The notes beneath the pieces are model-generated. The model was not told where the DNA came from and did no database searches. It was given only the letters and a program-made list of their open reading frames with translations. Both the position numbers and the translations under genes were made by a program. Source: Chiridota heheva (taxonomy: Eukaryota > Echinodermata > Holothuroidea > Apodida > Chiridotidae). From it: a stretch of DNA of 64,000 nucleotides. Of this stretch, positions 1 through 64,000 are shown one piece after another (positions within the stretch are counted from its first letter, which is position 1; each line of letters opens with the position of its first letter). The DNA is taken from contig JAIGNY010000696.1 of the NCBI GenBank assembly GCA_020152595.1, forward strand, positions 807,001 through 871,000, in the 5' to 3' direction.

Positions 1-290
1 ACCTATGTGAAGAGAGTGAGAGAGAGAATTCCAGTAGAGAAGGTAGGGTCCTGAGAGGAGAGGCAAAATGATGCATAAAGAATACGCGTGGTGGCTAAAC
101 ATGTCCATCTGATTATATAACTGGACAATGAAAGCAACAAAACATAGTGAAAACAGTGTTCAAACATCTTTTTTCTGTTAAGGGGGTATTTAAGTTGGAA
201 GCTCAAACAAATTTGTCAAACAATGACAGTTGTGAGAGTATTGGTGACATCACAGCCTCTAACCTTTCCTTTTTACAGGTAACATTAAAA

Positions 291-316
291 TAGATAGATA
301 GATAGATAGATAGATA
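291..316. repeat. (GATA)n microsatellite
   Basis: Six consecutive tetranucleotides, aaaatagatagatagatag onward. The rest of 1-540 shows no gene or repeat I can support. Confidence 0.9.
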
Positions 317-540
317 TTTAGTTAGCACTTTAAATTCTCCACTGCAAGCATCATAAGGTGATGTGTGAATATTGTACTTATTGGAAAGGATTTTAAGTTA
401 TATGTGTTGGCTAGATTTGATCATAGTACAGGTAGGTTTGAGTGGGTTCTAACTGTTTCTTAGTTTACATACACGCATACAATAGGTTTTTATACTGCAC
501 CATTCTGTGAAGACCACATAGCCACCAGTCAAGTTGCCCA

Positions 541-808
541 GCAGCTGGATGAGTCGCAGCTGGATGAGTCACAGCTGGATGAGTCGCAGCGGATGAGTCG
601 CAGCTGGATGAGTCGCAGCCGGATGAGTCGCAGCCGGATGAGTCGCAGCCGGATGAGTCGCAGCCGGATGAGTCGCAGCCGGATGAGTCGCAGCCGGATG
701 AGTCGCAGCCGGATGAGTCGCAGCCGGATGAGTCGCAGCCGGACGAGTCGCAGCCGGATGAGTCGCAGCCGGATGAGTCGCAGCCGGATGAGTCGCAGCC
801 GGATGAGT
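541..808. repeat. 15-bp minisatellite, about 18 units
   Basis: The unit is gatgagtcgcagccg; the first units carry cagctg and later ones cagccg. The period is a multiple of three, so it reads as an open MSRSR repeat, but there is no coding context around it. Confidence 0.95.
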
Positions 809-1344
809 CAGCGCACAGGAATTTTGATTATTGACTCCACCAGGATGGGAAGTGAATGAACACTTCTCTACTCAAATAGTGTTCTGAGAAACCAGGCATG
901 GGGTGGCTGTCCTGTCGTTAGGAAGGACCGTTATTTAACGTCCTTTATCTGATGGACGGTGAGTACCATCCAGCCATTGTCCACTGCTCCCAAAGGCTGC
1001 ATGAGGAGCAGGTGACGCTGACGACATACTTCTGCCCTAAATGTCAGACATACATTTGTCTGTTTGGTGGTGGAAAACATCCTAGTTGAATCTTGTGAGA
1101 CTTGAGCCTGGAACCTTCATCATCTCAGCCGTGCATTCTACCTAGTAGAGAAAGAGGGCAGTTGTCAAAAATGTGATGAAAAAAGTTGTGATGATTTGAT
1201 AACCTGTGTGTGTTTAGTTAAAAGCAAAATTAAGCTAAAAATTGCTGATGACCTTTGTGTTGTACTTTTGATTTTTTTTTTTTAGATTTGGTATTAGTTT
1301 TAGATTCAGGAAACTTTTAGATTATGACTTGGAAAAGAATCTGA
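809..1344. other. Unassigned interval
   Basis: Between the 15-bp array and the LINE there is no exon with supportable splice sites and no recognised repeat. A short T run lies at 1270-1283. Confidence 0.5.
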
Positions 1345-1467
1345 ATTTTTTTAGATATTGTCTTGTAGTGAAGATCAACATTCATACCCCCTAGCTATGC
1401 CACTAGGTTCTATCAATTTGCAAATCATTACTCCCTTAACAACTTTGCTTGCTATCACAAACATCAA

Positions 1468-1791
1468 GTGGATGCTGACAGGGCCTGTGGTGGCGTCTCC
1501 ATTCTCGTTAGACACGATATCCCACACAGCCCTGTTCGTGTGCACACCGACCTTCAGGCCATCTGTATTTCTATCTCCCTCCACAAAACTTTCACTCTCT
1601 GCAATATCTATCTCCCTCCCAACACCAACATTCAACCAACCAGCCTTAACAACCTCATCTCTCAGCTTCCCACCCCCTTCATCCTTCTTGGTGACTTCAA
1701 CGCTCACAACCCTTTGTGGGGCTCTAATACCACCACCCCTAGAGGCAAGTTCATCAAAACGCTCTCCGTCAGCACAGCCTGTCCTTACTGA
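1468..1791 (+). pseudogene. LINE endonuclease fragment (exonuclease-endonuclease-phosphatase fold)
   Basis: Residues read ACGGVSILVRHDIPHSPVRV, then CNIYLPPN and LLGDFNAHNPLWGS. GDFNAHNP is the conserved catalytic segment of LINE apurinic-like endonucleases. The N-terminal Asn/Glu motifs are absent because the element is truncated on this side. Confidence 0.82.
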
Positions 1792-2639
1792 ACACTAACT
1801 CCCGACCTACCTTCATCCTGCCACAGGCTCTCTCACCTGTATTGACCTGTCTATCTGTTCCCCTAACCTCCTCCCTGACTTTAGTTGGAGAGTCACTGCT
1901 GACCTCTGTGGTAGTGATCATTACCCTCTTCTTATACACTCCAATCTTCAAATCCCCACTGAGCACACCCCCAACTGGAACCTCGACAAGGCTGACTGGT
2001 CCCTTTTTGAAACCCTCTGTGACTCACACTCTCCCCCCATCTTCGAGGATGAGGATCCCATGTCTAACTTCAGTAATATCCTTATCAACATCGCCACCTG
2101 CTCAATTCCCAAAACCTCCAAACCCCAAATCATCCCCCCAACCCCTGGTTCTCAGATGACTGCAAAACCGCCATCAAGAACAGGAAAAGAGCCCTCAGGA
2201 ACTTTAAAACTAACCCGACCACCCATAACCTTAACCTCTTTCGCATCAGCCGTGCAAGGCCAGACGCACTATCAAGGACAGTAAAACCAACACTTGGAAC
2301 AACTTTATCTCTTCTCTCACCACCAACACCCCCACTAAGAAGATTTGGAGAATGGTTAACAGCTTCCACGGCAGAGTAGGCAAATCTTCCATCTCCCATC
2401 TCTTGGAATGGAGACCTTCTCACCATAAAAAAAGACATCGTTGACCACCTCGCCGCCTCTTTCAGCAACATCTCGGCCTCGACCGTCTACTCCAATGCTT
2501 TCAAAATCAAAAAGCTTGCGATGAAGCCCGGAGAATCACTTTTCCCTCTGACAACTCCAAAGCTACAACACCCCTCTCACCCTTTCTGAATTAAACCAAG
2601 CCATCAGCGACGCTGGCTGCACCTCCAAGGGCCCAGATA

Positions 2640-3760
2640 ACATCCCCTATCAGTTTCTGAAACACCTCCCCATCAAAGCCACCACTACCCTACTCACCAT
2701 CTTCAACCACATTTGGTCCTCACACTCCTTTCCCCTATCTGGAGAACAGCTATTGTCATCCCCGTCCTTAAACCGGGAAGGATAGCACCGACCCCACCAG
2801 CTACCGACCCATCGCCCTTACTTGCTGTCTCTGTAAAATTATGGAAAAGATCATTAATCAGAGACTAAACTGGTTCCTCGAGACCAACAGAATCCTCTCT
2901 CCTCACCAAAGCGGCTTCAAAACGCGTCGCAATACCTAGACCAGTTAATTACGCTCAACACCGCTATCCGGGAATCCTTTGCAAAAAGGAACACCTCATT
3001 GCCATATTTTTGACCTCGAGAAAGCTTTCGACACTACTTGGAAATACGGCATTACCGGAAACTTCACACCATTGGCCTCAGAGGCCACCTCCCCATCTTT
3101 ATTCAAAACTTCCTCTCACCCAGGCAGTTCCAAGTTCGTATTGGCCACACCCTCTCCAAGCCGTACCCCCAAGAAGAGGGCGTCCCCCAAGGCAGCATCC
3201 TCTCTCCCACTCTCTTCAACCTGAGCATTAATGACATCGGGAATGACCTTGGCCCCAGCATCAAGCGTACCCCTCTCGTGGATGACTTCACCATCTTCTA
3301 CTCCTCCCTAGCTTTCCTATTGTTGAAAATAGGCTCCAAACCAGCCTCAATCAGCTGCAAGTCTGGAGCAACAATAACGGTTTTAGATTCTCCAAAGACA
3401 AGACAGTCTGCATGCACTTTTGTCATTTCAACAACCTCCACCCCAACCCGAACTTTGTGCTCAATGGGAATCGCATCCCTAAAGTTGAAAACACAAAGTT
3501 CCTTGGTCTAACTCTAGACCCCAAGCTCACCTACAAGCCACACATCACCAACCTGAAACTAAAATGCAATAGCTCCCTCAACCTCCTCCGACTGCTCTCC
3601 AACACTACTTGGGGAGCGAACCATATGCTCTCCTCAAAATTTTCAGGCTCACCATTCGTGCCAAGCTTGACTATGGCAATATTGTTTACTGTGTCGCTCA
3701 CAACTCATACCTCAACCACATTAACACCATCCAAAATGAAGCCCTCAGGCTTTGTCTAGA
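2640..3760 (+). pseudogene. LINE reverse transcriptase, frameshifted
   Basis: Several frames are needed to follow the protein: NRILSPHQSGFKTRRNT near 2889, EIRHYRKLHTIGLRGHLPIF near 3040, GVPQGSILSPTLFNL near 3180, and the thumb region VENTKFLGLTLDPKLTYKPH near 3487. The frame is broken at about 2937 (stop), 3010, 3315 and 3620. Leu replaces the usual aromatic residue before VDD, although sequence decay makes this hard to interpret. Confidence 0.82.
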
Positions 3761-4129
3761 GCCTACAGGACCTCCCCAATCACTAGCCTTCATATTGAAG
3801 CCAACGAACCCCCTTTCTACTTAGATGTAAAAAGCTTAGCCTCTCCTATGCTTTTAGAGTCCTCACCAACACTCAGAACCCTGTTTACAACCTCATTAGG
3901 TACCCCAATTTCTCCTCCCTCTTTGATAGGACTAAAACCCTATCGCCCCCTTCAGCTTACGCATTAAATCAGACCTCTTTCAACTTGGCATCAACCCCGC
4001 CACTCTCGGCACCTATTCCTGGCCCACTTTTCCGCCTTGGGCCACCCCTTCCTTCTGTCCACCTAGACCTCTCCACTTATAACAAAACTCAAACTCACCC
4101 TAATCTCTTCATCAATCTCACAACCAAAT

Positions 4130-4780
4130 CAAAGACCAACTCTCAAATTACACCTCTATCTATACTGATGGCTCCAAGGAAGGCAACAAGACAGCTGCTG
4201 CTGCCATCATCCAAGACATCACCCTCAGTAGCAGACTTCCTGACCACTCATCCATCTTTTCAGCCGAGGCTAAGGCCATTCTCCTCGCCCTCAACTTTAT
4301 TGAGTACTCTCCTCTTAGTCACTTTGCCATTTTCTCTGACTCTAAGGCTGTTCTTACTTCATTACTCAATCTTAAATGGGATAACCTCACCTGCCACCTC
4401 CTCCTCCGAAACTCTTTTCTCCCACCCTCTGCAGGAAAAGTGTTCTTTTCTTCTGGATACCCAGCCATGTTGGCATCCCTGGCAATGACAGGGCTGATAC
4501 AGCCGCTAAGCTTGCCCTTAACCTCCTCCCTTCCCCTTTTCCCAAAACCCTCTCTGACATCAAACCGCTTATCGCTTCTCTTGTTCGTGATCGCTGGCAA
4601 ACCTTATGGAACTTCCAAATTGATAACAAACTCCATGTTATCCAGCCCACAATCGATCAAATCCACCATCAACAACCTTTCTCGTATCGACAACGTTCAT
4701 ATTACCCGTCTTAGAATTGGTCACACCCACCTCACTCCTCCCACCTCCTTATTGGTTCCCCCAACCCCTCTGTAACAATT
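4130..4780 (+). pseudogene. LINE RNase H domain, frameshifted
   Basis: The four acidic positions of RNase H can be placed: D in IYTDGSK, E in SAEAKAILL, D in SDSKAV, and D in GNDRADTAAK. A one-base frameshift near 4440-4455 separates the third and fourth. A C-terminal RNase H after RT is typical of the I group of LINEs. Confidence 0.78.
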
Positions 4781-5702
4781 GCCACTGCATCCTTACAATC
4801 CAACACGTTCTCCTTGCTTGCCCCCTGTACAACCTTCCCAGAGCTTCTCTCGCCCCACAACTCAATTGCTGAGTTCTTCCAAAAAAATCCTCCAGATAAA
4901 ATAGTCTCCTTCCTTCAGCATGCATCCCTCTACAACCATATTTAATCCTCCTCTTCCACCCCTCTCTACTCTGTTTTTAGTTTTCCCATGCACCTCCTCT
5001 CTCGATCACAGCTTTCTGGCTTTTGTTCTTGAATTTCTCTCATTCTTCCCCTGGTCTCTTTCCTTACTACCTCTAAAATGATCTGACCTCTCAGGCACAA
5101 TTTGACCTTCGTTGTCGTGGTGCCGTTAAGACCTCATCAAACAAACAAACAAACTTACAAATCTTGATCTTAGAAAACTCTTACAAGTATTTATGACAAC
5201 TCGTCTTATTCTTATGCTTTTTGTTCAGTATTACCCCCTGCCCCCCTCCCCCTTTCCATATTCTTGGGGTCTGCCACTGTTAAAGGTGGTAATGACAGAA
5301 AGGAAAGGTTTTCTGGAAGAATAATCTCAAATATCGCTTGGTACGCTTGGGCTACACACTCCTGAATGTCATTCAGTCTGTGCCCACCTTAAACTGTGAT
5401 GCAAATCATAGAACATGAATTAATCCTTCAATCTAATATGATTGTGCATTTGTATACTTTCCCATACATTATATCACTATGAGGAAGAAAAGAGATGATG
5501 AATCGTACATATTCTTAGCGTTGATGTCGGACCATCAAAATAGCTGCTTTTGTTGTAGGTGGTACAGTTGAATTATAGGGATCATCAATCTGTGCTAACT
5601 GTTTACGCAAAAAACATTACTGTTTTAAAACATAGACTAAGTGGAATGTTGCATGGAATGTGTTGGCACTTAGTTGCTTATAGAGTTTAGATCATTAGAA
5701 TT

Positions 5703-6148
5703 GTTTGAAATGTGAAGGACTCGAGCGACATTACCTTAAGATTGAATACCAAAGTTAAAGATACAAGTAGGTGCTGGAACATTTTTGTCCCATACGAATA
5801 GATGACAATAAAGGGTAATAAATAGTAAAAAAGATTTAAATATTTAAATCCAATAAACCCTTTATGAATTTCTAGAGTTGCCTAACCAATCAGAAAGAGT
5901 TTTCATATGGGTACAGCAGTATGTGTTTGAAATGTGAAGGACTCGAGCGACATTACCTTAAGATTGAATACCAAAGTTAAAGATACAAATTAGTGCTGGA
6001 ACATTTTTGTCCTATACGAATAGAGGACAATAAAGGGTAAAAAATAGTAGAAAAGATTTAAATATCTGAATCCATTAAACCCTTTATGAATTTCTAGAGT
6101 TGCTTAACCAATCAGAAAAAGTTTTCATATGGGTACAGCAGTATTTGA
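5703..6148. repeat. Two-copy tandem duplication, period about 222 bp
   Basis: gtttgaaatgtgaaggactc starts at about 5703 and again at about 5925, and both copies end with cagaaa(g/a)agttttcatatgggtacagcagtat. The copies differ at only a few positions, so the duplication is fairly recent. The interval 5158-5702 before it holds nothing recognisable. Confidence 0.92.
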
Positions 6149-6693
6149 ATTTTGGAAATAGCGCTTTCTGTTTCTGAGTAATGACTAAATAAAAATTGGG
6201 GTTTTATCAATGCATGCGCAACAATACCTGGTAGGATAGCTCCAAGTCTTTATGTGATTTCTTTTAATAACTCATCCTAGATTTCAAGAGACATCATTAG
6301 AATGGATAGGTTGACTGGTAAAACATGTTCAGCATGTATTATCAAGTGTCCAATAAAAAGAAACAGAATGGTAAATTGGAAACATTTCAATTTGATTTAA
6401 TCTTTGAAATGGTGTAATATTAAATGATTGTATCTGAACATGGTTTGCCCATATGTTCATGAAACCAATAGTGTGTTTTAATTTTTATAAATTTTCATTT
6501 CATTTTCATTTCATTTATTTGGTTTTTCACAACATTTACAATTTACATGTACATATAAATTTACATTTGCATACACATGCATACAAAACAATATACAATG
6601 ACAAATTACAAAAAAATCAAATATACATAAATAAAGTTATAGAAAGAAAAAAAAATATATATATATAAATGGCAACGTGTTTAGTAGAATACA

Positions 6694-8529
6694 AAGACTG
6701 GTGAATGTGATGGTGTTACAAAGACTGGTGAATGTGATGGTGTTACAAAGACTGGTGAATGTGATGGTGTTACAAAGACTGGTGAATGTGATGGTGTTAC
6801 AAAGACTGGTGAATGTGATGGTGTTACAAAGACTGGTGAATGTGATGGTGTTACAAAGGCTGGTGAATGTGATGGTGTTACAAAGACTGGTGAATGTGAT
6901 GGTGTTACAAAGACTGGTGAATGTGATGGTGTTACAAAGACTGGTGAATGTGATGGTGTTACAAAGACTGGTGAATGTGATGGTGTTACAAAGACTTGTG
7001 AATGTGATGGTGTTACAAAGACTGGTGAATGTGATGGTGTTACAAAGACTGGTGAATGTGATGGTGTTACAAAGACTGGTGAATGTGATGGTGTTACAAA
7101 GACTTGTGAATGTGATGGTGTTACAAAGACTGGTGAATGTGATGGTGTTACAAAGACTTGTGAATGTGATGGTGTTACAAAGACTGGTGAATGTGATGGT
7201 GTTACAAAGACTGGTGAATGTGATGGTGTTACAAAGACTTGTGAATGTGATGGTGTTACAAAGACTGGTGAATGTGATGGTGTTACAAAGACTGGTGAAT
7301 GTGATGGTGTTACAAAGACTGGTGAATGTGATGGTGTTACAAAGACTGGTGAATGCGATGGTGTTACAAAGACTGGTGAATGTGATGGTGTTACAAAGAC
7401 TGGTGAATGTGATGGTGTTACAAAGACTGGTGAATGTGATGGTGTTACAAAGACTGGTGAATGTGATGGTGTTACAAAGACTGGTGAATGTGATGGTGTT
7501 ACAAAGACTGGTGAATGTGATGGTGTTACAAAGACTGGTGAATGTGATGGTGTTACAAAGACTGGTGAATGTGATGGTGTTACAAAGACTGGTGAATGTG
7601 ATGGTGTTACAAAGACTGGTGAATGTGATGGTGTTACAAAGACTGGTGAATGTGATGGTGTTACAAAGACTGGTGAATGTGATGGTGTTACAAAGACTGG
7701 TGAATGTGATGGTGTTACAAAGACTGGTGAATGTGATGGTGTTACAAAGACTGGTGAATGTGATGGTGTTACAAAGAATGGTGAATGTGATGGTGTTACA
7801 AAGAATGGTGAATGTGATGGTGTTACAAAGACTGGCTAATGTGATGGTGTTACAAAGACTGGTGAATGTGATGGTGTTACAAAGACTGGTGAATGTGATG
7901 GTGTTACAAAGACTGGTGAATGTGATGGTGTTACAAAGACTGGTGAATGTGATGGTGTTACAAAGACTGGTAAATGTGATGGTGTTACAAAGACTGGTGA
8001 ATGTGATGGTGTTACAAAGACTGGTGAATGTGATGGTGTTACAAAGACTGGTGAATGTGATGGTGTTACAAAGACTGGTGAATGTGATGGTGTTACAAAG
8101 ACTGGTGAATGTGATGGTGTTACAAAGACTGGTGAATGTGATGGTGTTACAAAGACTTGTGAATGTGATGGTGTTACAAAGACTGGTGAATGTGATGGTG
8201 TTACAAAGACTGGTGAATGTGATGGTGTTACAAAGACTGGTGAATGTGATGGTGTTACAAAGACTGGTAAATGTGATGGTGTTACAAAGACTGGTGAATG
8301 TGATGGTGTTACAAAGACTGGTGAATGTGATGGTGTTACAAAGACTGGTGAATGTGATGGTGTTACAAAGACTGGTGAATGTGATGGTGTTACAAAGACT
8401 GGTGAATGTGATGGTGTTACAAAGACTGGTGAATGTGATGGTGTTACAAAGACTGGTGAATGTGATGGTGTTACAAAGACTGGTAAATGTGATGGTGTTA
8501 CAAAGACTGGTGAATGTGATGGTGTTACA
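6694..8529. repeat. 27-bp minisatellite, about 68 units
   Basis: The unit contains gactggtgaatgtgatgg. It is highly homogeneous; recurrent variants are gacttg for gactgg, taaatg for tgaatg and two neighbouring gaatgg units. Because 27 is divisible by 3, both strands stay open over 600 codons (QRLVNVMVL on plus, CNTITFTSL on minus), which is a consequence of the repeat, not evidence of a gene. Confidence 0.97.
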
Positions 8530-9850
8530 GTCAATTGTACCCATCTCTCTGAGTCCTAAAAGTGAGTAAATCCCTTGTATGAACAAAATTTCAATGTGAT
8601 CTTTATACACTGTAGTTGTTTTCTTTCATAGTCCTCCTTATGTGAACTATACTTTTGTGACTATGGAAATATTCCTTCCAAAGCAAACATCTTTGAACAT
8701 AAACATTGAGTATGCGCAACGAATCACAACAATAGACCAATTTCAGAGAATCAATGTACATGACGTTGTTGAGGTGGTACTTGTGAATTACATGTCTTCA
8801 ATTCATCACAAATGTTTTGTAAAATAATAAACATTTTAGAACATTGACCGAGTGTACAAGAGTAGATGGAAATGTATTTCATTAAAACATGGTTATTGGG
8901 GAGTTTGGAGTTGCTGGGGGTGACTTTGATAACGTATGAACACATGGGTAAAAATGGTCATGGAGACATAAACTTACAAAACATCATGTAAATGAAATGT
9001 TGCTCCATCTTTGTTGATTTCAAATAGTTTTCTTGAAGATATATTTTTTGGTGTAAGTTACAGCAGTATGCAAGCATAATTGTTATGTATTTTGGCAGGC
9101 AAGTTTGGTATCTTGTTAAAAAAATGTTCATTTCTGAGTTTCAGAATGTTTTGAAATGTTGGTGGAAGTTTCTGCGTCTAATTTTGTGTGGGTGGGATGA
9201 GAGTACAAGGGTGATAACCGAGGGGTGTACTATGGTTAAAGAAGAGTGTTACAAACATTTTGTTGGTGGGATGCATTGTGGGTTATAGTTCTGTTCGCAT
9301 TCTGTTATGTCTGGAGTTGGAAAGGTAAAATTAGATTTGTAGACTGATTGATTGTTCACATGTGAATATTTAAAGGGTATTTTGACGGGTTTAAGTATGC
9401 ATGTTTTTGTTAAGTTGTTGTTACAGACAAAGCAGATGTTGTCTGTGTATGTGACAGGTTAAGTATTTAGTAGTGTGACCTGCTTGAGCAGCCAGAGGAT
9501 TAAACTTTAATATGGTGTAGTTTTTATGTAGAAATAGTGGCTAAACTTCAATTTGCTTATTAGGTGTATGTTTTAAGTGTAAGTTTGTATGTATAAAGAG
9601 GTGCAAAATAGGGGGTGATGGAGGCATCCCCACCCCCATTGTTCCTAAAAGTGTCAGATGATTCAGAAGGCCATAAAGTCAGGACCAGGCATGAAACCCA
9701 ATAGTGATGATTTACAATTTGAAGATTTATGGTCCAAAATGGAAAAAAAAAACTATAGCCCAAAATTTTCAATATTTGGTGTAAAATACATGATAAGTCA
9801 GTCAAATAGAAATGGAAAAGCAATCATTTTATTTTCAAAAGTTTTGCTTG
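8530..9850. other. Unassigned interval
   Basis: This is A+T-rich sequence with short ORFs only. A possible acceptor (ttctttcatag, 8622-8632) is not followed by a MICU-like protein. No repeat recognised. Confidence 0.5.
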
Positions 9851-10070
9851 TAGGGTAAGCAAATGCAGTGGCTCAGTGCATGGTTGGGAGTCCAAGTTTG
9901 GAACGAGAAGTACCAGGTTTGATTTCCTGTGAAAATGAGTTCCAGCATTAACCTGCGATGGACTGGCATCCCGTTGCCAGGGGAAAATCATATGCTTTCG
10001 AGTCTCATCCACTTGCATCATGGAAACTGGAGATAAGCACCAGCCCTGTGGGCCAAATGGCTCAGAAAGA
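9851..10070 (+). mobile_element. tRNA-derived SINE, internally deleted copy
   Basis: It shares gatggactggcatcccgt, gaaaatcatatgctttcgag and ggagataagcaccagccct with the fuller copies at 23.55-23.82 and 45.10-45.38 kb. The head (gcagtggctcagtgcatggt) is tRNA-like, but the stretch around tccttgagcaagacac is missing. Confidence 0.75.
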
Positions 10071-10292
10071 TTTAACTTTTTTGCTTGTTAAGGGAATACA
10101 TGAGGGGAAAGTTGCCTGCTCCACTGTACATAGCATGAGGTTGCAGCACTTAGGTTTTGAATGGATTCACTTTGGCCAAGTTAGTACTCTTATTATAAGT
10201 GTTAAATAATTTCAAGTCATAGTATGTAAAGTAGGATGCACTTTTTGCAGGGGATGCAATTGTATCTGCACCATGCCTAGTACACTTATGAG

Positions 10293-10451
10293 CAGTGGCG
10301 TTGCCAGGGTTTCCATATTGGTGGGGAAAGTAACAGAAATAAACCAACAGGATACAAAATATGGTCCCTGCCGATGAACGGTACTAACTTTGAACTGATT
10401 GGAAATGGAATATTGGTGGGGTGCTGTGCCCACCCTTTGGCTACGCAACTG
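10293..10451. mobile_element. Short terminal-inverted-repeat element (MITE), about 160 bp
   Basis: The left end is cagtggcgttgccaggg. The right end, ccctttggctacgcaactg, reads CAGTTGCGTAGCCAAAGGG in reverse. These imperfect inverted ends starting with CAG resemble hAT-type tips. No coding capacity. A lone similar end (cagtggtatagccaggcag) lies at 57434. Confidence 0.7.
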
Positions 10452-10533
10452 CCTAAGAGTAAGGTATGTTTTGTGTCAAAGTCTGAACTCAGGCCTATAT
10501 ATTGATAAGTTGTTAATTTGATTTCTTATTCAG

Positions 10534-10642
10534 GGAATAACATTTGAGCAACACAAAGAGTTTTTCCAGTTTGTGAATCACCTGGATGATTTCCAGATTG
10601 TACTGAGGATGTACACTTTTGCTGATCAGGCCATCACAGAAG
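10534..10642 (+). CDS. MICU2/3-like: MICU-like exon A (helical lobe before last EF-hand)
   Basis: The acceptor is a pyrimidine-rich tract ending ttcttattcag at 10533 and the donor is GTAAAT at 10643. The exon is 109 nt, starts in phase 0 and ends with one base of the next codon. It encodes GITFEQHK...QAITE with the conserved FFQFVNHLDDF helix. The exon upstream of it was searched for by eye in 1-10533 and not recognised. Confidence 0.85.
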
Positions 10643-13600
10643 GTAAATTGAATTTCTGCCTTGATATGCAAATTATTCAGTTTTGTTATGTATGAAAGAT
10701 CCAACCTTTGTATTTTTTTTATGCAAATCTTCTTCTCATATAAATACTCTGCTTTGTTGAAAAGAAGTAAAAAGTGTCACCAACAATTTCCTTGATCTTG
10801 ATTTTAAAGACTGTATCAACTCCTTTTGTTTTGGTAGGCCTACAATTGTGTACAATAGTATTTTATTCTTTTTCTTCACCTCTTTCTTGCAATTTTGAAA
10901 GTTAATTTTGAAAATAGCGGGTGCATGTCATGTCCCAACATTGAAGTAGGTTTCTAGGGGAAATAAGGGTGAGATCTATTGTCCAGGATTGCAGGCCAGT
11001 GGTCTAACACATTCATATTGTTTGAAAGAGGTTGATGAAAGGAACATTTTGATTCAGAAGAAGAAAAATGTATGAGAATCATGTCATTAATGAGATATTT
11101 AAATTACATCAGAATTGAGTTGAAATGGCTGAAATAAGACTAGGAAGGACATTGGCTTCTCACATTTTTCAAAATAATTGTGCATTTAATTAATATTCAT
11201 ATCGTTTACATATATGTAAAATCATGCAGATATCCCCACTTTTCTCCTGGCTATGAGAACACATTGTATATACATATACCAGCTACACTTAATGTTCAGA
11301 GATTAATTGGTTCTGTAAACAATTTATCCACTCAATATTTATATTTACTGTGCATGAGTGACATTTAATGTCATTGGTGGCTAAGTGCTTTATTTACCAG
11401 ACTGATATAAAGCGTTTGAGCTGCCTTCCCTCTCATACATCATAATAATTACATTCTTTAGATATTTGTCCAATTTGATCTGCCATAACCTAACATAGCA
11501 TTTCAAGATGACAAGAAGGGTTAGTCACCCAATCAAAAGCCGGGTTAGTCACCCAATCAAAAGCCGGGTTAGTCACCCAATCAAAAGCCGGGTTAGTCAC
11601 CCAATCAAAAGCCGGGTTAGTCACCCAATCAAAAGCCGGGTTAGTCACCCAATCAAAAGCCATAACACCACAAAAGAGAAATACAGAAACAACAAAATCT
11701 AATCAAATTAAAGAGTTTATAGTACAGAACATATCAATGTTGACGTTGAAAACTTAATATGATTTTATACATCATTTGAATAGGAAATGTTTTACTTATA
11801 GCTCAAAAGACTTTTCAACTGGCAATCAATTTGTGGCTTTAAAGGATAAAGGCTGCATAGGCTGCATTAGAAATAAGTCCCACTCTGATGTCAATGCGTT
11901 GTCCATTAATTTGATCATTAATTTGATAAGTCATCTGTTAATTGCAATAAGTCAGTTGATAAAACAGTTTTGTTCCGGACGTATTTTATCACTGTTAAAC
12001 GGTGTTTTGTATTAAGATAAATAAGTCATGTTAGGTTAGATAATGAGTTTTTTTGAATGATTGTAACATGGTGTATATGAAAAATTACAGCTGTTGTATT
12101 TAATATAGAAAGTTTGTAGTGTGTTTGGGTTTTTCGGGTTCTTTTATACCGCTCATAAAAGTGTAAATTTATTATACTGTGGTTGTGTGAACACCACAAT
12201 GCAGGTGATTGGATACCAGGCACTCTAAAGGTTACCTGTAACTTTTTTATTATCAGATGAAGTTTATGTAGAAGTGATTGAATGACTGAAACGATTTCCA
12301 ATCAAATGCATTTAATAATAGAGAGAGAGTTGAACACACAATTACAATGACGGGGTCGTTGCCTGCGTATTCGGTTATGATAGTACAAATGCTATCACGA
12401 AACGCTTAATATCGACCGGACGAGAACACAGGTCGACGTCACGGACAGACATAACATCGACAACCAAGTCAATGTCCACGGCCTTTGATAACCAGTTGTG
12501 GTGCACTGGCGTGTCTACCCACCCCAGGATTAAACCCGGGGCCTCATGGTCTGTAGACAGGTGTGATAACCGCTACACCACAGTAGGTAGATAATAATAT
12601 TAGTACTTAGTTCTTATAAAATCTTTTCCACACTGTATCAGTGCTCAAAGGGCGTTACAGTAAAACCTTTCTAAGGTGGGAGCCCTCACAGCACACAAGC
12701 CTGTACTATTGCCCTGCCCCAATCCCCTATGTTGAGCACCAAGTGAGCTGGTCCCATTTTTAAAGTCCTTGGTATGACTCGACCAGAAATCGAACCCACA
12801 GTCTTCCAACGGAGAAGTTGGTGATCTACCAGTTATTCTAACCAGTCAGCATTTCCAACTTTCATTAAAGTTAGTCTGATGTCTCAGTTCTACAGTATAT
12901 TTGCCACACAGCTAATTTCAAACAAATTTGGAAAGCTTACAACCGTGGCATCTTTTTACGAAACAACAACAACAAGACAGTAATTTATTCACAGTGCTGT
13001 ATGTCTTTTTGACCTCTATCACATAAGGGAGATATGTTTGACCTCTATCACATAAGGGAGATATGTTTGACCTCTATCACATAAGGGAGATATGTTTGAC
13101 CTCTATCACATAAGGGAGATATGTTTGACCTCTATCACATAAGGGAGATATGTTTGACCTCTATCACATAAGGGAGATATGTTTGACCTCTATCACATAA
13201 GGGAGATATGTTTGACCTCATAAGGGAGATATGTTTTCACATAAGGGAGATATGTTGACCTCTATCACATAAGGGAGATATGTTTGACCTCTATCACATA
13301 AGGGAGATATGTTTGACCTCTATCACATAAGGGAGATATGTTTGACCTCTATCACATAAGGGAGATATGTTTGACCTCTATCACATAAGGGAGATATGTT
13401 TGACCTCTATCACATAAGGGAGATATGTTTGACCTCTATCACATAAGGGAGATATGTTTGACCAGTCAACTTCTCTCTTATCTTTCAGCTGAATTTAGCC
13501 GAGCTGTTAATGTGACCACTGGTCAGAAGCTGGATGACCATGTCGTACACACTGTGTTTCAGATCTTTGACATAGATGGTAATTATTTATGATTTATTTA

Positions 13601-16600
13601 CCTCTGAAATTTAAAATTGGGGCAGTTTATGAATATAAAAAAGAGAATCAATGATCTTTATCAAAGTTTTCATTTGAATTCTTAAAAGCTTTGAAATTTT
13701 TCAATGGAGCTTAAAAGATTGTGTTCCTATATTTTTGGCTTTCAATTGTTCTAAGAACAATTTTGCCAGTGGTCATCCTACTTTAATGATAAACCTTTCA
13801 ACTTGCACATTTGTAATAGGAATTAAGAATTAAGTAATTTCATTCCTTTTCTGCAAGTTTCAGTAACCCTTTGTGCCAAATCCTTTGTATGTAACTCGGT
13901 TCCTTGGCTTATAAGCGTTCATTTTCCATCTCTCACAAGGTTGCGTCCTCCATCTGATCTTATAATCCACAAACTGTTTCCATTTCCCTTTTTTCTTTCT
14001 TTCCTGTTTTTAATCCTTATCTTCTGACTCTCTGTGTTAGTATGTACTCTTATCTAAAAACATGTTTCCACATGAAATCAGATAGCGTTAATTTTGTCTT
14101 GTCGGATTTATGACTTCTGTCTGCCAGTGTATGGGGTCAAAGGTCATGGCACAATCTTGTTGAAATTATAGTTTTTTGTTCCGGTAATAAATAGGATTCC
14201 GTTTTCCATGAAATTTCTCACAGCTGTTTGGTATCTGTTGCATTTTAAAGTCCATTGTTTTAGCCTTCAACATGTCTGCTATTCTGTCGTTTTAGTTGTT
14301 GGTTATCATAAGTTGCATGACCTTCATGTTTTCTGTCCTACCAAAATTAGACAAATATTGATCAGAAACATGCTCAATGATTTATATTCTGTAAACAATT
14401 GCGATATGCAATTTCATCGTACAGGCCGAATATTGTAGTCACCAAACAACTGCAACGTGCAGCTTTACGAAAGAAGTACTTTGACCACACATTGTTTAAT
14501 ATAATAGGGCTCGGAGCAGTTTCTCTTTAACGATTTGATATGTGCAAGTAATTGGTAAACTGGTATACTATATGGTTTATAGGGCTCGGAACAGTTTTTC
14601 TTTAACGATTTAATATGAGCAGGTAATACAGTAGGTAAACTGGTATAATTTGACCATACATGGTTTACAGGGCTCGGGACAGTTTTTGTTGGCTGTTTTG
14701 ATATTTCAAATTTCTGGGAAAGTTTGTCATGTATGATTGTGCACAAAATAACAAACTATTAATTATTAATTATTGTTAATTAGGCCTAATTAAGAAATTA
14801 TAAACTGATCTCTTTAAAAAAGAATTACAATACACTCATTGAACTTACTGGAAAGGCAATGACAGAGAGACTGGTCTGACATAACAAAAAAGCTGCTCCT
14901 ACAGTATCGCATATTTCTGTTTTCTTGAAGGTGTATGGACAGATAAAGGCAACATTAGCTAAATTAACTTAAAATCCACAAAAAACATATAGAAAACAAA
15001 AAATGCATCAGAATAAGTTAACAATTGGCCATTTTACAGCTTTTTGAAGATTTTGTATGAATATGCACATTTTGTGTTACTCGTGTGATGTATGAACATG
15101 CCATAGTCTGTATTTTCTTATGTAAATCCATTGTTTGTTTAACTCTCTGCCATTTTTTTTAAGATAGTGAAGATAATTCCAATGAAAAATTTGGTCTTTA
15201 CCATACATGAACCAACCTCATGCTGGAAAAGGCATTTTAAAAATTTTAAATAGTCTGAAAATAAGGGAAGAAATATATATATGAAAAAAACAACAGGTGT
15301 TTTCCTGTTTATTGCATCACATTTTTTCAATAGGTCAAAAAACGTTCAAACTTTGATTACTCATAACATGAAAACTGCACATACTATTTTTAAGATAGAA
15401 CTTTTTCGAACCTTTATTTTTCTTAATTGATTTTTGCAACTTTCCTTTCGTTTTCTATCACTACAAGTTTGGTTTATATGAATGCTAAGACAATAAACTT
15501 TTCAATGAAAAATTAAAAAAGAAAGAAAATATCTACATAAATATGCAAATTGTAGGCAAATTTAAGTCAAAATTGCTCAATTTTTGAGCTTGTATTAGTT
15601 CTTGTAAATAATGAAAATGGAGGATTTTTTTTACATACTTAAATTGTTTGTGAAATTTTCTTCCCAATGATACCAGTCTAAATTGTTTTCTTTCTCAAAG
15701 CAAAAATGCAAAATCAATGAAAATACAAAATTAATAATCACCGCTGTAATTACTCACGGAAAAATAAAGCCGTGCATAAGGCCGGTAGGTTATTCGAACC
15801 CGGGCTGCCCACATTGCAATCCCATACACGTTACCACTACACTACACTGTATGTGGATTTTGTTTTAAAACTTGCCATATATTCCCTTATAAATGCCTCA
15901 GGGGTATTTCATTTTTAAGAAGGGGAGAGGGGGAGGGGGGAGTATTTAAAGTAAATTTAAAATGTACTTCCAGTGTGCATAGCAAGTTCAACTCTTTTGC
16001 ATGTGTTTTTCAGGCAGTTTTACAGTTTTCAAATGAGTTTTGGCTGAAGCCTAGTGTTAAATCACACTGTGTTTTTAATATTACGTTTTATCAATTTATG
16101 TGTGACTTTACGATTGTTACCGCACAAAATACATAGGGGGAGTTCATTAGGGAATATATGGTTTCGGTGTGAACAAAGAGGGGGTAGTTTTTCTTTTGTA
16201 TTTAAATCGAAATTATGTGAATTGGCCTTTAAAACAATATTTTTGGAGTCGGGCAAATGAATTGCGATCAGAAACTACAATTTTTGCCAAATTTTGTTCT
16301 CAAAAAGGCTAAAAATCATGAAAAATGTTTAATTGAAAAGATATTGATGATAGGGGCAGTTAATATTCAACCAGAATTGGATGCATTGATGTCTTTGTAA
16401 GTTCCTCATGGGTTTTCAGGCAAAAGCAAGGTCTGGAAGTATGTTAAGTAAGTTTTTTAACAAATTATTTTGTTAAGTTTTGCACATGTTTTTAGATTTT
16501 CTCTTTTTCAACCCATTTTTCCTTCAAAAATCTTCAACATAACCCCCATCAAAAAATTACATTTTCTGACGAACTATCAAGCTCTTTCAAATGATACCAG

Positions 16601-18492
16601 GATCACTACTGTGGGCCAATTTGACGAAGCAAAATAATTTTTTGAAAAGAACATATCCAGTTGGTCGCGTCACGACTGCCTGGGGCTCTGAGGGTTTTGC
16701 TCTTTTCGGTGCGGGATTAACAGAAAGCTTTTGTACAAATAGACCTGTAAAGGTCTGGGAATCAGGAGCTAAATTGCGTTGTGGTGCCATTAAGCCCTCA
16801 TCAATCGATCATCAATCAATCATTAATCAATCATTAATCAATCATCAATCAATCAAAATCTATAAAGGTAATGAAAGAACAAAAAGTTTTATCGGTTCAA
16901 ACTTAACTGGTTTATAATTTTTCTTGTATCATCATTTTTGCTTGATGTATGATTGAGAATGACTTTAATATTTTATATTCAGATTCTTTGATGTGTTAAT
17001 TGCATATCATAATCCTTTTAAGGTTTGTGGCAAATTGTGATAAAGCATTTTGAGTCTTTACCATACCCCCTACTGAATCCTAGCCAAGAATAGACTTTCC
17101 TATCATTTTCACAAACTGAGATTTAGGTAAGAACTTTACAAATTGCCATAAACAATTTTGAGTTATATGCCCAGTCACGCATCACAAAGTAAGCATGCAT
17201 AGAAAATTCATCAACTTTTGTCGGTGGAAAGTTAAAAATAGAAATAGTTACTTTGGTAATTCAGAGACCTGTCTACCCACAACTTGAAAGTCATTTTAAC
17301 AGGCTTCAGTTCTAGAGACCTGTGGACCTCACCGATAAGTGTGTTTGATTAGTTTTTCTCAAGAGTATCAAAAAAATTAGCAATCGGGTAATAAATATAT
17401 ACTCAGGTACCATAAGTATTCATGACAGGTGACATGCTTACACTTAGTCCCACACGCATCAGTTTTCACTGATTGACAGGCATCAGTTTTCACTGATTGA
17501 CATTGATACTTGAGGATATTAGCCCAGCACCTGTGTATTTTGGGAGCTTCATGCAAAGATTGACACTTTTTTGTTTGATTCTGTCATCTGCCTCAGTAAA
17601 ACCCATGCTCACCTTCTATCAAATATATTTTCGCTTATCTTTTCTCCCTTTCTGAAGTTTTGCAAAATTTCTCTATGATTCAAATTTTGATGTATATTGT
17701 TGTAAAGGATGCAGCAGTATTTCATAAGAACTGGAATTTTGCTACATTTTTAACATTTTGAGACACTGGATTTTTTTCTTTTGCTTTTCAAAAATGTTGG
17801 TACGATTCAAAGCTACCCCCTTTATAACCCTTTAACCCTTTTACACCTTTTGTGTGGGCCTGTAATATGTATGAATGTTTTAACTGTAAGTACATCTTTT
17901 CTTGATGACAGGTGACGGCAAGCTGAGCCAAAGGGAATTTTTGGGGGTGATGAAAAACAGGGTCCACCGTGGATTTAGAGTGAGTAAAAAAGTTGATCAA
18001 GTCTGGTTTCTGACATCTAATCTACAGGAAATGACATCAGAGTCTCAGATGATTCTGTGTCTATTGAATATTCATATTGAAGAAAGAACATTTCAAAACT
18101 TCAAGCCAATTAATTTTGTTTGTAAACAACATAACTGGAAAATTAATGAATGAGTTTTGTTCAATATGGTTTGTGGCTTTATTAGACCCCAAGTTAGAAG
18201 CGATTTAAATTTTGATGCCGTGGCTTTTGTCAAAAACATAAATCCATCTATCCACAAAATGAAATTAGTTTTGGAAATGTGTATTAGCAGAGACATATGC
18301 GTTCTTCTTCTTCTTTGATAATTGTAATGGGTATAAAGGAGCCAATCTCTTATTCTCCGTCAAGTTTTGTCTTCCTGACACGTTACATTTGTTATTTTGT
18401 TTCATCCTTTTTGCTAGGAGCATCTAAGGAAGCCTATTGGGTTTGAGGGATTCAAGGTGTCGTTCAAGCATGAACTCAAACGAAGCATGTGA
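10534..18492 (+). CDS. MICU2/3-like: MICU2/MICU3-like mitochondrial calcium uptake protein, last four coding exons (5' part not seen)
   Basis: Four exons (10534-10642, 13489-13578, 17912-17979, 18418-18492) have AG/GT borders and compatible phases, and join to 342 nt, i.e. 113 codons plus TGA. The protein reads GITFEQHKEFFQFVNHL, then RMYTFADQAITEAEFSRAV, then FQIFDIDGDGKLSQREFLGV and MKNRVHRGFR, ending FKHELKRSM. This is the C-terminal EF-hand lobe of the MICU family, known as Ca2+-sensing gatekeepers of the mitochondrial calcium uniporter in the intermembrane space. The final EF loop DIDGDGKLSQRE keeps Asp at positions 1, 3 and 5 and Glu at 12, so it should bind Ca2+. The HRGFR motif and short basic tail favour MICU2/3 over MICU1, but I cannot separate MICU2 from MICU3. 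The N-terminal targeting peptide and first EF-hand are missing. A candidate AATAAA lies about 1 kb past the stop, at 19484. Family assignment is confident; paralogue is not. Confidence 0.86.
11516..11662. repeat. 24-bp minisatellite, 6 units
   Basis: Six near-perfect copies of a unit containing gggttagtcacccaatcaaa. It lies in the MICU-like intron between exons A and B. Confidence 0.95.
12345..12590 (-). mobile_element. tRNA-derived SINE (first family), minus strand
   Basis: On the minus strand TGTGGTGTAGCGGTTATCAC is an A-box-like head and CCCGGGTTTAATCC a B box, followed by a non-tRNA body. The tRNA part resembles a Val/Glu-type tRNA. No paired acceptor stem was verified, so it is annotated as a SINE or tRNA relic. 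Confidence 0.7.
12600..12850 (-). mobile_element. tRNA-derived SINE (second family), minus strand
   Basis: On the minus strand a head with AACTGGTAGATCACC and GTGGGTTCGATTTC (A and B boxes) leads into a body reading AAAAATGGGACCAGCTCACT, TGGTGCTCAACATAGGGGAT and GGTTTTACTGTAACGCCCTT. It lies back to back with the previous SINE inside the MICU-like intron. Confidence 0.72.
13009..13462. repeat. 29-bp minisatellite, about 15 units, ending just before an exon
   Basis: The unit contains tgacctctatcacataaggg then agatatgtt. Two consecutive units near 13213-13255 have lost the middle part; the rest are nearly identical. The last unit ends 26 bp before the acceptor AG of MICU-like exon B. Confidence 0.96.
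13489..13578 (+). CDS. MICU2/3-like: MICU-like exon B (start of last EF-hand)
   Basis: The acceptor is cttatctttcag ending at 13488 and the donor is GTAATT at 13579; the exon is 90 nt. It encodes EFSRAVNVTTGQKL and TVFQIFDIDG, entering the first half of the EF loop. The 29-bp minisatellite upstream stops only 26 bp before this exon, so the whole acceptor region is squeezed between repeat and exon. Confidence 0.88.
14490..14720. repeat. Three diverged tandem copies, period roughly 80 bp
   Basis: agggctcgg(a/g)(a/g)cagttt occurs at about 14508, 14581 and 14670, each followed by related gattt(g/a)atat(g/t) and preceded by ggtaaactggtata-type sequence. It is intronic. Confidence 0.8.
14721..15754. 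other. A+T-rich intron interior
   Basis: Long A/T-rich intronic sequence of the MICU-like gene. No repeat family, exon or conserved motif recognised. The same holds for 13579-14489 and 15851-16599. Confidence 0.6.
15755..15850 (-). mobile_element. tRNA-like relic or SINE head, minus strand
   Basis: On the minus strand TGTAGTGTAGTGGTAACG and GCCCGGGTTCGAATAACC resemble A and B boxes at tRNA-like spacing. No complete cloverleaf could be confirmed by eye, so a functional tRNA gene is not claimed. Confidence 0.5.
16600..16856 (+). mobile_element. Related LINE or SINE 3' end with (ATCA)n tail
   Basis: The end reads gttgtggtgccattaagccc, then tcatcaatcgatcatcaatc and further ATCA repeats. It resembles the tail of the I-like LINE (gtggtgccgttaagacctca) but with a different terminal repeat, so it is a sister family or a SINE using that LINE's 3' end. 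Nothing coding is recognised in the roughly 190 bp before it. Confidence 0.6.
17447..17506. repeat. Two-copy 24-bp repeat
   Basis: gcatcagttttcactgattg occurs twice in a row. The rest of 16857-17911 is featureless intron. Confidence 0.85.
17912..17979 (+). CDS. MICU2/3-like: MICU-like exon C (second half of EF loop, HRGFR motif)
   Basis: The acceptor is cttgatgacag at 17911 and the donor is GTGAGT at 17980; the exon is 68 nt. It encodes GDGKLSQREFLGVMKNRV and HRGFR. The glycine codon split with exon B restores the EF loop, which is strong support for the joined model. Confidence 0.88.
18418..18492 (+). CDS. MICU2/3-like: MICU-like terminal exon with stop codon
   Basis: The acceptor is ttttgctag at 18417. 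The exon encodes EHLRKPIGFEGF and FKHELKRSM, then TGA at 18490-18492. The basic C-terminal tail (HELKRSM) resembles the short tail of MICU3-type proteins. The 3' untranslated region would run into the degenerate AAGCTT-rich repeats that follow. Confidence 0.82.
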   Translation, partial: EHLRKPIGFEGFKVSFKHELKRSM

Positions 18493-18539
18493 GGGACACG
18501 GGCAGTACCAAGTGAAATATACAGACAGTTTACCTTCAT

Positions 18540-19260
18540 GGACAAAACATGAAAGAGCACATAGCTTTAAATAGTTTCAGGAAGCTTGTTTAATGGGAGT
18601 TTGCAGCAGCTTTTGTAATCTTTAGGAAATTAAGTGATTTTCTTGAAGCTTGAATATTTAAGTTTTATGGGCTTTTCTGAAGCTTTTGTAGTCAAAGGCA
18701 GCTTTGGAAAACTTTAGAAAGCTTTAATTAGCTTTAATTAGCTTCATGGTTCTTGAATATTCAATTTTCAAACTTTGTGCATTCATAGCAAATGTGGTAT
18801 TCTATGGGAAGTGGCTTTTGTATTGAGTTTTATGGACTTTGCAAAAGTTTTTGTAGACATTGGAAACTTGGTAGCTTGAATATTCAGGATTATGAAGTTT
18901 GCAGAAGCTTTTGTAGTCAAAGAAAGCTTTGGGAAGCTAGAGTGAGTTTCATGTGGCTTAAATATTTAAGTTAAATGGACTTGGCATAAGCTTTTGTAGT
19001 CATAGAAAGCTTTTTAAAGCTGAAGAAAGCTTGAGTGATTTTACAAGGCTTGAATATTGAAGTTCCATATTGTAGAAGCTTTTGTAGTCTTGGGGCACTT
19101 TCAAATAGCTTTAGGAAGCTTGAATAAGTTTCATGTGGCTTGAATATTCAAGTTTCAGGAAGTTTCAAAGTTTGTGTAGTGTAGTCACTAGTCATAGCGA
19201 ATGTGATATGCTACAGGAAATTTGGTAAGCTTTAGAAACTTGAATAATTTTTCAAGAAGT
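18540..19260. repeat. Degenerate AAGCTT-rich tandem repeat
   Basis: Diverged copies of aagcttttgtagtcaaag, agcttgaatattcaagttt and a gttttatggact segment recur at irregular spacing of roughly 100-120 bp. This looks like an old minisatellite that has decayed. It lies in or just after the 3' untranslated region of the MICU-like gene. Confidence 0.75.
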
Positions 19261-19261
19261 T

Positions 19262-19371
19262 TTAACCGTTACTCTACCAGGCGGCAATATTATCGCCGTT
19301 TTGGGTTCCCCATCTTTGACTTCGCCTCCCCAACGCATTTTCAAAAAAAGTGTTGGTAAAGTAAGGGTTAA
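19262..19371. mobile_element. Foldback MITE, copy 1, about 110 bp
   Basis: It starts ttaaccgttactctaccag and ends ggtaaagtaagggttaa, giving inverted ends of the form TTAACCSTTAC. Inside is a second palindrome-like core, ggcaatattatcgcc. It is about 70-80% similar by eye to copy 2. Confidence 0.78.
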
Positions 19372-19499
19372 GGAACCAGTGACAAGTGTGCCAACTCATG
19401 CAGCATGATCTCGGTGGGCGGACCAGTGGGTCACTGAAGTGGAACGAGTCTGACTCTGTTGCTTGGAAGACAGAGGACCCATCAATAAAAAGCCCCTGA

Positions 19500-19607
19500 T
19501 TAACCCTTACTCTCTCACGCGGCGATATTATCGCCAGTTTGGGTTCCCCATCTTATACTCTGCCTGCCAAGCACATTTTCAAAAAGGTGCTGGTAAAGTA
19601 AGGGTTG
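19500..19607. mobile_element. Foldback MITE, copy 2, about 108 bp
   Basis: It starts ttaacccttactctctcac and ends ggtaaagtaagggttga, with internal ggcgatattatcgcc that can fold on itself. It lies in the same orientation as copy 1, 128 bp downstream, and shares gtttgggttccccatctt. Confidence 0.78.
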
Positions 19608-19736
19608 ATAATAAGTTTCAGGATGTTTTTATAAGCATTTTGTAGTCATAGAAAGATTTGCTAAGCTTTCACAGCGAGCTGTGACGTACTAGTCATGCTT
19701 AAATGCTTATAGATAGATAACATGTTGGTTCGTCTA

Positions 19737-19946
19737 CACATGCATCCCTCTATAACCATATTTAATTCTCCTCTTCCACCCCCTCTCTACTTTGTTTTTG
19801 TTTTACCCATGCACCTCCTCTCTCGATCACAGCTTTCTGGCTTTTGTTCTTGAAATTCTTCCCTGGTCTCTTTCCTTACTACCTCTAAAATGATCTGATC
19901 AACAATTTGATGTTGGTTTGACCTCATCAAACAAACAAACAAACAC
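19737..19946 (+). mobile_element. 3'-end copy of the same I-like LINE family
   Basis: From tgcatccctctataaccata to the (AAAC)n tail this matches the 3' end of the element at 4919-5157, with a deletion near the tail that removes the gtcgtggtgccgtt segment. It is severely 5'-truncated and has no coding sequence. Confidence 0.85.
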
Positions 19947-20246
19947 ATCTCTGTGTGTTGCTCATACAAGATAGTTACCATTTAAAAAATGGGTTGGTTA
20001 GGGGAGGGGATGGTATCCCTGCTAAGTGTACCATAGATTTGACAGCAATTATTGATGATGCTGTGTAAGCCTGTGGATTCTTTTGACTGTATATTTGCAT
20101 ATATAGTATGTAAGCACTAATTATAGTATCTGATGGTGTCAGTGGTGGTATTATTTTTAAATTGTTTGTGCTTTATATAATGAATCTGATATAATGTATC
20201 AGATTTTTTTACAAAGGAAGAGGTATATATAAGCTGTTGTTCTGCA

Positions 20247-20268
20247 AAAAAAAAAAAAAAAAAAAATG
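20247..20268. repeat. Poly(A) run
   Basis: About 21 consecutive A residues after gttgttctgc. This could be the tail of an unrecognised retroposed sequence. A second run of about 18 A lies at 22421-22438. Confidence 0.85.
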
Positions 20269-20478
20269 TCAAAGCTTTTCACATTTTTACAAATTTTGGC
20301 TGATTGCCATTATAAATCTTGCATACAAAATATGTTTTGGGTTGCGTAGGGATTTAGACTTTGTATTTGTAGCCTTTCTGTATTGTTATTCATTGCTCAG
20401 AAAATAGAAACCCTGCCATCTAAGCATCTGAATTCATATCAAGAATTATCTTAGAGGATTTTATATTTAGTGTTGACT

Positions 20479-20556
20479 CTTTTGTGACCCCTGTAGCTAT
20501 TTTGTGACCCTTGTAGTTATTTTGTGACCCCTGTAGCTATTTTGTGACCCTTGCAT
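20479..20556. repeat. 20-bp repeat, about 3.8 units
   Basis: The unit is tattttgtgacccctgtagc with c/t variants. Confidence 0.88.
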
Positions 20557-20599
20557 CAGTGTCTGCCCACCAGGCAACTGCAACATTTTTATATTTGGG

Positions 20600-21316
20600 T
20601 AACTAAGGGATGAAGGACAATATTGAAGGTAATAAGTCAGGCTGGGTAATTAAACCAAGGGATGAAGGATAATATTGGAGGTAATCACCCAGCCAGGCTG
20701 GTTAATTAAACTAAGGGATGAAGGATAATATTGAAGGTACTCACCCATCCAGGCTGGGTAATTAAACTAAGGGATGAAGGATAATATTGGAGGTAATCAC
20801 CCAGCCAGGCTGGTTAATTAAACTAAGGGATGAAGGATAATATTGTAGGTAATTACCCAACCAGGCTGGGTAATGAAACCAAGGGATGAAGGATAATATT
20901 GGAGGTACTCACCCATCCAGGCTGGGTAATTAAACTAAGGGATGAAGGATAATATTGGAGGTAATCACCCAGCCAGGCTGGTTAATTAAACTAAGGGATG
21001 AAGGATAATATTGAAGGTACTCACCCATCCAGGCTGGGTAATTAAACTAAGGGATGAAGGATAATATTGGAGGTAATCACCCAGCCAGGCTGGTTAATTA
21101 AACTAAGGGATGAAGGATAATATTGTAGGTAATTACCCAACCAGGCTGGGTAATGAAACCAAGGGATGAAGGATAATATTGGAGGTAATCACCCAGCCAG
21201 GCTGGTTAATTAAACTAAGGGATGAAGGATAATATTGTAGGTAATTACCCAACCAGGCTGGGTAATGAAACCAAGGGATGAAGGATAATATTGAAGGTAA
21301 TCACCCAGCCAGGCAC
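20600..21316. repeat. 56-bp minisatellite, about 13 units
   Basis: The unit contains aagggatgaaggataatatt then ggaggtaatcacccagcc. The word gatgaagg recurs at 20661, 20717, 20773, 20829 and 20885, exactly 56 bp apart. Three unit subtypes (tactcacccatcc, taatcacccagcc, taattacccaacc) occur in a recurring order, indicating block duplication of multi-unit segments. Confidence 0.94.
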
Positions 21317-21369
21317 TTGGGACAAGTAGAAATTTAAGTGGACTACTTACAGCATGCCTATATACCTTT

Positions 21370-22240
21370 TCAAATCTGAACTAGCAATTTCTGAAAAACT
21401 AATTAAAATAATGTCAGATAACGGAAATTCACATGTCCATAATGGACCAGTTGTATACTAGGGAATCTTATTGGTAAAGAAAGTACTGGAGGAACCTTAG
21501 CCATCTTCATAACTCACGCACGGTATAGGACCAAGTGTAATACATGAAGGTAATACATGCATTTTACATGAAGGTGATACATGCATTATACGTAAAGGTA
21601 ATACATGCATTATACATCGAAGTTACACATGCATTATACATGAAGGTAATATGTGCATTATACATGGAGGTAATACATGCATTATACATGAAGGTAATAC
21701 ATGCATTATACATGCATTGTACAAGGAGGTAATACATGCATTGTACATGGAGGTAATACATGCATTATACATGAAGGTAATACATGCATTATACATGAAG
21801 GTAATACATGCATTATACATTGAGGTAATACATGCATTATACATGGAGGCAATACATGCATTATACATGAGGGTAATACATGCATTGTACATGGAGGTAA
21901 TACATGCATTATACATGGAGGTAATACATGCATTATTATGGAGGCAATACATGCATTATACATGAAGGTAATACATGCATTATACATGGAGGTAATACAT
22001 GCATTATACATGGAGGCAATACATGCATTAAACATGAAGGTAATACATGCATTATACATGGAGGCAATATATGCATTATACATGAAGGTAATACATGCAT
22101 TATACATGAAGGTAATACATGCATTATACATGAAGGTAATACATGTGCACAGTGTTGCTTACAACTTTTCCTCTAGCCACTGCAACTGATTAGTTGGATA
22201 ACAAAGGAAAATTCCCCCAGCAGTTGATTGGTCCAATTAC
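21370..22240. repeat. Dispersed repeat, copy carrying an expanded minisatellite
   Basis: Its left flank (caaatctgaac, then acatgtccataatgga) and right flank (caacttttcctc, then ggaaaattccc and gcagttgattggtcc) match the element at 24288-24575. The matching flanks surround a 24-bp array here and a single unit-like stretch there. Confidence 0.82.
21538..22147. repeat. 24-bp minisatellite, about 25 units
   Basis: The unit contains ggtaatacatgcattataca; variants are tgaagg, tggagg and tgaggg before taa. Several units carry deletions (21705-21720, 21935). The ATGCAT palindrome is in nearly every unit. It is open in several frames because of period 24, with no gene context. Confidence 0.96.
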
Positions 22241-23547
22241 TGAACTCATTACGCTTGGCTAAACTCAATTTTGAAAAGGTCTATAGGGTGATTCAATGCA
22301 TACTTTCAGCAATTATACCGCATACATGCATTAGTACTTGCTCACATAACACACCACTCCATTAAGGCCCCCTCCCCATGTGATGAAAGAGTAGTAAAGA
22401 AGTTTCATACATGAGCTGCAAAAAAAAAAAAAAAAAAAGCTTTATCTTTCTATGTAACAGAAAAAGGATGGCACACTTTCAAAAATACAACAGGGTTGTA
22501 AGGCCTTAGTCAAAAATTTGAAACATGGATTTAAGGAGAATCAATGTTTTGAGGACACTTTTAAATATGACATCACACACCTTCTGTAGATGAATTCCAA
22601 CCAACATCTTGACGTCTTTAATCATCATTTTAAGTCCTTAATTCGGTAGAGATGGTAACAGGTTTGACACGGAGGCAGGTCAGCACAGCACTGTTATACC
22701 AAATTCTCAAAATTTTATGCAGTTAAGATTTGAGGTTGGCAACCAGGACTGAAAAAGTGATGCTAGATGTGCCAGGACATTAAATGGAATTTTCAACATC
22801 TGTGACCACAACTGATAATCAGCTGTAGTTTGCTTTACTGAATGAGTTGTTGTAGCCTCTACTCCCAGCATCGCTGATGGAGCAACTAATGTATTGAAAT
22901 ACTCATCTTCTTCACTATTTGACTCGTGGGGACTTATTTTGTAGTGCCTTGGTGCATGTATCTGTGTAGCCTGGTCATACCCCATTTGCTATTGTTAGCC
23001 TTAGCATTTATGTTAAGATTACAAATACAAAATAAAACTTCAAACGTTACCAAATTCAAACTGCATTCATCTCAATAGCCATTATTTGCTCTAGCCAGAG
23101 CATTGAGACGTTTTGTAATATTTTGTAAGAATGGGTTTCAATAACAGCATGTTTGTTGCATATCTGGAGAAAGTTATATGTTCAATGTAGTCAAAAAAAA
23201 TAGATGGCATTTACAATAGCAGTACTGAAGCATTTTCAAGGGATTTATTTTGGGATAAAAGCTCTGTGATGTAGGCCTACATCATTTGCAACATTTTCAA
23301 GTCGAAAGGCTACTTGCTAAATGAACATAGTATTTTGCGCATTTATTTGAATTACAGTTAAGTATTATTCAACTTTCTTGAATTGATCACATTCTATTGC
23401 ATTCATTAGATAAATATTTATAAAGAAATCATCTGTACCGCTGGCAAGGGGGTGAGGCATTTCCCCATGGGTCTGGAGGCCTTGGTCATAGGGTGGTCAT
23501 AGAAATTAAGAAAAGGAATGTTCGATGAAGAAATAGACAGTGTTGGA
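22241..23547. other. Mostly unassigned interval with a weak minus-strand ORF
   Basis: At 22707-22985 the minus strand is open for 92 codons with a non-repetitive, protein-like composition (ESNSEEDEYFNTLVAPSAML). I do not recognise it; it could be a transposon relic or chance. Otherwise there is only a poly(A) run at 22421-22438. Confidence 0.35.
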
Positions 23548-23805
23548 TTTTCAAGATGTGCAGTGGTGAGGGAGTTATGTTTGTATTCTAAAGGTGCCGG
23601 GGCTCAATTCCGTTGTGAGCACTGCATTGTGTCCTTGAGCAAGACACTTTACTCTACTTGCTTCAGTCCACTCAGCTGTGACAAATGAGTACCAGCACTG
23701 CTGGGGAGTTAATCTGCAATGGACTGGCATCCCGTCCAGGCGGAGTCATGTACTCTCATCTGATTGCGCAATGGAAAGCAAGGATAAGCACCGGCCCTTA
23801 TGAGT
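23548..23805 (+). mobile_element. tRNA-derived SINE
   Basis: A decayed tRNA-like head (gcagtggtgagggagttatg, later ggctcaattccg as B box) is followed by the body tccttgagcaagacacttta, ctgggga gttaatctgc, gatactgg-type tggactggcatcccgtcc, and aaggataagcaccggccct. It is the same family as the copies at 9.85 and 45.1 kb. Confidence 0.8.
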
Positions 23806-24096
23806 GTTCTGTTCTACAACTGTATTCCAGCCAGCATAAACCTACGCTGCATAACTCATGAATTAGAGAGTGATCACTGCCATCATCAATGCACATTGTT
23901 TGAAATCATCCAATCACAGGTCAGTAAACAATGAGCACATGACAGAGTACACTCTGGTTTTGTCTCCATCATTTGTATAAAAACTGGGCATTTCGAAAAA
24001 GATTTTTTTTTTTTTATAGATTTGCAGCATTTAAAAAGCGGTATGAAAGTAATTTCTGAAAGGCCAGTAATTGTCTCTAACGTTGAGGTAAATGGA

Positions 24097-24186
24097 TTTC
24101 AATTTGTGCGTTTTGATTGGTCAAAGTTCAATGGTCCAATGAACACTTATACTAATAGGCCAATCAGCAATCGATTTGAAATATAA
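24097..24186. repeat. Imperfect inverted repeat, about 90 bp
   Basis: gatttcaatttgtgcgtttt gattgg on the left pairs with ccaatcagcaatcgatttga on the right, with a loop of about 35 bp. This is probably the relic of a small foldback element. Confidence 0.55.
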
Positions 24187-24287
24187 TGTACTCCTCAACA
24201 TTTTAATCACAATAGATGGATTTAATGGTGTTTACATTTAAACATTTCTTTATCTTTGCTTTTCTCCTTTTGTTCAGTATTGACCAT

Positions 24288-24575
24288 TTCAAATCTGAAT
24301 AGGTAATTAAATTTGAATATCACATGGCTGAAATTCATGTGTCCATAATGGAGGGGAAATAAGGGAACCTAATCGACCAATCAAATGCTGGATTTTTAGC
24401 TGTCTGCACAATTTACGCAGGGTATGTGGTCAAGCGTTTGAAAACATGTGCGGTGTGCATGAGGGTATTACACGCTCGCATTGTTGTTGCAACTTTTCCT
24501 CAAGGAAGTACCGCTGCCTGGTTGGTTAACAAAGGGAAAATTCCCACGGCAGTTGATTGGTCAACATTCCCTAAA
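24288..24575. repeat. Dispersed repeat, copy without array expansion
   Basis: It has the same flanks as 21370-22240: caaatctgaataggtaatta, tcatgtgtccataatggagg, gcaacttttcctcaagg and cagttgattggtcaac. In the middle it has one stretch, catgagggtattacacgctc then gcattg, that aligns with one unit of the 24-bp array. Confidence 0.78.
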
Positions 24576-25137
24576 AAATCATATTCGGGTATAATTGATT
24601 TGAGAAAAAAGAATTGATTGAACTTGTCTCATTGCCTTCCACACTGTAAATATGCTTAGGCTTAGTTTTAAGTTAATGTAGCAAAAAGTTACTTATTTAG
24701 ACCATACACTATAGTCTACTATATGGAACGCACTTAACCAGCCTTTTTATTCAAGGGTTTTTCATGGGGGAAAATATAGCAATATTGTATAATAATACAG
24801 GAATGTATTCTGCAATGAAATTCATGGTTTTTTATCGATGGGTCAGTTAAACAAATATATTCAAATTCGTCTTGCTGTTATAGTGAGATAAATGAAGGTT
24901 TTAAAAGGTAACCTGGTATTTGTTGTAAAATTAATGTAATTTTGTTAAATTTGGTTGACATGCATTTGGTGTTTGAAGAGATATAGATATTTGAACTTTA
25001 GGAGCCTTTTTGCTTCATATGTTTGTGTACAGAATTATAAATGTTGTTTTTATGCAGGATTATATCACGTTAAATATGAAGAATATCGTTAGGTTGTTTA
25101 TTATCTGATCAAAGAATTTCATTTTGAGAAAAAGTAT

Positions 25138-28100
25138 AATGCATACAGGTATACTGAAATGTGTACAGGTATACTGAAATGTATACAGGTATACTGAAAT
25201 GTATACAGGTATACTGAAATGTATACAGGTATACTGAAATGCACACAGGTATACTGAAATGTATACAGGTATACTGAAATGTATACAGGTATACTGAAAT
25301 GCATACAGGTTTACTGAAATGCATACAGGTATACTGAAATGCACACAGGTATACTGAAATGCACACAGGTATACTGAAATGCATACAGGTATACTGAAAT
25401 GTATACAGGTATACTGAAATGTATACAGGTATACTGAAATGCATAGAGGTATACTGAAATGCATAGAGGTATACTGAAATGTATACAGGTATACTGAAAT
25501 GTATACAGGTATACTGAAATGCATACAGGTATACTGAAATGCATACAGGTATACTGAAATGCACACAGGTATACTGAAATGCACACAGGTATACTGAAAT
25601 GTATACAGGTATACTGAAATGTATACAGGTATACTGAAATGTATACAGGTATACTGAAATGCATACAGGTATACTGAAATGCATACAGGTATACTGAAAT
25701 GCACACAGGTATACTGAAATGTATACAGGTATACTGAAATGTATACAGGTATACTGAAATGCACACAGGTATACTGAAATGTATACAGGTATACTGAAAT
25801 GTATACAGGTATACTGAAATGCATACAGGTATACTGAAATGCATACAGGTATACTGAAATGCATACAGGTATACTGAAATGCATAGAGGTATACTGAAAT
25901 GCATAGAGGTATACTGAAATGTATACAGGTATACTAAAATGTATACAGGTATACAGAAATGTATACAGGTATACTGAAATGTATACAGGTATACTGAAAT
26001 GTATACAGGTATACTGAAATGCATACAGGTATACCGAAATGTGTACAGGTATACTGCAATGCATACAGGTATACTGAAATGTATACAGGTATACTGAAAT
26101 GCACACAGGTATACTGAAATGCACACAGGTATACTGAAATGCACACAGGTATACTGAAATGCATACAGGTATACTAAAATGCATACAGGTATACTGAAAT
26201 GCATACAGGTATACTGAAATGCATACAGGTATACTGAAATGCATAGAGGTATACTGAAATGCATAGAGGTATACTGAAATGCATACAGGTATACTGAAAT
26301 GTATACAGGTATACTGAAATGCATACAGGTATACTGAAATGCATACAGGTATACTGAAATGCACACAGGTATACTGAAATGCACACAGGTATACTGAAAT
26401 GTATACAGGTATACTGAAATGTATACAGGTATACTGAAATGTATACAGGTATACTGAAATGCATACAGGTATACTGAAATGCATACAGGTATACTGAAAT
26501 GCACACAGGTATACTGAAATGTATACAGGTATACTGAAATGTATACAGGTATACTGAAATGCACACAGGTATACTGAAATGTATACAGGTATACTGAAAT
26601 GTATACAGGTATACTGAAATGTATACAGGTATACTGAAATGTATACAGGTATACTGAAATGCATACAGGTATACTGAAATGCATACAGGTATACTGAAAT
26701 GTATACAGGTATACTGCAATGCATACAGGTATACTGAAATGTATACAGGTATACTGAAATGCATACAGGTATACTGAAATGTATACAGGTATACTGCAAT
26801 GCATACAGGTATACTGAAATGCATACAGGTATACTGAAATGCATACAGGTATACTGAAATGTATACAGGTATACTGAAATGTATACAGGTATACTGAAAT
26901 GCATACAGGTATACTGAAATGCATACAGGTATACTGAAATGTATACAGGTATACTGAAATGCATACAGGTATACTGAAATGCATACAGGTATACTGCAAT
27001 GCATACAGGTATACTGAAATGCATACAGGTATACTGAAATGCATACAGGTATACTGAAATGCATACAGGTATACTGAAATGCATACAGGTATACTGAAAT
27101 GTATACAGGTATACTGAAATGTATACAGGTATACTGAAATGCATACAGGTATACTGAAATGCATACAGGTATACTGCAATGCATACAGGTATACTGAAAT
27201 GCATACAGGTATACTGAAATGCATACAGGTATACTGAATGTATACAGGTATACTGAAATGCATACAGGTATACTGAAATGCATACAGGTATACTGAAATG
27301 TATACAGGTATACTGCAATGCATACAGGTATACTGAAATGCATACAGGTATACTGAAATGCATACAGGTATACTGAAATGTATACAGGTATACTGAAATG
27401 TATACAGGTATACTGAAATGCACACAGGTATACTGAAATATATACAGGTATACTGAAATGTATACAGGTATACTGAAATGCATACAGGTATACTGAAATG
27501 CATACAGGTATACTGAAATGCACACAGGTATACGGAAATGTATACAGGTATACTGAAATGTATACATGTATACTGAAATGTATACAGGTATACTGAAATG
27601 CACACAGGTATACTGAAATGCACACAGGTATACTGAAATGCACACAGGTATACTGAAATGCACACAGGTATACTGAAATGTATACAGGTATACTGAAATG
27701 CATAGAGGTATACTGAAATGTATACAGGTATACTGAAATGTATACAGGTATACTGAAATGCACACAGGTATACTGAAATGCATACAGGTATACTGAAATG
27801 TATACAGGTATACTGAAATGTATACAGGTATACTGAAATGTATACAGGTATACTGAAATGTATACAGGTATACTGAAATGCACACAGGTATACTGAAATA
27901 TATACAGGTATACTGAAATGTATACAGGTATACTGAAATGCATACAGGTATACTGAAATGCATACAGGTATACTGAAATGCACACAGGTATACTGAAATG
28001 TATACAGGTATACTGAAATGTATACATGTATACTGAAATGTATACAGGTATACTGAAATGCACACAGGTATACTGAAATGCACACAGGTATACTGAAATG

Positions 28101-30697
28101 TATACAGGTATACTGAAATGCACACAGGTATACTGAAATGCATACAGGTATACTGAAATGCACACAGGTATACTGAAATGCATACAGGTATACTGAAATG
28201 CACACAGGTATACTGAAATGTATACAGGTATACTGAAATGTATACAGGTATACTGAAATGTATACAGGTATACTGAAATGCATACAGGTATACTGAAATG
28301 CATACAGGTATACTGAAATGCACACAGGTATACTGAAATGTATACAGGTATACTGAAATGTATACAGGTATACTGAAATGTATACAGGTATACTGAAATG
28401 TATACAGGTATACTGAAATGTATACAGGTATACTGAAATGTATACAGGTATACTGAAATGTATACAGGTATACTGAAATGTATACAGGTATACTGAAATG
28501 CATACAGGTATACTGAAATGCATACAGGTATACTGAAATGTATACAGGTATACTGAAATGTATACAGGTATACTGAAATGTATACAGGTATACTGAAATG
28601 TATACAGGTTTACTGAAATGCATACAGGTATACTGAAATGTATGGGTATGCTGAAATGCACACAGGTATACTGAAATGTATACAGGTATACTGAAATGCA
28701 CACAGGTATACTGAAATGCATACAGGTATACTGAAATGTATACAGGTATACTGCAATGCATACAGGTATACTGAAATGTATACAGGTATACTGAAATGCA
28801 TACAGGTATACTGAAATGCATACAGGTATACTGAAATGCATACAGGTATACTGAAATGCACACAGGTATACTGAAATGCATACAGGTATACTGGAAATGC
28901 ATACAGGTATACTGAAATGTATACAGGTATACTGAAATGTATACAGGTATACTGAAATGTATACAGGTATACTGAAATGTATACAGGTATGCTGAAATGC
29001 ATACAGGTATGCTGAAATGCATACAGGTATACTGAAATGCATACAGGTATACTGAAATGCACACAGGTATACTGAAATGCACACAGGTATACTGAAATGT
29101 ATACAGGTATACTGAAATGCACACAGGTATACTGAAATGCATGCAGGTATGCTGAATGCACACAGGTATACTGAAATGCATACAGGTATACTGAAATGCA
29201 TACAGGTATGCTGAAATGTATACAGGTATACTGAAATGTATACAGGTATACTGAAATGTATACAGGTATACTGAAATGTATACAGGTATACTGAAATGCA
29301 TACAGGTATACTGAAATGCATACAGGTATACTGAAATGCATACAGGTATACTGAAATGCACACAGGTATACTGAAATGCACACAGGTATACTGAAATGCA
29401 TACAGGTATACTGAAATGTATACAGGTATACTGAAATGCATACAGGTATACTGAAATGCATACAGGTATACTGAAATGCATACAGGTATACTGAAATGTA
29501 TACAGGTATACTGAAATGCATACAGGTATACTGAAATGCATACAGGTATACTGAAATGCATACAGGTATACTGAAATGCATACAGGTATACTGAAATGCA
29601 TACAGGTATACTGAAATGTATACAGGTATACTGAAATGCACAGGTATACTGAAATGCATACAGGTATACTGAAATGCATACAGGTATACTGAAATGCATA
29701 CAGGTATACTGAAATGCATACAGGTATACTGAAATGCATACAGGTATACTGAAATGTATACAGGTATACTGAAATGCATACAGGTATACTGAAATGCATA
29801 CAGGTATACTGAAATGCATACAGGTATACTGAAATGCATACAGGTATACTGAAATGTATACAGGTATACTGAAATGCATACAGGTATACTGAAATGCATA
29901 CAGGTATACTGAAATGCATACAGGTATACTGAAATGCACACAGGTATACTGAAATGCACACAGGTATACTGAAATGCATACAGGTATACTGAAATGCATA
30001 CAGGTATACTGAAATGCATACAGGTATACTGAAATGCATACAGGTATACTGAAATGCACACAGGTATACTGAAATGCACACAGGTATACTGAAATGCATA
30101 CAGGTATACTGAAATGCATACAGGTATACTGAAATGCATACAGGTATACTGAAATGCACACAGGTATACTGAAATGCACACAGGTATACTGAAATGTATA
30201 CAGGTATACTGAAATGCACACAGGTATACTGAAATGCATACAGGTATACTGAAATGCATACAGGTATACTGAAATGTATACAGGTATACTGAAATGTATA
30301 CAGGTATACTGAAATGTATACAGGTATACTGAAATGTATACAGGTATACTGAAATGCATACAGGTATACTGAAATGCATACAGGTATACTGAAATGCATA
30401 CAGGTATACTGAAATGCACACAGGTATACTGAAATGCACACAGGTATACTGAAATGCATACAGGTATACTGAAATGTATACAGGTATACTGAAATGTATA
30501 CAGGTATACTGAAATGTATACAGGTATACTGAAATGTATACAGGTATACTGAAATGCATACAGGTATACTGAAATGCATACAGGTATACTGAAATGCATA
30601 CAGGTATACTGAAATGCACACAGGTATACTGAAATGCACACAGGTATACTGAAATGTATACAGGTATACTGAAATGCACACAGGTATACTGAAATGT
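25138..30697. repeat. 20-bp minisatellite, about 278 units, 5.56 kb
   Basis: The unit is gcatacaggtatactgaaat, with frequent alternatives gtatacag, gcacacag and gcatagag in the first half. The register is kept for kilobases, with rare slips near 27239, 28641, 28893, 29155 and 29640. The unit almost contains the palindrome GTATAC. The minus strand is open in all frames for up to 1873 codons because the unit has no stop in any phase; this is not a gene. The interval 24576-25137 before it holds nothing recognised. Confidence 0.98.
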
Positions 30698-31103
30698 TAT
30701 GAAGTACATGATTACATTCTCTGGCATTGTTTTATACTTCTATGAATTTTCTAATTCGGAGGTTTATAGTCTTATGTTGATACCGCTCTCAAAAATCACT
30801 TTGAAATCCTGATTAGCAGAAAAACGTTTGAAAAATGTTAATTCTGGTGGAAAATGCCACTCACCATCTATATCTCACACATGTGCCATTTCTTACCACC
30901 ATTTCTTGAAACGTGTGCCTCAGATTGAATCATATATGTCTGGCTACCATTTGAAGTGGCATATTCATTACGGGTAGACCAGGTTTCAAACAATTTTTAT
31001 CAGAATGGTTTATTTATTGAAAGAGATGAGAATTAAAATTTGATAGATTTATAAAAATGGAAATGACATATTTACATATTTTGTTTATCAGTAAATGGGT
31101 AAT

Positions 31104-31603
31104 TTGTATGATCATCAATCATTTGTATGATCATCAATCATTTGTATGATCATCAATCATTTGTATGATCATCAATCACTTGTATGATCATCAATCATTT
31201 GTATGATCATCAATCATTTGTATGATCATCAATCACTTGTATGATCATCAATCATTTGATCATATGATCATCAATCATTTGTATGATCATCGATCATTTG
31301 TATGATCATCAGTCATTTGTATGATCATCAATCATTTGTATGATCATCAATCACTTGTATGATCATCAATTATTTGTATGATCAATCATTTGTATGATCA
31401 TCAATCACTTGTATGATCATCAATCATTTGTATGATCATCAATCATTTGTATGATCATCAATTATTTGTATGATCATCAATCACTTGTATGATCATCAGT
31501 CACTTGTATGATCATCAATCACTTGTATGATTATCAATCATTTGTATGATCATCGATCACTTGTATGATCATCAATTACTTGTATGATCATCAATCATTT
31601 TCA
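31104..31603. repeat. 19-bp minisatellite, about 26 units
   Basis: The unit is tcatttgtatgatcatcaa with variants cactt, tagtc and tcgat. It has a TGATCA palindrome core. Confidence 0.96.
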
Positions 31604-32964
31604 AGCCATTTAACCAATGTCTGATTTCTCAGTCCAGAGCCTCATTTATAATAAGCTTGGTTGAATTTGTGTAATCTTTTGTGAAAGATTAAAATATGAA
31701 GTAGCTTTGAACAAATGTACTTCTTATTTGTGAACATCAAGGCTCCATTTCTGAATTGAATATTACCTGTAACTACTCCACGATGTGTAAAATCCTTCCA
31801 TTGATCACAGGGTTCTTATTCCTCAAGAAAATACATCACCCTTCAATCACTGCTCTGTAATACAACTGCTTCCTCCTCTGGCTCTCAACATTAGATCAGG
31901 TTAGTCATTTCATGTGCTTAGTGATTTGTTGTGCCATAGTGATTGCACCAGGACTTCGAGTTTGGTTCTGGTGTGTGTGGATGTTAATTTCTGATCATTC
32001 TATGACTTCAATTTTTTTTTTTTTTTTGTGTGGGGAAATGAGGGGGTTGCCTGGCTAAGATTTCTTGTATTTTTGCGCAAATTGTCATTAAATTTTGATA
32101 GGAATATTGGCAACCTGCTAGAAAAAAAAAATTGTGCTTTTAAAGGCTTTTTTGCTATTTTGCCAATGATACACTCAGTAATTTTGTCAGAATTTCCAAA
32201 AGTGTATGGTGTCCCCCTTATGTTACCCCACAACTTGTTGTTAATCTCAAACTAAAGTATCAATTACATTCTTCAGCTGAGTTTCTTGTCCAACCTGGAA
32301 CCTCCTTAGAAGGGAGTACATACCATCTTAAAGCAAAGTAGTTTCAAGCTTTTTCTAGAGTTTTGCCTTTCTTCAAAATGCACTATTTTACACCTTTGTC
32401 AATTTGAAAGAAATGAGTCTGCAGAATTACCAGATAGATAGCGATAATCTGAACTTTTTCAAAAGAATAAAATGGTTTTGGCAACTTTTGTACACAATGA
32501 ATGAGTCATACAGCTTGAAAAGAGCTTAAAAACCCTGTTTGTTAGTTGGCAATGATCCGCCCACATGTAAGAACTTGGCAACAACCCTTCTGTTTGGCCA
32601 AAGGATCAATGAAGCAAATGCCATATTCTGTCTGGATTAAGCCATGGGCAAACATCAGGGTCATTACCCTTTCAGTAAATGTCAAGAGATTAGTTAGGAT
32701 GCCGTGATCATTCACATAACAGTCATTGGTGAGTCATGAATTTGTTGGGGAGGGCGAACATGGAAATGTAATGTGACGGCCATGTAATGTCATGGTCATT
32801 AGCTCGAGCACAACCTTGCCTGAATTTTGTTTAGAAATCTGCTTTAAAAAATAACATTTTGGGGAAATTTCACCCCAGCTATGCATTGGTAGCAATAGAA
32901 GGAGTTCTAGTAATTTTTAAAAGAATTAAGAAAATTTGAAAATCAAATTAGTGTTCTATTTGAA
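31604..32964. other. Unassigned interval
   Basis: No exon, repeat family or RNA gene recognised. A T run at 32012-32027 and an A run near 32122 are the only low-complexity stretches. The same applies to 30698-31103. Confidence 0.5.
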
Positions 32965-33086
32965 ATCAATTTCTCTCATTCTCCCCCTGGTCTCTTTCCT
33001 TCCTACCTCTAAAATGATCTGACCTCTCAGGCACAATTTGACCTTAGTTGTCGTGGTGCCGTTAAGACCTCATCAAACAAACAATT
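32965..33086 (+). mobile_element. Short 3'-end copy of the same I-like LINE family
   Basis: It carries ctggtctctttcctt, then ctaaaatgatctgacctctc, then tcgtggtgccgttaagacct and catcaaacaaacaa, as at 5049-5155. It keeps only about 120 bp, a typical 5'-truncated insertion. Confidence 0.85.
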
Positions 33087-33145
33087 AGGTCCGAAAATTG
33101 TTGATCACCTTCAATTAAAAAGACATGTTTAACATGTGGAAAATA

Positions 33146-33712
33146 TAATTCATTGGCCCTGAGAAACATTAGCGGCGCCTCTGCCTATGATCATCAACCG
33201 TCCTCATCCAAAGCAGAGCAGACTGTGGCTCCCAGCAAAAACACTTGCTGATCAAGGGAAGATCACCTTCAAAAATCTCTCATTTCAATGGGTCCCAAAC
33301 CGGACTCCTGGATCACAAGGGCTTTACATTTGGGTTCTTCCTAGCACCCCCATTACATATGTATATGGTAGAAAGGGGAAACTTGTGCCCAGCAAGAAAT
33401 TTTGAAAAGGTTTAGAGTGTCAAATTATGTTCAATTTGGAGTAAATAGGTCAAAAATGATTTATTACCTTAATTTTTGTTTTCTTTCAAAATTTCACTTT
33501 TTGAAATTTACCTGCACTTAATTTGGAAAATGTGAAATTTTTACTTTGTAAAATGTTGAATACATTTGCAAAATATTCTGTCATTGTTTACCCTGGGAAA
33601 AATTAGCTGTGCCTCTCTGCCTACCAACCATCCATACTCAAATCACGGTGAATTACAGCTGTAGGCTACCAGCAAAATGAATGTCTATCAGGGTCCGAGA
33701 AAATGACATTTA
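33146..33712. repeat. Two diverged direct copies of a roughly 125-bp sequence
   Basis: Copy 1 at about 33146-33275 (ccctgagaaacattagc, cctctgcctatgatcatcaa, gcagactgtggctcccagca) and copy 2 at about 33588-33712 (accctgggaaaaattagc, cctctctgcctaccaacc, tgtaggctaccagcaaaatg) align. They look like remnants of an unknown interspersed repeat. Confidence 0.55.
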
Positions 33713-34364
33713 GTTTCCTGTAGAGTTTAAGATTGTCTTATGCAGGAGCTGCAGCATCTTTATCTTTTCTTTATAGATGTTCCAGAAGATGAAAATTTTC
33801 AGGGGACAATGCCCCTCCACCAATGGCAGCAGCCCACAATGCCCCTCCACCAATGGCTGCAGAGCTGTATTACTCACATGAGTATCTGTTGGACATCTAT
33901 TGTGTTTCCTGGATTAAATTTGGTGGATAAATGTAATGTCTCATCACCTCTTTCCACCCCTTCTCTTTGTACTGTAGTATTCCAGATGAGTGTGTGGGGG
34001 GTGGGGACATCTGGAATCTGCCCCCAACCAGAGATGAGAATAAAAATAAACAGTTTAAAATAAAAAATTTTACCCTTCCTTTATATTTTTCAAATTTCAA
34101 ACTGGTCTGTACACAATAGCATCAAAATATACATAAAATATATCATTTACATGGAACACACTTGGTGGACGGAATGATCAATTCAAGGCTCTAAATTCAT
34201 TTCAACTGATATCAAATAACATTTCATTTCATCAATCTCTGATTATATCATTCATTAATATTTAAAAAATATATATATATAAAATAGGTGGACATTTTAA
34301 ATGCAAAATTTCTTCATTAAGATTGGACATTGCACTTACAGGAAAGACATATAGCATGTAACAG

Positions 34365-34627
34365 AAATTTACCCCACTAAGCATAGCGGGGATATTTACG
34401 AGAGTTATACTTATCTTCCATACTATAAATATGCAATCTGGTCCATGACCTGATTCTAACGGACTTCTAACAGACCTTAAAACATAGTAACCAGCCCAGC
34501 CCTGACCTCCATAAAACCCTCTCTTCACATTCCACCGAGGCCTGAACGAGAGGGGGGCTGGCCGGGACACATGGAAGGTAAGTATAACTCTCATAAATAT
34601 TCCCGCTACGCTTAGCTGGGTAAATTT
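34365..34627. mobile_element. MITE-like element with about 60-bp inverted ends, about 260 bp
   Basis: The left end is aaatttaccccactaagcat, then agcggggatatttacgagag and ttatacttatcttccat. The right end, read in reverse, is AAATTTACCCAGCTAAGCGT, AGCGGGAATATTTATGAGAG, TTATACTTACCTTCCAT. No coding capacity. Confidence 0.82.
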
Positions 34628-36375
34628 ACTTCAAGTTATACCTCCTACCCTTCATAATGCAACCGAGGAACGGAAGGCTGAATAGGAGTTTACTAAAAAG
34701 AAGTAAACCACTCCTAGTTACAGTCGAACTAAACATGTCACTACCCGTTAACAGTAGCTGAGGCAAACGTCGCATGAATCTGAGTAAGAAACTTGGAAAA
34801 CCTGCCAATCGAAAGAGCGTTCGGACGAGATATAAACATAATAGTGTCTAAAATAATGTAACATAACTCACTGAGTTTGTCTATGAGACGGAACCAGCTA
34901 GTAACACAAGATTGGGAACCGGGGAAAACAATTTGTCAGCGCGCAACTTCGCAAGAGCAAAGTTAGCGCAGTAACACAAACTTCGTAAAGTAAGTCAAGC
35001 AAAAAACAAGGGAATAAAAGTGGCACGGGTTTACGCAAACAGCTGCACAAAATATCCTGTAAAAGGGGCCATGCCTTGAACAGGGGTGCATACCCTGGCT
35101 GTTCCATAATTAGTGCCGACTATTTTAAGAGATTGCTTATGGACGATCCATCAGAGGGAAGTGTCGTCACGACACGGTATGAGATCTCCGTAACAAAAAG
35201 AAGCGTGTAAATGCAATGCCAAACGGCTGGCTGCGCACTTGTAAAAGCAGCTCCAAAGACGCCAGACGGGGCACTATACCCCTTTCTCTGGTAAGTCCAG
35301 TGGCCACAAGTCGGTGATCGTCAACCCAACTGGATAGCCTCGGTGGATGGCTGCAACGGCTATCCTAGAGCCAGTGACTGAAAGCCAAACGAAGTCCCTT
35401 GGACTGTGGTGCAGTTTGCCGGAGCCCGGGAAAGTGACCAAAATTGTCCCTGACCAAAGGCTCATACGGAAAGCCTGCAAAAGATTCTTAGAGCAGCTGA
35501 GCGAACCACAGATGGTCGGACCAAGTGGGCGCTAAATCGTACATCGCCTTGCTTAGTACCCTCAGTACCAATGCAAAAGGCAGAAAACGTAACTCGCATA
35601 ATGAGTTTCTTTGAAAATGAATGCGTCGACTCCCAAACCCATGGGTCATGAGGAAGGACGCAGAGAATCGATCGTCCACGGACGAGAGGTTGAAAAAATC
35701 CAGATTGCTCTGGTCACCTAAGGGAAGCATGCCCAACCTGTGTGAGTCTCACTGAGGCGAGATGAAAGATCCGTAATCATGTTCTCTTAGCCAGAGAGGT
35801 GAGCGGCTTTAAGGCTGACATAGTTCATCCTGCACCGAGACGAGAGGAAGGATTCCAGAAACTCCTGGACTCTGCTCCTCTTTCCTCTTTGTCTGAATAA
35901 GAAAGACCACCACAGAGGTGTAAAGTCGGCGCATATCTGCTGCTTCGCTGAGCACTAGCGGTAAAAATGCCTGGCATACTGCCTGTCAAAAAGGCCAAGC
36001 ACTTGCCCCAAGTTCCTGTCATTGGGAACACATGAAATGTGCTCCCTACCCAGTCCAAGATACTACATCCATCACCACTGACAGTAAAGGTCTGACGGGT
36101 GGAAACTTCGCTCCGCACGACAGGTGGTAGTGTCCGCACCACCCCTAAATGTCGGTGGTCACCGTCTGAAGGTGTGAAGCGGGGGTACTGGGGTATCCTG
36201 GAAGGGACTGCAAAAGGGGGCGTAGGTTCCATGTGTAAACTTTTGCACATGGGGACTACGTACACCACACTGGCGAAGTGGACTATGCGCCTCAGCTAGT
36301 TTCTCGCTAGAGACGTTCGCAGTGAGATGAGAAAAGCGCTATCGCCTTCACGGCTAGAACTCTCCCTAACCAACG

Positions 36376-36870
36376 AGGACCCCCTACCCCCGGGTCCAAC
36401 CCAAACACCCCCACCTTAGGTCCGGCCCAGACACCCCCACCTTAGGTCCGGCCCAGACACCCCCCCACCTTAGGTCCAACCCAGACACCCCCACCCCCGG
36501 GTCCAACCCAGACACCCCCGCCCGGTCCAACCCAGACACCCCTTACCCCGGGTCCAACCCAGACACCCCACCCCGGGTCCAACCCAGACACCCCCACCCC
36601 GGGTCCAACCCAGACACCCCCACCCCGGGTCCAACCCAGACACCCCCACCCCGGGTCCAACCCAGACACCCCACCCCGGGTCCAACCCAGACACTACCCC
36701 CACCCCGGGTCCAACCCAGACACCCCCACCCCTAGGTCCAACCCACACACACACACCCCACCCGGGGCCAACCCAGACACCCCCACCCCGGGTCCAACCC
36801 AGACATCCCCACCCTGACCCCGACACTGCCACCCCGGGTCCAACCCAGACACCCCACCCTAACACCCCAC
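36376..36870. repeat. GC-rich satellite, domain A (G-run-rich minus strand)
   Basis: Units of about 24-26 bp contain gggtccaacccagacacccc. The minus strand carries repeated runs of three to five G at short spacing, giving strong potential for G-quadruplexes. A and T are nearly absent from stop-forming positions, so the frames are open without coding meaning. Confidence 0.9.
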
Positions 36871-38344
36871 CACGCCCGACCGAGGGAGGGCTCCTCCCGT
36901 CCGACCGGAGGGGAGGGCCCTCCCGTCCGACCGAGGGGAGGGGCTCCTCCGGAGGGGGAGGGCCTCCCGTCCGACCGAGGGGGAGGCTCCTCCCCGTCCG
37001 ACCGGGGGGGAGGCTCCCTCCCGTCCGGCCGGGGGACTCCCGTCCGACCGGGGGAGGACTCCCGGGTCCGACCGAGGAGGGCCTCCCCGTCCGACCGAGG
37101 AGGCTCTCCCCGTCCGGACCGGGAGGGCTCCTCCCCGTCCGACCGAGGGAGGGCTCTCCCGTCCGACGGAGGGGGAGGGCTCCTCCCGTCCGACTCGGGG
37201 GGGGAGGACTCCCGTCCGACGACCGAGGGGGAGGGCTCCTCCCCGTCCGACCGAGGAGGGCTCCTCCCCGTCCGTCCGGTGGGAGGGCTCCTCCCGTCCG
37301 AGGGTCCGACCGGGAGGGGGAGGAGGCTCCTCCCCCGAGGGGGAGGCCTCCCGTCCGACCGAGGGAGGGAGGGCTCCCGGGCCCGTCCGGAGGGAGGGCT
37401 CCCGTCCGGAGGGGCCTCCCGTCCGACGGAGGGGCTCCTCCCGTCCGACCGGAGGGGGAGGACTCCCGTCCGACCGAGGGAGGGCTCCTCCCGTCCGACG
37501 GGAGGACTCCCGGGTCCGACCGAGGGGGAGGACTCCCGTCCGATCCGAGGGGCTCCTCCCGTCCGACGAGGAGGGCCTCCCGGGTCCCCGTCCGGAGGAG
37601 GGACTCCCGGGTCCGACCGGAGGGAGGCTCCTCCCCGTCCGACCGAGGGAGGGCTCCTCCCGTCCGGGGGACTCCCTCCCCGTCCGGAGGGAGGGCTCCT
37701 CGGGTCGTCCGACCGAGGGGGCTCCTCCCGTCCGACCGGAGGGGGAGGCTCCCAGGTCCGACCGGGGAGGCCTCCCGTCCGATCGGGGGGAGGCTCCCAG
37801 GGTCCGACCGAGGGAGGGGGGAGGAGGCTCCTCCCCCGACCGAGGAGGCTCCTCCCCCGTCCGACCGGGGAGGGCTCTCCCGTCCGACGAGGGAGGGCTC
37901 CTCCCCGACGGAGGGAGGGCTCCCCCGGGAGGGGGAGGGCTCTCCCGTCCGACCGGAGGGAGGGCTCCTCCCGTCCGACGGAGGGAGGGGCTCTCCCGTC
38001 CGACCGAGGGAGGGCTCCTCCCCGTCCGACCGAGGAGGCTCTCCCGGTCCGTCCGAGGGAGGTCTCCTCCCGGTCCGACCGAGGAGGCTCCTCCCGTCCG
38101 ACCGAGGGGGCTCTCCCGTCCGACGAGGGGGCTCCCGTCCGTCGGGAGGGCTCCTCCCGTCCGACCGAGGGAGGGCTCCTCCCGTCCGTCGAGGGAGGGC
38201 TCTCCCGTCCGACCGAGGGAGGGCTCCTCCCCGTCCGACCGAGGGAGGGCTCCTCCCCGTCCGACCGAGGGAGGGCTCCCCGTCCGACCGAGGGAGGGCC
38301 TCCCGTCCGACCGAGGGAGGGCTCCTCCCCGTCCGACCGAGGGT
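36871..38344. repeat. GC-rich satellite, domain B
   Basis: Irregular units of about 20-27 bp are built from gtccgaccgagggagggctc and ctcccc. Unit length varies by small indels in the G and C runs, unlike the clean minisatellites elsewhere in the window. Confidence 0.9.
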
Positions 38345-38692
38345 CCCGTCCACCGAGGGGTCCCGCCCGACCCGAGGGGTCCCCCCGGGAGGGGTCCCCC
38401 GTCCGAGGGAGGGGTCCCCCCCGTCCGAGGGAGGGGTCCCCGTCGGTCCCCGGGGGATTGGTCCCGTCCGAGGAGGGGTCCCCGTCCGAGGGAGTGGTCT
38501 CCGCTGGACGGAGTGGTTCTAACCGAGGGACCGGAGAATTCAGTTCGTCAGAGGGGTCCTCGTCGCGGGAGTGGTCCCGTCCGAGGAAGTGGTCCCCGCC
38601 CGAGGGAGTGGTCCTCGCCCGAGGGAGTGGTCTCGTCCGAGGGGAGTGGTCCTCGTCCGAGGGAGTGGTCTCCGTCCGAGGGACCTGAGAAT
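38345..38692. repeat. GC-rich satellite, domain C
   Basis: The units are gtccgagggagtggtc and gtccgaggaggggtcccc. The domain keeps the gtccgaggga core of domain B while changing the rest. The palindrome gaattc occurs twice (ggagaattcagtt, gagaattccccg). Confidence 0.85.
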
Positions 38693-39228
38693 TCCCCGTC
38701 CTTTGGAGGACCCCCGTCCTTTGGAGGACCCCCGTCCTTTGGAGGACCCCCGTCCTTTGGAGGACCCCCGTCCTTTGGAGGACCCCGCCCTTTGAGGACC
38801 CCGTCCTTTGAGGACCCCGTCCTTTGAGGACCCCGTCCCTTGGAGGACCCCGTCCTTTGAGGACCCCGTCCTTTGAGGACCCCGGCCCTTGAGGACCCCG
38901 TCCTTTGGAGGACCCCCGTCCTTTGGAGGACCCCGTCCTTTGGAGGACCCCCGTCCTTTGAGGACCCCGTCCTTTGAGGACCCCGTCCTTTGGAGGACCC
39001 CGCCCTTTGAGGACCCCGCCCTTGGAGGACCCCCGTCCTTTGGAGGACCCCCGTCCTTTGGAGGACCCCCGTCCTTTGGAGGACCCCCGTCCTTTGGAGG
39101 ACCCCGCCCTTGGAGGACCCCGTCCTTGGAGGACCCCGTCCTTTGGAGGACCCCGTCCTTTGGAGGACCCCGCCCTTTGAGGACCCCGCCCTTTGAGGAC
39201 CCCGCCCTTGAGGACCCCGTCGCCCTTC
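38693..39228. repeat. GC-rich satellite, domain D, 18-bp unit
   Basis: The unit is ctttggaggacccccgtc, with a shorter 15-16-bp form ctttgaggaccccgtc interspersed in blocks. Confidence 0.92.
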
Positions 39229-40115
39229 GGAGGACCCCCGTCCTTCGGAGGACCCCCGTCCTTCGGAGGACCCCCGTCCTTCGGAGGACCCCCGTCCTTC
39301 GGAGGACCCCCCCGCCTCGAGGACCCCGTCCCCGGAGGACCCCGTCGCCGGAGGACCCCGTCACCGGAGGACCCCGTCCTTCCGAGGACCCCGTCCCGGA
39401 GGACCCCGTCCCGGAGGACCCCGACCCCGTCGGAGGACCCCCCCCGGAGGACCCCGCCCTTCGAGGACCCCCCCCGGAGGACCCCGCCCTTCGAGGACCC
39501 CGCCCCCGGAGGCCCCGTCGCCCGGAGGACCCCGCCCTTCGGAGGACCCCCGCCGGAGGACCCCACCTTCGAGGACCCCGTCGCCCCGGAGGACCCCGCC
39601 CTTCGGAGGACCCCGTCTCGGAGGGACCCCCCCCGGAGGACCCCGCCCCGGAGGACCCCCCCTCGGAGGACCCCGCCCGCCGGAGGCCCCGCCCCGGAGG
39701 ACCCCGTCCCTTCGAGGACCCCGTCCTTCGAGGACCCCGTCTTCGGAGACCCCCGTCCCGGAGGACCCCGCCCTTCGGAGGACCCCCCTTCGAGGACCCC
39801 GTCGCCCTTCGGAGGACCCCGCCCTTCGAGGACCCCGCCCTCGAGGACCCCGCCCTTCGGAGGACCCCGCCCGGAGGACCCCGCCCCGAGGCCCCCTTCG
39901 GAGGACCCCGCCCCCGAGGACCCCGTCACCGAGGGCCCCGTCCGCCGGAGGACCCCCGTCCGTCGGAGGACCCCCGTCCGTCGGAGGACCCCAGTCCGTC
40001 GGAGGACCCCAGTCCGTCGGAGGACCCCAGTCCGTCAGAGGACCCCAGTCCGTCAGAGGACCCCAGTCCATCAGATGACCCCCGTCCATCAGATGACCTC
40101 CGTCCATCAGATGAC
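39229..40115. repeat. GC-rich satellite, domain E
   Basis: Units cttcggaggacccccgtc, then many short cggaggaccccgtcc forms, then cgtcggaggaccccagtc, and finally catcagatgacctccgtc grade into unique sequence at about 40115. It is a continuation of domain D with ttt changed to ttc. Confidence 0.92.
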
Positions 40116-42019
40116 CTCCATCCATGGACCCGTAAAACTTTGTTACAGTTCCGTGTGGACCCATACTGGGCCATCTAACAGAGCCATAGATGTATCACGG
40201 CCCTGTGCGAGTCCGTGAAAACGAGCCGTGGAGCCATACGGAGCCGATCACCGGAGCGTATGGACCCATAGGAGTCATTTAATGGCAAGCCGTAAAATTA
40301 CTAAATCAAAATAGTCTCAGAAATAACTTACATACGACAAACCTCAGCCCACCAACTTACTCCCTTAGTAGCGTCGAGATGGGCCCCAGAGGGTAAGTCA
40401 ATGTAAGTTAACAAAGTAGACCTGCCTCAGACCTCCGCAACTCAGTCGCCGTGAGTTGTGAGTAAGTATAAAACTCTGAGAGACTATAATGATTTATATA
40501 TTTATCTTGGCGTCTGAAAAGTAAAAATATACTTACACCAAAACTCCCCTGCGGGGGTGTGCCTACAACCCTTACATGGGACTGTGGAAGACGTCAAACA
40601 TAATGAGGCAAGCCACAGCAACTTTGTACACCATAAAAATAAACAGAAAATTCTATATCTGGTATATTTTTAAATCCCAAGAAAAAACGTAAAAACTGTG
40701 AACTTGGTGTCTGTGGAGACCAGGGAGACCTAAACATGGTCCCTTCAGTGCCCTAAAAATCGAGCTCATAAATTAAAAACTTTGTCTTTAACTATAAGCA
40801 AGAAAAATGAAGTCACAAAATTCAATGTAACGTAAAAGAATAAATAGGCTCTTTTGTACTAACAGTAGCTCCTTGGAGCTGAAAGAAGCAGACTTCCTGC
40901 TTATCCTGTGGATACTGCGACCTCCTGGGCATGCGCCAACATAAAAATGAGAAGATGGCCTAATGAATTGGAGAACCTGCTGAAGATATCATAAGATGTT
41001 AATACAATGCATAAGTATAATGCTTGGCTATCCTTGTAGTAGGGCGGGGCCTACGGTGAAAAACACTCAAACCCAAGGGAAAGGGGTCCTCTAAACAGGC
41101 AGACTAGGTGCTCTAGGGACTAAAATGCCCGCCTCAAGAGTGGGACTCTAAGAACTAGCCACCCACTTTGTATGGATGGAAGTAAAAACACCCTAACTTC
41201 AAGTGTAAGCCTAATGGAAAAATCCTGTGAGTCAGATCAAAGAATTCCCTTGTCCCATGGCTACCTTGTCTTACCTCAGAAAACTAGAGGTAAACAGCAA
41301 AGGTGAAACTGTATTAAAACCTGTGCGGTGGAGCTGCAGAAGAAAAAATTGTTAGAAAAAGGGGTGCAAGTTTTAGCTTTTCACACCAGTTCCAGCGATG
41401 CTGTGATTACAACGCGCTGAAAAGAAGTAAGGGTTATTAGAGGTATTATGGAGGTCAGGGCCTGGGCTGGTTACTACATTTTTAAGGTCAGTTAGAATCA
41501 CGTCATGGACCAGATTGCATATTTATAGCATGGAAGGTAAGGTATAACGAAGTAAATCTTTAACCTAAACTAACCTTTAAACCAGGCCCTATAGCCATCT
41601 TTCTCATAGGGGACAATAATTAAAGAGTGGTGACTGAGCACGAGTCTCCATACTCCCTTGTTGTTTGATTTCACATAAGGGAGACAAGGCCCGTATGCTT
41701 TATGCTGCCTACAAGCATCCTTTCAATCTGGAATGCAGCAGGCCAGGGGGAGCAGATACTTTCTATGACTATCTTTGCCCCAGTGAGGGTAGGAATATGT
41801 CACCTCCACTGTGTTTACCCCATACCTGAAGCAGGTACTATAATACCAAGTACAATTTCTTAATTAATTCATCTAACAAAAGCCTCAAAATATACAATTT
41901 TCCAAATTTAAAGACTGTTTCACTCATTTTCATGCATCTCATCTTAACATGGAATTCAGCAGGAATCTAGTTTGTCATCCCTACACCTATATGAGCTCTT
42001 GAAGAACCCTTTTCAACCA

Positions 42020-43150
42020 ATCAAGGCATCTCCTGGATCCAAGAGCAATGTAGTGTTAAGCAAGGCATCTAGAACAATGTAGTGTTAAGCAAGGCATCTT
42101 CTGAATTCAAAAGCAATGTAGTGTTAAGCAAGGCATCTTTTACATCTAAGAGCAATGTAGTGTCAAGCAAGGCATCTCCTGGATCCAAGAGCAATGTAGT
42201 GTTAAGCAAGGCATCTAGAACAATGTAGTGTTAAGCAAGGCATCTAGAACAATGTAGTGTTAAGCAAGGCATCTTCTGAATTCAAAAGCAATGTAGTGTT
42301 AAGCAAGGCATCTTTTACATCTAAGAGCAATGTAGTGTCAAGCAAGGCATCTCCTGGATCCAAGAGCAATGTAGTGTTAAGCAAGGCATCTAGAACAATG
42401 TAGTGTTAAGCAAGGCATCTTCTGGATCCAAGAGCAATGTAGTGTTAAGCAAGGCATCTTCTGGATCCAAGAGCAATGTAGTGTCAAGCAAGGTATCTTC
42501 TGGATACAAGAGTGTTAAGCAAGGCATATCCTGGATCCAAGAGCAACGTAGTGTCAAGCAAGGCATCTTCTAGATCCAAGAGCAATGTAGTGTTAAGCAA
42601 GGTATCTTACGGATCCAAGAGCAATGTAATGTTAAAGCAAGGCATCTTCTGGATTCAAGAGCAATGCAGTCAATGTAATGTTAAGCAAGGCATCTTCTGG
42701 ATCCAAGAGCAATGTAGTGTTAAACACGGTATCTTCTGGATCCAAGAGCAATGTAGTTTTAAGCAAGGCATCTTCTGGATCCAAGAGCAATGTAGTGTTA
42801 AGCACGGCATCTTCTGGATCCAATAGCATTGTAGTGTTAAGCAAGGCATCCTCTGGATCCAACAGCAATGCAGTGTTAAGCAAGGCATCTTTTGGATCCA
42901 AGAGTGTTAAGCAAGGCATATCCTGGATCCAAGAGCAATGTAGTGTTAAGCAAGGCATCTTCTGGATCCAAGAGCAATGTAGTATTAAGCAAGGCATCTT
43001 CTGGATCCAAGAGCAATGTAGTGCTATGCAAGGCATCTTCTGGATCCAAGAGCAATGTAGTGCTAAGCAAGGCATCTTCTACATCCAAGAGCAATGCAGT
43101 GTTAAGCAAGGCATCTTCTGGATCCAGGAGCAATGCAGTGTTAAGCAAGG
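42020..43150. repeat. 39-bp minisatellite, about 29 units
   Basis: The unit contains gtgttaagcaaggcatcttc then tggatccaagagcaatgta. Many units hold a GGATCC site. Shortened units (tagaacaatgtag) occur near 42068, 42213, 42246 and 42390, and a three-unit block repeats around 42060-42170 and 42210-42350. Confidence 0.95.
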
Positions 43151-43204
43151 ATTGCTTGTTTTGATAAGAGAACAGATATTATTTGGCAGAGCATAGCATG
43201 TCAT

Positions 43205-43475
43205 TTAACTTTCATCATTAGATTGTAAATCATTAGAAGCTTTGATTATACTACAAATCTTTATAAGCTTTGATAATTAGATTGCAAATCTTTATAAGAT
43301 TTGACCATTAGATTGCAAATCATTATAAGCTTTGATCATTAGATTGAAAATCTTTCCCAGCTTTGATCATTAGATTACAAATCATCAGCTTTGATCATTT
43401 ACAATATATAAATCATGAGCTTTGATCATTAGATTGAAAATCTTTATAAGCTTTAATCATTCTAGAATAAATCTA
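43205..43475. repeat. 31-bp repeat, about 8 units, diverged
   Basis: The unit contains aagctttgatcattagattg then aaatc. It is older and more diverged than the neighbouring 39-bp array. It contains a TGATCA core. Confidence 0.88.
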
Positions 43476-45107
43476 TCCTTAATTGTACAAGGGTATATTG
43501 CCACCATTTCCCAAGGTCAAAATTTTTTGACATAATAATAATTTTCTTACTCATGCATATTTTACCAGAAAATTCAACCCTCCACCTTCCTTGCTTGCTT
43601 TGCACAAGTGTTGGACCATTTTTACTGCTTGTTTTACCTAAATTTCACTTATTTTTCATAGTGGGGGCATTTCCCACTACTACCCTGTCCAATATGCCTT
43701 AAATCCTGCATTGAAAAGCATCTAAATCTCTAACAACCACCCTCCCCACAAAAACATTAATAATAATTAATAAATTCATAAAGTAGTATTTTAAAAAACT
43801 CCTTCACATGTTTTATAGGAAGACTACCGGTCTATCAAATAAACAATACTGCACTCGGTGCTACTTATTTCCTACTTCAGCCACAACAGATTCAAAGAAT
43901 CCAAAATTCAAAATGTGAAATCAGCAACAATTACAATCAAATTATTTTGTTTCGAGTTTGTGCCATGAGCCTGCAATTCAGTATAAACACAATGTTTTTA
44001 TTCCCAGCATGAAACTTTACTCCTAGACCATTTCTGAGAACATTTTGTACTAACATAGATGTAAATTCTCTTGCTTGTAGTTTGGCAGCACATTGTGGGA
44101 CAAAGAAGGGCATATGCATATATAAATCCCAAGAAATTTGAATTCTTTGAATGTTACCACCTGAATAAATAGATGTTATGCCGAACTGAAAAAGAATTAA
44201 TTTAGGTTAGTGAAGTGATGATTGCATCAAGTTATGCATACACTTTGTATTCATGCAATTATGAACTTTCTTTTGTATGTTTTAGCAATGAATAAATTAA
44301 AATTTATTCATTGGGAATAATGGCAGAAAATATTAAATTTGGGGGGCACTGGATTTTAGGGGCACTTTCCAACTGATATATTGTGAAAGCATGTAAGAAC
44401 AGCATTACAGCTTACGGGGCAATTATACGGGTAAATAGATTATATTTGCGGGAAGTACAAAAGAAAATAAATTTTACTTTCTTTTTAGGTAATATTTGTG
44501 TTACTTTCTTAAACAGTCCAATGAAAAGATCAGATATACAGTCGAAAAGAATGCTTTTCAATGTAAATAGGGCACCTTTCCGTATGAAAAAGGGCACATT
44601 TCCATATAAAGAAAGGCACCTTTCTGTATAAAAAAACAGCACCTTTTCCTATGAAAAACGGCACCTTTTCTTATAAAAAAAAAAAAAGGCATCTTTTTCT
44701 ATGAAAAAGGGGAAAAGGCAACGAATGAAAGTTTCATGTAATGGATAAAGGGAAGGGCATACCCTTAAGATTAATCCAATGACAACCATATGCAGTCGAG
44801 GTTTTTCTAATTCTGCACCCACAAGAATTTAGTCGGTTAGATTGAGTCATGTTTAATATTAATGTGTCCATTATTCACTGCTGACACGATATTTCACTTG
44901 TGTCCTCTCAATCTAATCATGTGGCATAGCAATGGGGTGGAAAACTTGGGTAAATCCTACAGACACTGATCGAAAGGGTAAAAATAGGGCCCTAAGCAAG
45001 GACACTAAGTCATGTCAGCAGCTAGATAGGGGCAGGGTACAATTACCCAAAGATTTGTAGCATTTTGCGACCCTGAAAAATTGGACCCCAGCTAACACAT
45101 GGAATGC
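43476..45107. other. Mostly unassigned interval
   Basis: A degenerate run at about 44570-44720 repeats gcacctttcc-(g/t)atgaaaaa-type units of about 25 bp. No exon or mobile element recognised elsewhere. Confidence 0.5.
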
Positions 45108-45385
45108 AGTAGCCCAGTGGTTAGGGCATCGGTTTCATACTCGAAAGTTAATGGGATGGAATCTCAACCAGGGCGCTGTGCTGTATCCTTAAGCAAGATA
45201 TTTTACCCCATTTGCTCCCACTACCCTCAGATGTAAAACGAGTACCAGTTTCGGCTGGGGAGTTAACCTGTGATGGACTGGTGCCCCATCCAGGGGAAGT
45301 CAGGTACTCTCGTCTGCTTAGCACCATGGAAACCAGGTATAAGCACCGGCTCTATAAGCCCTGCAGGCTTGATGGGATATAACCA
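45108..45385 (+). mobile_element. tRNA-derived SINE, best-preserved copy
   Basis: The head gcagtagcccagtggttagg resembles a polymerase III A box and ggatggaatctcaacc a weak B box. The body then carries tccttaagcaagatatttta, cggctggggagttaacctgt, gatggactggtgccccatcc and ggtataagcaccggctct. It lies downstream of the WD-repeat gene's 3' end. Confidence 0.8.
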
Positions 45386-45756
45386 ACTAACACATGGACA
45401 CTGCTACCTGTCAACTTTCCCCCTTTGAATTGTGGTATGACGGGAGACAATAGCCCCATTCTCTCACATTTGTAGCACAAGGTTTGATTATATTTTTATC
45501 ACAACGTCCCTTAACATGAGAATAACGGAACCATAAGCATGGCTTGCTTTCTTTATCATCACATTGCTTGTAATACATTTGAGCTGGCAATGGGCCCATG
45601 ATAAAGTGCACTTTATGGGCCCAAATACCAACTCCTCAATGGCCCAAACATCCCTTCTTGCACCAATTAAATTTCATTCCTACCCAGATTAGTTTCATAC
45701 AAGATGATGTTACACGCAAGCCTCTTGATAAACATAATGGCACTTACAAAGCACAA

Positions 45757-45897
45757 GTGCTATATGGAGCATATGCACAAGTGCTATATGGAGCATATGC
45801 ACAAGTGCTATATGGAGCATATGCACAAGTGCTATATGGAGCATATGCACAAGTGCTATATGGAGCATATGCACAAGTGCTATATGGAGCATATGCA
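45757..45897. repeat. 24-bp minisatellite, 6 units, in probable 3' untranslated region
   Basis: Perfect copies of acaagtgctatatggagcat atgc. It begins about 60 bp beyond the WD-repeat gene's stop codon in the gene's direction, so it is likely transcribed. Confidence 0.95.
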
Positions 45898-45958
45898 AAG
45901 CACAAAAGCGAATAAACAAGCACAGAAACTTTCATTTTGGCTTTGGATACAGTAATGC

Positions 45959-46121
45959 CTAGAACTGGAAGCCAAAGGGATCGTCAAGAACTCTGTCTTT
46001 ATGCTTAGTAGGTGGGGTCATCAGCTCGGGCTCGTCGTCCAGTTCAAAGCAAGTCAGTCCCTGGTACGTGCTGGGTCCACCTCGATCTTTCATTGGTTTC
46101 TTCAGTTTTTCATGCCTCAGT
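45959..46121 (-). CDS. WDR49-like: WDR49-like terminal exon
   Basis: The acceptor is ATTTTCAG ending at 46122. The 163-nt exon encodes RHEKLKKPMKDRGGPSTYQG, LTCFELDDEPELM, and ends DDPFGFQF then TAG at 45961-45959. About 60 bp past the stop lies a six-unit 24-bp repeat that is probably part of the 3' untranslated region. No clear AATAAA was seen close downstream. Confidence 0.87.
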
Positions 46122-49100
46122 CTGAAAATGATAAGCAAAAGTTATCCAGAGACATTGTATGTATGTACACAAGTATTAAACAAAAGTAAATATACATAAT
46201 CTAAAACATGTGTGTTTCTTGCCTAGACTTTTCCATATCATAGACTTGCAGGTGCTCGGTAGAGTGCATATACATACCTCCACCAAGCCAATCTCAGAAA
46301 CCTACATTGCTCTCTCCTTTTTCTTTATTTTATTAAAAATAAATCATTTTTTAAACCACTTACCTGTATTTGTCTGCAACTACGACTAACAATTATATAC
46401 AGGCACTGGAGGGCCTCAAGAGATGTGACATCTTATATGACGACATATGTGTATGCTTTTATTTTTTTGTTCAGGCCAAGAATATGTTTTTATTTTAGAG
46501 CATTTCAAGAACATCTAATCTTTTTCACCTTGCATTCTGAGCAGGCTCATTGACATTGTTTTCCATGTTCATTTGTTATATGTTTTTATTTAATTTCACA
46601 CAAACAAAAGGGCACACACCTTTCGCAAAGGAGATGTCCCCCCTCCCCTTCCCCTCCATACTGGATTTATTAAAAATAAATCATTTTTTAAACCAGTTAG
46701 CTGTATTTGTCTGCAACTACAACTGAAAATTATACACAGGCACGGATGGGCCTCAAGAGATGTGACATCTAAGGATCGACTGTATTCCATTGGAAATATG
46801 TAAATAACATTCACATAAATACAAAATCATCATCAAAACTATTCCAATTAACCTCTCTGAGTTAGTTGATTGACATTTTTCAACCAATCACTGCATGAAT
46901 TTGCTAAGCAAGAAAATCTTCATAAATAAGTGGGGAAAACATCCCACGCGGTACTGGTACAGTACAGCTAGCTGGCGGGTGCACTCATGTAGTCAATGCA
47001 CAAAACAAATTTCTGCACAAACAGACTAGAGTGACGACAAGGTGGGAGTATAAATTGCACCTATGGGCCCGCTACGGGTTTTGTAATGCTTAGCAAACAG
47101 AATTTTGTTTATTCCTTTCGCTAAAGATCCAGAGAAGGGTCATAAATGGACCACAGCGTGCGGTAGGCCACATGAACATCTAAATGTCAAATGCAGCATT
47201 GATTCGAGTGTGTCTGTTTGCCTCACCTAGGTACCATGTTGCTATTATGCTGGGCGTGGCCTATTTCCTTAATCAATTCTTTCTTGTGAATTTAAAATTT
47301 TACCAAAATCTATTCATAATTTTCTAAGATATGTTGTTGAAAACAAAACAAATAAATGTACATACAAATAATTTTCATACCACTTCATAGGCAGCCAATA
47401 ATGAGGGGAATTCAGCTTAATATAACGATGAACTAATGACTTGCTCTGATATAATTATACAGGTACATTGTACTATGCATCAAAGATAGTCACACAAGAG
47501 TATAAAAGCATCATGAACTTATTAGTCTATGGTCGATGAACAGCTTCAAATTTTAGAGGACAATTTTTTCATTTTATACGAAGGCATAATATTATGAATA
47601 GACTTCTCAAAATTATGAAAGAATGTGTTTTCAGTTTTTGAGGTGGCTGATCATAATTTGAGGATTATTTAAAGTTTTTGTCCCTCCTGTTCTTTCCTAT
47701 GAAATGACCAAACAGTTGATTGGGGGGGTAAGGCTGATATGGGAAAGCTGCTCCCCTTCAAAGATAGATTGGAAATAAATGGATTAACATAAGTAAAAGA
47801 GACGCCTGCCCGTTAATACTTCACAAATTTACCTCTAAATCTATCAAAGGAGCAATGCATATTTGATGGGGTTTTTAAGTATTTAAGCAATTTTTGCCAA
47901 TTCCTTTCCTTTTAATTCTATAATTATGAATACATGTACAGGTCTTAGAAATGATGATAACATAGCATACTTGATCTGCCAAGATGAGTAGGTCAGCAAT
48001 GCCCGACAAAAGCGTATCATGTTCCATCCACTTCTTGCTAAATCCTCTAGAGTCACATTACACAAGCACACTAATAGAGCCTGGAGTAATAGGTTGAATC
48101 CATAGCTTGAATTCAATATGATATTTGAAGGAATAGCCTACAATGTACAGCAGAGAATGGAGTGATGATTGATGGTTTGTCACAAAATGTCACGTCACAA
48201 AAAAAAAATTTGTCACGTCTCAAATGTCGCATAATTTTTGGCACCTTTTGCTCAGAATGTCACATTAATTTTGCCTTTGTCACATTTGATTGACATACTG
48301 TAGATTTCACACATGACCAGTTGACAGGTGATATTTATAGAAAGGATCATTTGTTATGTCTGTTTCATGAAAAATGGAATCCACCACTAATATGCACCAT
48401 CAAATTACCAATGAGTGTGAGTGAAGACCCTGGGTAAAACATGTCACAAAATGTCAGACAAATTTTAATACATCTGTTTATCTTCATTTTGACATAAAAT
48501 ATTTTAAATGTCACAGATTTTTGGACAATGAAATTGTGTTACAAAATGTCACCATGTCACGGATGCTCCATTCTGTGCATGTACAGGTATAACCTACCTG
48601 GTATACTTTATACAGCAGCTAGGTCAGGTAGATTATCCATGATCTATAGCATCTGTACATATACACCCCTCAGGACCTAAACTTACCGCTTCCCTGTTCC
48701 CTCTTTATATGGTTTCTTTTTTATGTCGGCCGCAATCATGTCATCATCATACTCTACTGAATCTGTCTGAGCGTAGTTAACCATGCCTAGGGTGTCCATC
48801 TGTACACAAAATATAAGCAATAAGGATATCTCACAAGCATTTACACATGTGATCAAGATGTTCAAATCCTGTACAAGCGAAGCAGCTCCATCCTTTCTCT
48901 GTGAGTTATGAAGCTAGTGGTGAAGCTACCAGAAGGGCAGGTAAGAAATTGCCACCTGGTTCACAAAAACCAATTTAATCTCTGGCGCCCTTTTGCCATT
49001 TTCATATAAACTCGTTCTGCTTTTTTATTTTATGATTTTATAATTCAATATATTGTTAGTGGGTAAATGTGTTTATTTGTTTTAGTGTTTCAGATGCATA

Positions 49101-52100
49101 GTTTTATTCTTCATTTTGCCTTCCCCTCGCTCAAGACCAGAGTTTCGCCATATGCAAAGACAAGTGAGTGGGACGTTTGTTTTAGTTTTGTGGTTTTCAT
49201 TTTTCCACTCATGTTGTTTTAAAGAGAAAAGGGATCAAGCATTGTTATGACACATGTTTTTTTTTTTTAAATGAAATAAAGGTGGAGGGTTAATGTATTG
49301 TGGAGGCATGAACATTAATTATGTTGCAAGGGGTGAAATGAGTCCCCACTAATACATTTCTAATGGGATGAGGGGCAATCTCACCTACGATGAAAAACTT
49401 GTTGCAAGCAATGGTAATAAACAGTTTCTAGGTATGTAGATGTGAACAGAGGCAATGGTAATAAACAGTTTCTAGGTATGTAGATGTGAACAGAGGCAAT
49501 GGTAATAAACAGTTTCTAGGTATGTAGATGTGAACAGAGGCAATGGTAATAAACAGTTTCTAGGTATGTAGATGTGAACAGAGGCAATGGTAATAAACAG
49601 TTTCTAGGTATGTAGATGTGAACAGAGGCAATGGTAAACAGTTTCTAGGTATGTAGATGTGAACAGAGGCAATGGTGATAAACACTTTCTAGGTATGTAG
49701 ATGTGAACAGAGGCAATGGTGATAAACAGTTTCTAGGTATGTAGATGTGAACAGAGGCAATGGTAATAAACAGTTTCTAGGTATGTAGATGTGAACAGAG
49801 GCAATGGTGATAAACAGCTTCTAGGTATGTAGATATGAACAGAGGCAATAGTAATAAACAGTTTCTAGGTATGTAGATGTGAACAGAGGCAATGGTAATA
49901 AACAGTTTCTAGGTATGTAGATGTGAACAGAGGCAATGGTGATAAACAGTTTCTAGGTATGTAGATGTGAACAGAGGCAATGGTGATAAACACTTTCTAG
50001 GTATGTAGATGTGAACAGAGGCAATGGTAATAAACAGTTTCTAGGTATGTAGATGTGAACAGAGGCAATGGTGATAAACAGCTTCTAGGTATGTAGATGT
50101 GAACAGAGGCAATGGTGATTAACAGTTTTAGGTATGTAGATGTGAACAGAGGCAATGGTAATAAACAGTTTGTAGGTATGTAGATGTGAACAGAGGCAAT
50201 GGTAATAAACAGTTTGTAGGTATGTAGATGTGAACAGAGGCAATGGTAATAAACAGTTTCTAGGTATGTAGATGTAAACAGAGGCAATGGTAATAAACAG
50301 TTTCTAGGTATGTAGATGTGAACAGAGGCAATGGTGATAAACAGTTTCTAGGTATGTAGATGTGAACAGAGGCAATGGTGATAAACAGCTTCTAGGTATG
50401 TAGATGTGAACAGAGGCAATGGTGATTAACAGTTTTAGGTATGTAGATGTGAACAGAGGCAATGGTAATAAACAGTTTGTAGGTATGTAGATGTGAACAG
50501 AGGCAATGGTAATAAACAGTTTGTAGGTATGTAGATGTGAACAGAGGCAATGGTAATAAACAGTTTCTAGGTATGTAGATGTAAACAGAGGCAATGGTAA
50601 TAAACAGTTTCTAGGTATGTAGATGTGAACAGAGGCAATGGTGATAAACAGTTTCTAGGTATGTAGATGTGAACAGAGGCAATGGTGATAAACAGTTTCT
50701 AGGTATGTAGATGTGAACAGAGGCAATGGTGATAAACAGTTTCTAGGTATGTAGATGTGAACAGAGGCAATGGTGATAAACAGTTTCTAGGTATGTAGAT
50801 GTGAACAGGCAATGGTAATAAACAGTTTCTACGTATGTAGATGTGAACAGAGGCAATGGTAATAAACAGTTTCTAGGTATGTAGATGTGAACAGAGGCAA
50901 TGGTGATAAACAGTTTCTAGGTATGTAGATGTGAACAGAGGCAATGGTGATAAACAGTTTCTAGGTATCTTGATGTGAACAGAGGCAATGGTAATAAACA
51001 GTTTCTAGGTATGTAGATGTGAACATAGGCAATGGTGATAAACAGTTTATAGGTATGTAGATGTGAACAGAGGCAATGGTAATAAACAGTTTCTAGGTAT
51101 GTAGATGTAAACAGAGGCAATGGTGATAAACAGTTTCTAGGTATGTAGATGTGAACAGAGGCAATGGTAATAAACAGTTTCTAGGTATGTAGATGTGAAC
51201 AGAGGCAATGGTAATAAACAGTTTCTAGGTATGTAGATGTGAACAGAGGCAATGGTAATAAACAGTTTCTAGGTATGTAGATATGAACAGAGGCAATGGT
51301 AATAAACAGTTTCTAGGTATGTAGATGTGAACAGAGGCAATGGTGATTAACAGTTTCTAGGTATGTAGATGTGAACAGAGGCAATGGTAATAAACAGTTC
51401 CTATGTATGTAGATGTGAACAGAGGCAATGGTAATAAACAGTTTCTAGGTATGTAGATGTGAACAGAGGCAATGGTGATTAACAGTTTTAGGTATGTAGA
51501 TGTGAACAGAGGCAATGGTAATAAACAGTTTCTAGGTATGTAGATGTGAACAGAGGCAATGGTAATAAACAGTTTCTAGGTATGTAGATGTGAACAGAGG
51601 CAATGGTAATAAACAGTTTCTAGGTATGTAGATATGAACAGAGGCAATGGTAATAAACAGTTTCTAGGTATGTAGATGTGAACAGAGGCAATGGTGATTA
51701 ACAGTTTCTAGGTATGTAGATGTGAACAGAGGCAATGGTAATAAACAGTTCCTATGTATGTAGATGTGAACAGAGGCAATGGTAATAAACAGTTTCTAGG
51801 TATGTAGATGTGAACAGAGGCAATGGTGATTAACAGTTTTAGGTATGTAGATGTGAACAGAGGCAATGGTAATAAACAGTTTCTAGGTATGTAGATGTGA
51901 ACAGAGGCAATGGTAATAAACAGTTTCTAGGTATGTAGATGTGAACAGAGGCAATGGTAATAAACAGTTTCTAGGTATGTAGATGTGAACAGAGGCAATG
52001 GTGATTAACAGTTTCTAGGTATGTAGATGTGAACAGAGGCAATGGTAATAAACAAGTTTCCAGGTATGTAGATGTGAACAGAGGCAATGGTAATAAACAG

Positions 52101-55100
52101 TTTCTAGGTATGTAGATGTGAACAGAGGCAATGGTAATAAACAGTTCCTAGGTATGTAGATGTGAACAGAGTTCATGGGGACCATTACTCCTTTGAGCTG
52201 TATAATGGTGCCCCAAATTGCCCCAAGAATATTTTGTGGAGGTTTGATCTACCCACCTTCTTCTCATCCCTGTTCTCCTCCTCCTCCTCCTGATCTTCCT
52301 CCTCTGCCAGGGACTCTGCATGGATGATCTCCAATGCTGATTCTCTGCCGTTAAGAACCGGATGGCAGGGCATGCTGCGAGGGTCTATCAGTACATCATA
52401 AGGTACCATGGGGTGGGCGTAGGTGGCAGGGTTGTAAATGTCCCACGATGTCTGTTGACCGAGAGTACCTGTGAATAATCAAAACAGTAGTAGTTCATGA
52501 TGTATGATAACAAAAAACACTTGTTGTGTATTTGCATAAGACTAGCAAAGCCCAGTAATGCATCTATATGCAGCCATTCACTACTTCCTGCACATCTTTC
52601 CTGAAAAAACAAAGATTAGGGGTATATTATAAAGTTGCAAACAATCTTTAAGTCGGCTAAGATAGATTGTCCAATTCATCTAAATCCAAGGAGAAAATGT
52701 CACGAGGAGGGTAGGAGTAGTCCCCCAAAAAGCTGCACCACAGGGAGATCGGGGGACTTTCCCTCACTTCTCATCAAGATTTTTGTCTGCAATTCATCCA
52801 AATCTGAGGAAAAAAGGTTGAGGGGTGTGTATGGGTGACCCTCATTGTCCCCCTCCCCTAGTGTATGGTGCTGCTACTGTCTCTAGGTGTGGCTATTCAC
52901 AATACACATGATGCCAGATGTACGTACCTATATAATGGCCTTCTGTCGACCAGAGCCTTACTGTGCAGTCACTTGATGATGTAATCATGACACTCTGTTC
53001 CTCCACAATGTTCATGCTGTTAAAATGGATATCAAAAACTTTTAAAGGTCTATGATCACAGCTTCAGTTTTGTTTCCTATCAATAAATAACAAAGTATTC
53101 CGAGTAGAACAATCTTACAATTAAGTTTTCCAGGTTACGAAATAGGCCACGCCCACCATAGCAAGGCAGTAGCTAGGTGGAGCAAACAAACCTCAAATCC
53201 GCAATCATGCATTACCAATGCATTGACATTTAGATGTTCATTTGGCCTTACGTAAGTTTTGATCCATTTATGGCACTTCTCCGGATCTTTAGAGTTTTTA
53301 GCAAAAGGAATATGCAAAATTCTGTTTGCTAACCGTTCTGGATAACGGGAATCAGATTAACAAAGCCCGTAGTGGGCCCGTCAGTGCAATTTTTGTTCAC
53401 CATTTTACCATCACTCAGTCTGTGTGTACAGAAATTTGTTTTGTACAGTATATGCATTGAAACATGAGCGCGCGCCGCCAGCTAGCTGTACTGTACCAGT
53501 ACTGCGTAGGATGTTTGCCCCACTTAGATACGCAGATTTTGTTGCTAGGCAAATTTGTGCTGTGATTGGTTCAATCAAGCTGTCAATCATCAAACCCAGA
53601 GAGGTTAATTATAAACATACCATCTTATCATTAATTCTTACTGAGTTATGGTTGAGCACAGAGAGAAGTGTTGGATGACTAAATCATAATAATCCCCAAA
53701 CAGTTTTACAATAATGCAAATACTGTATTATTTTGTTTTGCAAAGTAAGAAACTTTTTCGATATAAGCAACATTTTGTATGACCCACACGATAATTCAAA
53801 TTCTTGTGAGATTTTTTATTTCCTTTTTCTATTTTGATGATTAAAAATGTTAATGATTTAAAAATGGATGGAGCTATTACAAATCACAAACTATTTTTCT
53901 CAGATTAAGTTTATGTTGAAAGTTTAGCACCTAATCAACAAACATAACGTACTTATAAAAAATGCCCATATTACATCACAGATTTGCATACAAATTTACA
54001 TACTAAAACATGGAAAATGATCAGTTTAAACAAATTAAGTGGGAATTTTTGCTAGTTTTGTGTTTTCTAATGCATTTTTAGGCAATTGCTATAACAATAG
54101 CTATTGTTACCACCATCTCTTCATAAATCTTTTCCTGATATGAATCAAATATTTTGGACAAGGCGCTCATCAGACTTATTTAATCAAATTTGATATTCTT
54201 ATTTCTTTGAAGAAAAAAAATCATGCTACAGTTCTTGCTCATTTCATTGAACTAAAATTGAAAGTTTAAAAAATGAACTTAATAACACAACTTATTATAT
54301 CCAGGAAATCACATTTTTGCTGACAGCACTTTTATTTTGTTTTTACCTAAATTTTGAATTTAATTTATCTAAAACCTGCAGAAGATTCACTAATACAAAT
54401 ATCCCACCAATAACTTGAACTCCCTCCTAACCCCCTTACCCTGCCAATGCTACATCACTGTGCACTGTATTAATAACTTTCAAGACAATATGTTAATTCA
54501 ATCTCACCTGAACACGGTTTGTATGTGAGCACGCCACGATCCCACCACTGAAAAGAGAAAGGAAATATGTTTAGGTCTGTGTGACATTATTTGGTCTGTG
54601 TGACATTATTTGGTCTGTGTGACATTATTTGGTCTGTGTGTCATTATTTGGTCTGTATGACATTATTTGGTCTGTATGACATTATTTGGTCTGTATGACA
54701 TTTGGTCTACTATGACATTATTTGGTCTGTATGACATTATTTGGTCTGTGTGACATTATTTGGTCTGTATGACTGTATTTGGTCTGTGTGACATTATTTG
54801 GTCTGTGTGACATTATTTGGTCTGTATGACATTATTTGGTCTGTATGACATTATTTGGTCTGTATGACATTATTTGGTCTGTATGACATTTGGTCTGTGT
54901 GACATTATTTGGTCTGTATGACATTATTTGGTCTGTATGACATTATTTGGTCTGTATGACATTATTTGGTCTGTATGACATTATTTGGTCTGTATGACAT
55001 TATTTGGTCTGTATGACATTATTTGGTCTGTATGACATTATTTGGTCTATCATGGACTGCCATTATTCGGTCTACTATTGTCTGTATGGACATTATTTGT

Positions 55101-58100
55101 CCATTATTCATTATTTGGTCTGTAGGGTCTGTATGACATTATTTGGTCTTTCATGGACTGCCATTATTTAGTCTACTATTGTCTGTATGGACTGCCATTC
55201 TTGGGTCTGCTATGAAATTATTTGGTTTGCTATGGTCTGCCATGGTTGTATGGGTCTGCCATGACATTAGTTGGATTGCTATGGTCTGCCATTATTGAGC
55301 CTGCTAGAACATTATCTAGCAAATTATGGCTCTTGCTCTCTTTTATTTAGAAAATACGTCACTCCATTTTCCTTGAGCTGAAAATGATATATGATATGCA
55401 GTTTCTAGGACCCAAATAATGATGATAGAATTTTATTGCATGAAGTTAAAAAACTGAAGAAAAAAATTGTGATTGTAAATAAAAGTACCGTATTCAGCGC
55501 TTTAGTAAGTGCCAGCTCAACATGTTTTGACTGATAACATAATTTAGATGTTTAATTTGAAGATTTTAAAATCAGTTTTGTTACATTATTTGCTTATTTT
55601 ACGTCTGACGCTCACAATGATTTATTTTGGTGGTTACTGTGGGACTAGAATTAAACCAGTTCACACAATGCAGTTCGAACAGCACACTTTACGCGGCCCA
55701 GAGCATGGGCACTCCTTAGGAAGAAACTGGGCCTAAAAAGTATATTTTAGTATGTGCCCCAGGCACTTATTACGTTGAATACGGTACTATTAATACAGTC
55801 ATTTGCATATTGCAAGCTTGAAGGTTTTACTCACAAACTGGAGGCTGCGGGGCGGGCTGATCCAGGCAATAGTCCTCAATATCCCACACAGAGACGAAAC
55901 CTACCGGTCAAAGGTCAAATATAAACATTAATGTCCTACCGGTCAAATATAAACATTAATGTGAAATCAATCAATTTCCAAACATGAGAAATTGTACATT
56001 AAGTACTCTTAATGGTCAAGCATGTAACAGAAAACAATTCAAGGAATGGAATAATGCAGAAAATCCAGTTTTAAGTTCTACGTGATATAGTGACTAAAAT
56101 CAGACTAGAATGTAACATCCAAGCCTCATGTTCCACAAAAGTCTTATGAATTTCGTTGAAAAGACTTTCAAGATTTTGCAACTTGCAGAATTGCCAGTAG
56201 AATGGGTGGGATTTGCCTACCGAAATTTGGGGGCAAGTCGCAAAATGACATTTGCCACTGAAATTTGGGAGAAATATCACAAATTTACACTAAGATACAG
56301 GAAATCACCACCTCACCCATGGCATCTGTCAGTCTTCAACACCAGGGCAGCTGACATGAAGGGGCAGTGAAGGGTGAAAGGAGGAAATTCCCTCGGACCC
56401 GTGTTGCTATGGGCCCTGGGTCATAAGGGACAGTAAAATTACTTGGGAAACCCTGATTCTCAGTTTTCTCCAGGCCCATATTCCTCTCGGCGACCTCTGA
56501 CCACCACCACTGTTTTAGCATGACATACTTACCATGAGAATCACCAACAAACAGGGTGGTGTCATCACTAGTGATGGTCATGCAGCTGATGGAAGTCCTT
56601 TCATGCTGTGACTGTGAAAGGGGACAAGAAATTTGAAATGACAAAGGGTTATAATTTTTCTTAAAGTATGTGTGGGGTAACATGGCCGAACTTTCCCCCA
56701 CAAAGAGGGGGCAACAATACTTTTCAAAATCTATATTCTTTTACCCCACTGTGGGTCAGGGGAGGGGGAGGTTCCCCTCTTCCACCAAGAATTAAAGCCC
56801 TAAAATATAATAAATATGAAGGAGCAAAGACATTTAGATATCGAGATGAAAATCAGGGCCACTGGTAAATTTTGAATGAAGGCCTCCTTAGAGGAAAAGA
56901 CAATGAAAATTTAGTCAACTTTCATATTTTTAAAATTTCAAGAACTGATTCAACAATTAGAGACATTTTCTGATGACCATTATATTTGTATTGGGCCCTC
57001 AAAAACATATGAGGGTTTATCCACATTTGTGACCCCTATCTCTAACATAAAAGACACAACCAAGTACTGTATCAACACTATGGAAAACTGAATGATATGT
57101 AACTATCATATTTCTGCTTTCGTACTTTAAAATATAACATAAAACCATTTGTTGTATGGATCTATAGTGACTTACACAGCTGAATCTTGCATACAGCTCA
57201 CCGCCATCAAACACTTTCCAAAAATGAAGACAGCCTGCGGGAAAGATACAGAGAAAACGTTTAAAACTTCAATATACAAATAGAAGAAGCAAGTTGGACC
57301 TACAGAAATTGTATATATGTCATTTGTATGGCACACGATGCATTCTTTATTACCTTACATGGGAAATACTCTAAATTGATAGCAAGTAGGGCTGCTAGAG
57401 TCCTATAGATTGACTAAACTGATCAGCTGAATTCAGTGGTATAGCCAGGCAGATACTTTTTTTTGAGGAGGGGAGGGGGGGGGGGAACCTGCATTGGAAA
57501 AATTAAATGGCAAGAAAATTTGTGACATCATCAACAAGTGTTCATGAACATAAAACCAAATATAATTATTTTTTCTTAACAACATTTGTAACAATTCGTG
57601 ACAGCAATCTTTTGGTAATTTTGACAAGCAGTAATCTTATCACATAAACATGAAAATCCATTTGTTGCATCAATGCTTTCTGCTTTTTTGCAATTTCTAG
57701 CAAATAAAGGGAGAATTCAGTCAAAAAAAAAAGATTACAGTTTGGAGACTCCATGTTTGTACCTCCCAAACTAAAGTACACAGTCCATGACCCATGGCTT
57801 TAATCAGGGGTATCGGAAGGCAAGGGGGGGCAAACAATCAAGTGAAGGCACATATTTTGACTGTAATTGAGGGGCATTTTTTATTTTCAAAAAAGGGCAC
57901 TTTTGTTTTTTAAAAAGTGGGGGCACGTGTCCCCTGGCCCCCGGTTCCTACACATATGATTTAAGCATAGGCGGAATTTGGGGGGAGCAAGGGATACTTC
58001 TCCCCCCCCCTAACTCTTTTTCCAAATGTATACTTTTTATATGGTGATGTTTTTTATCTTAGCATGAAATTACATTTTCTCTGTATATCTTGATCAAGTC

Positions 58101-61100
58101 TCATTGTTCTTTTTGTATATTGTATATTCAATATGCTATTTGATTACCATTTCTCCTATCAGTTTATTTTTATTTTTTTATTTTGTTGTAACTTTAGCGT
58201 TTGTGAGTTTCCCATTAAACTTCTCATGCAATTTAATTTTCAAAATCATGATCTATCTTTCCTAAACTTTTCAAATCAAATGCACCCTGACCCTCCAGGT
58301 ATGCAACTTCCTCTTACCCCATAGAATTTACACTAAAAAAGTTTTACTTTTTATGCTGAAAATGGTGTACTCACCTTTGGGCCCACTTGCTATGAGCTGA
58401 GCAGCTTCCTTCATGGTCCGCCTTGATGGTATGAACAATACTTGATTCACTGCATTATCCTCCTCCACTGTCAAAAATATACAAATAAACTTATAGGAAT
58501 TTGTTCAGCAGCGGCATCAGAAAAGCCACCCCAAAAAAAATTGTGGTTATAAGTAGATGAATTGCACTGGTAAATTAAATTTCCATCAAATGTTGCTGTT
58601 AATCAGAAAATCTATTTCAGGAAATTTCCCTCACTTTTCGGAATATGTTGCCAAATTGTAACCAACTTTGCTGCTAATCAGGAAATCTATTTCAGGAAAT
58701 TCCCTTCACTTTTCGGAATATGTTGCCAAATATTTTAACCAACTTTGCAATACTTTTTTCTAATTTGTACCATATTTTTCAATTTGACCTCCAACTGGAA
58801 AGAAAGGATGCAACCTGGAAGGTGAAATCCTCTGAGGCTTCGTAAGCCTCTGATGTTCATGTAGAATGAGCATAACCCTGATTTTGCATGAGGCAAGTAA
58901 ATCACAGGCACCCACAAGATTAGTTTGTTATCTACCCCCTCCCAAAGCTTATTTTACATATGCAAGTTATGGAATTATTAACGTTCACAAAAGATACATT
59001 CCTATACATGTTATCCTCTATCTTTAGTGATGATCTGGGCCTTCTCACTTTCTCTCCCAAAAGTATTTATAGTCTACATATGCAAGCTATTAAAATAAAC
59101 AAACTGAAATTCCTCAATACTGGTACCCTCTATCTTAAGTGTTCCCCTTTACTACCCCTCCCCAAGCATCTTCTACATATACAGGCTATGAAATAATCAA
59201 CACTTACACTCTTCATTACTGTTGTCCTCTATCTTGGGTGCACGCAGGTGGCAGTAGGTGTGTCCAGAGACCAGGTTCCAAATGATGACTTCTCCATCAT
59301 AACTGGCCGTAGCTAAAAGACTTGGTGGGCAGGAAGCAACGCTTAAGACATCTTCTTTATGACCATTTTTCTGCAAAAAATGAATCAAAGTAAAACATAT
59401 CAGCTTTGAATAATAAAGCATGTCAAAGGTCAAATAGTGCCAGAGAATGTATTTATATTTCAACAGCAAAATAACAAATGGTGCAATCAAAGATTAGGTG
59501 GTGTAAATGTACAGCAGTAGGTAGTTGGTAGCCAACACTGCCTTTTTTAATATAGCAGGGGGCAGATGAGCATTTGGGGGGTCAGTAGGGAGCCATATTC
59601 AGAATCTAAAACTATATCAAAAGGTCCCCTTTATGTTGGGCATCTGTTTAAGGGTTTCTTATAAAAAGCACTGAAGGTGAAAGAGTAGTCAATTGAAATG
59701 AAGAGATTTCAAAATACTCACTGATTTCTGTTTTTTAAATTTTATTTCTACCAATTTTTAAATGAAAATCTTTGAAATAAATTTACCAAATACACAAGTC
59801 ATTGTATTCCATTATATCAAATTTAACAATTACACTTCACCTCTCAAATGACAGTTGATTACAAACAAAACAGTTGAATTTGATATTCAATATAATGATA
59901 CTTTGTTCTCATATAGTGCTATATACATGCAAGTCGTACGCCTAAAGCGCTTAGAATAGAACGAGGCGGCCGGAACAAACGACGCACATGCCCAACCCTC
60001 AACAATTGCGTCTACTTTGTGGTCACCAAATCAGAAAAAAACTGGCGACCATGTTCCCTTTTTTTTTTTCCAAACTTTGATCGCCAATATTGTTTAGTTA
60101 CTCGCCAGTGCAAAAACCTGTTTTAAACTACAAGTTTGAATAAAAAAAAGGTTCTCCCAACTCAATTGCAGATTAAGTTGTTTTGACATCTTTCAGTCTT
60201 TAACAATAACTTATCATCTGTAAACTATCTGCAAAATATTGTTTGAAAACAATATAGTCGGAAATTGGGCTGCGTGTTGAACAGTGTATGATATTAGTTA
60301 CTGGTAGATTAAAGATGGGACATAATCCCTCAAAACCCACAGTGAACGATCATTAACATTTTGTTTTGTGTGAGTCAAGAAATTTGAATAAATCTAAGGC
60401 AGGGGCGGAGCTTAAATAAAGCAATTTATTGATGTTGGATATGTTATGGGCATTAGGCACTTATTATGCTGAATATGGTAAGTATCAAAGAACTTCAAAC
60501 TCTGACCAACCATAACTCAAAACTAAATGACTTGTTTCACAATTTATAGTTCTACTTAGAATTTATATTCTCATTAGGAATTTTGGCCTTAGCCCCTCAA
60601 AACAGGGGCGATTTTCTCAAAATCAGGGTAAAACCATTCAAGGAAAAAAGACTCTTAACTTCATTGACTAGCATCCAGCTATTGTTACACCATTTACAAC
60701 ACAGGGTAATCTATACCTTTTATCTGATAACATTTCATAGTCTTTCACAGTTCACTTGTTGCAACCAGCTACTGAATTACACTTTACACAATATTTTCAT
60801 CTTTGTAGCTTGCTGCATAACTGCTGTTCAGTGACACGAATCAGATTAGTCCTTGGCAGAGCCTGAAAAATAAAACTATACATTATTTATTAGAGGAGGA
60901 CTTTTGCAAAACCCATGAATGATTGATGGACCATTCTTTTAAGGATGGTTATTTCATCATCTTTTAAGTGGAAAATAAAACAAGTTTTTCTGGCTGTCCA
61001 TAGTTCTTTAACACATATCCTACTTACCACATCGTCGGGCCATCTGGGCAGTGGATTTTGCACGTGTTGGAAGTTCTCAGCCGAGTCAGTGAAGATGTTG

Positions 61101-61188
61101 ATGTGTCTATCCCAGCCTACAGATATCACGTATCTGTTTTTGTTCATCTCCACGTATGTTACATCTGTGACTTCTTCAAAGTTATCCT
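45959..61188 (-). CDS. WDR49-like: WDR49/WDR64 (CFAP337) family WD-repeat protein, last eleven coding exons
   Basis: Eleven exons with GT/AG borders join without a frame break to 1238 nt, giving 411 codons plus a stop. The reconstruction shows blade-ending motifs VISVGWDRHINIF, ATASYDGEVIIWN, LHFWKV, GFVSVWDIEDY and SSSDCTVRLWSTEGHYIG, so about five WD40 blades are visible. These are followed by the family-specific WDIYNPATYAHPMVPYDVL, an acidic run (EEEDQEEEEENRD), a lysine-rich stretch, and the C terminus DDPFGFQF. NGHKEDVLSVASCPPSLLAT and the WDIYNPATYAHP block are what point to the WDR49/WDR64/EFCAB8 group. Members have been linked to cilia and flagella; a role as an axonemal scaffold is inferred from family, not from this sequence. 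N-terminal exons (more WD blades, possible EF-hands) are not visible up to 64000. Introns are large and full of minisatellites. Confidence 0.9.
46333..46770. repeat. Direct repeat pair, about 100 bp each
   Basis: 46333-46432 and 46668-46770 share aaataaatcattttttaaac, ctgtatttgtctgcaactac and ggcctcaagagatgtgacat. Both lie in the last intron of the WD-repeat gene. Confidence 0.88.
46838..47275 (+). repeat. Interspersed repeat, copy 1 (about 440 bp)
   Basis: It starts ccaattaacctctctgagtt and ends gctgggcgtggcctatttcc. It matches in inverted orientation the copy at 53135-53612, sharing gtacagctagctggcg, gggcccgctacgggttt and acatctaaatgtcaa. It lies in the last WD-repeat gene intron. Confidence 0.88.
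47276..48686. other. Intronic sequence, no feature
   Basis: Last intron of the WD-repeat gene. Between about 48180 and 48570 the word tgtcac(a/g) with aaaatgtcac variants recurs loosely (a diffuse repeat), but no regular period is visible. Confidence 0.5.
48687..48799 (-). CDS. WDR49-like: WDR49-like exon 10
   Basis: The acceptor ends TGTACAG at 48800 and the donor is GTAAGT from 48686; the exon is 113 nt. It encodes MDTLGMVNYAQTDSVEYDDD and a basic stretch (ADIKKKPYKEGTGKR). The methionine at its start is internal, because the phase-0 junction continues from exon 9. Confidence 0.84.
49413..52165. repeat. 44-bp minisatellite, about 62 units, intronic
   Basis: The unit contains gaacagaggcaatggtaata then aacagtttctaggtatgtag. 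Variants (ggtgat, cagcttc, cagttttagg, cagttcctatg, gatatgaac) mark higher-order blocks: a 307-bp block at about 49997-50303 recurs at 50304-50610, and a 351-bp block from about 51160 recurs from about 51511. It fills most of the intron between WD-repeat exons 9 and 10. Confidence 0.97.
52257..52468 (-). CDS. WDR49-like: WDR49-like exon 9 (family signature and acidic run)
   Basis: The acceptor is TTATTCACAG ending at 52469 and the donor is GTGGGT from 52256; the exon is 212 nt. It encodes TLGQQTSWDIYNPATYAHP and VPYDVLIDPRSMPCHPVL, then a Glu-rich stretch (AEEEDQEEEEENRDEKK). The WDIYNPATYAHP block is the strongest family marker in the window. The 44-bp minisatellite begins about 90 bp into the following intron. 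Confidence 0.9.
52928..53016 (-). CDS. WDR49-like: WDR49-like exon 8 (WD blade)
   Basis: The acceptor is TTTTAACAG ending at 53017 and the donor is GTACGT from 52927; the exon is 89 nt. It encodes MNIVEEQSVMITSSSDCTVR and LWSTEGHYIG, a clear WD40 blade end. Confidence 0.9.
53135..53612 (-). repeat. Interspersed repeat, copy 2, inverted relative to copy 1
   Basis: It reads gaaataggccacgcccacca on the left and ccagagaggttaattataaa on the right, the reverse of copy 1. There are no terminal inverted repeats and no recognised protein. It lies in the intron between WD-repeat exons 7 and 8. Confidence 0.88.
54508..54547 (-). CDS. WDR49-like: WDR49-like exon 7 (40-nt micro-exon)
   Basis: The acceptor is CTTTTCAG ending at 54548 and the donor is GTGAGA from 54507; the exon is only 40 nt. 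It encodes VGSWRAHIQTVF, the conserved WRAH blade start. The 19-bp minisatellite ends about 20 bp upstream of this exon in the gene's direction. The micro-exon is supported because leaving it out would break the frame. Confidence 0.85.
54568..55060. repeat. 19-bp minisatellite, about 26 units, intronic
   Basis: The unit is tctgtatgacattatttgg with tgtg/tatg variants. It decays into irregular related sequence up to about 55320 (ggtctgctatg, ccattatt). It ends about 20 bp upstream of micro-exon 7 in the gene's direction. Confidence 0.95.
55485..55787. mobile_element. MITE, about 300 bp, with inverted ends
   Basis: The left end is gtaccgtattcagcgcttta, then gtaagtgcc. The right end in reverse is GTACCGTATTCAACGTAATA, then AGTGCC. 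No coding capacity. It lies in the intron just downstream of WD-repeat exon 6. A second copy's end (ggcacttattatgctgaata then tggta) lies at about 60450-60482. Confidence 0.8.
55835..55900 (-). CDS. WDR49-like: WDR49-like exon 6
   Basis: The acceptor is CCGGTAG ending at 55901 and the donor is GTGAGT from 55834; the exon is 66 nt. It encodes GFVSVWDIEDYCLDQPAPQP, finishing the blade begun in the previous exon. An inverted-repeat element sits only 47 bp into the downstream intron. Confidence 0.88.
56533..56611 (-). CDS. WDR49-like: WDR49-like exon 5
   Basis: The acceptor is CTTTCACAG ending at 56612 and the donor is GTAAGT from 56532; the exon is 79 nt. It encodes SQHERTSISCMTITSDDTTL and FVGDSHG, the inner strands of a WD blade. 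Confidence 0.9.
57176..57234 (-). CDS. WDR49-like: WDR49-like exon 4
   Basis: The acceptor is CCCGCAG ending at 57235 and the donor is GTAAGT from 57175; the exon is 59 nt. It encodes CLHFWKVFDGGELYARFSC, completing a blade with HFWKV in place of the usual WD. Confidence 0.88.
58375..58467 (-). CDS. WDR49-like: WDR49-like exon 3
   Basis: The acceptor is CAG at 58470-58468 and the donor is GTGAGT from 58374; the exon is 93 nt. It encodes EEDNAVNQVLFIPSRRTM and KEAAQLIASGPKG, the start of a blade. Both phases match the neighbouring exons. Confidence 0.88.
58593..58746. repeat. Two-copy tandem duplication, about 77 bp
   Basis: atctatttcaggaaatt(t/c)cc and cacttttcggaatatgttgc occur twice at about 77-bp spacing, in the intron between WD-repeat exons 2 and 3. 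Confidence 0.9.
58935..59240 (-). repeat. Three-copy tandem repeat including the 3' end of WD-repeat exon 2
   Basis: Copies of about 100 bp share AAGATAGAGG, ATAGC(C/T)TG(T/C)ATATGTA and (T/C)TTGGGGAGGGG on the minus strand. Only the first copy (59208-59240) is coding and keeps the GTAAGTG donor; the others have lost it. Confidence 0.8.
59208..59370 (-). CDS. WDR49-like: WDR49-like exon 2 (WD blade)
   Basis: The acceptor ends TTTTTTGCAG at 59371 and the donor is GTAAGTG at 59207; the exon is 163 nt. It encodes KNGHKEDVLSVASCPPSL, ATASYDGEVIIWNLVSGH and RAPKIEDNSNEE. This is a textbook WD40 blade with the H...D...W core and is the most family-diagnostic exon. Its 3' end plus donor has two decayed tandem copies in the downstream intron. 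Confidence 0.92.
59371..61027. other. Intron between WD-repeat exons 1 and 2
   Basis: No further exon is required by the phases. It holds the end of a MITE copy near 60450-60482 and a short tatagtgctatatacatgc segment near 59916 that resembles LINE tails. No other feature. Confidence 0.55.
61028..61188 (-). CDS. WDR49-like: WDR49-like exon 1 of those visible
   Basis: In the gene's direction the acceptor is CCAATCAG before 61188 and the donor is GTAAGT from 61027. The exon is 161 nt, starts after one base of a split codon and ends in phase 0. It encodes EVTDVTYVEMNKNRYVISVG and WDRHINIFTDSAENF, ending PLPRWPDDV. The first two coding bases and the acceptor lie inside a roughly 100-bp tandem duplication (see findings). 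Confidence 0.88.
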
Positions 61189-61360
61189 CTGATTGGATGA
61201 TACAAAGGAAGAAGAGTATAAATTACACATCTTACCTTTTGAGAATTTGTTTAATAATTTACATCTGTGACCTCTTTAAAGTTACCCTCTGATTGGAAAA
61301 ACACAAGAAAAAGAAAGCAGAAACTACAAAATTGACTTTTTGAGAATTCAAATTAAAACA
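61161..61360 (-). repeat. Two-copy duplication across the acceptor of WD-repeat exon 1
   Basis: acatctgtgacttcttcaaa with tcctctgattgga at 61161-61197 recurs as acatctgtgacctctttaaa with ccctctgattgga at 61261-61297, exactly 100 bp away. The remaining 60 bp are also related (ttttgagaatt at the end). Copy 2 keeps the AG but soon meets a stop, so it is a decayed partial exon. Confidence 0.82.
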
Positions 61361-61664
61361 AATCTGATGACTAAAATATGATATTCTTAGGTATGCAGTA
61401 TGATTTGTGAGGCATAAAATCTTATCTTCATTTTGACACTTAATAATTGCAAATAATTGATTGACAGTTTACATCTGTGATCTTCTCAGTGACAGGGTTT
61501 ATATCTTAACGGAATAAGATTTTTGAATGCTTTCTTCACCATTTTGTTTATTTTGAAGTCCTCTTTCATTTAAGATGAACTTGCTTGACCACTAAACTAA
61601 TCCATTAGAGGCAATCTTAAAACAGCCTAAAATATTTACAAATTACTGCCTTTACATATGACTT

Positions 61665-62425
61665 GAATGAAATGATCAATCTACACATAATGATCAATCT
61701 ACACATAATGATCAAGCTACACATAATGATCAATCTACACATAATGATCAAGCTACACATAATGATCAATCTACACATAATGATCAATCTACACATAATG
61801 ATCAATCTACACATAATGATCAATCTACACATAATGATCAATCTCCACATAATGATCAATCTCCACATAATGATCAATCTCCACATAATGATCAATCTCC
61901 ACATAATGATCAATCTACACATAATGATCAATCTACACATAATGATCAATCTACACATAATGATCAATCTACACATAATGATCAATCTACACATAATGAT
62001 CAATCTACACATAATGATCAATCTACACATAATGATCAATCTACACATAATGATCAATCTACACATAATGATCAATCTACACATAATGATCAATCTACAC
62101 ATAATGATCAATCTACACATAATGATCAATCTACACATAATGATCAATCTACACATAATGATCAATCTACACATAATGATCAATCTACACATAATGATCA
62201 ATCTACACATAATGATCAATCTACACATAATGATCAATCTACACATAATGATCAATCTACACATAATGATCAATCTACACATAATGATCAATCTACACAT
62301 AATGATCAATCTACACATAATGATCAATCTACACATAATGATCAATCTACACACAATGATCAATCTACACATAATGATCAATTTACACATAATGATCAAT
62401 CTACACATAATGATTAATCTACACA
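61665..62425. repeat. 18-bp minisatellite, about 42 units
   Basis: The unit is atgatcaatctacacata, with a short block of ctccac variants at 61850-61905. It lies upstream of the first visible WD-repeat exon, probably in an intron. Both strands are open (MCRLII, INLHIM), reflecting period 18. Confidence 0.97.
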
Positions 62426-62639
62426 TGGCTGTAGCTACTTCATTTCTATAGGAGTGGGACGGGAGCCATGCCCAATTTTGCTTATTCAAGTGAACATTAG
62501 GAAAGCAAAATACCAAACTTTTAAATTGCTAGTTATGGCCCCGAATCAAATTGATGGATGTGACTTTCTTGCAGTGTGTTTAGTATTCAATTTCGTTCAG
62601 TTTTGTTCATTTCAGTGTACAAAATATCAATGTATCTTA

Positions 62640-63370
62640 TAATAATAATAATAATAATAATAATACATTTTTATATAGCGCTTTATACCAAACGGTCTCA
62701 ATGCGCTTTACATAAACAAATATAACATGAGAAAACCTTTAAATACAAACAGTAAGAGAACAATAAACCATACTTAAAAAGATACAAGCAGGATAAAGTT
62801 ACAAGGTCCAATAAGGGAAACTCATGAAAAGGTATGTTTTCAATACACTCTTAAAAATATCTAAAGTAGGGGCATTTCTGATGTAGATTGGGAGAATGTT
62901 CCAGAGTTTGGGGGCTGCAGATTGAAAAGAACGTTCACCATAAGTCTTGGTGTTAATTTTTGGCGGCTTTAGGAGAATAGCACTGTTAGATCTGAGTGAG
63001 CGAGTTGGTAATTGTATCGTGATTAAGTTGGAAATATAATTTGGAGCAAGACCATGGATGGCTTTGTATGTGAGGGTGAGAAGCTTGTAGTTTATTCTTT
63101 CACATATAGGAAGCCAATGAAGTTGGTGGAGGATGGGTTTAATGTGAGATTTCTTACTTGTGAGAGTAACTAATCTGGCAGCAGTGTTTTGAATGCGCTG
63201 AAGCTTTGAGATTCATTGAGAAGGAAGTCCAAATAAGATACTGTTGCAACAATCAAGTCTAAATGATACAAATGCGTGAATGTGTCTCAGTCGACTTTTG
63301 ATTAAGATATTTACAAATTTGGCTGATTTTTCTGATGGCAAGTGAAGCGGAGCAGCATATATTATTTACA
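62640..63370 (-). mobile_element. LINE 3' end (reverse transcriptase C-terminal region) with ATT-repeat tail
   Basis: On the minus strand the sequence reads FRLDCCNSILFGLP, then LQRIQNTAARLVTLTSKK, LHWLPICERINYKLLTLTYK, AIHGLAPNYISNLI, and SFQSAAPKLWNILPIYIRN. This is the C-terminal tail of a common animal LINE ORF2 that ends in YGERSF..AAPKLWN. There is an internal TGA before ISKLQR and a frameshift near 63285, so it is dead. The 3' side carries atatagcgctttata and a microsatellite (AAT on plus, 62640-62665), likely the element's tail. It has no RNase H and is a different clade from the 1.3-5.2 kb LINE. Confidence 0.85.
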
Positions 63371-64000
63371 TGTGGCAACAGTGTATCTGGGAGCAAATTT
63401 CATTTCGTTTCTTTGTTTCCTTACAACAATAACAATACAATAGTATTATAATACAATGTAAGAAAAATACATGTTTCAAAAGGAAATGAAGTAAAAAATG
63501 GTTTAACAAAGAAGTACTCCTTTTTGCTTGTTATATTGATCTACTTGTAATTATCCTACAGTGTAAACTTTCCCGCCATACACCAATTCTAACCAACCAC
63601 TGCCCTCAATAGCTACGGACCTGAATCTAATTCACACCCATAGGTTTCTTACATATAATAAGAGCAAAAAGTTAAATAATAACCAGAGGGAGAAATTCCA
63701 CATGCTTCCGATGCTAACTTTAGATTAGAAGCAATTTGTTTTTTTATTGTATATCTTTAAATGTTGTATTCTTACACGTTTAGTTTATTTATCATACTGG
63801 AATATGTAATTAGTGTTTACTTTGTTGCTTGTTCAAGTGTTAAGGTTTTACCTTAAGCTACAAACCACAATCACAACAACCAATGAAAAATTGGTATTTT
63901 GCTCCGCCTGACATGAATGATGATGAAGTCAACAACTCAACATTCTATGGAATCCTGTATCATCCTCATTAAGTGTGCAAGCTCTTTCCTTTCAGTATGC
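63371..64000. other. Unassigned interval at the window edge
   Basis: A+T-rich sequence. No exon with a phase that would join WD-repeat exon 1 was found here. Confidence 0.5.

Follow-up and report, generated by a model that had tools for sequence, protein, structure and literature searches.

Two related sequences, 2 kb apart in the 64,000-base stretch of DNA analysed here (the window), differ in that one of them, copy A, contains a minisatellite of 25 units and the other, copy B, contains a single unit-like stretch at the same place. We consider it probable that the pair represents a MITE-like, non-coding DNA transposon with inverted ends, the central stretch of which expanded in A and is single in B. 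The first steps of a minisatellite are difficult to follow, as the form that precedes expansion has generally disappeared, and a pair of elements with one unit versus 25 units provides a concrete starting sequence. The origin of tandem repeats inside transposons is a known route, the principle having been published for other elements; the pair adds an instance rather than a new idea.

Copies A (bp 21357–22287) and B (about bp 24278–24608) are collinear homologues on the plus strand. In a self-BLAST of the array-masked window, the left internal flank of A, bp 21390–21538, aligns with bp 24294–24437 at 66% identity across 151 columns with gaps included (E = 2e-10), and the right internal flank, bp 22150–22277, aligns with bp 24479–24608 at 72% over 131 columns (E = 6e-13). 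The gap-free identities are 72.8% on the left (115 matches) and 74.0% on the right (94 matches). The alignment of both flanks bears out the preliminary description, which had placed two copies of one repeat at these positions, and supports the view that the A and B intervals are copies of one repeat. A plain alignment of both intervals placed the left flank of B inside the array of A, and the counts given here are not based on it. Copy A is 931 bp long with its array and 325 bp long without it, its limits being given by an inverted repeat and by the end of the homology to B. Copy B has no array, and its right outer limit is vague, lying at bp 24608, or at bp 24624 according to a profile built from B itself.

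The right flank has a 26-base motif that, searched for in the 64-kb window with up to three mismatches, occurs in A and B only, and it was found in none of 100 shuffles of the window. Within the 64 kb, no third copy was found with this motif at up to three mismatches, by masked self-BLAST, or with a profile built from the two copies. The other matches to the two-copy profile in the window are internal to the array, apart from one at bp 55977–56025 with an E-value of 8.8. On the reverse strand, the profile has three matches, all on the copies themselves, with E-values of 8e-4 (on copy B), 0.38, and 3.7. The strongest of these is accounted for by an inner inverted repeat of B, in which the left arm, bp 24375–24388 of the plus strand, pairs at 13 of 14 positions with the right arm, bp 24549–24562 of the minus strand; the same 14 letters as in the right arm end the right-flank motif of A (bp 22220–22233). 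Viral and prokaryotic contigs gave no copies (four patterns against viral_contigs, one against genome_contigs), a result with little bearing on an animal-like repeat.

The minisatellite of A occupies bp 21540–22145 of the plus strand and is made up of 24 units and a 20-nt partial unit, with a period of 24 and the consensus ATACATGAAGGTAATACATGCATT. Wrap-around alignment divides its 606 bp into 25 units: 22 have the full 24 bp, two deviate in length (35 and 23 bp), and the terminal one has 20 nt, so that the earlier estimate of about 25 copies of a 24-bp unit in the 21.4-kb copy was accurate. With 25 head-to-tail units at a period of 24, the array lies within the 10–100 bp range of unit lengths that defines a minisatellite. 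The 35-bp unit, number 8 (bp 21708–21742, plus strand), carries an 11-bp insertion, in which a resemblance to a half unit was judged by eye. The 22 regular units represent 12 distinct sequences, with a mean pairwise difference of 9.1% and a difference from the consensus of 5.5%. Many changes confined to single units are held, as judged by eye, by units 2 to 5 on the left side. Neighbouring units are no closer to each other than remote ones are, the mean number of mismatches being 2.53 at lag 1 and 1.69 at lag 4. The word ATACATG is present twice in the array unit, at spacings of 13 and 11 bp. Only four frames of at least 110 amino acid residues are found in either copy, and all four pass through A's array.

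The middle of B contains one stretch, bp 24458–24475 of the plus strand, that matches the array unit at 15 of 18 positions and lies in register between the collinear flanks. Among 5000 letter shuffles, 3 equalled the score of this stretch against the unit, as did 29 among 8000 41-mers drawn at random from the window. When B is aligned with a version of A in which the array is collapsed to a short core, the score is 164 with no core. Used singly as the core, a full unit gives 196 and the 20-nt partial unit from the end of the array gives 200; the two joined give 212, two full units give 208, and longer cores give 192, 188, and 172. The score of 200 was reached by only 4 of 1000 shuffles of the 20-nt core. 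The evidence for a second unit in B is not significant, since the score of 212 was also reached by 130 of 1000 shuffled units and by 122 of 1000 24-mers from the window. As 200 is rarely matched by shuffles and 212 often is, B is best described as having one unit-like stretch, with no good evidence for more. The single stretch of the preliminary description is thus present in the 24.3-kb copy, but it amounts to about three quarters of a unit and is not a clean full unit.

These results bear on the proposal that the array came from outside the element and that its unit has no relation to the middle of B, which we regard as very improbable. The match is just 15 of 18, random 41-mers of the window equal it at the frequency given above, and a place just to the right of A scores higher. 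There, outside the element at bp 22322–22332, lies the unit-like word ATACATGCATT; the 41-mers that contain it outscore the B stretch against the array unit and are the best-scoring of the random places. Against an outside origin, the collinear flanks place the match in B in register, and few shuffled cores align equally well. A relationship between the middle of B and the array unit, as had been suggested, is therefore supported by sequence comparison. Words that look by eye like degenerate forms of ATACATG lie 13 bp apart in the middle of B. The array unit closest to B is number 14, in the interior of the array; its score is 28, whereas consensus-type units score 24.

New in this analysis is a 23-nt inverted repeat that bounds A at the limits of its homology to B. 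The left terminal repeat, bp 21357–21379 of the plus strand, pairs at 20 of 23 positions with the right one, bp 22265–22287 of the minus strand. For 61-nt pieces placed at the two ends, the score is equalled by 1 of 19,872 random pairs. When 21 arrays were tested blind over flanks of 300 bp, the inverted repeat of A reached only p = 0.03, and it is its location at the homology limits that makes it convincing. The same test led to rejection of the idea that all the arrays of the window lie inside inverted-repeat elements, since none of the 21 stayed significant once corrected; p was 0.03 both for the array of A and for the one at bp 61159–61348. The left end of B, bp 24278–24299 of the plus strand, matches the left inverted repeat of A at 19 of 22 positions and is also related to the complement of the right one. 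No right inverted repeat was found in B, where the score was 8, a value reached by 27% of random pairs.

The repeat is most likely a MITE-like element of about 325 bp without the array, judging from the inverted repeat at the homology limits of A. A search for a target-site duplication found no exact word of at least 4 nt directly adjoining the two ends of A; the longest word shared in the vicinity, TACTT, is out of position. A target-site duplication may have been lost by mutation, the copies being about 27% diverged. MITEs of the piggyBac type are described as having a TTAA target site and ends that begin with CC[C/T]T (PMC2872659). At A, TTAA is absent from both ends, and both paired ends begin with CCTATA. 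Because of the lack of a target-site duplication and of TTAA, we call the repeat MITE-like rather than a MITE. A word similar to the inverted end of A, with 3 mismatches in 18, was noted at bp 33401–33418 of the minus strand, about 0.04 such sites being expected by chance in all. It was set aside as a third copy because neither the profile nor self-BLAST shows an element there; it might be a lone end.

The same observations must be weighed against the suggestion that A and B are a local duplication of a segment of some other kind, for example a regulatory region, in one copy of which an ordinary minisatellite arose. The two copies are on the same strand, 2 kb apart, and are the only two found in 64 kb, all of which a segment duplication would explain, as it would the lack of a target-site duplication and of a right inverted repeat in B. 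It accounts less readily for the inverted repeat at the two homology limits of A and for the match of the left end of B to that inverted repeat, and we consider it possible but rather unlikely. For the MITE-like element that we prefer, the preliminary term dispersed repeat has a basis in the inverted repeat bounding A, but the search of the window for a third copy gave the term no further support.

Given a transposon of this kind, the array could have arisen as follows. The ancestral copy would have had one short central stretch in which ATACATG recurred at a distance of about 13 bp. In copy A, this stretch would have been duplicated by replication slippage between the short ATACATG words, and further slippage, or unequal exchange, would then have brought the array to 25 units, the last being partial. 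Copy B would have retained the single stretch. In this account, the homology, the array, the inverted repeat of A, and the single stretch of B are observed, and transposition, slippage as the mechanism, and the direction of change are inferred. The last unit of the array is incomplete, with 20 of 24 nt, as predicted by the slipped-strand model of Taylor and Breden, as that model is described in PMC3389668. Expansion driven by hairpins was considered and found no support, as there is no folding signal relative to shuffles: for a run of three units, z is 0.05 on one strand and −0.80 on the other, and for the middle of B it is −0.52.

The units of the array differ by 9%, versus 26–27% for the flanks; therefore, growth or homogenization of the array is younger than the separation of A and B. 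Low divergence among units can also result from homogenization of an old array. This leads to the proposal that the array is the older state and that B contracted to about one unit by unequal exchange or by deletion between units. Two copies with no outgroup would fit change in either direction, and a contraction would leave what B has, namely one roughly unit-sized stretch in register. Further, the B stretch differs from the unit at 3 of 18 positions (17%), less than the 26–27% of the flanks, although the stretch is short. Array divergence of only 9% argues against contraction, which is also the less simple proposal because it calls for an additional, older array that was later homogenized in A; we think it unlikely. 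The edges of the array show no special likeness to B in either direction, the best match to B being an interior unit. Expansion from a single unit is the more economical interpretation of the two copies. The preliminary claim that the array grew from one unit already in the element is thus strengthened in part, in that the middle of B shows a relationship to the unit and the array grew or was homogenized after the copies separated; B is a candidate for the state before expansion.

Several published elements resemble the one described here. BrickBuilt of Porphyromonas gingivalis is described as a MITE whose leader and tail, bearing small inverted ends, enclose a minisatellite with a 23-nt unit; one strain is reported to have 19 copies, with unit counts from 1 to 22.8 and one copy said to be repeat-free (PMC4596501). 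Thus, a series of expansion states, such as the preliminary description envisaged for this family, has already been published for another MITE. BrickBuilt is like the present element in having a minisatellite within a MITE or MITE-like element with small inverted ends, but it is bacterial and has 19 copies versus two here, and the likeness is one of described structure. MITEs that became sources of tandem repeats are listed in a review (PMC9659126) for Xenopus, bivalves, ants, lepidopterans, and rye. One of these, the Xmix MITE of Xenopus with its Xstir repeats (Hikosaka and Kawahara 2004), is lineage-specific according to the title of the work cited in that review, and it resembles our element in having tandem repeats in an animal MITE; in a table of the review, the source of its repeats is given as the inverted end, whereas here the unit is central. 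In the miDNA4 MITE of Xenopus tropicalis (Scalvenzi and Pollet 2014), the monomer is reported to arise inside the MITE and then to undergo tandem amplification, as we propose here; miDNA4 is tied to genomic satellite DNA, while just two copies of the present element are known (PMC9659126 for miDNA4). The Pearl/CvA elements of bivalves are small, non-autonomous class II elements linked to tandem arrays, a likeness that again rests on their description (PMC9659126). In humans, transposon-derived minisatellites are described as starting within a transposon and growing by local duplication, with slippage models and an incomplete last unit (PMC3389668). By the review's count, 2663 of 7276 are linked to Alu; these are human elements and are likened to ours by description (PMC9659126).

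The value of the pair would be greater if the family were large. It is conceivable, though we hold it doubtful, that the family carries a built-in, expansion-prone seed in the doubled ATACATG, with copies graded from one to tens of units; such a family would be a steady source of minisatellites in a minisatellite-rich genome.

Twenty-two arrays taken from the tandem-repeat table for the window cover 20,369 of the 64,000 bases (32%). The array at bp 25138–30696 has 278 copies of a 20-bp unit, and that at bp 49408–52171 has 63 copies of a 44-bp unit. An array of a 56-bp unit, with 12.8 copies, occupies bp 20601–21314, leaving 42 bp between its end and the left inverted repeat of A. The segment at bp 36379–40116 is a block of several GC-rich tandem repeats, with 71–74% GC in 2-kb steps versus 43–44% on either side.

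One dispersed repeat of the window has copies, 71% identical, at bp 23561–23798 and 45115–45353, with a partial third at bp 9927–10054. We take this repeat to resemble a tRNA-derived SINE; no tRNA was called in it. In the window as a whole, tRNA calling returned nothing, and there was no Rfam match at gathering scores. Two open frames of the window have no Pfam match and no PDB match. A small palindromic element at bp 24079–24202 was considered and is not supported, 234 of 6000 random sites being equally good. At bp 1372–4775, several frames carry the remains of a non-LTR retrotransposon, with endonuclease and reverse transcriptase above the Pfam cut-off and RNase H just below it. Together with the repeats, these remains give the impression of animal DNA. 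A pair of dispersed repeats in inverted orientation, about 420–470 bp long and 73% identical, is located at bp 46846–47267 and 53139–53610. An imperfect palindrome of 54 bp, 78% identical to its own complement, is at bp 33488–33541. Finally, a 117-bp dispersed repeat is found at bp 5032–5148 and 32968–33084, with a more diverged copy within bp 19715–19944; the first two copies are probably recent, since they are 97% identical.
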